From assembly GCA_038373885.1 (NCBI GenBank), contig JAWZYV010000080.1, forward strand, positions 62,001 through 126,000: 64,000 nt of DNA, written 5' to 3'. The notes below the pieces were generated by a model. It was given only the letters and a program-made list of their open reading frames with translations. It was not told the DNA's origin and ran no database searches. Below, in pieces: positions 1 to 64,000 of the stretch. Each line of letters begins with the position of its first letter. Within the stretch, counting starts at the first letter, position 1. The position numbers and the translations under genes were made by a program. This stretch comes from Cheiracanthium punctorium (lineage: Eukaryota; Arthropoda; Arachnida; Araneae; Cheiracanthiidae).

Positions 1-438
1 TTGAAAAATTTTACAACTGATTCAAGATACATTAGTGCACAAAATTCCAGTTCAACTAAAGACTGGGAATTCAGCAAAATATTGATTACAAGATTTGTCC
101 AAAACAAACAGTGCAAGTTAAATAAAAGCATATAAGAAAACTTGGGTATTTTGATTCTATTAAGATAGGTTGTGATGAATAAAATATAACCGTATAATAC
201 AACTACAAAGTACTTGTTTGTAAGTGAATGGCTATAAAACACATCTTATAGGAAATGTATACGTCATTTTATTGGTTATATACATATATATCATTAGTTA
301 CAAATTAAAATTAAAATTTGTAATCAATATGAGAAAAATTATAATATAATTTTGTTGAATCTAAGTTTTTCGAAGTTAAAAATTAAAAGAGGAGATGAGC
401 AGTAAATATAAAGAATTTTAAATACTAGAATTATTTAC

Positions 439-530
439 CTATTTTTTAGTCTGTTGTCATCATGGGATCTAATTTTCAGTTCACCATCTTTAAGAAGTCG
501 GCCATAGTCTTTAAGTTCTAAATCTTCTGG
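439..530 (-). CDS. Vav: Vav exon 12: DH-PH linker and start of PH domain
   Basis: The 92-nt exon encodes [20 protein letters not shown] then [10 protein letters not shown] plus two bases of a split codon. DGELKIRS matches the IDGELKVRS start of the Vav PH domain. The acceptor is CTCACAG and the donor AG|GTAAAT. The next exon lies beyond the left edge of the window; 1-438 shows no further exon that could be supported. Confidence 0.94.
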
Positions 531-3500
531 CTGTGAGAAAAATATGTTGCGAATTTTGTTATCAGCTAGTCATGATAGAAATATAATTCTTAAAAAAGGC
601 GGGGCAGGGGGAGGGTGAGATAATTGCTTAAAAATACATCATGTCAAATGTATGCTTACCATTCGTAAGTCAGTGATACTATTTTGAATATCCCTAATAA
701 TTTGTAACGTTTCATTGTCTCTCTTTACTTCATTGATATAATGAGCAAGATCCTAAAAGTATAAAATGCACAAGTTGTTTTTTCAGCTAGGCAGTGTCAT
801 AAAAATATCACTTAAAGAAAAAAGTATTAAATATCAATAAATTCCACATTTTAACAAACACCAAAATTGTTTTAAATATGAGTATAAGTACATAGAAAAG
901 CACAATTTGGCTCTTACCACCATGGCATCTAAAGCTTTTTGCAAATTAAAATAATCATCATGTGTTTTTGGTGTATTCTTGATAAGTTCCTGAAAATAGA
1001 TTAGATACATTAAGCTACAAGGAAGTATCATTTTTCATCTTAGTTAAAAAGCTAAAGAGAACTAAACTAACTATTTTGTTAAGTTTAATAGAGCATTTGC
1101 ACTTTATAAAATTCCAGTAATATTTGGATAGGAAAATTCATGTTTCTTTCATAACAGCCAAAAGTTCAAATGCGTTTCTAACTATCATTTTTAACAATTA
1201 AATAACAACATGTTTAAAAGTCAAAACATGAAAATGAGCATAACAGCTACAGTACAACCTTGATTATTCAATGTAATTGGTGCTGATTTCTTTTATTTAC
1301 AAATGAAGCTTCTCTTTTGAGCACAATTATTTACAACACAATGCACAATTATGTATGCTATTTCAATGCTTTCATATTACATCAGCTTTCTGCCAAAATA
1401 AGTAATATAGCACCAAGAAAATATGAAATAAATTAATTGAACTATCCTGAACAATCTAGATCATTGAACTAGGTAGTTCAAGACTAAAGTTCATTAACGC
1501 CCGAATTCACCATTAACTTCAACTGGCAGTTCAGTAACTCCCAGTTGGACAACTCCACTGGTCAGTCCAAAATTCATATTCACTGTTAACTGGAGAGAAA
1601 AAGTTAGCAAACCTGAGATTCCTCAACCTAGGTTGAAACTGGGACAATCAATGTGGTTGAAACGCGGCTCGACTGAATCGAAACACTCACTGATCAATTG
1701 TTCACAAAGCATTGGGAGTTTGCATTACATGGTAGTTGATCCTTTCGCACCTCTCCAAGTGACCCCGCAATCGCTCTGCTTTCTCCCTCTCCCATCTCCC
1801 CTCATGCCTCTTTGTCTACAAAGAAGGAGAGAGCCAGTTCTGAGAAGGAATGGAAGGGGGAAGCTAATTTTTCGGGGGAAATCTTAACTAAGCATGCTCG
1901 GTTATTTTTAAAACTTACTCTATAGCAAGGTTGAGTTTCTCAACATGGGTGGGGATTTTGGGGGCAGTTTAGTTCCTGTCCGGTAAATGGTGAATACCAT
2001 TTCAGCAGTCAACCGACAGTTCGCTGTTAACCGGCAGTTGAGGTAGATAGTGAATACGAAGGTAAGAGAAACTACCGGTCTATGCAATTCTTTCTAATGA
2101 ATAGTTCATATGAACTACTCATCATGTAGTTCACTTACTATTATTACGATGTATGTACGGGTTCTTCAACCAATTTGTGTGCAGATATTTTTGTGACTTT
2201 CTTTGATTTTTGCTAATAGCAGCAAAAATAGATAAATTTCTGATGTCAACTTCTTGAACAAACAAAGATTTCTTTTAAAATTATTATGTATAAAAATAGA
2301 AATGTCAACATCCTACTTGGTCAAGTTAAAATATTTTGTGAAATTGAGGTTTAATACTTTTGAATAACAGTCTGGAAAAATAAAAAAACATTTTCAAGAC
2401 TGATAACAAAAATGCCATCCCAAAAAAGAGACACTAGGCATAAATGGATTAAATCATAAAATGAAGTATTTTCATTTCAAAATTAAGTTTACTGGTGTTT
2501 GTATAGTTTCATGTTTTTTTTTTTTTTTTTGGTCATAAATTTACTTGTATTTTGAGCAGCTTCATTTGAAGATTGCAAAATTAACATAAAGCTGAGTATG
2601 TCAGTTATTTCTAATGTGATCCTGGTACTGTAGATTATGTACTGATTGGCAAGTGCTATTTTTGAATTTTGTTGTTGATTACTAAGCTGTTTGGCTATTT
2701 TTAATTTGTTTTATCGTAATTTGCAGTACGAATAACTGATTTCTTTCTTGTGCTTTAACTAACAATTTTTTGTTTGTGTACTAGTGATAAAAATTGATAA
2801 CATTTATATTAACTGTGCTACTTGTTGATATGAAGACCCTCATTTTTGGTTTTAATGAACATTTTATGTGAAAATAAAAATAATAGCAAACATTTGCTGC
2901 AGGTTTTTTTTTATTAGTACATTGAATACTGTTCTTTAATTGCATTTGATATTGTTACAAACTATTCTTCTTGATGATGCATATACCCCCCACATAAATT
3001 TGGATATATAAGAATCTAGATATCATTTTGCTGCATTTTGTTGTTGTTGTTTGCTTCTTTATTTTGCTAATCCTCAAAACATATCATTTAATGATTTAAA
3101 GAATTGCAAACGAACGAGGTTCGCAAACAAACTAGTTCAATTACACTATTCTCCAATTACGATTGGTGAGAATTTGCCAATGCTATTTCTTATTATGATA
3201 AAAAGTACTTCATAAAATGTAAAGCAAAGCTATAACAAAATAATAACAAGAATAAATTAGTACACAATAGTTCAATTTTGAAAAGACTTTTATACATGTA
3301 ATTAATAATTCCACAAAGGTATGAAGTATGGTTTGGTGCAGTTTCAGTTGTCATCGTTCTGTAGCTGCATCACCAACTTTCTTTAATAGCATTAGTTTAA
3401 AAGATACAAAAGAGAGGGGAAAGTCATTAAATAGTACTCAAAAGACAGACCTAATATTACTCAAAAATAAATTTTAGATGATGATAAGACTTCAGATAAA

Positions 3501-6500
3501 AGGAAGGAAATTTAAAAATTACTTTAAAATGAATTTTGGATAACTGAGGCTCTAGTTCATGTATATAATAAAAATCTTGCTGATTTTTATTATATACATG
3601 AACAGGAACAGAAAAACAGCCTAATTTTAAAAATAAAATGAAGAGCAAAATTCTTTAAATACCTGAAGTAACAAGTGATACTTTAAAATCCTTTGCATGG
3701 GCACAGATAAAAGGTCCCTGAGTTTAAACTTCCCTCCATTAGCCTCCTGTTGACAACGCTAAATGACAAACATCCAATGTCATTAAAATCATATCAAAAT
3801 ATTGTAACAATAAATTACAAGAACATATGACACCAAAACAAGAGAGTATCTACCCAATACTTACATATTTAAAATATTGAGCAGTCACAGAATAGCATGA
3901 AAGCATAAGAAATGTTTTATCAGTAAAATGTGCAATAAAAAAATAATTTTTGTAATGCAATCATGAAAAATGGGGGGGGGGAGGGATAATCAGCTATTTA
4001 TAGCAATAATCAAAATTTTAGCTATCTGAAAAAAAAAAAAAAAATTATGTTATAAAAAATGGAAAATAAAATATTTGAAGTGAAGTGAAGTGAAGTGGGG
4101 TGGAGTGGAGTGTGCATATGCATGTGTGTGTAAAATTCCCAAAAAAAAGTTTATGTTTTTAGTTGATGAATAACACAGATTTTATTATGAAACTTAAATC
4201 CAATTTTTAAAAAATGTTAAAAATTCAATAGTACAAACAAAATTATAAAAAGAACAAATATGCTATTTTTAAAACCAATTCTCCCCCAAAAGAAGAAGAA
4301 AGGGGGGGAAAAACTCTTTTTAGTGATTTTCTAGAAATATTCAGTTTTACAGCACAGAGACAGACAACAGACCTATCTGACTTAACTGAAAATCAAAATT
4401 GTATAAAACTCCATTCATAAAGTTCACAAAATTTGAAAGATCAGAAATACATGTAAATCATACATATGCATATATATTTGCACAACATTGCATTTTTAAT
4501 CCACACAGAATATTTACAGTACAAGTGAATATTTTAAAATTTTCACCAAAAAATTATATATAAGCTACATTACTTAAAATCAATCAATTAAATTTGCAAT
4601 AAAAGTATAAAATAAAATGTATGAAATAAAATAAAACTGGTAAAGGCTATAAAATAGAGCAATGAAATCCTGGAGCATAAGACAATAAAATTGTGGTTTA
4701 TATTTTTTCAGAGGTGAAATTAAAATATTATCCTTTGACAAATATTTATTAAAATATTTGTCAAAGGGTTATACAAGGTATTCAGATATGGGAAGCAATG
4801 GGCCAAGCAATTAACAGTTATTAGGGTTACTACTGAAACATCAACAAAATGAAACTATGCACAAGGAGGCATTTCATAAAAATTCAAGGTTGATTTAAAA
4901 CAGTTATGTATTCATCAGAAACATTAAAATACATGAAAAATAAAACTATGAGTACAACCAATCAATACATATCTTTGCAAGAAAAAATTAATAAAAACTA
5001 GAATTTTTAAAAAATTGAAAAGTAGAATAGAGTCAGGAAAAAGCAAACAAAATATTTTTTGAGCTTAAATAATAAAAGTAGGATATAAATTATTTTAAAT
5101 TAGTTATAAAATAAGGGAGGGAGAATGCTTATAATATAAATACTTTTAAAATTTATTTCCTTACTGGACAATTTTTCTGTTCTTATCTAATTTCTCAAAA
5201 TTTTACATCAGCAGTTTCTGCTACCAGTTGTTGAAGCAACATCTAAATGCATTTACTTTTATATATACCATATATTTATTAAAAAATAATCTAAAAAACT
5301 TTTAACATTTGATTTTGAAAAATGTTTCTTTTGATGAAAAGTATATTTTTATTTTATGTTATTGAATTTTCTAATACCAAATTATAAAGCTGTTAAAATA
5401 TGCATACACCAAAAAAAAGCTTATAACACTGAAGTTTAATTTCAAAATTGCAACATATATTTTAAACTAATACAATTAAAAGAGCAAGAGAATGTCTTAC
5501 TAAAACAGCTTGATTGATGACTTCATTTTTATTACAAAGTTCTTCAATATGTTCTTGTGCAGCTGGCAAATTTGAACAGTATTCTCCATAAACAATGAAT
5601 TTGCTTTTCCATCGTAAAAAGCAATCACTGATTTTATAATGGTTAGATGTGCAAGCTTTGTAGAGTTCACTATGAAAACCAGTATGAATCTCAGCAAGAT
5701 CCTACATAAGAAATTCAATAAGAAAGCTTGAAGTACAAGTTAAGAAAGTAACTAACCAAGTAATACACATGGATGTAAAACATACCTTAATGTTCATAAA
5801 AATAATTTTTCTTGCTTCCGGCTTCAAAACTGTTTTTAAGGGTCTCATAAAGTGCTGTAAGACATATTTTTAATTAATGTATAGTAGGTACAGTAAAAAA
5901 GTACATTGTATCTAATATCAATGTGTATGCGTGTGTGTGTCAAATAGAAAATTTACAAACTGAAATAGTTCATAGAAAATCTCAAACCAGGCAACCTTTG
6001 GGTAAAATTCTTATCACCAGAAAGCAAAGTATGGAACAGATGTAACATCACCAATTGCTTTGGCTATGGTTAGGTGTCAAACACAGCAAACTGCAAATAA
6101 CTAGCAAGGTTTCTGTATTGCAGTTTACAAAAAAAGGTAAAATCTCCACAGTGGGTACAATAATCCTGTTAAAAAATTATTTGAGTACAAGAATAGACAT
6201 AAAAAGTTTTAAGGAGGGAGGAGGGGGGGTTACAGGTATAACAGAAAATCTTGCATTCCTGAAGTAGTGAGCTTCGCAAGTGTGTGTGTGTACATATATA
6301 TATGCAATTAAGGATTCATAATATAAAAATTTAAGTTATATGGGAAAAGATACATACCCTTATTATCATATTTAAAGCTTCGATATAATTTTTTTCTGTT
6401 TCAATAAGTTCTTTTATGCAGTAGTCTCGCTTTTCTATTGGCACTAATTGAGATACAGTACTCTAAGAAAAAAATAAAATAAATTATATAAATTTTAGTT

Positions 6501-9500
6501 CTCTTCTTTATTTTGAAATATTAAATTTTAATTATCCAAATGCCTAAAAAAATGAAACTGTATCATCCTTAAAGTAAAATGTTCAACAAAAATTTAGTTT
6601 TGCAGAAACTGCTTTCAATACTCATCAAATAAAAATTATTAAGGTATGGGAGTTTAATAAATAGCACTAGATCAACTATTCTGGAAATTTATTTATTTAT
6701 TTATTAAAAAAAATAATCAGGAAGTTTTCAAACAAAATAAATAATAACCCAAATACTTATACAATATAATTTAATGTCAAATAAAAAATAAATAAAAATT
6801 ATTTTATCAGATATTAGTAACCAATATAGGGTTAAGTTAAGATAGTGATACATTTTCCGAAAAACAAATAGTTAATTTTTAAATAAAAACTTTTCTAAAA
6901 TAGAACTTTGAACAATTTCTCATTGACAAAAGCCAATACTTCCACTAACATTCTATCATTTCATAACTTTTGATATGATAAAGGTTTGATAAAGTAAAAG
7001 GAAGGTATCATATGATAAGTTTTTCTTTCACAGATGCACATGTAAAAGTGTACAGCAGAATTTACAGATTAAAAACTTCAATGATTTAATCTGCTATACG
7101 GAGCACTCTTGTTGGTGTGTCTCACATTAAACATATCACTGTTAATCAGGTACTTAAATCAGGTACTTGTACTCATCAGGTAATTTTGTTTTTACAGTTG
7201 GCTCTCTGTTTACCGACACTCTACTTAACGAGGATTTCTATTTAAAAACAATGTTTCATAATGCTAATCTTTCCGATGTAAAAAATTTCTATTCAAAGAC
7301 AACAACGTTTCTGTTTACTGACGATTTTCTTTTACATGATAATTCTTTTCCCAACTTCTTATCTGCAGCAGGGGAACCTTCTGTGGAGGCACAAGTTTGG
7401 TTTCAATAACAGATCAGGACTATCCAGGGTCTTCTGTTCATTTTAGAGAAATCCTGGTTGTGAGTAATAGATCATTCCAATTTGAATACGTGTTGAGCGG
7501 ATCAAAATGATATCAAAGCAAAAGCACCTTACATTACACAAAAAAGGTGAAAATTATTGAAGAGTAGAAAAAAGTGTTGGAATGTCAATAGTCCAATTCG
7601 CAAGACTATTTCAGCTACCTGAGTTTATTCTCAAAGGTATTTGAACAAGCAAAGAAAAAATTCTTGAAGCAGCACAAAAATTTGGTTCAGGATCCAAATC
7701 TAAACGGCAGAAAATTCAATGTGGCTGATCAGAAGAGTTTAATAAGGCACTCCTGCAATGGTTCATGAGACAACAGCATCCAATATTCCAATTTCCAGCT
7801 CCACATTGACTGAGTTGATAAGATACTTAATATGGTTGATGGCTGAAGAGTAAAAGACCAGGTTTAGGCCTACCACATAGCTGTTGATCTAACGCTCTGG
7901 AGTTTTGGTTGATTTTCTCCAGATTCTTTGAGGGTAAGCGTTAGAAATCCCTTAAAATGTTCTCCAAACAAGGCAATCCGCTTTCCCAGTAGGCAGATGC
8001 CTCTCGTGTAGGCTTGCCATCATATAACTCCAATTTCCGGAGTGATATTTAAAGAAAATTCAATTGTTTTGGCAGAAAAGTTTGGAATGCAAAATTTTCA
8101 GGCTTCGTTTGGTTGGCTAGCAAAATTCAGAACATGGAAAATGACATGTTTAACATTTTAGAAAATCTGCAAAAAGATAACGAAAGCAAAGCTAAAAATA
8201 AAGCAATTAAACCAGTAGTAGCCCGTGTTAGCCCAGTGATTAAGACATTGGCCTGTTAACCAGAAGGTTGCAGTTTTGATGCCGATGTATCACTAAAGAT
8301 CACTGTATGCCTGTGGCACCACATGCACATTAAATCTGTGGTTCCGAAAGCCTACTCTGCAGTCGCTAGCAGTTTTCAAGTGATGCCAATATTCAGAAGT
8401 ACCCTACATTCTGATGAGAATACAAATTGTGGAGGGGAAACTATGTAGCTCTATATGACACACTCAGTGACAAGAGCGGACTTCAACTGGCAAACAAACA
8501 ACCAATCAACACATTTCGATTTTCTTAAAACCTAATTTTATTGTATTGCTTCTTTGTACTCTATGTTAAGGTAAGTTAAAATAAATAATTTTTTGAGAAT
8601 AAAATAATATAATGATAATAAAAATAACATCTTTAAACATACCAATATATTAAGAAATAGATTGACAATCCTAAGACTGTAAAGTGTGAAGAGAAATGTT
8701 ATGTTTTTACAAATTCTGTTTAAGGCCAATCTCTGTTTAAGGACGATTTTTCATGGTTCCTTGAAAGAGACCATCACAAGATTGAAAGTGGATGCTAATA
8801 TAACTATCTCAAAAAAGGGAGACAAATTCTGTTATGAAAAAAAATGATGAAGTATACCAGCATGTTTTATTTGAATTTAATAATTATCTATTGTATATTA
8901 ACATGGTGTCATAATTTCGCCTTTTTAAGTTACTTCATTAGAGGAAAACGTTATTTCTTTTGAAATAATTTCTAATCAAAGAGGAGGAATAGGTGGTGAA
9001 AAAATTCTTATTGTATTTTCGAGGGAAAGCTGAAGCTCGCCTAACAGTGATGCAGGGAAAAAAAATAAAAATTTGGGCATCATCTGTTTTGTAAAATCAT
9101 GCATTTTATTTTTTACAAAGCAATGCAAGAAACAAAAGAAATGATGAAATAATTTTTGCAGCATTATTTCTACAAGTGACGTGACTCAGATACTTGTTTC
9201 AGTTTAGAGTTACAGCTGCTCTCTCTTAGGGAATGCAATCCTACACTGTTTTCCGTTTTGCAGGATTGCATCTATTGTTGCATCCACTACTTTTTCCCCC
9301 CAAATAAAATACTTTCCATGGATAGAATTAGATACAGTAGATGTATGTCTTCCAATACCTACGGAATGCAATCTCACTCTGTTTTACATTTCTTGGGATT
9401 TCGGGTTTGAGATTTGTTGATCCTGCAGGATTAACATTTCATTCAAATAAAAATTAATTTGAACAGTAGGAAAAAGTAAGATTATAAGCACTATCAAGTT

Positions 9501-12500
9501 TAATACTTTGTCTTATTTGATAATTAATACAATACCTTACATAAATATGAAAATTATAGTCATGATATAGTCTTCCAGAGGGATCTCAGGATTGCATTCC
9601 CTACTCTCTCTCTACCTTTTCCTCCTCTGTGTTTGTAATTATTTTAAAAGCACAATTATGTGATGTGTTCATTACGAAACCATGATTCCATATCCATGGA
9701 CATTTAAAAGTAAATCATGAGGACAACAAAAACACTAGAAAAGAATGAGTGCTCTTTGAGAATACTGTTATGTTGATGTTATATTGCATGCATACAATAG
9801 AATATTATTATGTTATCAATTATTTTCCTCCAATAGCACCCAAAACCACGAGGCCTCACATTTAAGTTACATTAATGAAAAAAGAAAAATTACATGTAGC
9901 TCAATATTCTATGTTTTAAACTATTATTTACACAGCATAAAAATTAATGGCCTTTCAATATCCGTGTAAATTTAAAAGAGAGCTTTTGAAATTACAACTA
10001 AATGTTAGAAGTCTTCTTCATAGTTTGAAAGAAGGTTAAGCTACTTTCACAATCTAGCAATTTTTTTTCCTCCCCTCACAAGAAAAAGGTACATAATACT
10101 ACATGACGGACAAACCTTTGAGAACTTGTTTACTTATAAATGTAAAGCTGAAGTAAGAACCAAATTTTTAAACAGTTAATTAAAAATGAACAAAGAAAAT
10201 AGCTTCATTTCAATAACTAAATTTTTTTTTTTTTTTTTTTTTTTGCTTAATAGTACAATGTATGGCAACTACACAGATTACATACATAAAAAACACCATT
10301 TCACACAGATACCTTTGATGGGGTATAATGCACAATATCTTTGTATATATCATCGTCTCCTTCTTCATCCACAAAAGCATATGGTTGCTCCATATTTGCA
10401 GCATAATCAGTCTCACTGAGTGGTAAAAAAGCATGCACCACAGAAAAACCATGCATAAATTAATATTTACAGCAAACAATCATGCAAAATGTTTAATTAA
10501 AAGCACAAAGCAAGTACTACTACAAATTAAGTATTGCATAACAATATTTCATCACACTTATTTCAAAGCTTAGTTCATACTGATTGCATCAAAAGGCATT
10601 AACAAAGAATGCATAGCTCAAACTTAAAACAGTCAAAAGATTATAAAGCTTAAAACATAAATATATGCTTTTTTTTTCTTTTTTTCACATCAATCTTCAG
10701 TTATTACAGCAGAGCTGACAATCAATTATTTCTTGAATACAGCAAATTTGACTTGCTACAGACAGTAATTCATTAAATTTATTATTATAATTATATGATA
10801 TGGTCTGTCAGAATAACAGGAAAATGTATCGTTTTTAATTAAATTCATAAGAGAAAAAAGAGGTTAGCACAGTTTTTGGAAAAAGAAACATTTACAATGC
10901 ATTCTATTATAATTTAGCAAGTATTTTCAAAAAACATGTGCAATTCTAAGAGAATTTTGATATACCCTTAACTCTTTGAATATGGAAATGAGTGATAATG
11001 ATAATTTTGGTGGTTCTAAAGACCTCTCAGTGATTGTAAACATCGGAACAAAAAATGCATTACTGCACCTACAGTAAAGCATCTTCACACAACATTACGT
11101 TGTATGACATATTTGTAAATGCACTACAGCAGAACTATTTATAAAATATCTATTTGACATTTTAATACTTTATAGCATGACTTAAATTCAAACAAAAAAT
11201 GTCTCATTTGTGATTGCTTCGGAGCCATTTATACTCATAGTTTAGAGAGGGACTACTTAAACTTTATTCAAGATTGACTTGTAAACTAAAACTTTTAGTA
11301 AGCACTGCCACATATTGAATCACCCATGACTCTTGCTTAAAACAAAATTAATAATAAGCAGAACAAGTTTGCCACTTCAAAGCAACAATAGTTAGGCATT
11401 ATTCACGATGCTGATAACTACAGTTATATACATTCAGTTTTTCTATCATGCGAAGGCATGCTGTAGGTACCTCAGGAATCCTAAGCGTTACATAACAAAG
11501 GTCTTCATAAATATCCTCCTCTTTACTTCTGCGCGGAGTTATTGGAAATTCAAGGGACACCATAGTCTCTTCTTCATTATGGCTGTAAGGTTAATTTCCT
11601 TTAGACAAGAAATTCTTACTTTTGCGGGCATATTTTTCAAGCAATATAGAATATAAAATTAATAAAAACTTTGTACAGAAACACACATAAAATGGCACAT
11701 ATCCACAAGGTGATCAGTTCAGGTGGTACAAAAGGTCCACCCTTTTTCAGTTATAAAAATGTTCAACCATTTGCACGAGTAGAAAGGCTACAGCCACAAG
11801 TAAAAAAGCTTTCTAGCCTTTCATCTAGTGTGGATGGTTAAACTTTTTTACAACTGAAGAAGAGTGGACCTTTTGTGACACCCGAAATGATCATCTTGTG
11901 GATAAGTGCCGTTTTATGTGTGTTATCAGTTTTTATTAATTTACATTCTAACACCAGTCTTGTTGGGTGTTCTTATTAACATAGAAATATGCCATATTTT
12001 ATGTTGTAAAATTAATAAAGATAGCGATTTCTGACCCTTCTAACATACACATTTTCAGACTTTTTCAGTCATTTTCTTTTTTTTTAATTCTAGCCAAAAT
12101 GAAATAAAAACAAGAAGTATTGGTAAAATTAAAATATATAAATTTCACAGCAAACTAAAAAGCATCAATATATTTAAAAAGTGTACAGTACATTTAAGAC
12201 AACTATAATGAGTCATTTAAGACAACTTATCATTCAAAGGAATAAGTTATAATTACAGAATATTTCTTTAGAATTTTTTTTTTTTTTTTAAGAAAGACAG
12301 ATGGGAGGGGGGGGGGTTATGTTTAAGTATTTTCTAAATTAATCTAGACATTTTAAAACAAAATACTTAATGACAATAAAACTGAAAAAGAAAACACTTT
12401 AATTTAGTAATATGCTTCAAGGATCAAGCTTATTAAAACTGTAATTTCATTAAATATCAGGGGTTTTATCCTCTGAAGTTCACATTGGAACTGTTCTATC

Positions 12501-14391
12501 TGTTATATGTTATCTATCCTCATGATTTCTTATTTTTCTTCATTTTTATCTCATTTACGTTCACAAAAAGTTATTCAGTTTATAGGATGTTAACATACCA
12601 ACCAAATCTCAGCTTTATGTTTTTAATTAACTCAGTAAAAATTATGAACATAATAATTATACAGTAAAGAATAATGAAAAGCTCAGTATTTGTCTGGTAA
12701 AAAAAAAAAAGCATGTGCTCAGTGAAAACAATTAATATGCTTCCATTCCATCATTATATCTATTAAAATATGCATATAAATTTCATTTAGTAATGTGCTT
12801 CAGGAATTGAGCTTGTTAAAATTTTGATTTGACTGAAATATCTGGATTGTTTATCCTCCCATATTCCAATTGGAACTATTCTATCTATTAAATACTATTC
12901 ATCTTTTACTTGCATTCATAAGAAATTATTTAATTTTTAGCTATTTAAACAGAAACAAAATCTCAGCTATAAGTTTCTAATTAACACATTAAAATTTTAA
13001 AACATAGCAAATACATAGTAAATAATAATAGTGGAAAACATAAAATTTGTGTAATAAAACAGCATGTGCTCAGTGAAAACAATTAAAATGCTTTCATTCC
13101 ATTATTATACCTATTAAAACATGCATTATAAACACTTAAAACCATTTGTGCTAAAGGAAGAAAAAAGTTCTTCAAATATTCCAGGTGTCAAATAATTCAA
13201 CATACTAAGAAAAAAAATAGCAGAATATAAAATCATCAAACATTAAAAGGCTTACTTTGCAAGTTCTTCCAGGTTTCTATATATTTCATCATTATAGTAA
13301 TCATGATTTTTAGTAAAGGATGGAAAACCTCTGAAAGACAGGAAGGAAATAAACTGTTGTCAGAATTATATCACAGATGTAAAAGGAAATGGGAAAAAAA
13401 GGATTCAAGAGGTACATTTTAGCATGAAATTTGAATAAGCACAAAATATATCATTTTGTTATCACAACAATAAAACTGAGATCATTAAATTCAAAGCAAA
13501 CTGCAAGTTATTTTCACACAGATTTTTACCAATTGTTGAATACATTTTATGATGCATTATTTTGCACTTAATCTGCTTCATGCATATATAATCCTGTAAA
13601 AATTACCTATAATTACTTACACTATGTATGCCATACTTATTTTGCTGGAACAATTTAATATCAATAAAAAATAAAAAATAAAGATTTTTTTTAAATACTG
13701 GAGTATTTTAAGGTTTTAAAAATACACTTACACCCCTTTAAAGCAAACCAGAAAATTTACGTAGTTTCTTTGCTTTATAAATACTTTCTGATTTTGTACA
13801 TTAAAAGGGCTAAAAAAAAGTTTAAAAGAAACAAAAATAAGAAAACTTCACTGTGTGCCATATTTAGAGATTCTACTGATTTTAATCCTTTAACCTTAAG
13901 TTAAGAAAATAACTAAAATTCAGAACTTTATTTTTTTTTAATGAATTTTATAGGTGAGATAAAAAGTAGTAATTTTTCTATAGCTTACAAATATTTCGTA
14001 GAAGTAGGGAAGTATGAATTAATCCATTACCTCACATTCTCATTTTTCACTCTTGAAAATCAATGATACTAGTTTCAAAAACTTGTTAATCAATAAACTG
14101 GACAAAGTATGTCGAAGCATTCATGTTTATTCATACGTCACTTACAAAATAAATTATTTTACCTGTGCTTTTCAAAATCAAATAAATTCCTCTTTCACAA
14201 AACGATTTGTTGGTTAAAAATTTAACTTTTTAAGTTTCTTTGGATTGGAGATATTTTACAAAAAGTATGAGAATAAATTATTTACAGTAAAAATCAGTAT
14301 ATTTGCCTTCTGATACCGATAGTAAAAAATAATAATACAGATTAGTTGTACTCGTATATAAATAAAAATTACATAGACGTAGCGAGATCAA

Positions 14392-14427
<36 letters not shown>

Positions 14428-17400
14428 GGGGGGGGGGGCACATATTGTAATGAAGAATGGAAAAAAGAAAAGTTTATTTTGAATTTCGGAACAAATGTTG
14501 AAAATCAAGATTTTGAGACAAAGTTGGGGGGGGGGGGGGAGTCATGCCTCCCGTTAACACAACGCCTTTCAAAATATAATATGTTGTTGTAAAACACTTT
14601 TGTCTTTTTTAACTGTGCTACTGACACAAATAGGTTAAAAATAAACCAAAGCTGATTTATTTTGAATACTTTTTTACGCAAAAGATTATAGTTTAAAATG
14701 AACTTTCTTAAAAATTTTATAGTTTTTATAACAAGCACAAGCATTCATTCCATCAAAGTATTTGCTTTTATAAATTTATCGTTTAATTATTATTACTATT
14801 AGTAGTACGGAGAAGTTTCTGCGAAAACTCATCACATTACTAGCGTTTAGCATGAAAATAAGTGAATTGCTTCCAATATACATAATAAATAAAGCATAAT
14901 AATAAAACAATTAACTTAAGTGGCATACCTAGTCAAGGTCTCCTCCCCGCGGACAACCGCCCACTTCAACATTACAAAATACTATTCTCCATGCACGTTT
15001 ATTCTCTTCAGAAAAAACCCTTCCGTAAACATCAACAATTATTAAAGGGAACGAACTCAGCGATGAGCGAGAGAAAAAATACCCGGGAAATTCTTGGCGC
15101 GGCGCGGGGCCGAGGGGGTCCCATCAACATCGCGTTGGTTCCAAGAAATAAACATTTCCATGGCAACGTGTTTCGCCTGCCATAGAAAAGAGACTATGCA
15201 TAACTATATACAGAGAACATTGAAATTCGCACACCTACAACAAGCCGAATTCTTTGTAATCCACCAAATGCTCTGAAGATAAACAATGCGAAATCCGACG
15301 CCTGTTTAATACAGAATTCAAGGTTTTCAAAGCCAAATAATTTTCATTTTAAATTTATCTCAAGTAAAACTTTAATACATTCTCTTCCAATGAATTGAAA
15401 ATTCATCTTTTCTAAAGTAAACATTTAAAAAAAATCAGCACTTTATAATGGGAAATAATTTTTCAACAACCAAAAAATAAAATATGTATTCAAAATCATA
15501 TGCAATTTGTGCAAAATTTAGGATAATGCTTGATCAAAAATTAACAGTAGAAAGGGTAAAAGTCCATTCCCATAAAAATTCTGGTTTAAGAGAAATTAAA
15601 ATCAAACTTAAAGGAAGATCAACAACTTCAATGATACAAATAATCTTTCATATGGATAGTTAAAGCATTTCAAACTATTGGATAATTTTATAGATAAAAT
15701 TCAATTTAAGTTATAATCAAAAATACGTAAAATTCTACAATCCACATATTTTTAGGTTGCAAGGCTTGCGAGTTTCAGAGCGTCTGCTTACAAATAAACT
15801 TGCCATACGAACAAATGGTAAAGTATCACGCTAAATCCGCGTGAAACAAGGTTAGTAAATAATTGTGAACACGGGTTTTCGAATTATGCATGATCAACGA
15901 TAAACCAGTTTTATCTACAAAATTAGTCATAAGTAAACAGCAGAGAAGCAACACATATGTACATAAAAGAAAACAGATTTCTTCAGTATACTCACATTTA
16001 CTATGGTAGGAAGTAAAACTGATTGGTTAGCATAACAAATGTTAAACTCCTAAATAAATAACAGTACACCCATTGATGGCTGTTATCTTCTTTCACACGA
16101 ATAATACTATCACAGTTCGTGAATGTCATCTGGTTTTGCTTGAGTTTGTTTACAAAATTCTAAACGAGATCAATATTTGGCTTAAAATAATAAGGGATGT
16201 AACTTAAAATAATAAGGGATATAAATACACTTCATCTTTTAATTATAATTTTCATTAAACAAATTAATTTTATTACTAAAACATCAGGAACAAAATTTCA
16301 ATTGAAGAAAATAGGAATGAAATTTCAATTTACAAGTTGCACAAGTTAATACTTTTAGAACTCAAAAACTACGAAAAATTCATAATTTTTTTTAAAATGT
16401 CGTAGACTGTCAAAGAGCACAAGCTTCAGCTGATCGAAAATATTTATAGTATTAAATCAAAAACTTGTAGTTTTTAGATGATTTCCTATTCATATTAAAA
16501 CGCTTTAATTAAAGAAGAATAAAACTACATCATTCAAAAAAACTTTTAACATAAATGTCCAGTGTTGGACAAAAAACAATTGGCAATTAATTAATCGTTA
16601 ATCTAAACATTTGATTAATCAATCTAACCAAAAACTAATCAACTCTTAATTGAGAAATTTACAGTTAATAATTCATCGACTGTTAGTCGCAAAATTTTTA
16701 CAATGTAGGTTTACTCAAGAGTCTGCAATTTTTACAATTGATTAGCAGCAATCAATTGTTCGTGGTAACTTTCGAAACAATTAATCAATTATTAATCATA
16801 AAAATTAATTTTGTTACAGCAGTTAAAGTTTACTAAATGTATATACCGACACGATCTTTTTTTTTTTTTTTTTAATAGAGGGATCTCTTTTTTGACATTT
16901 TCCAATAAAGATGTGGTTATAAATTCAATTTATCTGTCTGTTCGTCTGTTCATTCACACAGACTAAACATGCAACAGACAGACCGAATGACAGGAATATC
17001 AGGACATGAATGACAGGACCGAATGAATATATATTATTTCAGCTTTTTTGGAAAATGTTAAAAAGGGGCCCCTCGAAAAATTCCTCGGCCCCTATTTCAC
17101 TGAAAGTTTTCCAGTCGAACTAGTTTTTTAATCGTTAATTGTTCAATCAAACTAAGTGTTTGAACAAGGATTAATTCATATTTAACTGCAAAAAGAAAAC
17201 GATTGACAAGTGATTAATATTTAATTGTAAAATTCGCAATTAACAACTAATCAATTGCTAATTCCCTACTTTTAGATTAACGAATACACCGGCTTTCTAT
17301 TTAACGACTTTCAAAGAACCGTGAAAAATCGTCCTTAAATAGAGATCGCTCAGAATTTATAAAAAAAAATAACATTTCCCTTTTCACTTTACAGGCTAAG

Positions 17401-20400
17401 GACTTTCAATAAATTTCTTAGTATATTGGCGTGTTTAAAAATGTTATCTTTAATATCATTACATTGTTTTATTCACAAAAAACTATTTTAAGTTACATTT
17501 TTTTTTTTTTAAATACAAACTTTAGAATAAAATTAGATTTTGCTTCATTTTTCGCCCTGTTTTATTTCCCCCTTTTTCGTTGTTCTCTTTTCTTCCAGAT
17601 TTTCTAAAATGTTAAATGTGTCAGAAATGACATGTGTGGAAGATAGTGGCAGCATCTCATTTATCGTGACTTCAATTGCATCTTATTCGTCTGATACTGT
17701 GTTTTCGTTCAATATATCTTCATAAATTTGTTCTATATTTCTGTGATATGTTGTTAAAACAGATTCATCACAACTGTTGAATTGAAATTATCATCTTTTT
17801 ACAACTTGTACCTCCATAGAATGCTCCCCAACTGCAGATAAGAAATTGGGAAAAAAAAAAAAATTTAAAAATATTCATCATACTAAACAAGTAATGTTTA
17901 AAAAAATTATGTCAATTCCTACTTAGGTCAACAAAGAAAAATTTTATTTTCGTTACTTTTTATTAATGATTTAATTGATAAAAAATGGGGATAATTAATT
18001 GGTCGATTATTAGTTAATTAATTAATGCAGGGTCGTTTGTGAAGCGAAGGTCGATACCGTTAATCTAGTTTGTTTGTTTAGTTTATTGTTCTCATTCATT
18101 TTTAATCCCACGTAACAGGATCTAAAATTAATTTAATATAATTAATGAATTAATATTTGAAAAAAACTGTATTAACATCAAGAGTCATCCACTACAAGTT
18201 TTAAAAAAATCTGATGTGTCCAACACATGACTTCCTTGCACGTCCATTAGATCAAAAATATTTTTGACGCACTTCCTCTAAATTTATTTGTTTGAAAGAG
18301 ATAAAATATCAATAATAGTAAGGTTTAGCGATTTCTAGCCAAATATTTCGATATCGCCAAGCTGAGTTCAATTTGAAAGATTTCCTTCTGACACTTTATT
18401 TGGCGATATTTCACCAAACGCCGACAAACTTGAGATAGTCAGCGAGATTTTGGGGATAGCCAAAGTAGTCATTGACCACAGACTTTCAATGAATTGAATG
18501 CATCTATACACCTCAATGTATTCAAAGTCATTTGGCTCACCATGTAAATAAATTCTCAGTCGATTGCTGTCAAAAAAGATATTGAAAACAGTTAGATATT
18601 ACAATAGTTCTAAATATAAAGTTAAAAAATCCACGGGTTAAAGTTTTAGAGTTATACAAAATAGGAAATAATTTTTGGCGCCAAATTTGGCGATATTTCG
18701 GCGAAACTCGTCAATGTCGACGACATTTGGCGAGATTTTAAACATGAACCAAACAATGAAAGATTATCGCCAAATTTGGCGATATTTCGCCAAAACTCGC
18801 CAAGAACGATGACTAATGGCGATACTTTGGGCATGGACCAAATGACTGACTATCGCCAAATTTGGCGACATTTCGCCAAAACTCGCCAAGGTCGAGGACA
18901 GACGGCGAGATTTTGGGCATTTACCAAACAATGACTGTCTACAGTTATATTATATTGAAGATGTCCATAGACATTAAGGTACTGAAATTCTTTTCGGTGG
19001 TCCTGTAAGTAAACTCTCCAGTAGATTGGAACCAAAAATCGAGATGCACAACTAGATGTTACAACATTCTTATATATGAAATTTCATAATAGTTTTTGAG
19101 ATTTGAGAGTTAAATATGCACACACATACACCAAAAGTCGCCAAGCTTGGCGACTTTTGGCATAGTTCTTGAGGGAGGCACGTGACCGTGGTCGGACCAT
19201 TACCTAACTTATGTGGTAGGACGGTATTGTGCTTGAAATGGATGAATGCCCCTAAAATTGCTATTGACCGTAATGTATTGGAAATCTTTTGAGTGTTCCT
19301 GTAGCAGAACTATAAATGATAAAGACATTTTTTTTTAATGGAGAAATTCATTTTCTAACTCTTTACAGCATATATCACTTCTGAGTCGTTTGAAATAGCC
19401 CAATACCTCTAAAAAACGCTTTGATGAATTTCGGCCCATAGAGCGTAATGTATTTCGAATCTTTTGGGCGGTCCTGTAGATAAACTATTCAGTCGAATGG
19501 AACCGAAAGGGGAGGTGCACAACTAGATGTTACAACAATCCTAAATATAAAGTTTCAACATTCAACGCCTAACAGTTTTTGAGATATGCGAGTTTAATGA
19601 ATTTCGGCCCATTGAGTGTAATGTATTTCGAATGTTTTGAGCAGTCCTGTAGATAAACTATCCAGTCGAATGGAACCAAAAGGGGAGGTGCACAACTAGA
19701 TGTTACAACTATCCAAAATATGAAGTTTCGACATTCTACGCCTAATAGCTTTTGAGTTAGGCGAGTTTAATGAATTTCGGCCCATAGAGCGTAATGTATT
19801 TCGAATCTTTTGGGCGGTCCTGTACATAAACTATCCATTCGATTGCCACCAAAAGGGGAGGTGCACAACTAGATCATAGAACAATCCTAAATATCAAATC
19901 TCAACATTCTACGACCAATAGTTTTTGAGATATGCGAGTTACATACATACGTACGTACGTACAGACGGCATGGAAAAACTGGCCACAGTAGACTCGCCAC
20001 TGGTCAAAATGAGTTGCAGACGCGTTAATATGATCGTGCATGCTAGCCTACGATGAGATGCATCGAAAAAATTTTTTGAATTAAATTTAGAGGTAGTCAA
20101 AATCGGTTTTTATGTCGAAATTTGGCCCCCAAAATTTTTCGGGATCACAATACTTCCTTATACTACGTACAAGGAAGTAAAAAGTATTTGAACTTCAGTG
20201 GGTGAAGAAAAAGTATTTTATTAAAGATTGAAAATTTGTACAAGATATCTTTATATATAAAAATCTTCTGTTCGTGAGTATGTGACTGAACTCCTCCTAA
20301 ACTTGACGGATTTTTATAAAATGTTGTGTGCGTGATTATACTGATTCGAGAATGGTTTAGATTCACAATTGGATCCGGTAGGCAGAGCTAGAATTGCGTT

Positions 20401-23400
20401 ACGACGAAAAAACGCGTTATCAAACGCCAAATTGCTTCATTATTGCTAATGTATCGTCAACAATGAAGCAATTTGGCGCATTTTCAATTTTCCCATACAC
20501 GAAAGATATCCTGCAGTTATACATTTGACCGTGCATCTTGAAAATGAACAGCGTGTTTATTTCAGTAAACAGTCTGCTCTACAACGAGCATTAACCGCCC
20601 CTAAAACTACACTAGCTGAGATTATCAAACTATGCAGCCTAAACTGAAAAATGACCATTTAGATTGCCATGTTTAGCGAGTTCTCCCGCATAAAATGATT
20701 TACACCTTTTGAACGAAATTCAGAGTAGTGTGCATTTGAAAAACATGAAACAGGGTGGAAATTATGTCAGTTTTACGCCACATTAAAAGCACGAGGAAAA
20801 ACTGTGTGTAAATGTGTTTCTTAAAGTTCATAAATTTCCAAATTGCAAATAAGATCACTTGGGTAGCACGAGCATCAAATTTCAAATGATGCCTTTTTTC
20901 AACCTGATATAAATAGCTGTATTCATTAGGTGGTTTTCTTCTGGGTTTGTTTGTTTTGTTGTTATTACAACGCTATGCAAGAGTGGTCTGCCTAGGATGG
21001 GGGGCCTTGATCGGAACACTTTTTAAGGAGTTTTAAAGCGTATCCACGTTTCAACTGGAAAAAACCGACCAAAACTCCACACTATTAAATCGACAGCCAG
21101 GTGATGGGTCCCAAACCCAGGACCTTTACACTTGAGCGGCGTACAATTTTGAGTATCTTATCCACACAGCCTGTGTGTTTTCTCCTGGAAGTATTTTCAT
21201 CAAATTTAATAAAAATTTTCATCAAAACGGTGCAGATTGTTACAGCTTGAAATTTTCGTATTTAAGATGTGTGCAAAAGACAACGTTAGTCGGGTCCGCT
21301 AGTATAAATATATAGAGAGTGAAATGTGAAATATCGTCTTTAAATGAAGATCGTCGTTAAGTAGAGTGTCGCCATTGTAGGCGTACAAAGAATGGAACTA
21401 GTGTATTTGCAATAGTACCGATAGCAAATTTATACTTCTGTGTATTTTAAAGATTACAGGTTAAAGAGTAACAAAGTTATGAGTGAAATTGACAATATTA
21501 TTTTTTAAATTTTTAAGTTTTATTCTGGTTTTATTGAATGAGTTTTTCAAGTCAAGAGATCATTCCTAACCTGTAACTAAATTTTGTTCGATTCACTGTA
21601 GATATTTTAACATTATGCCTCAAAATTTTGCACAATTTTCATAAAATCTAAAAAAGAAAATGAACTTTTCTAAAAGAGTTTTAAAATTCATTCCAAATTT
21701 TTTAAAAGTTCCAACATTTGTTATTTTAGTCGTTACTGATTATGTTGATAAACTTCATTGTATTCTCTTAATCAATTTTTAAGGGATGCGAGAACAAACA
21801 TTTATACAATTTTCACAAAATCCCTAAATCTATGAAATATTTAAAACAATTTTGGCATTCAGAGTTTAAAATAACTTGCACCTAACATAATTTCACATTT
21901 CATTCTATTCCATTGCCATTTTTCGGAAATGGAACAAACATGTACTGAATTTTCACAAAATCTCAAAATCTGTAAAAAAAAAAAAAAAAATTAAAGTACT
22001 TTGATGCCTATAGTTTAAGTCAGCGGAGCGCAAACCGGGGGTCGCGAGATAATTTTTGGGGGTCGGCAAATTCAAAAAGATTCAAATATATGAAATATCT
22101 ACAATTATTCATTTCAAACTGAAATAATTCAATAGAAGAAACTGACAATTATTATTTTACGAGCGCGATATTCGCGATCGCTATCACGGGGGCTTCAAAA
22201 CCACGTTATCATGCATAGTGATCTGCAAAATGATTTTCCATTAAAACAAAACATCGATCTCGATTGGATCCAGAGGATGACTTGCGATTTCCAATATAGA
22301 TCCTAACATAGAAGCAATCATGAGCTCTTTGCAAGCACATATTTCACATTGACTCTTTATGATGTAAAGTTTTTTAAAAGTATTTTTCATTAAACAATAT
22401 CAGGGATGTGCCAGCTGAAATTAAATTTTGGATCAATTTGTGGAGCAAGAAAAAAGACATTTTTGGAGCAATTTGGAGCAAGAACATCAGATTTCTGGAG
22501 CAAGAAAAAGTCACTTTTGGAGCACAAGAATGTCAATTTTGAAATGCAAAATTTATTTTTGGAGGGAAAGGGAAAAGTCATTAAAGAATGCCAATCTAAA
22601 AAATGAAAATTAAGGAAGGTCTTAAAAACTCTTAGCTGATAACAAAAACCAGGGTTATTTGGGGGGTGGGGGGAAGAGGGAGGAGAGTCAGAAGCTTATG
22701 AAATAAATAAAAAATTCAGTTATTTTACACAATGCTATAGAAAATATCTATTTTAAATCAAAAATACAATATTTACTAAACTATATTAACTACCATCAGT
22801 GGTTTATAAAATATTTGGTAACAAAAAATTACCAATTTATATAAAATTAAATTTAAAACAGGGGTCAATTTTTACTCTTGAGGTATTGGATGTTTAAACA
22901 AAGGGATGCCAAAGAAAAAACTATTCGTTTTTCAAGATCATTACAGAAAGATTGAAATTAGAATGCTCAGAATGTGTGATGATTTTTGTAAAAATTCGGG
23001 AATTTATAAACGTTTTCAATGTATATGGAAAATTAAAAATGGAGCAGTTTTGCTGAATTTGGAGCAAAATTGTCCGAAAAAGATCTTTTTGTAGCAGATT
23101 GGCACATCAGGATTGATTTGGCACAATTTGGAGCAGCTGGCACATCCCTGCAATATTTATATCCATATGCATAAATAAAGCATTGTTTCATAAAATTATG
23201 TGTTGATTCATTAACTGATTTTTATGATGTTACAACTTTTATAAGATTTTTATGGTGGTTTATAAGTTTGGCGCGCGAATTTAAAAACGCGTTATTTCAA
23301 TCGATGACGTCACGACACTCTTTTAAAAACACCCTGTAAGAGCAATTCCCAGAAAGAATTTCAATGTAACTTCGTTTTCAATTAAACAAAATGTCTACTG

Positions 23401-26400
23401 TCTATCCAGGGGTCGCGACAAAATTTTACTCAAAATAGGGGGTCGCAACAAAATTTTACACAAATGAGGGGGTCGCAGATGTAAATAGTTTGCGCACCAC
23501 TGGTTTAAGCGACCACCGATGACGATACTAAATTTTATTTCATTCGCTTCAGTGATTTATACGTAATCGACAAATATTTTTATAGTTTGAATAAATTTGT
23601 ACAAAATCTCAATCGATTCAATTGTTTTTTTAAAATTCGACACGTATAGTTAAAGTTCAGTGACCACCTATCATGCCACCCAATATCATTTCATTCCCAT
23701 TAGTCATTATTACGTGATGCGAGAACAAAGATTTACGCATTTCTAAATGATTTTCGCAAACTCTCAAAATCTAATCAAATTGTTAAAAAAATTCGAAGCC
23801 TATAGTTTAAGTTGAGTGACTACCTATCATGTCATCCAATATCATTTCATTCGCTTAAGTCGTTATTGCGTGATGTGCGAACAAAGATAGCGCATTTTAA
23901 CGATTACGCAAATCTAAACGATTACTGATTTTCAAACGATTTTTGCAAAATCTCAAAATCCAATCTTTTTTTTTTTATAAATTCCATAGCTATATTTTAC
24001 GTTGAGTGACTACCTATCATGATACCCCTTATCATTTCATTCGCTTTAGCCGTTATTACGTGATGAGCGAACAAAGATGTGCGTGTTTCGAAACAATTTT
24101 TCGCAAAATCTCAAACTTTTTTTTTTTTTTTTTTTAAAGGTCGTACTGGACTCCCTGGCGATTGAAACGGGAAGAAATCGCAAAATTTTTTAATTCCAAG
24201 TAATGTACAGACAAAAGTCTAACTTTATTATATATACAAAATCTCCAATGATCACTAAGCCTGTAAATAGAGCCTGGCGGTCGTAAATTACGGGATCTAA
24301 ATATAATATACCGAAAAACAGAAGGCATCTGTACAGAGTTGTGCATCCAGGCGAAAAAAAGTTTTACAACCCTGTCACATTAAAAACAATTTTTTAAGGG
24401 TTCAGAATAACACAAAGAATATAGAACTAAGAATAACAATTTTATTATACACGAGGGTAAGGAAACGCATGTGCATCTGCAAGCTGCCAAAACATTCATT
24501 TTTGGAGTTCCTTGCAGAGCAAAACAAACTGGAAACTCTAATTTATAGTTGGCTTCTGCGTTGCAATGTCTCAATGTATTTTTAATTTGTAAGATCTTTA
24601 ACAAAAACATAATTTTTATTTTTAAGATACTAATTAGACTTATCTTTAAATCTGGATACATTACAAATTATTTCCTATTTCTTTTTTACATAAATTAATC
24701 AAGAAAAACCTGCATTAAGAGAGCAACATAAGAAAGCGTGTATTTTATATGCTTCTTAAAAAAGAAACCAAGAAATTCGGCAAACGAAGGAGACTAACTT
24801 ATGAGTTCCTAGTACTCACACATTTACGAAGTCAGCGTGACTGTTGCATAAAATGTGTGTTTCTCTATAAAAGTTTACACTTCTAGAACATTTAAGAATG
24901 TTTCCCTTTAATACACTACTGAGATCAAAAATCAGCCGGAATGCTTCATTTGAAATACATCTATTGCAGATACCGTCTGCAAAATTTAATCAACCCATTT
25001 TTATGACTTCTACAAACATCTGGCAACAGTCAGGAATTTATTATTATTTTATTTTGTAGTCTGAAAATAAATTTCATATTAATGATATAAGAATTTTCGC
25101 TTTGTAAATTTTAGCAAACAGCGAAAGTTTCTAAACAAAGAATATGCATTAAATTTAACATTCGAAACAAAATTTCTGCTACAATAATGTATGAAATGTT
25201 GAAAAAAGCTTTTAAAGGCTACTATTTATCAAAAATAACAGTACTTGATTAGAATAAAGACCGTCAAAGTCGCTCACAAATCACAGGCACCCTTCAACGT
25301 TTATGTTTTGTGACATGGCAAGCCTACAATAGTGGCATCTGCCTACGGGGAAGAGGTTGCTTTGGTCTAAGGACTTTTTACAGGGTAGGAGTATTCACCT
25401 TACATCTGGAGAAAACCGACCAAAACTCGAGACCGTTAAATCGGCAGCAGCGTGGGAGGCAAGATCACGCGACTTAACACTTCAGCCGTCTAACTTCCGC
25501 CACCCTCCAAAACCACCGCAAAATAACAAAAGCAGGAAAGACTGTAAGCGCTGCACTTAGCAACATGAGGAACAACATGAGGAACAAGCTCAGTAGTTGT
25601 TAAGGTTCTGATCCAAACAATGTGTCTGTAATAGCAGAAAATATTGTTTTAAGCTTTATGGTCTAATTTCTAACATGTATAAAAATCTAGATAAGAGCTT
25701 TTTTTTTAGCAGCACCAGGGTGCTATTTCACTGGGTACGAGAATTTTGTCTACGCTATTTTGTCAACGCGATCTCGTCGACAAAAAGTTTTGCAGATATG
25801 AACTGTCACGGTGAGGATATTTTCAAATGTGTTTGCCAGATAACGTGGAGGGGGGGGGGGGCGTTAATAAAATGTTGAAAGTCGCACAAGGTTTACAATT
25901 TTTGATAATGTATCGCTAAATCTGGTGGCAAAACGCGACAATTTATTATAAATATATTTTGAGCACAGAAAACGCCTGGCGAATATTGTAAAACACTTTC
26001 AGGAGGCGATTTAAATATAGATTTTAATTCCGAAGAAGCGTTTTATAGAACAGAGAAGACAAATACGGTGCACTCATAGATTATGATACACTTTCCAAAT
26101 GGTATTTATAAAGGTGAAGTATATAGTTTGACTATGCCTTGGGAAAATTGAGTAGGCGATTTTAAGATAGATTTCGATTCCAAAGATATGTTTTATGGTT
26201 CAAGAAAGAGATGATTCCTATTTTAACGCCCCTACTCTCGCCAACCTAAAAATTTCTGCACTTTGGCGAGCTTTGCAGTCTTGGGTCTATAAGAGTAAAA
26301 GTTTCAACGCTCCCAAAAGAACTAGATGAAAACTAAAGTGAACAAATTAGCGATAAACGCACCAGTTACGGAATTTGAAGACACTTAATTATTAAAACTA

Positions 26401-29087
26401 CATTAATTGGCAACCCAAAATAAATAAAAATGTAACGAAATGCTGAACTTACATGTTGTTCCAAATCGCCATTTTAATTCTAAATTATGATTGCCACATA
26501 AATACAAAAAATCGTCATCGTTACTGCATATGTTTAATGATCGCCACATTGGCGTGAGTCGGGGCTTTAAAGCAGGAATAGATCCAAGAAAGACAAACAC
26601 GGCACACTCATGGATTATGGTGCACATTCGAAACAATATTTAAAACGGAGAAGTATAGTTGTAATATACTTGGCGAAGATTGTAAAATAGTTTTAGTGGG
26701 CGATTTTAAAATAGATTTCGATTCCAAAGATGTGTTTTATGAAACAAGGAAGTAAAATGCGACATACTCATGAATAATGATACACTTTCCAACTTAATGG
26801 TATTAAGGACGAAAAATAGGGATGACGCATAAATTATGATACCCTTTTAATACATAGCCCTTTAGTGCGTATTTAAAATCTGAAAGCGTTTCAGATTTTC
26901 TTCCTTTTTTTTTCCCCGTTTTATAGCAGTAATAATTATTTCTACGAATTCGAATAACATTGAGTCACGCTTATATCTCATAGTTTAAGCATCTTCACCA
27001 GTGAATTACGATCGATCATCGTATTGTAACCTCTGAGGTCATAACGGCATGTTTTTTTCCTTTTTTCTCAAAAGAGTTAAATAATAATAAATATCATTTA
27101 ATAAAGAAAGAAAAATAAATAAGAATTACTTTTTTCTGATATTTAAATCTGACTCGACTGTTACACATTTTAACAATTAATTTCGTTAATAAAAAAGAGA
27201 AAATACGATGAAATCTTCTTTTAGGAAAATTTAATTAATTTGAAAGAAAGGGAAATTGAAATTTATGAATTTGATAAAGCACCTGTACTTATAATGTACC
27301 GCATCTCGTAGAAGTATCACAGGGGAGTTTTGGGTGTCCCCATTGTTTAACATAGGGTTTTCTCGATTTCTCGCGCAATATTGGTGATATCGCTTAGCTA
27401 ACTTCAGTTTTAGAAACTTATTTTTTGCACCAAATTTAGCGATATTTCCCCAAAAGGTCGCTAAGCTTGGCGATATTTGGCGCGATTTTATTAAGGTGTG
27501 CTTTTCTGCATAGGAATTACACAATGCCATTAGTATTACGTCATCAACACACGAACTAATAGATCAGGAATTACCGCGAAAATACTGGGCATTTCGTCAA
27601 AAGCTATCAAAGAGCAGCTTACCCATCTCTCAGTTCAGTTTAGTTCTGACTGAATGCTCATAGAGATCATCACTGCCATATCACATTGAGTGATATGGCA
27701 GTGATCTTGCTGTGAAGCTTTCGTTTGTTTCTCGAAGCTTATTTTTGAAAGATATTTGTGATCTCTTCACTGAGAGCAGCTGAAAGTTTTTTTTTCGAGA
27801 ACTTAAAGTGAAATTTAGCCCGTGGAAGGATTTTATTGTATACGAAATACAGAAATTGAGGAAGCTTCTGTGATCAGCGGACTATCTATATATATAAAAG
27901 AGAAGAGTTTGTTTGTTCGCTATACACGTCCAGACATTTCGACGGATCTGGACCAAATTTGGCATGCTGACTAAATAGGACAAGAGAAAGCTAATGCCGT
28001 AAAAATGAAATTAATCGGATTAATAGTTTTTGAGTTATTTTATGTTTTGTAAGGTTTTTGGCCATTTTTCTCGCATTTTACGTTATCGCGAGCTAAATTT
28101 CTGTCCGAATACTATATTTTTTATATCATCGGAATCTGCAGAGTTTTCTTTTTCAAATACAATTTGTTACAAAATCGTACTTACATTTGCCGATTTTTGG
28201 GAATTTTTTTAGGGAAATCCTGTTTCGAAGGAAATGTACGGCTTTTAAAAATATGCTATTTTCACACTGTCGCATCGAAAAACCTAACGGGCAAAAATTT
28301 TCCATCTTTCTACCGCTTATTAAACATTTATTTCTCCCTCCTTTAAATTTTGAACCGTGCAGAAATGTTAATTAGATTTTTGTATATTATTTTTTTTTTC
28401 TGAAAATATCGAGGTTAAAATTCTCTGTGGACTGCAAATTCCGTTAAATGAAAGTCGAAAACTTCCCCCTCTGGTTTTCAAGGTCGCTTCAACTGTGAGC
28501 GCGCTTCGCGGGAGGGGGGAATTTCTTCTGGAGTCCTGAAAGAGAGAGGGGGGAGTAAGGTGGAGATTAAGGTGACCATATGTCCTCGAAATTCGAGGAC
28601 AGTCCCCAAATATAGATCGTTTTTTCAATTTGTCATCAAAAATACTTTGACTTCTTGGGGACGCCATAAGTCCCCAAATTTAAAGATTTGTACTTTTACC
28701 CTGAAAGTTTCCGTTTAGTTTATTTATTTGAAAAAACTGAAGAAATAAAATAAAATAAAACTACTAAAAGTGCCTTCTGCTCAGAGAAACAACAAAATTC
28801 GATCTCTGAAAAATGATTGTTAGAACACAGACAGGTAGAAGAGGAGAAATCTAGCCACGTCCAGTTCCCGGAGCCTCTACGCCACCGGGTGCTTTGTTCT
28901 TTTTTTTTTTTTTTTTTTATTTATTTATTTATTTATTTTGCAGCGGGAAGACCCATGTCCTTTCTTTATTATTATTGCAGCGGGAAGTCCCATGTCCTTT
29001 TTTTTATCATTGCAGCGGGAGGATTCACATTCCAGCCTAGCCCAGTCCAATTCCTGGCAACCTCTGTATTTTATTAGGTGCCGTGTT

Positions 29088-29120
<33 letters not shown>

Positions 29121-32100
29121 GTTGCAGCGGGAAATCCCATGTCCTTTTTTTATCATTCCAGCAGGAGGATTCACATTCCTTCCCTTTACAATCTATATTT
29201 AAGGTAAATGGCATTTCTCATTCATTGCACGGGCAACGCGGGCCACGCTGCTAGTTATGCATAAAGTATCTTATTGCTTTAATTTATATGGACTGTGCAC
29301 TGAAGATTCTTCGCCGAATTTCTAAAACCAATAAAATTTGTGTTTAGATTGTCTAGTGGATCTTTTTATAAACACTGAACTTTAAGCGACTAACCCAAAA
29401 ATACGCGGAGTTTTCTGCAATTTTTTTTTCCCTCCATTTATAAAAGTTGGTTATTAGCGGGGTGTCGACCATTGTCAGGACGCAAAAATAATATCAATAG
29501 TAGCCTCACTGGCATAAAAAAAGTAGAGATGTAACGAATAGTGATTTGGCCGAATACCTAAGGTGACCATACGTCCTGTTTTGAACGGGACAGTCCCGTT
29601 TTTAGGTGGCTTGTCCCGTTGTCCCCAGGCAGAGCTTTGGGACACCGTAATGTCCCGTTTTTAGAAAATGTCCCCTGCAATGTCCCGTTTTTAGAAAGAG
29701 AGCAACCCACGGTAACGATTTCAATAAAGGCCGCTAAAAATCTTAAATTCACCAACGGCAGTGTCTGTAAAAGAAACCTGACCTCCCTCCCTCCCCTCTC
29801 GAGACGCAAAGAAAACGCCGGGGGGATGTATTGTTTTTGTGTTTCTATTAATGATCCTTTTTTTCAACTATTTCATTTTATTTAATTTGAATTTCTTCTT
29901 TTAAAGTCATGTTCCCCCCCCCCTCCTCCCCGATCTCCACTTTATTTTCCCTTTATCCCCCCCCTCCTCCCCGATCTCCACTTTATTTTCCCTTTTCACT
30001 CTGGTTTTCTAAGAATTTTTTTCCTTCCAAATGACAACTTCCTTTTTTCTGTGTGTCATTTTGTTTACATTTGCCTTGTGTCGGATGATGTTTTTGGGGT
30101 CGAAGAAGGGCCTACCCCTTGTACCACCCGAAACGTACGTCTTGCACTATTTTTTTTTATAGTATATGTGTGTTTCTGCAATTTTTTTTTTCATTTTATT
30201 TTGATATTAACATTAACACAAGCTTTTTTGCGTGTTTTCTTATCAACTAAAAGATACCAACACCTGCAAATTCAGTCCTAACACTATTACCTTAAAACAG
30301 AAAATGTCCTGTTTTGAAGAAAAAAATAAATGGTCACATTACGAATACCGAATATTTGGCCAATAGCTGAGGCCGAATACCGAATATTCGGCACATAGTT
30401 TAGGCTGAATATTAATTTTTTTTCATTTCATTTTATTGTAAATAAAATGTTGCTTTTCAAATTTGTAATTAAATACTAAATAAAGATTAATTAAAATACA
30501 TTTTACATTATTTGTAAGTACGTAAAAACACACAACAGTACTTATCCGTAAAAAATCTTGGTCATGAAAATATATCGTTTAAAGTTAAACACTAATAGCA
30601 GTATAATTATATTTTGAGATATTCATAATTTAATAAATAAGGTATAACTAGAGTTAATATAATACCCAAAATATTGTGCCGCGTGCCATTGGTTCGCCAC
30701 CCCTGACTTAAAATATTTTATAATATGAAATTCACATATTGAACTATAACTAAGCAGTATTATTTTTAAATGCATTTAAAAATACATGTTAAAAATATTT
30801 TTCTCTCTTTGTTCTGAATATGTAGCAATATTTGAACACAACTATTTGGTCGAATATCTGTTCAGTATTCAGCCAACTGAATATTCGGCAAAACAGCCGA
30901 ATAGGGCGAATACTGAATAGTGGCTGAATATTCCTTACATCGCTATAAAAAAAAAAAAGTCGTCAGTTTGGTAATCATTTTCTTAACTTTAGTTGCCAAA
31001 ATAGTAGCAATTTTGCACGATTTTGTAGTTAAGAAATAAAAATAAGTTATTTAGCTTCATTTAAGAAAGAATGAATAAAATGATAAATTAAAAAACTTCA
31101 TGCATTATATAGCAGAGCATATAGAACATTTTTTTATATACTACGATTAATAAAACGGATTAGAATGTTTGATGAACGACTAGTCACAACTTTAAAAAGA
31201 AAGAAGAATTGAGAAAAACCGAAATCTGATTTTCAAATTAGTCGCCCAAAACTTCAAAATAGTAAGAAAATGACATATTTTATCACAAAAGTCGCCTTTT
31301 TAATTGCTGGTGGGCACCAGGCATTAGCATTAATAATTCAAAACAGTTCGTGCAATTACTTCACTTTTTTAATGTTTTATGCAAGGCAAGCATAGCATAT
31401 TTGACTCTGGATAGTTAGGTGCACGGATAAAGACTGGAAGAGATTTCATACATTCTTGACAGATGGAAGTACCAAATATTTTTATTCTTATCAGACTAGC
31501 ATTGTTAATGTGTGGTCATCTTGTGACCGGCAACAGAGGTGGACATATTGAACTCAGTGACTACATATTACTATAATAATGACTACGCGTGACTGAATTG
31601 TGATCGTCACTGAAGGGTCACAGATGAGTCAGGGTCATGGGTGTCGGCAGAATATTTTCCAAAGATATCCACATATAAAGAGGGTGATTAGGGGATCTAT
31701 GCAAAAATGCTAATTTTGGCATCATATCCACCATTTGTTTCTGTGTCTCAAAATACTATGCAGCAAAAATACTTTTAAATTTGATGTAAATTTTGAAAAT
31801 TTTATATTAATTTAAAAAATTTATATTCATTTTTTAAACTCTATAATTTAATAATTAATAAAGAAAATTTACAACAGTGAAGATTAAAAATTTGTAATGC
31901 TATAGAAATTTTTACAGTAGAGTATTTGGTATTTATAGTAAAATTTACTTTCAATAAAATTTATAGTAAGAATGGAGACCCCCCCCCCTCCCCTTAGCTG
32001 GACCAATAGTAAGGACAGGACTTCAGACTCAATACTAACACCATGGAGTGTAGGTCGATCGAACATAGGAGCGAGCAAGCTTTCACGGCAATTTATAGAT

Positions 32101-35100
32101 AGGATAGTGGAAAACAAAGTTTAAACCATACTGAATATATGAATACTGTAAGAGATCTTTAGTCATCATAATAAAAATACGTAGCACAAGTAATCAAATT
32201 GGCAACATATTTCGTATGGTATTTAATGTACAGTAATACCTCGACTTACGCTACCCTGACTCATATGATTTTCAAATCTCGTTGATTTCTCTTTTGTGCA
32301 CTTCCAAAATAACTTCAGTTAGTGATTTTAATAATATATTTTATTATACATATGTATGATCTAACACAGGTATGGTCAACCTTTGAAAAGTTGTGGGCCA
32401 AACTTCAAAATGTTAGCCAAGTCATGGGCTATATAATTGGGATTTATATAGGATTTTGAATGATTTATATGGGTTTCATTAGAGGTTTTAATATGTTCTG
32501 CAGGCCAGAGGTGACCCATATGTGATCTAACATTTTAATCTAAATTACTGTTTTCTTTAGTCTCCAGGCCTGATTAAAAAGAGTTTGTACATATATGTTT
32601 ACATGCAAAACTACATCTTGATTTATGCAGTTATTGCTCAGTCCCAGTAAGTTCAGGGTATTACTGTATGTTTTGGGAATCTGTAACAAATATAATTAAA
32701 AAAGGTCAAATGTCAGAATTTTGGAATTGATATCTAAAAATTTTATAAAGAAATGTATTGACCAGTTATTTAGCTATGAAAAAAATTATACTTTATGTGT
32801 TCTTGTTTTAAGAAATATAAGTTAGTTCACGTAAAACAAAAATTAACTTATAGTTCATAACTCTAAAAAATTAAAGCATTATGTATTACAGATAAATATA
32901 ATTACAGTGTTTAATAATAAAAATTAAAACAATTTTTAGTAATTTGGAATGGTAAAAATTTTTCCTAGATCACTTTCAATCAGAAATAAAAATTATTTTG
33001 TGCAAATTGCTAAAAAAAGACAAGCGACAGTATTTACAAATGATACAGAGCAACATAATCAATAAACAAGCTATCTTTTGGCTAAGAAAAATAAAATCTG
33101 ATTTACTAGCTAAAGTTTAAAATTTTATTGCCATGATTAAAAGATGTTTTAAAGAAAAATTAATTTAGAGTAAAATAAATCAGTTTAAAGTATTTTTGTA
33201 TAGAACACAACACATAAAAACATATAGTGATATGATTGATAGTTACCTAATTCTCGATAGTTCAGAATTGTGAAATTTACTACTTTCAATAAAATAATTG
33301 AAATACGATTAAAGCTAATACAGTACACAAATAAGACATAGTTGCAGTAAAATGAATTTTTGATGGAGGGCTTTCGTCGGGGATATGTAGTATACCGATA
33401 GAAAAGTTGATCACACAATAAGTTGTCAGATTAAATTAAATCAAGCTAAGAATGTTAAGCATTCATAAGTAAAGAAGTTTTTTAGCTGGGTTTTGAAATT
33501 TTTTAAATTTTCTATCTCTTTTTAATGAAAATAGGGAATTTATTGAGGGGAGGGGAATCAGGACTAACTCATACAAACGAAACAAGCTCATCTGAGAGGG
33601 TGGCGGGAGAGTTAAAAAGAAAATGATTAAGCTTTATATTTCTTATTAACAGTAAAAAAAAAAATGAAATTTCTGAGTGATACATGGTAACAATTACAAA
33701 ATAAATAAATAGCATTGCAAGACTCGTTTTTAAATATTTAAAATATTAAGTTTTGTGATTAATTTAGGCAATAGCCTGGTGAATAAGCCTGGATTTTGAT
33801 GACACAAAAAAATCTCTTAAAATGCTCTAAAATATATCAATAATGGCATTTATGTATTTGGCCTTAAAATAAAAAAGTGTCCACATAATTAAACAAAAAT
33901 TTCAATCTAAACAAGTAATTCCTTACTACAAATACATTTTGTTGAATTAAAACATTATTTATTTTAAAAAAACCGAGATGTAATATATTAATATCTGAAA
34001 TAAATATACTAAAATAATCTTACTATATAGTTACTCTGATCCTTGATTCACTGATCCTGTAACAACTTCGGGTAACCACTCCAAGATAAAACTTTTACCA
34101 CCATTACTCCATAAAGATAAGCACAAAAGAGTAATAAAATCTACACCGTTTGCACAATCCACTTGAGATTTTTCATAATTCCGCATGAAAATATAGAAAA
34201 CAATCTGCACTACTTTTAAAATCTAAAAATCCACCAGTTCCCAAATTTTTAAGCCATTTTTTACTATTTTTAGCTCTATTTTATTTCCGAGAGTAAAAAA
34301 GTTCATCCTTTGTGTGACAAAATTAGCTGTTGCAATTGACACTGGCACCATATTGAAGCCACAGTCATCAGGATTTTAAGGGAAAACCACAATTTCAAAT
34401 TGTTTAAAATAAGTTTTTTCCAGATTACATAGTTTAATTTTTTTTTTTTTCATAAATAAAATGATTTCCTCTACATGGAGCATTGATATAAAAGAGATTG
34501 TTCTCACAAAACAAAATCATTCAAATGTGAAAAGTTTCTGCACGTTTCCAGAAGAGAATGAAATTTGATCTCACTATCTAATAAAAATTGAATACTATGA
34601 AGTTATTTATTTTAAATGAACTAAGATTACATATACTGAGTGTAAACATGCTTTTGTCAAATGTTTTTCTAGCACCCGTTGTAATTGTCTCCACAACAGG
34701 CTGTATCTTCTAGTAAAAAGATGGAGAAAAATATATTTTCACGACTGTATATTAACATCTAACTAAAACAGGTTTCATTTAAAAAATTACCTAAAACTAA
34801 AACATCATAAAATGCAAAATAATGGCATGAAATCAAAAAATCTTAAGAAAAGCCCTAAAAGAGTAAAAAAGCTAAAAAATGGAAATGTCTTCAAAATCTG
34901 GGCTATACTAATAACATACATCAATTTTGCTATCAGTGCTCCCGAACAGAGTGCAAAAGGCTCACTGCAATATAAATATACAGTAAATTTCTTACCCTAT
35001 CAGCCTGAATATAATGTGATACTTTTTGGCTTTCCCGTTAAAAACCTGACGCACTAAATTCGAAGTCTAAATATAGGATTTTTCTAATTATCTTGATGAA

Positions 35101-38100
35101 AAATTTCATGGTCGCATTATATTCGGACTAATACAGTATGTTTTTGGTTTTTTTTTTTTGTCTGTGTGTGTATGATGGGGGGAAGGGGGGGGTTGTAAAA
35201 TGGTTAAACATGATTGTCAATTTTTCTTATGTAAAAAAGAAAAATCAATTTATTTGATTGAAATCAAAATTTTTCTTGATTTTAATGATTTCTTGAATAC
35301 ATATTTTAACTAATTCTGGTGAAATGTCACTTGTAACGAAAAACACTACAGTCAACTCCAGATATAGTGAACTTTCAGCTGTAGTGAATACATTTTAGTT
35401 CCGATCCACATACATTAGAAATGTATATAGCATTTTTCGGTTTTAGTGAAACCTGACTTCGGTTATAGTGAACTTAAAAGTTTTTGGACAGTAGAGGTAA
35501 TGTTTTTCAATTAATACGAAGAATGTCTTTTTTGTATTTGAGTAGCGAAAAAGATTATCAAGCACCTGTTCCAAAATACAGGTGAATTGACAGTGTCTAG
35601 GCTAACTTACTTATATTAAACAAGGGGAGGGGCGGGAAGGGGCATAATTTTTTCAATGCTGTAATGGATCCTATCCTTTAAAAGCATTCATTAACAAAAG
35701 CAGGATACTTTTGAAAGTGAACCAAAAGTGGAAATTTCTTGACTTTGGATGATTTCATTTTCCATTCTCAATGCATAGCACAGGTTTAAAGTGATACCAC
35801 ATTTGCCATCTGAATGGAATGTACATTATTTTCATAAACAAAATTTATTATGTTTATTTTACTTAACATATAGTTCTATAACAATGAGATCAATTATGTT
35901 TGATTTACTCAATAAACCTTCAGTATTTGTATAAAATTCTATTTTCTAGTTTTACATTGTTTTACTGTTATCAGACATCAGAACATTGTTTTTACTATGT
36001 CAACTTCGGATATAATGAATGAAATTTGCTGGTCCCTAGAGGTTCACTATAACCAAAGTTGAATGCATTTATTTTGTTGTTATAGAAAAAACTATTTTTT
36101 TTTAAATTATGAATGAATATTAATATAGAATAGTTGAGTAATATGGAATAGGGGATGTAAATCATTGAAAAACTAATAATACTTCACAAAAATTATTTTT
36201 AACTATAAAATAATATTTTTAAGATTATGGGCGCATTCCAGAATTCACCAGTTGTGCACTGGTAACACCAGTGCATGACCAGAGCATTCGAAAAGGTGGA
36301 GCTCTGGAAATAACCGCGTTTGAAAATGTTTCGGTCATGTAGTGGTTGTCTGCTCAACATGACCAGAGCGCAACCAGAATGACCCTGCTAGCGAGGTGGG
36401 TTATCCCTGTTATAGCAAAGTGTTGCCAATGTTTATTTTTGTTTTCATGGCTTGGAATCGGATGTGGCGAGGATGACCAAAACCGGTTGACAACCATGAC
36501 GTCACTTAACCGAAGAATGACAGCAACCGGTAGCACCAGTGCATAACCGACTAGTGAATTTTCGAACGGGCCCTATGTTTAAGTCATTTCTGCTTCAAGT
36601 CTATTTATAAAAGACACAAATATAATCTTCTTTTTCTACTCTGGTACAATCAAGGTAAGCCCAAAGAGAACAATTGAAGAACTGAATCCAAATTTCTCCT
36701 CATTCATCTTCAGAGAATTTTCCACTACAGAAGATACATTCAGCATTTTTGTTTTCCAGTTCTTTAGTTGATGGCATGAAATCCATTACAATATTACCTA
36801 GTATTCCATAATAGTCAAAATGCCATCTAGGAAAATGAACTTTTAAGCTGATGGGCAAAACACCGTCAGCTGAAAAGCAAGCACAATACAACAAACTACA
36901 ATTCTTTTACTGCACATTATGTGTAACATCAATATTGAAGTCATGTATATATTTGTAGGTTAAACTGTTTGAAAACCTATCTGCAAAAACTCTTGAAAAT
37001 CACAAAACACGCTTTGTTCTGTAGAGAGAGGTACGACAACAATGAGCGATCAACTCTCACTGACTGTACCATGGGAATTTCTTGATTACATATAATTCAT
37101 GTTAATCCCAGGTGACAACAGCACCTAACACAGCTGAAACCATGATATTCCATGTATCCCAACTACTCCATAATATCCTCCTTACCTTTAAAATGTGTGA
37201 TAATTTTATTAAGGAAAAAAGGATCAATATAATGAAAATTATATATTTTGACTACAAGTTGGGATATTAGAGAATTTTACACTCAGCAGTTCATCTGTTC
37301 CATTACATACACTTCCACATTTTAAAACTTCCTTTACTTCTAATCTGTTAATGTAATTTTGAATAGACTACATCAAATGTTGAAAGAATTCTCTTCACCG
37401 ACTATAATGATGAAATATGACAGTTAATATTAATTATGTAATCTAGATCACACTGGCAGTTGATTATTTAGTCTATTTTAATTGGATTGTTTTTTCACCA
37501 CTGTGAGAAAGATTCCTCAATGTGAGCTTTTATTCATAAATACATATGAACAAATTCAATTATCCCTTTATTAAAAGAAAAAAAAAGCATTAATTTATAC
37601 TTGATGTCTAAGAACTTCAGAATTAAAAAATAATGCAAGAGTTTCCCAAACTGAATTCAAGTGACACTTAAAATGTTATTATAGGCTAGGCTAAAATATG
37701 TATGAACCACAACAGTTGCGCAATTTTCCGTTTCTCCCCCTATCTCACCCTTTTGATCTTCTGTCTAGCGATTTATTATGCAACAAAAACTTTCTCCACA
37801 TAACTGTAGTTCTGTAGGAAGAAAGAAAGAAAAGCATAAACAGACCACATGGCCTTTCTCTTTGTTTACATTTAACTGCCGGAGGAGCACATGCAGAAAT
37901 AATGAATCATCAGCACTTGAAATGTAATGCACGTGTGTGTGTGTGAAGAGGATAATATATAATAGCATAGAATATTTTTACATAACGAGAAACCGAAAAT
38001 TACCTCGCAAGATCTGAAATTAATGTAATACTGAGATATAAAATATACAAATGATGCACCGCATGCCCCCCCCCTCCCCCTTCGTAAGCGACCAGTGAAA

Positions 38101-41100
38101 TTCCTCCCTTTCGGATTGAGCTTGTTTATTTTATAATAGATATATATTTAGTTAAAAACGGTCTTTTAAAGAAATTAAAAACAACAACAACAACTGCCCT
38201 TTAAAAAAAAAAATGTTTGTTTGTTGAAAAACTTCCGGATTTGGGGTCCCTTTAAACATTTTGCAAAAGCAATCATTTGTCATTGACCAAGAGTTACTGA
38301 CAATTAGAAGGCTTCAGGACAAAATTTCTGAAGAAAAATTAAAATCTCTTAAACAAATTACAATCACTGCAATGTGTGAAAAAATGAAAAATAAATAAAA
38401 ATTTAGAGAGAATTTATTCTTTTAATTTTTTATTAGTAATTGTATTTAATATTAAAAATAGTGTTTTAGTTCAGCAGTATAAATATTTTCTTTCATCTGT
38501 CCTTTAGTAAATTCTCTAAATTTAATTGTATTATTTATTGTATTTATATTGACAATTAACTGTGTTTTTATTCAATAGCATATGCATTTTCTTTCATCAT
38601 TTCCTATTTGTTTACAGTAAATTGACTATAATTTAAAGGGAAATTCTAAATGTAAAAATGTAACAAAAAAAATGACCTATAATCCGCAAAATATTTAAAA
38701 AAATTTTACCTACTAATGAAATGTGATATTTAGTATATATTTACTTTTTAAAATATGATAACTGCATTAAAAGTTTCTAAATAAATTCAATCCATTGTAA
38801 AAAGCATAAATGTTTCACAATATTTAGCTAAAAAGAATTTTAATGGATATTCTCTCAGATCTGTTGCTACAGAATTTAATTCTATCCTGAAGGAAATTTT
38901 CTCAAGACAATGAAATTCAGTTCATATGTGTTTTTCAAGGCTCTTTTTTTTTTTTTTTTTTTTATGATAATAAAATTAATTATCTGTGTTACTTTTAAAA
39001 TTTAGACATGTTAAGTACTTTTACATCCATTTGGATTTTCATTTTAGTAAAAAAATATCCCCGAGAAAAAAAAAATCTTGCAGTTTATAATTAAATAATT
39101 TATATCTTCTTACTTGATGCCAGATGCTTGTGCTTTTTCACTTTTGGAAAGTATCGATAATGTGTGCAAGACCTTAAAAAAAAAAAGAAATTATTTATTA
39201 GAATCACACTTCATAAAACATTCATTTACATAAATGAAAATATGTATGTATGTGTGCATGTACAGGGTGTCCGTAAAAAGACTGGCGGTTTTCAAAAATT
39301 CATAACAGGAAAATGGTTAAAGAAATAATTCTTGCGTCTGAGCATATATTTTTCCTCCCAGATTTTTCAGGTTTTTAGTTTTAAAAAAATTCCAACCGAT
39401 GGTGCTGCAGACTGTGAACCTGCAAAACAAAGGAAAACAATTGATAATCAATGCACAATTGCTTGAAATCTTTTAATGAATGAAAATCACAGTACAATAT
39501 TTTCGAAATGTGTACCATCAGCAGCAATCAAATGTCGTAATCGGAGGATGAAATTAGCAGACATTTTCTGTAAAGTGGTCAATGAAACAGCTGCACATTC
39601 GTCCAACTTCTTCAAGTGTTTGGGGATTTTCCCGGTAAACTGCATCTTTCAAGTGACCCCAAAGGAAGAAATTGCACGAATTCAAGTCTGGTGAATGTGA
39701 ATATGGTGGCCAGTCAATTCCCTTGCCTGTGAAGCATGAGTAATTTAAAGCAATTACCCAGTTATCAAAATACTCCTCAAAGAAATGGAAAACATTGTCA
39801 GTCCGGTGAGGACTTGCACAAACCAGGATGTCGCGGATGAATCGACCGCAGTGTTTTCAATGACCACAAACTCGCACAATATTTCAATATATCGTTTGGA
39901 AGTCACTGTATCACGGAGAAAAAAGGTCCATTTACACCTCTACTGGAAACAGCTGCCCATACAGTCACTTTTGGAGAATAGAGTGATTTTGGAACACACA
40001 CAAGAGGGTTCTCAGTTCCCCAAATTTGCCAATTTTGCTTATTGACGAAGCCATCGAGATGGAAATGTGCTTCATCTGAAACACAGGTACAGTTCACATC
40101 AATATTGCCATGATCAATCATATCCAGCAAATCATTCGCAAACTGCTTTCTTTTCTGTATGGATGAGGTCCGAAGTGCTTTCTGTGTTTGAATTTTGTAC
40201 AGAAGCAAGTTCAAGCACTTCCACATTATTGTATGCACCGATGTTTTGCCCACATGACATACAGCTGCAGATCTCCAGATTGATTTTCTAGGAGAGCGGG
40301 CAATTATTTCCTCAACGATCTGTCCATTTGCTTCTGTAATAACCGACGGGTGTCGTCCTACACTGTTGATTTTCTTTTCCGCTACACCACCAGCTCAATG
40401 AAATTTGTTGTACAATGCTTTGATTGTATTCGGCTGCAGACCTTTAGTGACTTGGACTGAAAGCTTTTTCTTGTTGCTGTCACACTCTGCCCTAATCGGT
40501 GAAATTCCAAAACTAGGAAAAATCTGTTCTTCCAACGAATATGTCATTTTTAACAGTTTCTGATTCTGCTAATCAGCTCTCTACTGATCATCCACTCATC
40601 ACAAACACTCTTTTTAAAGTGAAAACATCAATGCCTTCTGCAGCTGCGTCTTTTGATGATTTGCATAAATCAAACTGGAACAAACTGTAAAAGAGACTTG
40701 CAGTGCCATCTGTCGGAAATTTTTGTAACTAAAAACCTGAAAATCTGGGAGGAAAAATTTATGTTCAGACACAAGAATTTTCTGCGAGAATTATATCTTT
40801 AACAGTTTAACTCTTATGAATTTTTGAAAACTGTCAGTCTTTTTAGGGACATCTGGTATATTCAACATTTCCTCTAAACTACTTAACTGTTTAAACAGAA
40901 ATTTAGGACTGATATGCAGGCAAACAAAGAAAAACATAGGCTACTTTAAGAATCTACAAGTCTACTGATTTTTTTTTAATTTTTCAACACTAAAAAAATA
41001 ATTTTGATAGTTTAAAAAAAATTAATATGAGATTTCTTTTACTGTCAATGTTTTGACATCAAAGTTTGAATTGCATCAGATTCATAAGCTCTGTTGCAAA

Positions 41101-44100
41101 AATCATACCAAGATCAAAATCATCTTTCAAATTTGCGATTCTAAATAACTTATAATCTCCAAATTTCAGTAGCGAATGCCAAAATATTCTGCATCTGTAA
41201 GAAATCAAATTTTTAAAACAACATTTTAATGGGGGGTTAAGAATAGTCATTTTCCTTGAACTTCAATAGCAAACACAAAAACATCCATTCTGTAGGGGAT
41301 CAAATACTGAATGTTTTTTATTTTCCTTTTGTTGAACACCTTTTGTCACTTTTTGAACATGTACCATGTAAGGAAAGTATTGTAATCATGAAAAAATTCA
41401 ACTGAGATTTTGCTGTATTTATACATTTTGAGGTCTGAATTCATTCATGTTATTTTTACGAGATGTGTGTGTGTGCATGTGAGTGAACACGATAGCTCCA
41501 AAACGGGACATTCAATTGAGATTAAATTGGGTATATATGTTATAAACCACCATCGTAAGACCGGTATTGATTTTGATGTGTATAGGACTTACAGTTTTTC
41601 TACAGGGCTACGAAAAAGATTTCTTTTACATTATGGCATACGGGGAGAAATTTTTAAAAGTGTGCTAGCATTTATTTAAATGCTTGGTAACAGAAAGTAC
41701 CCATTAGCAGATAATGAAGCTCATGAAGGAAACAGTAGAATAGTGAGCAACCATTTGAGAAAGCCCGCAGCTGCTGTAATTAAGAAAAATTTCTGCAGGA
41801 ATTTGTTCAACATGTTATGGCTGTATGCAGTTATTTTGATAAGCATTTCGTAAATGGAACTGTCACGAACTATGCCTTTTAGTACATTTTGCAATGTAAG
41901 TACTTGGCATTGCCAGCTTCGGTGTTTTTGATGGCACATAAAAGTAGTAGCAGTCCTAAGCTAAATAAATTTAATGACAAATACTATCAAAATAAAGAAG
42001 CATGATTTTTGTTGAAACAGTGAACTATTCACTAAATCAGTGGTTCCTGACCAGGCATTCGCAGGGTACAAGAGAAAAACAGGCAAAGAGGAAGTCATCA
42101 TGCATGTTTAAAGAACTCATTGATTCATATTTTTCATCCAAAACATATTTACTTTTGCTTAAAGTTTATTCAAACTTTACCGATAATATTATTTTGTAGA
42201 AAAGGGGCGACATCATAAGTTATCCTTTGTTTGGGGGGGAGTGCATAATGTTAAAAGGTTGGGAACCACTGCATTAAATCATTTCAAAACTAGTACATGT
42301 AATTTTCTCACCTTCCCAAAATCTGTGCAGTCAAACAGCATTGAAGGCTCAAACAAATCTGAAGGTGATATATCAAACACATTCTGGCAGGTCTGAAGAA
42401 AGGTACGAATATTTTTCAAACAAAGAAACTGAAAAGACAAAAAGCAGTATTATTAAGTTTAATACTAAATATATCTACATTTGTGTAAAATAAATCAATT
42501 GAAACAATATGCAGATATTTAAATATTAGAAAATCTATCAATCACATGTTGTTAATATAAATTTTGTGTACAATCCCTTAGCTCTTTCAACCGACCAGAA
42601 TTGAATTTTTTTTAATAAAACTTGCAATTATTTGAATAAACAAACTAAAATACATCACTTATGCAGGGTTGTTGTGATTTTGACCAAACCCGAAAAAACC
42701 CGGGTGGGTTTTTTCAAAAAAGTCCACTTGAAAAAACCCAACTGGGTTTTTTCAAAATTTCAACTTTAATTACATAGATAATACATCGCTTAATATCAGT
42801 ATACCACTTGTAAAGTTTATAAACAGCTCATTATCTCCCCCCACACCACCACTACCACAGGAAAAAGAAAAATTAGACTTCACATAGGCATAAAAACTTT
42901 CTAGAGAAAACTTTTATGGATATCTGTATTAAAATGAATAAGGATTTTTTAACCATAAAAAATCCTTAGTTTAAAAACTTCTAATTAATATTAGTATATC
43001 AAATTCAATTCGTATATAATATTAGTATAATCAAAATAATAATCAAAATCAATTAGTATATAATATTAGTATATAATTAGTATATCACTGTTAAAATTAC
43101 TAATAGTCAATTTATCTAAGAGGCTTGTTATTGTTATTGATTTATACGTTTTTCCATGTATGATTAATATAATTGTCATCAGTTATTACTATTAATTAAA
43201 CCATTTTTTATTTATGATTGATTTTTGTAATCAATTAATTGCTTTAAGTTGTACTTAGAATTAAGCAATTTTTTTTTTCAAATATTCTGAAACCCCATCC
43301 TTGCCTCTGAAAAAAACCCTGATAAAACCTAAAAAACCCAGATAAATTCCGATAAACCCTGAAAAAAACCCAGTGGGTTGGCTTTTTTTTTTTTTAAACC
43401 TAGGTTATTTAACAACCCTGCTACCACAGCCAATGATTATATATCAATTATCTAAACAGTTACCCAACTGCAAGATCCACCCATAACCTCGATATCCTTT
43501 GTTTTGAGCAGAGGTAGGGACAGATCTTCTAATGGTCTCATGTTTGTCTTCACACACTAGATGACTTGATAGCTCAACTGCATTACATAAAAAGGTGCTT
43601 ATTTTGAAAAGGGTACTTACGTATTATCCTGGCAGTCATTCCCGACAAACTATTTTTTCGTCAAATATGCTGGCAAACAGTTGCCAATCGCATTCCAAAC
43701 TGTCAATAATTTTATGTGTCCGGCATTTATCTTGGCGAAGAATCGCTCATCTTGGTGGACCGCTAGGATAATACGTAAGTACCTTGAAAAGCAGTATGGG
43801 ACTATATTCCGTATACGGTGCCTTGTTTACATGTCAATGGTTTGTTTACAAATCATTGGCGAACAATCTGACGCGAGAGTGAGCGATGCACCGCCAACTG
43901 CCAGTGGTAGTTGTGACTGGCAACCATAAAGAATACGTGTTTCGTCAGGTTTGGGAATTTGAAATTGTTTGCGTTATTGATGGAAGGGAATGAAATGTGT
44001 TATGTTAATATAAGAAAAGAATTTGTGGGTGTTTGTTAGAAATATAGTACGTTATAAGCCGGTGGGTGTTGGGGACATTTCTGAGCGGTTATTTACCAAA

Positions 44101-45868
44101 AAAATAGAGGTAAGTGTTCTTTTTTAACGAATCTTTCGATGTTTAAGGTTTTTAATGTGAATTTTAAATTGATATTTGAAGTGTTTATGTTTTCGTAAGT
44201 GCTATTTACGTGCTATTCTAATCATACTGACTTTATAAGAGGTGTACAACTAGGTTGTTTAATCCACCGATGTTTTTTTGAGTTGAAAACGGGCCAGTGT
44301 TTGCCCAGTTTACATTAGCTGTACAACTAGGTTGCTTAGTTCACTGTTGTTGTTTTTTTTAGTTAAAAACGGTCCACTGGTTGCGTAGTTTACATAGCTG
44401 TACAACTAGGTTGCTGAATCCACTGAGGTTTTTTTAGTTAAAAACGGGCCACTGGTTGCCTAGTTTAGATAGCTGTACAGCTAGGTTGCTGAATCCACTG
44501 AGGTTTTTTTAGTTAAAAACGGGCCACTGGTTGCCTAGTTTAGATAGCTGTACAGCTAGGTTGCTGAATCCACTGAGGTTTTTTTAGTTAAAAACGGGCC
44601 ACTGGTTGCCTAGTTTAGATAGCTGTACAGCTAGGTTGCTGAATCCACTGAGGTTTTTTTAGTTAAAAACGGACCACTGGTTGCCTAGTTTAGATAGCTG
44701 TACAACTAGGTTGCTGAATCCACTGAGGTTTTTTTAGTTAAAAACAGACCACTGGTTGCCTAGTTTAGATAGCTGTACAACTAGGTTGCTGAATCCACTG
44801 GGGTTTTTTTAGTTAAAAACGGACCACTGGTTGCCTAGAATGACTAGTAAACATGGCGACAGTCGCTGGAGCTTGGCGGTCGCCAAGCTCCAGCGACTGT
44901 CGCCATGTTTACATGGGGTGGGCACCGGCTTGTATGATTTTACCGCAGTATGACAGTCTGAATGAGCAGTATTTTAGCTAAATAATAATTTTTGCTCTGT
45001 TACTTTTTGATCAACCCTCATTTTATTTACTTTTCATGAGACAGAATCTTGATTTTTAAAATTACTTTTAGATGTCGAGACTTTAATTGTTTAAACTAGT
45101 CTTAGATGAATCCTGTAATTACAATTCACAATCACTCTTACTGAGAGAAAAAAATAAATAACTTAGTAATGTATGTATAATATAGCCAATGGTAGTATGG
45201 AGTGAATGATTATAACAGTTCTTCTACAAAGCTTATAAATCAGTAATTATACAGAATTAAAGTAAATAGCTCATGAATATGGAAATAAAATCTAACACAA
45301 TAGAAACAAATAGAAATATGAAAATAGTACAACCTACTGTTTGTATGTTCCTAAACGCACAAATAGGCAGTAAAGAAAATACAAATGAAATTATTCAATT
45401 AATGCTGAGTGGTAGAGTAATATAAATTCGATTACTGAATAAATAATCCTAAGTTTATCATACATTAAAAACAATATATATTAATTCATCAAATGAGATT
45501 GTGAGAAATAAATTGGTTCTTAAGGAGTATTATAAAAGTGTTTTATGGTGCATTATAGAAACTGTTTGCATAATATCTATGTAATATGTATAAAGATGAA
45601 TTTGAAACATAAATTAGAGACATCCCTGTATATCTCACGTCACTTAAGGCACAATTACCTGCGACAATTGGGGCCTTAAGCTGATTTCTTTTAAATCAAT
45701 GCATCCAGGAACTAATTTATTAAGAAGCTGGCACAAAAGTACTCCATCCCGAAGGGTATTTGCTAAATTAATCACTTGAGAAGATGGCCAAGTAACTCTG
45801 TGATCGGGTAATAGTACTTGTTGCTTTATTAACCAATCAGCGCATTCTCGCCAAAGTGTTTCAGCCAT
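439..45868 (-). CDS. Vav: Vav-family guanine nucleotide exchange factor, partial gene (5' part, 12 exons plus alternatives)
   Basis: Vav proteins are cytoplasmic signalling proteins that load GTP onto Rho/Rac GTPases after tyrosine phosphorylation of an acidic hinge relieves CH-domain autoinhibition. Spliced exons give about 430 codons in the order CH domain (residues 1-~130), acidic tyrosine region (~130-190), DH domain (~190-400) and PH start (~400 on). Recognisable strings are [52 protein letters not shown] and [17 protein letters not shown], all close to vertebrate VAV1-3. Every intron is GT-AG and every junction keeps frame. The last visible exon ends mid-codon, so PH remainder, C1, SH3, SH2 and SH3 should lie beyond base 1. 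Introns range from about 165 bp to 25.8 kb and are full of transposons. The identification is secure; the full-length structure cannot be seen. Confidence 0.97.
660..752 (-). CDS. Vav: Vav exon 11: end of DH domain
   Basis: The 93-nt, 31-codon exon is phase 0 at both ends. It encodes [20 protein letters not shown] then [11 protein letters not shown], close to the vertebrate [16 protein letters not shown] segment. The acceptor is ACTTTTAG and the donor ATG|GTAAGC. Confidence 0.96.
918..989 (-). CDS. Vav: Vav exon 10: DH domain
   Basis: The 72-nt, 24-codon exon is phase 0 at both ends. It encodes [20 protein letters not shown] then DAMV, matching ELLSHS...LKEALEAMQ of vertebrate Vavs. The GTG|GTAAGA donor was preferred over ATG|GTGGTA because it matches the consensus and the family length. 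Confidence 0.94.
1498..2070. mobile_element. MITE-like element with imperfect ~60-bp inverted repeats
   Basis: The left arm (1500-1555) has GAATTCACCATTAACTTCAA followed by CCCAGTTGGAC. The reverse complement of the right arm (about 2010-2068) reads GTATTCACTATCTACCTCAA followed by TGTCGGTTGAC, an imperfect match over about 60 bp. No target duplication was found and no coding sequence is retained. The family is not recognised. Confidence 0.45.
3555..3603. repeat. perfect 22-bp-arm hairpin after Vav exon 9
   Basis: Arms 3555-3576 and 3582-3603 are perfect reverse complements with a 5-nt loop TTGCT. The hairpin begins about 60 nt inside the intron after the exon 9 donor at 3662. The arms are AT-rich (GTTCATGTATATAATAAAAA is the start). 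Confidence 0.85.
3663..3758 (-). CDS. Vav: Vav exon 9: DH domain CR3 helix
   Basis: The 96-nt, 32-codon exon is phase 0 at both ends. It encodes [17 protein letters not shown] then [15 protein letters not shown]. The [13 protein letters not shown] string is the diagnostic GTPase-contacting CR3 helix of Dbl-homology domains. The donor CAG|GTATTT is followed about 60 nt into the intron by a perfect 22-bp hairpin. Confidence 0.97.
3759..5500. other. Vav intron between exons 8 and 9
   Basis: AT-rich intron with a short GAAGT/GGAGT tract near 4078-4112, homopolymers, and a perfect 16-bp hairpin at 4732-4767. No gene or transposon ends were seen. Confidence 0.6.
4732..4767. repeat. perfect 16-bp-arm hairpin in Vav intron
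   Basis: Arms 4732-4747 (CCTTTGACAAATATTT) and 4752-4767 are exact reverse complements with a 4-nt loop ATTA. No flanking duplication was seen. Confidence 0.8.
5501..5701 (-). CDS. Vav: Vav exon 8: DH domain core
   Basis: The 201-nt, 67-codon exon is phase 0 at both ends, from [14 protein letters not shown] to NEVINQAVL, with the conserved [20 protein letters not shown] segment in the middle. This is the most recognisable Vav DH stretch after the CR3 helix. The acceptor is TTATGTAG and the donor TTA|GTAAGA. Confidence 0.96.
5786..5854 (-). CDS. Vav: Vav exon 7: DH domain
   Basis: The 69-nt, 23-codon exon is phase 0 at both ends. It encodes [20 protein letters not shown] then NIK, matching the HFLKPLQRFL region of VAV1. 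The acceptor is TCTTACAG and the donor AAG|GTATGT. Confidence 0.95.
6358..6462 (-). CDS. Vav: Vav exon 6: start of DH domain
   Basis: The 105-nt, 35-codon exon is phase 0 at both ends. It encodes [20 protein letters not shown] then [15 protein letters not shown], the DH-domain CR1 helix (compare KRCCCLREIQQTEEKY in human VAV1). The acceptor is TTTCTTAG and the donor AGG|GTATGT. It accepts either exon A or exon B. Confidence 0.95.
7530..7850 (+). pseudogene. Tigger/pogo transposase N-terminal fragment
   Basis: This remnant of a CENP-B-type DNA-binding region shows FKIPE-like stretches, [14 protein letters not shown] and [12 protein letters not shown] in two frames separated by stops. It is non-functional. 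The upstream open stretch 7167-7409 is the element's 5' region, not a gene. Confidence 0.65.
7866..8032 (+). mobile_element. SINE family A, 5'-truncated copy
   Basis: It shares CTGTTGATCTAACG, GAGTTTTGGT, TTCTCCAGAT, GTAGGCAGATGCC and GTAGGCTTGCCAT with three other copies (20950-21180, 25310-25505 and 59808-60032, all minus). The tRNA-like head is missing here. It is inserted in the Tigger element. Confidence 0.7.
8215..8500 (+). mobile_element. tRNA-Asn-derived SINE
   Basis: The head has an A box (TTAGCCCAGTGATTAAG), an Asn-like anticodon arm with GTT (GGCCTGTTAACCAGAAGG) and a degenerate B box (GGTTGCAGTTTTGATGCC), followed by about 200 bp of unrelated body. The B box and folding are too damaged for a functional tRNA. 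It lies inside the Tigger copy. Confidence 0.75.
8770..9226. other. intron sequence without recognised feature
   Basis: AT-rich Vav intron (between exons B and 6). Short open frames here have no recognisable domain. Confidence 0.5.
9227..9603. mobile_element. hAT-type MITE with 8-bp target duplication
   Basis: The terminal repeats are TAGGGAATGCAATCCT at 9227 and its near reverse complement ending AGGATTGCATTCCCTA at 9603. They are flanked by CTCTCTCT at 9219-9226 and 9604-9611. The flanks are low-complexity, so the duplication is slightly ambiguous. There is no coding capacity (377 bp). Confidence 0.75.
9604..10312. other. intron stretch downstream of exon B
   Basis: AT-rich intron with a poly-T run near 10222-10245. 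No gene or element ends were seen. Confidence 0.5.
10313..10415 (-). CDS. Vav: Vav alternative exon B (acidic region, mutually exclusive with exon A)
   Basis: The 103-nt exon completes the exon 4 split codon and ends in phase 0. It encodes [19 protein letters not shown], then [32 protein letters not shown] resembles the paired Tyr160/Tyr174 acidic segment of vertebrate Vavs more completely than exon A does. The acceptor is ACCACTCAG and the donor AAG|GTATCT. Three TGCATG hexamers lie in the 72 nt before the acceptor. It lies 1055 nt downstream of exon A, too far for steric exclusion. Its first three bases after a phase-0 exon would be TGA, which enforces exclusivity. Confidence 0.92.
10432..10486 (-). 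promoter_or_regulatory. three TGCATG (RBFOX-type) sites upstream of Vav exon B
   Basis: On the transcribed strand TGCATG occurs at 10432-10437, 10450-10455 and 10481-10486, that is 17-71 nt before the exon B acceptor. (U)GCAUG is the binding motif of RBFOX/A2BP1 splicing factors. Sites upstream of an alternative exon usually favour skipping it. The clustering is seen directly; the regulation is inferred. Confidence 0.6.
10487..11446. other. intron between alternative exons A and B
   Basis: AT-rich sequence with no transposon ends and no additional supportable exon. Confidence 0.5.
11447..11461 (-). promoter_or_regulatory. two GCATG motifs just downstream of Vav exon A donor
   Basis: GCATG lies at 11457-11461 and 11447-11451 on the transcribed strand, intron positions about +10 and +20 after exon A. 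RBFOX sites downstream of an exon usually promote its inclusion. Neither has the preferred leading T, so they are weaker sites than those before exon B. Confidence 0.5.
11471..11582 (-). CDS. Vav: Vav alternative exon A (acidic region, mutually exclusive with exon B)
   Basis: The 112-nt exon starts with the base completing the codon split from exon 4 and ends in phase 0. It encodes [16 protein letters not shown], then [18 protein letters not shown] and [11 protein letters not shown] matches the GDEIYEDL motif around Tyr174 of human VAV1. A second tyrosine lies in LCYVTL. The acceptor is CCTTACAG and the donor GAG|GTACCT, weak at +4/+5. Two GCATG motifs lie at intron +10 and +20. Exon A splices in frame to exon 6, but joined to exon B it gives TGA at once. 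Domain match, exact splice sites and phase all support a real exon. Confidence 0.88.
11656..11943. repeat. long imperfect foldback (MITE-like) directly upstream of Vav exon A
   Basis: The left arm contains AATTAATAAAAAC, ACACACATAAAATGGCAC, ATCCACAAGGTGATCA and ACAAAAGGTCCA. The right arm, reverse-complemented, repeats these with few changes (ACACACATAAAACGGCAC, ATCCACAAGATGATCA). Arms are about 125 bp with a short centre. The structure ends about 75 nt before the exon A acceptor in Vav orientation. No target duplication was recognised. Confidence 0.75.
12402..13130. repeat. tandem duplication of ~383 bp in Vav intron
   Basis: Unit 1 starts ATTTAGTAATATGCTTCA at 12402; unit 2 starts ATTTAGTAATGTGCTTCA at 12785. 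Shared landmarks include AAATCTCAGCT and GCATGTGCTCAGTGAAAACA near the end of each. The units are clearly diverged, so the duplication is old. No coding content. Confidence 0.85.
13256..13330 (-). CDS. Vav: Vav exon 4: first tyrosine of the acidic region
   Basis: The 75-nt exon reads [20 protein letters not shown] and continues EELA plus two bases of a split codon. NDEIYRNL matches the first regulatory tyrosine region (around Tyr142 of human VAV1). The acceptor is TCTTTCAG and the donor AA|GTAAG. The split codon is finished by the first base of either exon A or exon B, giving Asn in both cases. Confidence 0.93.
14929..14972 (-). CDS. Vav: candidate alternative first coding exon of Vav (CH-less isoform)
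   Basis: On the minus strand an ATG at 14972 opens 14 codons ([14 protein letters not shown]) plus AG, ending at a consensus donor AG|GTATGC. The two leftover bases are exactly the phase exon 4 needs, giving ...TLT-R-GFPSF. An in-frame TAG lies four codons before the ATG, so the frame is closed upstream. The exon sits at the downstream edge of a GC-rich, CpG-rich pocket in an otherwise AT-rich 25.8 kb intron. If used, it would produce a Vav lacking the autoinhibitory CH domain. The ATG context is weak and nothing shows transcription, so chance remains possible. Confidence 0.4.
14930..15190 (-). promoter_or_regulatory. GC/CpG-rich pocket in Vav intron 3, candidate internal promoter
   Basis: Within an AT-rich intron this stretch contains CCGCGG, GGCGCGGCGCGG, CCGAGG, TCGCG and many other CpGs. 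It also holds a GTTGCCATGG sequence (minus strand, near 15160) resembling an RFX X-box half. It directly precedes, in Vav orientation, the ATG-initiated mini-exon at 14929-14972. No transposon ends were found around it. Promoter function is inferred from composition and position. Confidence 0.4.
16560..18030. mobile_element. degenerate hAT-like element related to 61565-63153
   Basis: It starts CAGTGTTGGACAAAA and has dense TTAATTAATCG-type subterminal sequence at both ends, the same style as the complete copy at 61565-63153 (CAGTGTTGGGCAAATTT). The right terminus near 18030 (GTTAATTAATTAATGCAGG) has lost the inverted repeat, and no target duplication is visible. A Tigger fragment (17287-17870) is nested inside. 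Confidence 0.5.
17287..17870 (-). mobile_element. pogo/Tigger-like element, second copy (nested)
   Basis: It begins CACCGGCTTTCTATTTAACG after TA. 17310-17460 is the reverse complement of 8560-8769, and 17805-17850 is the reverse complement of 7350-7400. It is internally deleted and opposite in orientation to the copy at 7195. The open frame at 17540-17725 is only a shadow of the remnant. Confidence 0.65.
18660..18930. repeat. short tandem array with CGCCAAATTTGGCG palindromes
   Basis: Three units start CCAAATTTGG at 18681, 18770 and 18856 (spacing 89 and 86 bp), each followed by CGATATTTCG or a close variant and then ACTCGCCAAG or similar. The first unit is preceded by a perfect TTTGGCGCCAAA at 18674-18685, the palindromic E2F consensus. 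Confidence 0.85.
19260..19950. repeat. ~173-bp satellite-like tandem array
   Basis: The anchor TCGGCCCAT recurs at 19431, 19603 and 19777 (spacing 172 and 174 bp). Each unit contains GTAATGTATTTCGAAT, TCCTGTA, AAACTATCCA, AAAAGGGGAGGTGCACAAC and TTTTTGAGATATGCGAG. A diverged unit precedes it. The same monomer occurs at 58940-59330 with 173-bp spacing. Confidence 0.85.
20425..20478. repeat. 17-bp perfect inverted repeat inside Helitron
   Basis: CGCCAAATTGCTTCATT at 20425-20441 is the exact reverse complement of 20462-20478, with a 20-nt loop. The right arm runs into TTTGGCGC (20472-20479). Confidence 0.85.
20950..21180 (-). mobile_element. SINE family A, copy in Helitron
   Basis: On the minus strand it contains a tRNA-like B-box remnant (GGTCCTGGGTTTGGGACCC), then CTGTCGATTTAATAG, GAGTTTTGGTCGGTT and AGGCAGACCAC, shared with copies at 25310-25505 and 59808-60032. 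Confidence 0.7.
21335..21384 (-). mobile_element. short Tigger terminus remnant
   Basis: CGTTAAGTAGAGTGTCG followed by CCATTGTA is the reverse complement of the Tigger left end at 7195-7235, with a small internal deletion. Confidence 0.5.
22021..23502. mobile_element. hAT-type element in S3 array
   Basis: The left end is CAGCGGAGCGCAAACCGGGG; the right end, reverse-complemented, is CAGTGGTGCGCAAACTATTT. The flanks GTTTAAGT (22013-22020) and GTTTAAGC (23503-23510) are an 8-bp duplication with one change. No transposase frame is preserved. It hosts a second element (22401-23150). Confidence 0.8.
22401..23150. mobile_element. nested element with perfect 17-bp inverted ends
   Basis: CAGGGATGTGCCAGCTG at 22401 and its exact reverse complement ending at 23150 define 750 bp. 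CAATAT flanks both sides (22395-22400, 23151-23156). TTTGGAGCA-type repeats fill both subterminal regions (22450-22535, 23040-23135). The small open frames here are repeat-encoded. The 6-bp flank does not fit the usual 8-bp hAT duplication. Confidence 0.75.
25310..25505 (-). mobile_element. SINE family A copy
   Basis: On the minus strand: CTGCCGATTTAACGGTCT, GAGTTTTGGTCGGTTTTCTC, GTAGGCAGATGCCA and GTAGGCTTGCCATG, matching the other three copies. The head is degenerate. The open frame 25357-25560 is antisense SINE. Confidence 0.7.
25730..26840 (+). repeat. repeat S2 (direct copy) with ~159-bp tandem units
   Basis: The terminal part GAGAATTTTGTCTACG through TTTTGCAGATATGAACTG is followed by units carrying GCGATTTTAAGATAGATTTC and a GTTTTAT anchor (26031, 26189, then 26735). 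It is the reverse complement, with divergence, of 60240-61005. A non-repeat patch occupies about 26225-26560. Confidence 0.75.
27669..27705. repeat. perfect 16-bp hairpin in the diverged LTR
   Basis: ATCACTGCCATATCAC (27669-27684) and its exact reverse complement (27690-27705) flank a 5-nt loop ATTGA. It is absent from the related LTR at 56484. Confidence 0.85.
27885..29254 (+). mobile_element. non-autonomous Helitron inserted in an LTR
   Basis: It starts TCTATATATATAAAAGAGAA after A and ends GGGCCACGCTGCTAG before T. The related LTR at 56484 gives the empty site (GCGGACTGTTATAAAC versus GCGGACTA|TTATGCATAAAG), confirming both ends. Inside are TTTGTTTGTTCGC, a copy of the GGTGACCATATGTCC motif (28568), and a T-rich block with four GCAGCGGGA repeats (28940-29130). 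Open frames at 28368-28667 and 28817-29207 are low-complexity. No Rep/helicase is present. Confidence 0.85.
29524..30945. mobile_element. hAT-like element rich in CCGAATA motifs
   Basis: The left end is TAGAGATGTAACGAATA and the right end, reverse-complemented, is TAGCGATGTAAGGAATA. Subterminal GCCGAATACCGAATATTCGG repeats occur on both sides. The flanks are A-tracts, so the duplication cannot be judged. It is split by the nested hAT at 29559-30341. Confidence 0.75.
29559..30341. mobile_element. nested hAT-type element with perfect 8-bp duplication
   Basis: The ends are TAAGGTGACCATACGTCC and, reverse-complemented, TAATGTGACCATTTAT. They are flanked by CGAATACC at 29551-29558 and 30342-30349. 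Repeated GTCCCGTTTTTAG motifs lie inside the left end, and a ~45-bp CTCCTCCCCGATCTCCAC block is duplicated near 29900-29995. The open frames at 29558-29885 are encoded by these repeats. Confidence 0.85.
32231..32666. mobile_element. Tc1/mariner-pogo-type MITE
   Basis: CAGTAATACCTCGACTTACG at the left and CAGTAATACCCTGAACTTAC (right end reverse-complemented), with TA on both sides (32229-32230, 32667-32668). A 158-bp hAT MITE (32366-32523) is nested inside. Confidence 0.8.
32366..32523. mobile_element. 158-bp hAT-type MITE nested in a mariner-type MITE
   Basis: The ends are ACAGGTATGGTCAACCT and (reverse complement of the right end) ACATATGGGTCACCT. They are flanked by perfect 8-bp GATCTAAC at 32358-32365 and 32524-32531. 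Confidence 0.8.
34999..35132. mobile_element. possible short pogo/mariner-type MITE
   Basis: ATCAGCCTGAATATAATGTG on the left and GTATTAGTCCGAATATAATG on the reverse-complemented right form an imperfect inverted repeat about 130 bp apart. The exact left end is not clear. Confidence 0.4.
35349..36065. mobile_element. pogo/Tigger-type MITE
   Basis: The left end is CAGTCAACTCCAGATATAGT, preceded by TA. The right end, reverse-complemented, is CATTCAACTTTGGTTATAGT. Further inner GTTATAGTGAAC motifs occur near both ends. The right TA has decayed to CA. Non-coding. Confidence 0.7.
36229..36573. mobile_element. Harbinger-like MITE with 3-bp duplication
   Basis: GGGCGCATTCCAGAATTCAC at the left and GGGCCCGTTCGAAAATTCAC (right end reverse-complemented), flanked by TAT at 36226-36228 and 36574-36576. 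CACTGGTGTTACC-type sequence is mirrored inside. PIF/Harbinger normally prefers TWA targets, so the class is tentative. Both open frames here are shadows. Confidence 0.65.
36620..36894 (-). pseudogene. remnant of a transposase C-terminus with Cys-rich finger
   Basis: The minus-strand frame ends [20 protein letters not shown], then after a stop continues [18 protein letters not shown] and [11 protein letters not shown]. The spacing and the W-I-Q-C..C..W-A-H-x-x-C pattern resemble the PHD-like finger at the end of many arthropod DDE transposases. Several Cys/His positions are changed (F, Y) and a stop interrupts it. The exact transposon family is uncertain. Confidence 0.5.
39114..39172 (-). CDS. 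Vav: Vav exon 3: end of CH domain
   Basis: The 59-nt exon encodes [19 protein letters not shown] plus two bases of a split lysine codon. It corresponds to the VIYTLSALS segment closing the CH domain of vertebrate Vavs. The donor is AA|GTAAG. The exon starts only 90 bp from the end of a Tc1/mariner insertion at 39263 in the preceding intron. Confidence 0.93.
39263..40856 (-). mobile_element. Tc1/mariner (IS630-type) transposon with ~165-bp inverted repeats
   Basis: The left end CAGGGTGTCCGTAAAAAGAC and reverse-complemented right end CCAGATGTCCCTAAAAAGAC are matched for about 165 bp inwards. They share TTTTCAAAAATTCATAA and CCTCCCAGATTTT. TA flanks both ends (39261-39262, 40857-40858). The 1594-bp copy contains a decayed transposase gene on the minus strand and sits in Vav intron 2, 90 bp before exon 3. 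Confidence 0.9.
39487..40547 (-). pseudogene. Tc1/mariner transposase, decayed
   Basis: Transposases of this family cut and paste their own element using a DDE/D triad. The frame opens with [14 protein letters not shown] at 40547. The longest open part (39903-40253) has [20 protein letters not shown], with the first catalytic Asp, and [12 protein letters not shown] frameshift follows. The next part reads ILVCASPH, where the family has QxDGAxPH, and [20 protein letters not shown], where the final Asp of the family motif is Asn. Internal stops occur (one near 40395), and the gene is dead. Plus-strand frames here are shadows. Confidence 0.85.
40859..42037. other. Vav intron 2 stretch with S1-like fragment
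   Basis: Mostly AT-rich. 41365-41400 (AAGGAAAGTATTGTAATCAT) resembles the reverse complement of the S1 end near 20130-20178, followed by degenerate sequence to about 41660. No gene was seen. Confidence 0.4.
42038..42271. mobile_element. hAT-type MITE, 234 bp
   Basis: The ends are CAGTGGTTCCTGACC and, reverse-complemented, CAGTGGTTCCCAACC. They are flanked by CACTAAAT (42030-42037) and CATTAAAT (42272-42279). It lies 40 bp after the exon 2 donor in Vav orientation. Confidence 0.85.
42312..42428 (-). CDS. Vav: Vav exon 2: CH domain, second half
   Basis: The 117-nt, 39-codon exon is phase 0 at both ends. It begins [18 protein letters not shown] and ends LFDCTDFGK, very close to the vertebrate CH-domain string [11 protein letters not shown]. 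The acceptor is TTTTCAG and the donor AAG|GTGAGA. Intron 1, upstream, carries the 75-bp minisatellite and a perfect inverted repeat. Confidence 0.96.
42664..43420. mobile_element. DNA element with CAGGGTTGTT ends and AAAACCC repeats
   Basis: The left end is CAGGGTTGTTGTGATTTTGA and the right end, reverse-complemented, CAGGGTTGTTAAATAACC. Many GGGTTTTTTC / AAAAAACCC repeats fill both subterminal regions. The flanks (CACTTATG, CTACCACA) do not match, so the duplication is lost or the boundaries are slightly off. No coding sequence. Confidence 0.65.
43421..44239. other. Vav intron 1 stretch without recognised element
   Basis: It contains an 82-codon open frame (43681-43929) with no recognisable domain and some CpG-bearing sequence near 43860-43920. 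Nothing could be assigned. Confidence 0.4.
44240..44838. repeat. 75-bp minisatellite, about 8 units, in Vav intron 1
   Basis: AGCTGTACA(A/G)CTAGGTTGCT recurs at 44396, 44471, 44546, 44621, 44696 and 44771, exactly 75 bp apart. Two diverged units precede, the first spacing being 79 bp. Each unit holds GAATCCACTGAGGTTTTTTT and AAAAACGGGCCACTGGTTGC. The central units are nearly identical, indicating recent homogenisation. Confidence 0.95.
44847..44912. repeat. perfect 32-bp-arm inverted repeat beside the minisatellite
   Basis: Arms 44847-44878 and 44881-44912 are exact reverse complements with only GT between them. The arms contain ACATGGCGACAGTCGCTGGA and GCTTGGCG. It begins 9 bp after the last minisatellite unit. 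The arms are GC-rich compared with the flanks. Confidence 0.95.
44913..45656. other. Vav intron 1, exon-1-proximal part
   Basis: AT-rich sequence with no element ends or additional exon recognised. Confidence 0.5.
45659..45868 (-). CDS. Vav: Vav exon 1: start codon and first half of CH domain
   Basis: The 210-nt coding exon encodes 70 residues beginning [17 protein letters not shown] and ending LRPQLSQ, matching the N-terminus of vertebrate Vavs. The ATG is preceded by AAA and followed by G, a good initiation context. An in-frame TAA lies four codons upstream, so this is the true start. The donor is CAG|GTAATT at 45658 and the exon ends in phase 0. This part of the CH domain takes part in autoinhibition of the DH domain in characterised Vavs. 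Confidence 0.96.
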
Positions 45869-46136
45869 TTTTGAAACTTATTTGTCCGTTTTGTTTACTA
45901 TAATAAATAAAACATTTTTAAAATACATCAAAACTTATAAATAACGCTACTACAGATGCTATGTCTCCATTCGCTCATTATCAATCAACAACAGCTACTT
46001 CTCATGTAAAGTTGCCATACTACAGAAACAAGTTGACGTAAGTTGTGATTGCGAGGTGAGGAGTCTAGTCAGCTGCTAGGGGTGCTGGTCGTGCTTAACG
46101 TTTAACTCTCTCCTCAGAGGTTTAACTCCTTCGCGT
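45869..46136 (-). promoter_or_regulatory. Vav upstream / putative promoter region with CRE-like octamer
   Basis: This is the 270 bp immediately upstream of the Vav start codon. It holds the 5' UTR (in-frame stop just before the ATG) and probably the promoter. A TGACGTAA (ATF/CREB-like) octamer lies at 46034-46041, about 166 bp before the ATG. No TATA box or transcription start could be fixed. The promoter assignment is by position only. Confidence 0.35.
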
Positions 46137-46410
46137 GTATTTTGATGAGCCATCCAAAGAGGCCTACGGATGCTCGAGTCTTCACGTATACATCAGGCAT
46201 TTCTTAAGCTTCCCAGTGCTTTCAAACGTTATTTAATGTAGTTTTAAGTAGTAATTGTAGTACGAACTCATGATTAATTTGTTTGCTATGATACATATTT
46301 ACATAAAGAAAATAGATGCATATAATTTGAAGGAAAAACAAAGTAGCGCTTACTCTCAAGATTCACGATTGCTTATTTTAGTTTCACAAGTGGATATTTA
46401 ATATACTTTA
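46137..46410. repeat. direct repeat upstream of Vav, copy 1
   Basis: It shares GATGAG(C/T)CATCCAAAGAGG, CAAACGTTATTTAA/TAAACGTTATTTAA, ACGAACTCAT and TAATTTGAAGG with copy 2 at 47334-47605, about 1.2 kb away in the same orientation. No coding sequence; it could be an old duplication or a pair of element copies. Confidence 0.75.
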
Positions 46411-47333
46411 AAATAACTAAATACACAAATGAGAAAGACATTTTTAAAATGAATATTTCATGAACGTAGTCGTATTTCCTACGTTTTTTTAAACAATTCA
46501 AGATTGAACAAATGACGTATTAAAGCGCATTTCAGTGTTTTCGGGATATCCTGTATATCGGAGAAAATTGATAAAATACGCTCTATAGCGCTATCCCTGA
46601 ATTAAATATTCTTTAGTAAAGACATTTCATGTAGTATATATTATTCTTTTGTCGCTTTCTCAATCGAACTTAGGAATTGAGCAAGCATAATAAACGCTTG
46701 TACAAAATATTAACTACATTTGAAGTTTCTGTATAAACGGGCAAAAATCAATAATTTATAATTTACTGTATTTCTGCACTGTACCAGATGTAAGTCTTAA
46801 TCACATAATCAAGGCATATATAACTGATAAATAACATTTTCAACTGGCAAAATTAAATTGTCTAAATAGTATCACAACGTCATGCTTATTTATAAGAATA
46901 AAAACTACTCAAGTAATACGATTTCCGATTAAAATAATTTATTTATAAATAACACATGAGTAATTATTCACTAAACATGACTTACATACATATTTTTAGA
47001 ATTTCTAAATACATTATAAGCGTTCACTTACCTTTACATTCAGAGAAAAATGTTCGAATTTTAGGATATATTTTCATGAAAGAAAATGGCGCTACCTACA
47101 TCTAAAGTTCTTTAGTACGACAAAAGTATAAAAAAATTGTTTTAAAATAATAAAATAATATAACATTTATAATACTTAGTATAATAAAATAGAATACTGT
47201 GACTGGTTGAAAACAGGCCTCAATGATAAACTCATTTTTAGCGATGGCAACTCATAAGCAGGCCCGTTGCTTAGCGATGGCCCCGTTTAACTGGTGTTGG
47301 CGGGGCCTTCGTTATTTGTAGCCGGCCTGCGTT
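46411..47333. other. sequence between the two direct repeats
   Basis: AT-rich up to about 47180, then a GC-richer patch (47210-47330) with GCGATGG and GGCGGGGCC. No gene or element ends recognised. Confidence 0.4.
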
Positions 47334-47605
47334 TGTATTTCGATGAGTCATCCAAAGAGGTCACGGATTCTTGTGCCTTCGCATATAAATCAGGCACTTT
47401 TTAAGCTTTCCAATGCTTTTAAACGTTATTTAAAGTAGTTTTAATTCAAAATTGTGTTACCAATTCAAATACGAACTCATTGATAGTTTCTTTATTATGA
47501 TACATGTGGACATTTAAAAAAATAGGTGTAATTTGAAGGGAAAACGAATTAGTGCATACTATACACGTGATTACTTTTTCTAGATTTAAGTTGATTTTTA
47601 ATATG
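47334..47605. repeat. direct repeat upstream of Vav, copy 2
   Basis: Diverged direct copy of 46137-46410. It is followed by unassigned sequence up to an (AT)n tract at 47793. Confidence 0.75.
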
Positions 47606-47789
47606 CATTAACACTTTGCCATCTGGCGACACCACAGTGGTGTAATAGTATTTTCAATTTATTTGATCACTAGACCAGTTTCTGACGTTTTGCTAACAGA
47701 TTTCCAGCCCAAGAAACGCAAGGCACGGAGGTCTACAAGGAGGGCAAACGCAATGCTGCGAAAATTGGCTGAGCTGAATTCACCAATGA

Positions 47790-47792
<3 letters not shown>

Positions 47793-47823
<31 letters not shown>
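47793..47823. repeat. (AT)n microsatellite, left flank of hAT element
   Basis: An alternating AT run abuts the hAT left end. With the (TA)25 run at 52321-52370 it suggests that the element inserted into a TA microsatellite. Confidence 0.9.
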
Positions 47824-47826
<3 letters not shown>

Positions 47827-50800
47827 GACTGGGGAGTAGCGCGCTACTTGTAGCGAAACTACAGTAGCCGCTACTTTTTTTGTAGTTTGTAGTGTAGCGC
47901 GCTACTTTTTTTAAAGAGTAGTGTAGCGTGTAGCGCGCTACAAAAAAACAGTAGTTTGTAGCGAATTTTGGAAGCTACTTTTGCCGTGTCATCATTTCCG
48001 GCGATTGATCCCGTGGTGCAATTTCTCTCTCTTCTCACTCCAAGCATAACTGAAACTGATGCTTGAAAGACACCCAATCTCCCCCCCCCCCCCTCATGCA
48101 GGGGACACACGCACACGAGGGGGGGGAGGGGGTTTGCTTTGCCTGAAGCGGAAGCCTGACATTGTGCATCTTTTTTCTTTTTATCGTTCTCAGTATTATT
48201 TGTAGAATCACCAATCTGCCATAAAGAGGACAAAAAAGGAAGGAAAGAGATGTCCAAAGTTGAACAGAGGTTATTTTGATGGGGCCTCGAGAGTCTCATT
48301 ATCACACGGGCGTGTGGGCCCGTGAGCCCCTGTAAAATAAAGGCCTCGCAAATCTCTCCATTTATTGTATATTAAATTTATATATGCTGCAATAATAATT
48401 TTTATTAAGCTAAATTTCCTTTATCTATATCATAATTGTGTAACAATAAAAAGGCTTCGAGACTTATTTTCTGTTCTTCTTTCTAACACAATGATAATGG
48501 TTTCTGAGACTAGATCAATAAAATAGAAATTAAAGGCGTTATTGAAAATTTATGGCCATATGTACTTATCACAAAATATCCATTAGTTAGCATTTTTTTA
48601 AATATTATGATGAAGAAAAGAAAATTTTCTGGCAGGTGGAACTCAGCGCACACATACGCTAATAATACAAATGGATTAAAAAAATATTAAAATCAATTTT
48701 AAATGCATAGTCTTGTTCTAATGAGTATAAATACATGGGTAATTTTTAATTTAATTTTAGAATTATTTTGAAATGTTTCATTTTTATTCTGGGAAAATAG
48801 AAAACAATCACAAATAAGTTAAAATGTCTGTAATAGTCTAGGGGCCCAAAACAACCTTTTTTTTTGCCCCGGGGCCCCTTCTATGTCTGATCAGGGTCTG
48901 TATATTTTTGACTGCTATTGCGTGTTTGCAACATAAATCAACATAAAAATGAGTATTTTTTGCTTTCGAAAAGGAATTTTACATATCTGTAAATTGTATG
49001 CTTTTGTAACATCATTAATTTTCTTTGATCTTTTTTTTTTATTGCACCCATAAATACAGTGTAGTGTCTGTCCACTTGCCAGGATGATTGCCAATCATTC
49101 AGTGTCCAGTATTCCGTGAACTTCCTTTTAGGCGATATCCTTTCAAATCTGACATGATATATAGTCAGTCCCCGCAATTAGCGACCCCCCCCCATCCTCT
49201 CACTCACCATCTACGGAAAACTACGAAGCCTGAGAAAAACTTACGGTTTTCTCACAGGAATTTTCTTGAAAGCATCGAGACCGCTTCTGGAAGAGTCACC
49301 GACATTTTTAATTTTCTCTTTGCCTCCTCCTTATGATCGATGCATTGAACAACAATTTTATTTATGCTTAGTTTTACTAAGTTTATTTATATTAAGGTTT
49401 GGTCATTTTTCGACGTTACAGTGCACTTTTTTGAGTTTGGGCACTCTTTATTATCCTTGTGTCGTGTTCAACTTCCACAAGAGTAATGACAGTTCTGCAG
49501 TATTGTAGCTTTTCAAACATTAATTAATCACGTGATTATGTTCTACAACTAGGAATGTTTTTTGTCTCAAAGAAGTGTAAAAACTGATTAGTACATTTTT
49601 CGTGGAACCTGAAACTGAAAAAAAAGAAAGTAAATATGTAGAAATTGTACACATTTTTTTTTTTTTTTTTTTTTTTTGGACGAGTTGATAACCTTATCTT
49701 TTTTGAGTTTGTTGAAAAGGGACAAAAGGTATAAGCATATGCATCCAAGATATTATTTCAGGGGCTAAAAATATTGCTGACCTCGGTTACAGTGTTCTTC
49801 GTTTGTAGTGACAGTTTTCAGATCCGGTCCTAAGGTAGAGCGAACGGTGCGACCGCACCGGGCGCCATCTCTACCAAGGCTGTTCAGAATAATATAGCAC
49901 TGTGGATGTCGGAAATGGTTTCATTTACCTGTTAATAATTGTTTAATAATAAATCTTTTAGTCAATGTACAGTAGTAATCAATCATGTTAATAGTGAATT
50001 TTAGTGAACTTTCTGTGAAAAAATAAATTATTAACAGGTACTCGAGGACGACTTATCAAACCCTACATTGTTACGTGATTCATAACCGTCTTATTTACCT
50101 TTACCACTCTTTAACTTTTTGCCAATGAGTTTCAGAGCACCATGCATATTTGACAGTCCGTATATTATTGAAGTTGAAAGCCTCATTTTAACCCCTGAAA
50201 GCTTTTATAGCTAAATGTGTGGCGTAGCTAGGTGCAAGAGCTGATCTAGGGTACGTGGAGCCTCCCTGCAAACGTAAAGAAGCCCCGTGTTATGCTCCAG
50301 ATTAAGTTTTCCTTAGTTTTTTAGTTCGAATATGGCGCTCCGATGCCTTGCTTACCGTGTCGGGCCGTCCCTGGCTACGGGGGAGCAAGGAAGCTCAACT
50401 GTACCCGGGCGCAGCATCGGCCAAGGGGCGCTAAATGGTATATGAAAGCTACCTAGTTGCATTTTTAAAAAATAGGAGGGGGCGCAAAATCTTCAGTTGT
50501 CAGGTGGAAACGAGATTTAGTCATTTGCTGTGGGACAGAGAAACTGTTCTCTCAGCTTGTTTCCATCCCAGATTCAAACTATTCTGGATTGAGGAGGAGA
50601 GGAAGACCGAAGCCAAAAAAATGGATGGAGGAATACCTCCAGAATATGTTTCCGACAACTTCAGATATCAGTATCGAGGATCATGACTGGATGATGAGGC
50701 CCATGGATGATGACTTTTCTGGTTATTTTAATTTCTCTTTCGCATGCACTCGAAATAGTTACGAGGAAGAACTTACAAGGTTCTTGTCAGAGCCAATCAA

Positions 50801-52317
50801 ACCCGTATCTTCGCTTTCGGCGTACACGTATATGAAAGAAGCCTTCAAAAAAACTAACACTCGCGTGCCGTCCAGTGCATCTGTACAAAGATTGTTTTCG
50901 ATTGCATCGGACGTATTTTCTCCTCGACGATCATGTTTGGCGGATAACAATTTTGAGATCCAGCTCTTGTTAAAATTTAATAAACATGTTTTTGAATAAA
51001 TTTATGTGGTTTTTATTTTATACTAGAGGCATGGCAGTCTTCCATGAATATGTTGAAATTCTGCTTTCTTTCGTTAAAATTTGTCTATTATATTTAAATT
51101 ATTAGGTTTTTTGTGTACTAATTTTCAGAATTTAATACGAAAATATGAGAATTTCTATTAATAATTAATAGTTTGTAAAATCCTTAGACTTATCTCTCTC
51201 TTAGCCTTAAAATAACAATATAATTCTATAAAATTCTTTTATACCTAACACAAAGAAAAAGTTGTGTTGATGATAATAACTTTTAAAATTTCTTTAACAT
51301 ATATAGAGGATTTTTTAATGCAATGTTTTAAATAGATATATCATGAATTTAATGAGTAATTGTTTTCATTATTTTATAATATGCATATCATATGTGATGT
51401 TTTCAATTAAAACAATTATACAATATTACATGGTTCACACGGGTCATTCGTCATAAATCACTAATTTGGTAAGTCATGAAAAAAAGGCCTTTATACTCAT
51501 TAATTTTGATTTGTGCTCAAGAAACTAGAATGTTTGTACAACATGAAAGGGGTCTCAAAACGGGCCTTTTTTTCCCGTTCAGACATCCATTTTATTATAT
51601 TTTTAAAAACTTTTTTAGTTCTCATGATTTTTCTCGTGCTTTCAGAGCTCACTTTCCCAATTTATTTTTATCATAGAGGTATTAAAACTTAATTAGTTTC
51701 AGCAATACTTCAATAATTAGCAGTAGTTGCCAGTAGCGTATATATAGGCTAGGCTTCCATTTCGGGGGGAGGGGGACGATTCGGTATTTTAAACTTTATT
51801 GTTCTAAAGTTAAAAGAAATGTTTCAAAATAGCTCCTTTTTAATAATTGCTTTACATTTTCGGAGGGGGCCCGCCTCCCCCTGCTCAAATACTCGCCTGG
51901 TAGTTGTTTATTAGAGCAATAGTTTTTTCTAATTAAAAGCGAAAAGGTGCCCGGGGTCTTCCGTGCGTCCACCAAATCTGCGGCGCTCAACGCTACAAGG
52001 AAACCACCTTTCTTTCTTTGGACGCGAGAGATACCCGCTGAGGTCATTAGTCACGCTGGACGCGAGTAGAAAACCAAGGCTTTAGATATCGATAGTTTTC
52101 TCTAATTAGGATATAAATACCTTAAATATGAATGTAATGCAAATTGAATCTGTTAGCAAAATTTGTCTCCTAAAAGTAGCGAAGTAGCGACTACATTTCA
52201 AAAGTAGTGTAGCTAACTACATTTGTCAAAAAGTAGTTGTAGTTGTAGTTAACTACATTTTTCGAAAAGTAGCGGTAGTTGTAGCGCGCTACAAAAAAAA
52301 AGTAGTTTTTCCCACCA

Positions 52318-52320
<3 letters not shown>
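47824..52320 (+). mobile_element. hAT element, 4.5 kb, with GTAGCGCGCTAC palindromes
   Basis: The left end is CAGGACTGGGGAGTAGCGCG; the right end, reverse-complemented, is CAGTGGTGGGAAAAACTAC. The palindrome GTAGCGCGCTAC occurs at 47836, 47894 and 47930 on the left and 52281 on the right, with many further GTAGT/ACTAC motifs, typical of subterminal transposase-binding repeats. The flanks are TA runs. A broken hAT transposase (50435-50999) lies inside. Other parts (48270-48900, 49800-50430) look like further insertions whose ends could not be fixed. Confidence 0.8.
50435..50999 (+). pseudogene. hAT transposase C-terminal part, frameshifted
   Basis: The first frame (to about 50620) gives LLWDRETVLSACFHPRFKLF, the hAT ..LDPRFK.. 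region. A frameshift leads to the second frame ending RVPSSASVQRLFSIASDVFS then PRRSCLADNNFEIQLLLKFN. That is the hAT C-terminal dimerisation motif (P-S-S-A-x-x-E-R-x-F-S), with Gln replacing Glu. No intact N-terminal or BED-finger region was found upstream. Not a host gene. Confidence 0.85.

Positions 52321-52370
<50 letters not shown>
52321..52370. repeat. (TA)25 microsatellite
   Basis: Uninterrupted TA dinucleotides next to the hAT right end. Confidence 0.95.
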
Positions 52371-52372
<2 letters not shown>

Positions 52373-53971
52373 TCTTATGCTACCATCTGGTGGTAATAAG
52401 TGCAACTAATTCTGCTTGCATCGACCTTGAAGTGAAATAAACGGAGCAAGGGGTGGAACCCATCTTCGAACATGTCGGGCGAGTAATCCACAAACAGCTG
52501 ATCTTTGTTAATGTTTCGGAGATCGCGCGCGTTAATATACAGCTATGTTTTACTCTAGAAACCTCTCAAAACATCGTCAATCAGCATTTTGAAATTATAA
52601 TTCTTACTTCCCTTTAATTCACAACCTCTTAGAATGGAATACTAATATTTTATTCATTTCGATTGTGTCTTTCTTTAATAATCAATGATTAATTTTCGCT
52701 ATTGTAACGACCAAAATTAACTAACTGGAAAGAGTACTAATTAGAAAGTACAAACTTTTGGTATTTTAAGTTGCCAAGAATTATTACATATCACAGTAAT
52801 CAATAATTCAAAATATTCAATCTATGAGGAAATTATTTACATGCTAGACAAAGATAAATAGATCAAAATAATTTTCAAGAGATAAAGAAGAAGTTATCCA
52901 AATGTTGGACCTAAGTAAGTACAAATTAATGAAGAAAAAAAATTTTTTTTTTTTTGACTAATCCACCACTTAAAAAATACACCAAAAATTCTTGAATATA
53001 AAATACAAATCACCTCAACAAATATATTTACTTTTACATTCCCTAATTTTGGCAGTCAAAATACATATTTTAAAAAATAGTTACAATTCATCACAAAATT
53101 TGATACATTAGGCTAATAGTTGGATAAAAATAACATGCTTCAATGAAGTGAAAGATATAGATCCATGTTTATTAAGAATTTAAAAATATTTTTTAAATAT
53201 CAAATAGGTTACTATGTAAACTATTGTTTATTTAAGGATCTGAATAATAGAAAATACTAAGAAAATCTAGGAATTTTATAGGCTTTATTCAATTTAAAAG
53301 TACACATCTTATTTAATAGCTAATTTTATGTAACGATTAATTTAAATTCATCGTTACATCTTAATAACGAATTTTGTGAAAATATTCGTACCTAATTTTT
53401 TTAAACCAACCTTTAAGTACTTCCCCCGCTTCAGATTCACACCTTAATCATGGACTTCACAGTAGAGTGTGCTAGCCACTGTATGCAGCGGGACTTGCTG
53501 TGATGCGTCAAAATGTTGAAGTCAATATTTTTTAGTTTCGGACTGGGAACTTAGAAAAAAATGTGCAGCTATTCGTTTTTGGATGCTGAGTCGCTAGAGG
53601 ATTTTATTTTATTTTATTTTTATTTTATTTTATTTTTTTTTTTTTTTTTTTTTTTGTATGAGGATATGAGTTTCTTTTTACACAATACCGCTTTATAGGA
53701 AATAATAATACATAAAAAGTATTTTAAATTTCAAAAGTTCCCCGACAAAAAACAAAAAAAAAACCTCTAGAATTTAAAATGTTTTTAAACTTTTTTGGGG
53801 TTAAAATGTAATATCAGTAAAAACATAAAGTATAATAAATTCATGCGTCATAAGTACAGTATTGGGTAAAATGAAAATCAATGACAAAAAAGTAACTTTT
53901 CCATATTTTGTCCAATTCTGGACTTATACACACATCCATTTTATGTCGTATCACTGACACATAGTGTGGAT
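52371..53971. other. intergenic stretch
   Basis: AT-rich. It contains a TTTTA/poly-T microsatellite at about 53598-53655 and, from 53895, degenerate repeats of a TCCA..TGGAC motif. No gene seen. Confidence 0.5.
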
Positions 53972-54484
53972 TAGAGATGAGTTCGGGCTCATTTTTTGAA
54001 GCCCGAGCCCGAAGACTTTTAATCCGAGCCCGCCCGAGCCCGAGCAATATTATTTAAGTCGGAGCCCGAGCCCGAAATTTCAGCTAAAGATAAATAAAAT
54101 TCAAAGAAGTAATTCTTTGATGGAATACAATAAATTTTGCCGTTGGCGCAAATTAAAGACAAATATAGTTGCAAATTTTTAATGCACTTTCTAATTCTTT
54201 ATATCCTTGTTTATGAAATAATGTCCGATCTCATGACTAACTAAGCAATATAAGCCACTGTTCTGAAATACCCAAAGAGCTTCACGCCCCTTCTAGGCAT
54301 CCGTGCCGCTATTTTTTTTATGAGAACTTTTATTTTCCATATGAATCACTTTTAAAAAAATCTGTTTCAAGGAGTATGTTCAATAAAATAGAAATTTTTC
54401 ACGAGCCCGAGCCGACGATTGTGAGTTACAGAGACCGAGCCCGGTTCGGGCTTTCGGGCTCGGGGTGAGCCCGTCTCATCTCTA
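53972..54484. mobile_element. hAT-type MITE with GAGCCCG repeats and perfect 8-bp duplication
   Basis: It starts TAGAGATGAGTTCGGGCTC and ends GAGCCCGTCTCATCTCTA, flanked by GTGTGGAT at 53964-53971 and 54485-54492. GAGCCCG/CGGGCTC motifs recur at least ten times in the two subterminal regions. The TAGAGATG end is shared with the element at 29524-30945. Non-coding, 513 bp. Confidence 0.9.
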
Positions 54485-55069
54485 GTGTGGATCATCTGGA
54501 ATACGTCCATAAATGGACTTATTCTGGATATTCTAGTTTGGGTCTATTCATGGACATATTCTCGATTTTCCAGATTATGTCCATAAATAGATGTCTTATG
54601 GATGTCTATGTATAGACATGGATGTATTATTGATGAGTTGGATTAGAAATAGACATAAAATGGACAAGTGTGTTATCTGAAACTAGCTCAGGGATTAAAT
54701 TCATCCGTGGTGCAATTCGCCCTTTTCTCCCTTCACCCGGTGCAACTAACACATTCCCATATAAAATACGTGCATTCCGCGAAAATGCAAATGTTATTCT
54801 GAAAAGAGTGATGAGAGTGCCATAAAAAATTATTCATAATACGTAAAGAAAAATGAAAGTTGAAGAAAACAGTACTTATGCCTTTCTCATTAAAGGAAAC
54901 AAATTTTCATATAAAAAATAAGAAATTAAAATGAACCCATATGCGCAACATGGAAGGCTTGAATGACATTTTAAATTACATTTCATTACGTTTGACATAG
55001 AGTCTGATATGTATTCATATTTTGCTAGTTTCTTCTTTGCATTCTATAGAACGCCTAAGCAAAATACTA
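54485..55069. other. intergenic stretch
   Basis: Starts with degenerate GGACATA/TGGAC repeats (54490-54665), the continuation of the sequence before the hAT insertion. The rest is AT-rich without recognised features. Confidence 0.45.
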
Positions 55070-55771
55070 ATCATTTCATACATTGCCGGCTAGATTTAGG
55101 CATTCTATAGAATGCCGGATTTCATACTTTGCCGGTAACATATTACATAGATGACCATTGGATAACTTTGTGCTGTGAGGGTTGTCGTCCACCTTGGCGA
55201 GTTTTGCCGAAATTTTGCCAAATTTGGTGCCAAAAATAATTTTGCCTCCTCTAAAACTTTTAACCGTAAAATGTTGAAATTTTGTATTTATAACTATTGT
55301 AACATCTAACTGTGTATCTCTTTTTTGATTGTAATCGACTGGGTAATTTATTGACAGGGTACCGGAATCGGTTACAGGGTCAGCTAAAAAACTTAATACA
55401 TTAAGGTGTGTGGATACATTCAATTCATTGAAAGTGTGTGGTCAATTACTACACACTTATATCACAATATCAAGTCTCAACATCGTACGTTACACAGTTT
55501 TAGATTTATACAAATACGTAATTATTTTTGGCTATCCCCAAAATCTCGCAAACTAACTCAAGTTGTCAGCTTTTGGTGAAATATCTCTAAATTAAGTGTC
55601 AGAAGCAAATCTTTCAAATTGAGCCCATCTCGGCGATATTGAAATATTTGGGTAGAAATCGCTAAACCTTAGTATTGCTGTAGTATTTTATCTCTTTCAA
55701 ACAAAATAAGTTTAGATGAAGTGCATCGAAAATATTTTTGATTTAATAGACGTGCCAGGAAGTGATCTGTT
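55070..55771 (-). repeat. repeat S1, inverted partial copy
   Basis: Reverse complement, with divergence, of 18230-18700: CACTTCCTGGCACG at its start, AAAAATATTTTCGATGCACTTC, GGTTTAGCGATTTCTA and CAAATTTGG..AAATTTCGG..AACTCGCCAAGG. The open frame 55076-55423 is repeat-encoded. Confidence 0.7.
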
Positions 55772-56483
55772 GTCCACATTAGATTTTTAAAAATCAAAAC
55801 AAACATATTTTTATAGTAATTTGTTTTTTCGTGAAATATGTCAGAATAACTAAGTAAAAAATTATATTTTATTTTTTGTAGAGAAATATGTAGTTACTTT
55901 AGAACATATTTTGTTTTCATTTCAGCTACTCATTGATCAGTTTAGTAAATAAAATATTTTGTCCAAATATGGTACTTTTTAATTAATTACTGAGACATTA
56001 AACGTGCATAATAGTGTTTAAAGATTTATTGCATTTTAATTTTTCAGCTTTATACATGATTAAAAACTTATAAATCTCGATTTCTATTGCTTTGTTAATT
56101 ATTTGATTTTGCTTATTGGTTTTTTTTTTTTTTCGAAAATTTTCCATTTCAAAATGTTCCGGAAAACCCACAACTCTAGTTACAATACAATCTAATATCA
56201 AGTCTCAACATCGTACGTTAAACAGTTTTAGAGTTATACAAAATACGCAATTATTTTTGGTGCCAAATTTGGCTCTATTTCGGAAGAACTTGCCAAAGTC
56301 GATGACAAATGGCGAGATTTTGGGCATGGACCAAACAATAACTGACCAGACTTAATATATTGGAGATGTCCGTAGATATTAATGTAATGAAATTCTTTTG
56401 GATGATCCTGTAAATAAACTCTCCAGTAAATTGGAACCAAAAAATGGAGGTGCATAACTAGATGTTATAACAATCTTATATAT

Positions 56484-57386
56484 TGTTACGAATTTTCGGG
56501 GCAACCCACTGTTCTGGAGTTTAAAATAGTTCAAAATTCGTATTCTACGCATCAAATAGTTAAATTTTGCTTTTTGTTGCATCAAAATCGGTCAACTAGA
56601 ACCGGAAATACGGAGCTTTCGATTTACCCATTCATTAATATGGCGTTTCTAGAAATCTCGAGAAATATTGGTCCTAGGCCTTCGGTAGCCTCACATTTGG
56701 GCACTTATTTTTGCGTCAAATTTGGCGATATTTCGCCCAAAGTCGCCAAGCTTGGTGGCATTTTGGTCATTTGGCGCGGTTTTCCCAATGGGGTTTGTAA
56801 CGTTTGTTTTTCTGCATTAGCAAGCATAATGGCCTGATATTTTTCTTCTATGACGTAATCAAAATTCTCGCTTTATGTGGAATCTTCGAGAAATAGACTC
56901 TTCTGGAAGCTTCTTGTAGCTTCTGCGTCACCTATAAATACAAGTATGACAGAGGGCCCAGTTCAGTGTGAATCGAGCTTCCGATGAGTACGGTGCTTTG
57001 CTCTGTGAAGTGTGTGATAGAAGTGGTGTTTTCGCGCTTGTTTATGAAGCTTTGTTTTTAAGTGTTGTGTGTAAATTCTTCATTGCTAAGTCTTAAGGGA
57101 CTGTTAGTGATAACCCTCGTATATTTCCACTGAATTTTACCTGTGGAAGTGTTTTATTTTGTGTGAGAATTACAGCATTTGTGAAAGCTTCGGCACTGAG
57201 CGGACTGTTATAAACAAGCTACTGGCCGTTAGTGTCTGTGAATTTTGTACAGCTGATTGTTCGACGAAATTCTAGAAGTAATAAAGTTTGTTTTCCACCC
57301 TGACAAGTGACTCTTTTCTAGAACTTTCTACACCAACTGGACTTTAGAACGACGAACCCAGGAAATAAGCAGAGTATTCTTTAACA
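56484..57386 (+). mobile_element. solo LTR (903 bp)
   Basis: It begins TGTTACGAATTTTCGGGG and ends TTCTTTAACA (TG...CA), flanked by ATAT (56480-56483) and ATGT (57387-57390). The intact S1 repeat supplies the empty site. A TATAAATA box at 56933-56940 and AATAAA at 57280-57285 fit an LTR promoter and polyadenylation signal. TTTGGCGC lies at 56770-56777. No internal retrotransposon sequence adjoins. The TGTTACG start resembles Ty3/gypsy LTRs, but the class is not proven. Confidence 0.8.
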
Positions 57387-57599
57387 ATGTGAAATTTTAA
57401 CATTCTGCAACTAATAGTTTTTGAGATAAGAGAGTTAAATACATACACACGTACATCAAAAGTCACCAACTTCGCTACTTTTGAAGGTGGCACGTGACCA
57501 TTGTCGGACCTTCACCTAACTGTATGGTAGGATCAGTGGCGTATGCAGACTTCCTTCAAGGGGGGGGTATAGACATAACTTTGATGTTAAAATGCGTGA

Positions 57600-57745
57600 G
57601 GCAGCACGATCACCTCCGGGCACACAACACCCGGCAACTGAAGGCCGGTCGAACGGGTACCTTTTGGCCGAGCCGCATTGCGCCTCATTCTACCACCCAT
57701 AAGTCCCTGGGTTCAATCCCAGCTCTCGCCACACGCTCTCCCTAC
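57600..57745 (+). mobile_element. SINE family B, copy 1
   Basis: tRNA-like promoter: A box TGGCCGAGCCG, B box GGTTCAATCC within CCCTGGGTTCAATCCCAGC. A 5' part GGCAGCACGATCACCTCC is shared with copy 2. Orientation is taken from the boxes. Confidence 0.75.
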
Positions 57746-57954
57746 ATTGATGACCCGGAATACGAACACGCATTCTCCTTCTCACCTACAGCAACAGATG
57801 GCGCCAGCACCGCCCTCTTCCATCTCGGCTCTTTCAGAGTCCGCAACGAGCGGCAGCGAACTCACAAAGTCCACAACGAGTGGCAGCGGCGTTCCATAAC
57901 GCTTGGAACATCGTTCGTCAGCCTCCTACTGACTCTCTAGGGGGGGGGGGAGTA

Positions 57955-58610
57955 GTGTGGCGGCACGATCACCTCCGCGCACATAATACCCGGCAACTGA
58001 AGGCTGGTGCATGGCTCACTGAGATAAGTACAGGCTGTCCGTAAAGCTCCGTTTTTGCGTACGAGTAAATTTTCGCTTCGCCCATTTGTCGCTGTTACCC
58101 CACTGTATCACTGTTGCCAACTCTGCCGGAGAAAATGTGCCTAAAATCAAAGTTAAAAGTATCCACAAATGGCTAACAATATTTTCAATCTGAGAAAAAA
58201 AATAAAATTTTTTGGGCGTTTACGTGCTTGTGCTGCTGAAATACGCTTATCTGCTAATGCTCTTTGAGACATTTGGACATTCATTTCCGATTTACAAAAT
58301 ACTTCGGTATTGCCAGTTTACCAAGATCTTTTTCTCCGGCAGTTGGCAACAGTGATACAGTTAGGTAACAGCGACAAATCGGCGAAGAAGCGAAACGTTT
58401 CTTGTACGCAAAATCCCATAGTAGAAACTGGTTTTCGGACAGCCTGTACGTATCCATTGCCGTCTCCAGACGGCAATGCCTTATCCCAGTGAGCCATGGC
58501 CAGTCGAACGGGTACGTTTTGGCCGAGCCGGATTGCGCCTCATTCTACCACCCATAAGTCCCTGGGTTCAAACCCAGCTCTCATCATACGCTCTCCCCAC
58601 AATGCGTAAT
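57955..58610 (+). mobile_element. SINE family B, copy 2, interrupted
   Basis: The 5' part (57955-58012, GGCGGCACGATCACCTCC..GAAGGCTGGT) and 3' part (58500-58610, GGCCAGTCGAACGGGTAC, A box TGGCCGAGCCG, B box GGTTCAAACC) join exactly as in copy 1 once the ~490-bp insertion is removed. GGCTGGT/GGCCAGT border the insertion. Confidence 0.8.
58031..58446. mobile_element. mariner-type MITE inside SINE B copy 2
   Basis: CAGGCTGTCCG ends with TA on both sides (58029-58030, 58447-58448) and long mirrored arms including GTCGCTGTTACC and CTGTATCACTGTTGCCAACT. Outside it a further inverted pair, CATGGCTCACTGAGATAAG and CTTATCCCAGTGAGCCATG, shows that the inserted unit is about 490 bp (58010-58499). An 11-bp hairpin at 58453-58476 lies in the right outer arm. 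Confidence 0.75.
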
Positions 58611-59807
58611 ATTTAAGCTGAAAATTTATGGACACTGTTAAAAAATATTTCATAATGGGGGCGGGGTTAACCAATAGGTTCAACTTCCACCCCCCCCCCC
58701 CCCCTCCGTGCGTACACCACTAGGTAGGATCGTATTGTGTTTGAAATGGATGAATGTCCCTAAAAGTGCCATTGACCGTACTGTGTTGGGAATATTTTGA
58801 GTGATCTTGTAGCAGAATTATAACTACTAAACACACCACAACAAGGCACTATTTTCGATGAAGAAATTCATTTTGTAACCCTTAATAAAATAAATCGGAT
58901 ATGAGTCGTTGAAATATCCTAATACCTCTAAAGTACGCTTTAATGAATTTCTGTCCGTACAGCGTAATGTTTTTAAAATCTTTTGAGCGTCCATGTAGAT
59001 AAACTATCCAGTCGATTGGGACCAAAAGGGGAGGTGCAGAACTTGATGTTACAACAATCCTAAATATAAAGTTTTGACATTCTACGACCAATAGTTTTTG
59101 GGATATGCAAGTTTAATGAATTTCTGCCCATAGAGCCTACTTCATGTAGAATCTTTTGGGCGGCCTGCAGATAATCTACCCAATAGATTGGAACCAAAAG
59201 AGTAAGTGCACAACTAGATGTTACAACAATCCTAAATATTTCGTTGAAAGGTTTTCGTTGAAAGTTTCCAGATTCTACGACCAATAGTTCTTGAGATATG
59301 CGAGTTACATACATACGTACGTACAGACGGCAGTGAAAAACTGGTCAAAATAGACTCGTTGTCGATTATAATGGGTTGTGTACAGGTGTCCCCAGGAGAG
59401 AAAGAAAGCTTCTTCACTAGGGGTCTGGGTGGTGGATTTCGTGACGTCACAGTAAAGGATGGGATTTTCCTCGTTTTGTATTGAATCGTATGGGAAAGTT
59501 CAGTTAATGAAATGCTGAAAATCGTGGTAATTTCATTAGACATGATCCAACCAAAATATGTTATTTGCTTCAAAATGCTACGTTCATGAAAATATATTGT
59601 GTTCATTATATTTATTTACCAATACACATATAAGAAACGAGTTTGAAATGTAAAGACTTTTAAAGAAAATATTGAGTTTTATTGAGTTATATAGCAACTG
59701 AACAGTGCTTATACCATTATGTTATTATTTTTATTAGTAACTAGTTTTTATTAGTAGTTAATTTTGATTAGTAAGTTTTTTAATAATAAAAGCTCTTTGT
59801 TGTGTGT

Positions 59808-60032
59808 GATTATGGCAACGCTACACTAGGGCGATCTGCCAAGGGGGGGGAGGGCTTGGTAGGAGGACTTTCTAAGGGGTTCTAACGCGTATTCACGTTG
59901 CATCTGGACAAAACCTACCAAAACTTTAGACCGTTAGATCGACAGCCGCGCGTTGGGACCCGCGAACCCGGGACTTTCACACTTCGGCCATCTACCATTT
60001 TCAGTGGTATAACCACTGTGCCTTGGACATAA
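59808..60032 (-). mobile_element. SINE family A, fullest copy
   Basis: On the minus strand: GGTAGATGGCCGAAGTGTGA (A-box-like), GTCCCGGGTTCGCGGGTCCC (B box), then CTGTCGATCTAACGGTCT, AGTTTTGGTAGGTTTTGTCC and GGCAGATCGCCCTA. This is the best-preserved tRNA-like head of the four copies. Confidence 0.8.
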
Positions 60033-60239
60033 AAGCTCTTTAAACATTTATACGGCACAGTACAAATAACTCTAACAAAATTTATATATCTTTTCTTCAT
60101 GTTTTTAATTATTGCATTTAATTGTATACTTTTAAAAAACTAATTACCTAAAATTAATAGTTAAAATATTTATACTAATTACTAATCATAATATAAGGAT
60201 TTAAATAAATTAATATTTAACCTTTCAACGAAATAACTT

Positions 60240-61005
60240 TTCTTAAATACTTAAAATCGCCTACTAAAACTGTTTTGCAATCTTCGCAAACATATTCCAA
60301 CTGTACTTCACCATAATAAATACTGTTTGGAATAGGCTTCAAGGGCCATGCGTGTGCCGTGTTCACCTTTCTTTTTAATAAAACGCATCTTTGGAACAGA
60401 TATCTATCTTAAAATCACCTACTAAAACTGTTTTGTAACCTTCGCCAAGCATAATCCAACTATCCTCTACCGTTTTAAATACTGTTTGGAAAGTGTATCA
60501 TAATCTATGAGTGTACCGTGTTTTCCTTCCTTGTTCCATAAAACACGTCTTCGGAATTGAAATCTATATTAAAATCGCCTACCAAAACTGTTTAACAATT
60601 TTCGCCAAGCATAGTCACACTATACTTGACCTTTATAAATACCATTTGGAAAGTGTATCATAATCTATGAATGTTCGTATTTGTCTTCTGTGTTCTATAA
60701 AACACGTCTTCGGAATTAAAATCTATATTAAAATAGCCTACTAAAACTATTTTATTTGCCAGGTGCTTTCTAGCTATAGTCGAAATATATTTATAATAAA
60801 TTGTCGCGTTGTGGCATCAAATTTAGCGATCTATTACCAAAAATTGAAAACCTTGTGCGACTTTCAGCATTTTATTAACTCGTCCCTCACTCTGTTATCT
60901 GGCAAACACATTTGAAAATATCTTCACCATGACAGTTCATATCGGCAAAACTTGTCGACAAGATCGCGTAGACAAAATAGCGAAGAAGCAATTTTCGTAC
61001 TGAGA
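60240..61005 (-). repeat. repeat S2, inverted copy with ~160-bp tandem units
   Basis: AAACGCATCT / AAACACGTCT anchors at 60381, 60541 and 60700 are 160 and 159 bp apart. Each is followed by TCGGAATT(G/A)AAATCTATAT and ACTAAAACTGTTT-type sequence. The end (60880-61005) mirrors 25739-25860. It is the reverse complement of the copy at 25730-26840. Confidence 0.8.
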
Positions 61006-61529
61006 GACATAGCAACCTATAGTGTTAAAAATTACAAAATTCTCCATATTGTATGCAAAATAAATGGGAATTAGTTACTTGAGAAGATGCAATAAAAATT
61101 CATTCAGTCATGTATTTTCTGCTGTCACTACACTCACGCATTCTTTTCTGAAATCTTAAAAGATGCACTGCAGAAAAATTTTCTGATGTAAGGCAGATAT
61201 TTCTAAATGTAAATGAATTTTTTTTCCCCCATAAACAGAAATGAAAAGACGATGTGAATGCAAAAATATTTCTTACATATGTTGTAACAGATGTCCAAAC
61301 AATTTGTGTCGCAAGGTTTTAGGACAAATATCACCCTTACTCAATTACACATCTGTAATAGTACCGAATAACTTTTCGAAATGTGATTGATAAATAATAT
61401 TTCTCATTTCCGTCGCTTTCATTTGCATTACTCAATTTCATAGAATAGAATAGTGTTTATTCGATAAATCATGTCAATTTTCTCATGCATGTCATTTTAA
61501 ACTGTTTTATGAATTTTTAAGGGAGGAAA
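61006..61529. other. intergenic stretch
   Basis: AT-rich, no gene or element ends recognised. Confidence 0.45.
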
Positions 61530-61564
61530 ACAAATGAAAAACAGAGCGGATTCGAACCTAAGAC

Positions 61565-63153
61565 CAGTGTTGGGCAAATTTTAATTGTAAGGACAATTAA
61601 AGATTAACAATTGATTAATTGTTAATTGTGGCTGTAACAATTAAAAATTGATTAACTGTAATTATCGAAAATGGCAATTAACAGTTTTTTAATTGTTAAT
61701 TGTAGTAGCAGAAATGAACAATTAATTATTTGTCAATCGTCATTTGCTACAGTTAACAATTAATTAATTTTAAATTGTTTTATGAATTTAAATAAAAACT
61801 AACAATTAAAATATGACTGGCGTGGATCTCTTCATTTTTAGCGACAAAAAGTAGGATATGTCCATTCTCGAGGTCCCATAAATCACTGCACTAAAATTCA
61901 TTAAAGTCGGTTCAGAGGATAGGCGTGAAAGGTAACAGAGACAGGCTTAATAATATAGTTTGGATTGAAACGCATATTAATAAAAAGTAAGACTGATATT
62001 AATAATCATCAATAACTTAATTTAAGCATTATTAGACAGGTAATGAATAACAGGTTTAATTTCTTATATAGATTGCATTTTATAACTCATTGCATTTAAG
62101 ACTCTCTTTATTAACTAATTGCATTTAAGACTCTCTTTTCGAACATACTGTCGGACAATTTGTGACTCTTCGACAGATTTGTCATTGTCGCAAAAGAAAA
62201 AAGGCGTTCAACTGCAGCTGATGATGGTAAAGGTGTGTTGTATTTTATAAAAACGTTTTTTATCTCAGGATATCTAATGAGGAGTTACAAATCGTAACTT
62301 TCTTCTGCAAGTAAATGCGACATTGAAAGTTCTGCTTTAGTTATTGGTGCATCGGAGGAGCTTCGGCTTGTTTCTGTCGCTGAAAATGAGTTGGAGTCAG
62401 CGTCAAAATTTAAAAAATGCGTTCTTGGGTACTTTTTTTATTGCCACTGTTGCTACTACATATTCATTCATTTGTTTGGAAATACTGGTTTTGAAAACTT
62501 TTAGAATTTTTGTACGATCTGCAGGCTCTAAACAAGCTGGCTATTTATTTTTAAATCTGGGGTATGATAATGCGGCAATAGTCACATTTTCCACTTCGAG
62601 TGCTGACATCAAACAGTTTTTCAAACCTTTTTTCGACACCCTCTCTGTATGCCTTGATCAAATTGCGGCAAAAAGAAAAGTTTTCTTTTCAATTTTCAGT
62701 ATTTTTAAATTAGCGCCAGAAGGCAGGGCAGAACTATTCCGTAGTTAGTCTCACTTGGCTTAATGTTTAGGGCTTCTGCTACTGGCGCAATACGCGTCAA
62801 ATACTCGTGTATGTAATCGAATTCGTTCACTTTGATAGTATTTTTTATGTTCAATGACCTATATAAAAGCAAGATTTTTTTTCTTTAATTTTGAAAATTT
62901 GCTGTATCGTATGTACAAACTATATATTAGTTAATTGTTAGTTTTAATTGTTTCATAGAATAATTAAAAAAGTTAATTGCAATTATTTTAATTGCGAATG
63001 ATGATTAACATACATTAATCCAAATAATTTAATTGCAACCTGCAACTAAAAGTTTAATTGCAGTTAATTTAATTGTAATTAATTTAATCGCAATTACTAT
63101 TTTAATCAACTAACGCGTCGATTAAAAAATTAATTGATTAACGCCCAACACTG
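61565..63153 (-). mobile_element. hAT element with perfect 8-bp duplication
   Basis: It starts CAGTGTTGGGCAAATTTTA and ends TTAACGCCCAACACTG, flanked by CCTAAGAC at 61557-61564 and 63154-63161. Subterminal regions are packed with TTAATTG motifs. A decayed transposase C-terminus is on the minus strand. Confidence 0.9.
62130..62700 (-). pseudogene. hAT transposase C-terminal remnant
   Basis: Minus-strand frames with slips give VTIAALSYPRFKNK (the hAT ..HPKFK.. region), and near 62150-62200 a segment reading SSAAVERLFSF followed by NLSKSHKLSDSMFEKR, the hAT dimerisation motif with its conserved Glu-Arg. Many stops. The 134-codon plus-strand frame at 62344-62748 is its antisense shadow. Confidence 0.75.
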
Positions 63154-63215
63154 CCTAAGACACCTCTTGATCTCTGGCCGAATGTGGAACCACGGCGCCA
63201 CGGACAACGAAAACA

Positions 63216-63941
63216 TCTTTCCAACGACTCCCTTCTTATACAATTGGTATATAAAACTGCATCAAATGTTTAAATGGAATTTTCTCAAAAATTAGGGAGA
63301 GCTGGTAGCTAATTCTCTGTCATTTTACTCTACTATGTGTCTCCTATAACCCATAAACAGTTCATCAAAATCGGTGATCCCAACGTCTGAGATTCCCCTT
63401 GTTAGTCTGGATACTATGACACAAAGTAAAAATTTACGTAAAGTTCGCTTGCCTTTTTGGATAGCGTGAAGCGAAAGATAAATTAAATCATTGAAATAAA
63501 TTGATTTGAATTCATAATGTAGTCTCAGTGAAAGTGCAATATGTTTGGCAGTGTATTTGATAATTAAAAGCATTGCTTGAATGTGTAAATCTTTTTTAGA
63601 AAATAAAACAAAAGTAATCGTAATGGAATTAAAAAACAAATCTTATAAAGTCACAATAGGGCGTCACTCAAAATTTGATATCATTATTTTTAAGGCCCAT
63701 ATTTACAATTCATATAGCTATAAAGTAAAATGCTGCATCACGAGTTTTTAACCCGTTAAGGGTTTTGTATAGTACCATTACTTTTTAGGGGTATGATCAG
63801 AAGATAATTTAATTAATTTCCCTTACGAATTTCAGAAGTTTGCTTGACACTAAGTTATGGAAATAAATATACAGATCTGTTTCCATGCAGTATCAGAGTA
63901 CTTGTTAAAAATGTCACAACAAGCTCTATATGTGTGCAGAA
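63216..63941. other. intergenic stretch near window end
   Basis: AT-rich; a 104-codon minus-strand frame (63325-63639) has no recognisable domain or codon bias and is not called. Confidence 0.4.
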
Positions 63942-64000
63942 CAGTGGCGTATGCAGACTTTCTTTAAGGGGGGGTGTTATAAACATAACTTTGTGTTAAA
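63942..64000. mobile_element. hAT-type element, second copy, cut by window end
   Basis: CAGTGGCGTATGCAGACTTT followed by a G-run and AAACATAACTTTG matches the left 60 bp of the element at 57534-58722. The remainder lies outside the window. Confidence 0.75.

Follow-up and report, generated by a model that had tools for sequence, protein, structure and literature searches.

Two alternative exons, mutually exclusive by reading frame, encode the acidic tyrosine segment of Vav in the spider Cheiracanthium punctorium

The window, the 64-kb stretch of DNA analysed here, carries on its minus strand the N-terminal half of a Vav gene, with exons 1-4, A, B and 6-10. Vav is a textbook GEF gated by tyrosine phosphorylation. 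All exons given below lie on the minus strand, and their coordinates were set by exact splice-site matching. Exon 1 (45659-45868) contains the start codon and encodes part of the CH domain, as indicated by matches of its CH part to Vav1 and Vav3 structures and by Pfam CH. Exon 2 (42312-42428, CH domain), exon 3 (39114-39172, end of CH), exon 4 (13256-13330), exon 7 (5786-5854, DH), exon 9 (3663-3758, DH) and exon 10 (918-989, DH) were placed by tblastn with the Vav of Argiope. Exon 4 encodes NDEIYRNL, the tyrosine of which we take to be the counterpart of Vav1 Y142, and leaves the split codon AA; exon 10 ends at the donor GTAAGA or at GTGGTA, 3 bases earlier. The start of the DH/RhoGEF domain is encoded by exon 6 (6358-6462, Pfam RhoGEF), and exon 8 (5501-5701, DH) was recognised by Vav1 DH structures. 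The Pfam scores are 67.3 bits for CH and 85.8 bits for RhoGEF, both above the gathering cut-off, and both spliced forms (4+A and 4+B) match; the RhoGEF match is partial (profile positions 1-114 of 180) because the window ends. Exon 1 and exons 6+8 matched Vav structures in the structure comparison, from which the rows ranking under the Vav entries were left out as generic DH-PH matches. Successive Vav exons continue on the same contig past the low-coordinate end of the window, reaching residue 748 of the 878 of Argiope Vav (tblastn, 40 kb). This query (P0001) lists Pfam PH, C1, SH3 and SH2 domains, the last SH3 lying past the 40 kb.

The N-terminal part of Vav in the window is 82% identical to that of Argiope (protein search) and groups among spiders in a 37-row tree, with support of 98/93 for a 10-row set that contains it. 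A search of the spider's own genome (2.5 Gb) with exon A plus exons 6-8 gave four matches at E <= 0.001, all at the Vav locus, and no second copy of this combination was found at that threshold. Elsewhere in the window, the open frames at 50469-50996 (plus strand) and 39906-40394 (minus strand) look like transposon remnants; Pfam returned nothing at 1e-3 for these two or for the frame at 57485-57937. An inverted repeat pair (8583-8767 and 17308-17488, 82% identical) has one copy within the intron between exons B and 6.

Exon A, of 112 nt (11471-11582), and exon B, of 103 nt (10313-10415), were recognised by their splice sites, by an acidic tyrosine motif and by the A-type and B-type segments of relatives. 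The acceptor of exon A ends in CTTACAG and its donor starts with GTACCT; for exon B these are CACTCAG and GTATCT. Both lengths are 1 modulo 3. The split codon AA from exon 4 becomes AAC via A and AAT via B, asparagine in either case, and each exon is entered in a phase-2 codon and left in phase 0 into exon 6. The two exons are adjacent, share their entry and exit phases and are interchangeable in frame. When A and B are joined the translation reads ...LRIPE and stops, TGA being the first codon of B, and exon 4 spliced to exon 6 with neither of them reads KVLYLN, six codons followed by a stop. A full-protein mRNA therefore carries only A or only B, since both double inclusion and double skipping shift the frame; exclusivity is established at the reading-frame level only. 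At that level the proposal of an earlier note, that mutually exclusive exons encode the regulatory tyrosine region of Vav, is supported; its exon lengths, its shared split codon and its phase 0 exit proved correct to the base, and spliced translation reproduced the two stops that it had described for double inclusion and double skipping. Other ends for exon A were considered (11492-11582, 11432-11582 and others) and set aside, as the A segments of most relatives continue through CYVT[LF], which is the 112-nt form.

The motif [DE]{3}[IVL]Y[EQK][DE][LIV] occurs exactly twice in the six-frame translation of the 64-kb window, once in A and once in B, and not once in 200 sequences of 64 kb simulated with a first-order Markov model; by this motif there are no further acidic exons in the six frames of the window. 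The acidic [ED]DIY[EK]D motif that the earlier note had seen in each exon, with differing surroundings, is thus borne out. The alignment of the A and B proteins scores 38, a value equalled by 3 of 2000 shuffles, in one short alignment whose score comes mostly from the shared acidic tyrosine motif. The pair is probably an old tandem duplication.

The tyrosines of the spider protein were assigned as Y142-, Y160- and Y174-like by their presumed correspondence to Vav1. Exon B has the canonical layout, with a Y160-like and a Y174-like tyrosine, so that 4+B carries tyrosines like Y142, Y160 and Y174. Exon A keeps the inhibitory helix EEDIYEDL with its Y174-like tyrosine and has another tyrosine five residues on (CYVTL); it has no Y160-like tyrosine, and neither does 4+A. 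The same difference is seen in other species: among the matches listed, a tyrosine at positions -22 to -4 is missing in 24 of 26 A segments and present in 40 of 41 others, the A-type rows P0050 and P0054 being the exceptions with an upstream tyrosine. In these sequences A and B are not equivalent, A being nearly always devoid of the Y160-like tyrosine. AlphaFold models of both forms align to the Y174-autoinhibited DH domain (1f5x), over 206 and 207 of 208 residues, and in both models the inhibitory helix with the Y174-like tyrosine is predicted to dock on DH; model confidence in the helix region is low to middling (block means of 67 in B and of 43 and 71 in A). Whole-model superposition on autoinhibited Vav1 (3ky9) gave an rmsd of 22.1 for A and 7.2 for B, and in view of the poor fit of A the autoinhibited placement of CH in that form lacks model support.

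Relatives were compared in 123 rows, namely the best 120 of 2174 matches of a protein search and 3 rows from two short-region searches; no row of this sample is named as vertebrate, and nematodes and flies fall outside it. The database is clustered at 90% identity, and most of the listed rows show one type only. Short queries gave few matches (three proteins including the query for residues 170-212 of P0050, seven for the window's exon A) because they reach close relatives only. Rows were taken as arthropod or not by their names, with P0004, P0018, P0021, P0024, P0036, P0042 and P0046 taken as arthropod and P0060, P0061, P0074 and P0085 as mollusc from reading the sequence; P0084, P0103, P0118 and P0119 are unassigned. 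Two kinds of segment between the CH and DH domains were found in arthropod rows. With a strict pattern, A-type segments are present in 26 of 63 arthropod rows, in none of 56 non-arthropod rows and in none of the 4 unassigned ones, among the best 120 of 2174 matches plus 3. A looser pattern gives 28 segments by adding P0114 and P0120, which under the strict pattern belong to the 41 others. The count omits the exon-4 type (Y[KE]DLQSA) and one artefact in P0097; P0027 has no segment, and Nymphon P0012, apparently a cut A followed by B, was counted as B. Chelicerates with the A type include Stegodyphus, Parasteatoda, Oedothorax, Nephila, Trichonephila clavipes, a horseshoe crab, a pseudoscorpion, two tick-like rows, mites and a sea spider; elsewhere it occurs in a barnacle, an ostracod, a springtail, a locust, a cricket, cockroaches, thrips, a scale insect, a firefly and stick insects. 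The B type is found in other spiders, ticks, a horseshoe crab, myriapods and many insects, and also in the A-bearing sea spider and barnacle. The choice in Vav that had been noted from the window alone is thereby supported, and it is widened, as the A type is spread over the arthropods of this sample.

The predominance of single-type rows in a database clustered at 90% identity would suit an explanation in which each species carries one type and makes no choice, as would the two types of Tachypleus (P0008 and P0009), which may be separate genes because they lie on contigs of different length. This explanation is hardly credible, however, given that the window itself has both exons and that both types occur in single species elsewhere. 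The Pycnogonum isoforms P0011 and P0010 are identical but for the A/B swap; the Amphibalanus isoforms P0065 and P0047 show no difference up to the segment and agree fully again over 238 residues counted from the start of DH, beyond which differences return. Each of these pairs comes from contigs of one stated size, as database isoform entries, and is consistent with the use of a single exon of the two per mature transcript. Five predictions contain A and then B in one protein (T. clavipes P0089, Lamprigera P0097, P0099 and P0112 from two species of Timema, and Blattella P0122) with filler placed between them, the outcome to be expected from genes in which A precedes B and the two are not directly joinable. 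Furthermore, A-type and B-type rows are intermingled in the Vav tree and do not track it. In Blattella germanica P0122, transposase-like sequence precedes exon A and also separates A from B, apparently because the gene model has taken in mobile elements. The earlier note had looked to related genomes for both exons in the same order; the order is the same in all five predictions that show both, and there are isoforms that swap them.

Exon A is, in these comparisons, about as conserved as the DH exon 8 in 8 of the 9 chelicerate rows compared. Identities to the window for exon A and exon 8, respectively, are 92 and 79% in T. clavipes, 92 and 81% in Nephila, 87 and 84% in Stegodyphus, 84 and 72% in Oedothorax, 76 and 82% in Parasteatoda, 79 and 78% in the pseudoscorpion, 74 and 73% in the horseshoe crab and 71 and 70% in a tick-like row; Pycnogonum is the outlier, with 39% for exon A against 72% for exon 8. 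Absence of exon A from close relatives had been named as a finding that would count against the pair, and the exon is present in T. clavipes and Nephila at 92% identity. Exon B is 54-66% identical in four B-bearing spider rows (Uloborus, T. clavipes, T. clavata and Argiope). Chelicerate profiles of 13 A and 16 B segments, with the window excluded, tell the window's exons A and B apart by 64 and 44 bits. On the A profile, 13 of 15 A-type segments of insects and crustaceans score 19.4-33.9 bits and two hymenopteran segments about 2 bits, a test that gauges agreement of the remaining segment and is not an independent classification, as the A types were chosen by their CYVT signature. The 23 B-type segments of insects, crustaceans and myriapods score 8.1-20.0 bits on the same profile, so that the two ranges touch. 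Of the two profiles, A gives the slightly better score to 19 of these 23 non-chelicerate B-type segments; among non-arthropod segments it gives the better score to 3 of 55. Judged from these scores, the A exons are well supported as descendants of a single ancestor. For B, one common ancestor across arthropods is less supported, because the B profile fails to generalise outside chelicerates.

The conservation of exon A bears on the possibility that it serves mainly as a regulated poison exon, A-B joining leading to TGA and NMD, so that the pair would tune the level of Vav and not its type. The position of the stop, at the first codon of B, would fit such a function, and the A-B intron, at 1055 nt, rules out steric exclusion by a short intron and leaves the joining sterically unbarred. 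A pure poison exon, however, needs no conserved protein, and that of exon A is 71-92% identical in the same eight chelicerate rows (39% in Pycnogonum); A-form proteins open into DH are recorded in many arthropods among the matches listed. A mainly poison role is thus improbable.

The donors of the pair are weak. Their scores on a donor weight matrix are 4.2 bits for A and 5.4 for B, with exon 8 weaker still (3.8) and the other six at 7.4-10.7; 27 of 351 GT dinucleotides in the interval from exon 4 to exon 6 outscore the donor of A. The acceptor of exon A is pyrimidine-poor (0.35, the lowest of eight; exon 7 has 0.47). The weak donor and the poor acceptor could mean that exon A has dropped out of splicing in this species and survives as a relic; this is very improbable for an exon with an open frame, intact sites, the right phase and 92% identity to the exon A of two orb-weavers. 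The intron between exons 4 and A also holds a near-palindromic foldback (11647-11950, 76% self-inverted over about 304 nt), the exon A-side end of which lies 64 bases before the exon A acceptor, and a tandem direct duplication (12398-13132, copies 70% identical over 390 aligned columns).

Three TGCATG, candidate Rbfox sites, are located at 10481-10486, 10450-10455 and 10432-10437 on the minus strand (a cluster spanning 10432-10486), at -71, -40 and -22 of the exon B acceptor, and two GCATG, likewise candidate sites, follow the exon A donor at +10 and +20 (11457-11461 and 11447-11451). In the gene sense the 64 kb contain 20 TGCATG, and the trio upstream of B is the only place on the strand with three in 100 nt; when the window was simulated 200 times with a second-order model, one sequence had such a three-site cluster anywhere, a test that was chosen after the sequence had been read. 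In the 150-nt flanks of eleven exons (22 flanks), GCATG is confined to the flank before B, the flank after A and one distant site after exon 4. TGCATG is not enriched window-wide (31 on both strands, 31.3 expected). UGCAUG is the site of Rbfox/FOX-1 in flies, worms and vertebrates, with an effect set by its place upstream or downstream (PMC8742874, PMC3585155), and in worm egl-15 and mammalian FGFR2 Fox binds UGCAUG upstream of the second exclusive exon, represses that exon and favours the first (PMC3585155, PMC2880598). By analogy, the same layout at Vav predicts that Rbfox would shift Vav from B to A.

Exclusion might alternatively depend, in place of Rbfox and the frame, on RNA structures that compete with each other or on an incompatibility of U2 and U12 splice sites. 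Both are known mechanisms of mutually exclusive exons. At this locus, however, duplex energies between the introns do not stand out from those of shuffled sequences (three comparisons with 20 shuffles apiece), so that long-range RNA pairing was set aside. The acceptors look U2-type, the B donor GTATCTGT has only partial resemblance to a U12 donor, and no clear U12 donor is present among the donors examined. Such a mechanism is unlikely, though less so than the readings of exon A as a poison exon or a relic.

The reading that we prefer, at a probability of roughly 85%, is that A and B are mutually exclusive exons giving alternative acidic segments, with a presumed choice by the cell and presumed control by Rbfox. 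A and B would encode alternative autoinhibitory acidic segments, placed after the Y142-like exon 4 and ahead of the DH domain, and each full-protein mRNA would take one of them. Cells may thus choose between a Vav opened by the usual tyrosine relay (B) and one whose phosphotyrosines differ in number and identity (A), and the threshold, the kinase preference or the SH2 partners may differ between A-Vav and B-Vav. Rbfox/FOX-1 at the UGCAUG cluster upstream of B would repress B and favour A, and may at least partly set the choice.

A wider version of this reading is put forward only tentatively, at clearly less than even odds: the pair may be an arthropod-wide switch that goes back at least to the divergence between chelicerates and the crustaceans and insects, by which Rbfox-expressing cells (muscle or neurons) would swap tyrosines and have two Rac activators. 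To the same tentative degree, the middle tyrosine would be exchanged for one beyond the helix, and phosphorylation thresholds and partners would differ. If arthropods do swap the segment with the middle tyrosine, nature has provided an experiment, conserved over a long time, on what Y160 does. The contribution of the middle tyrosine would become testable in animals by isoform-specific removal, and any single-isoform construct of arthropod Vav would cover only part of the output of the gene. A parallel bivalve swap at the same site would make the switch a repeated or an older protostome solution.

Mutually exclusive exons are a known kind; as far as searched, there is no description of such a pair in Vav, of a version that has lost the middle tyrosine or of the Fox-like layout. 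No title or abstract start among the open-licence papers listed describes alternative acidic exons in Vav, in keeping with the statement of the earlier note that no description of such a choice was known; supplements on exclusive exons in Drosophila may list vav. A 2019 review of Vav evolution places Y142, Y160 and Y174 already in choanozoans and names later losses for other sites only (PMC6562523); 'splic', 'isoform' and 'exon' do not occur in that text, nor does 'vav' in that of PMC7954323. A passage on Drosophila proteomics reports spectra that might stem from an unannotated vav variant (PMC2614494), which is not tied to exon A because the passage gives no sequence. Isoforms in databases already hold both forms, so that the novelty lies in recognising what they are.

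The system can be compared with three others. Like the acidic region of vertebrate Vav1, that of the spider lies in the order CH-acidic-DH, the Y174-like helix is placed on DH in the models, and B has tyrosines like Y160 and Y174; unlike it, the spider gene has two alternative exons, of which A is without a Y160-like tyrosine and has an extra tyrosine five residues after the Y174-like one. With exons 5A/5B of egl-15 and exons 8/9 of FGFR2, the spider gene shares a tandem alternative pair with UGCAUG just upstream of the second exon (PMC3585155, PMC2880598). Those are other genes, and spider Vav differs in having three UGCAUG at that place, plus two GCAUG after the first exon, all of them candidate sites. 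Within the protein sample, the Vav of bivalves resembles that of the spider in a swap of 33 for 35-36 residues at the same place between CH and DH (Magallana and Crassostrea, P0101/P0105 and P0110/P0095). Ruditapes P0032 resembles the rarer oyster version and has no tyrosine upstream of the core one. The bivalve swap differs from that of arthropods in that the arthropod A signature is missing from either version, each of which has retained an upstream tyrosine.
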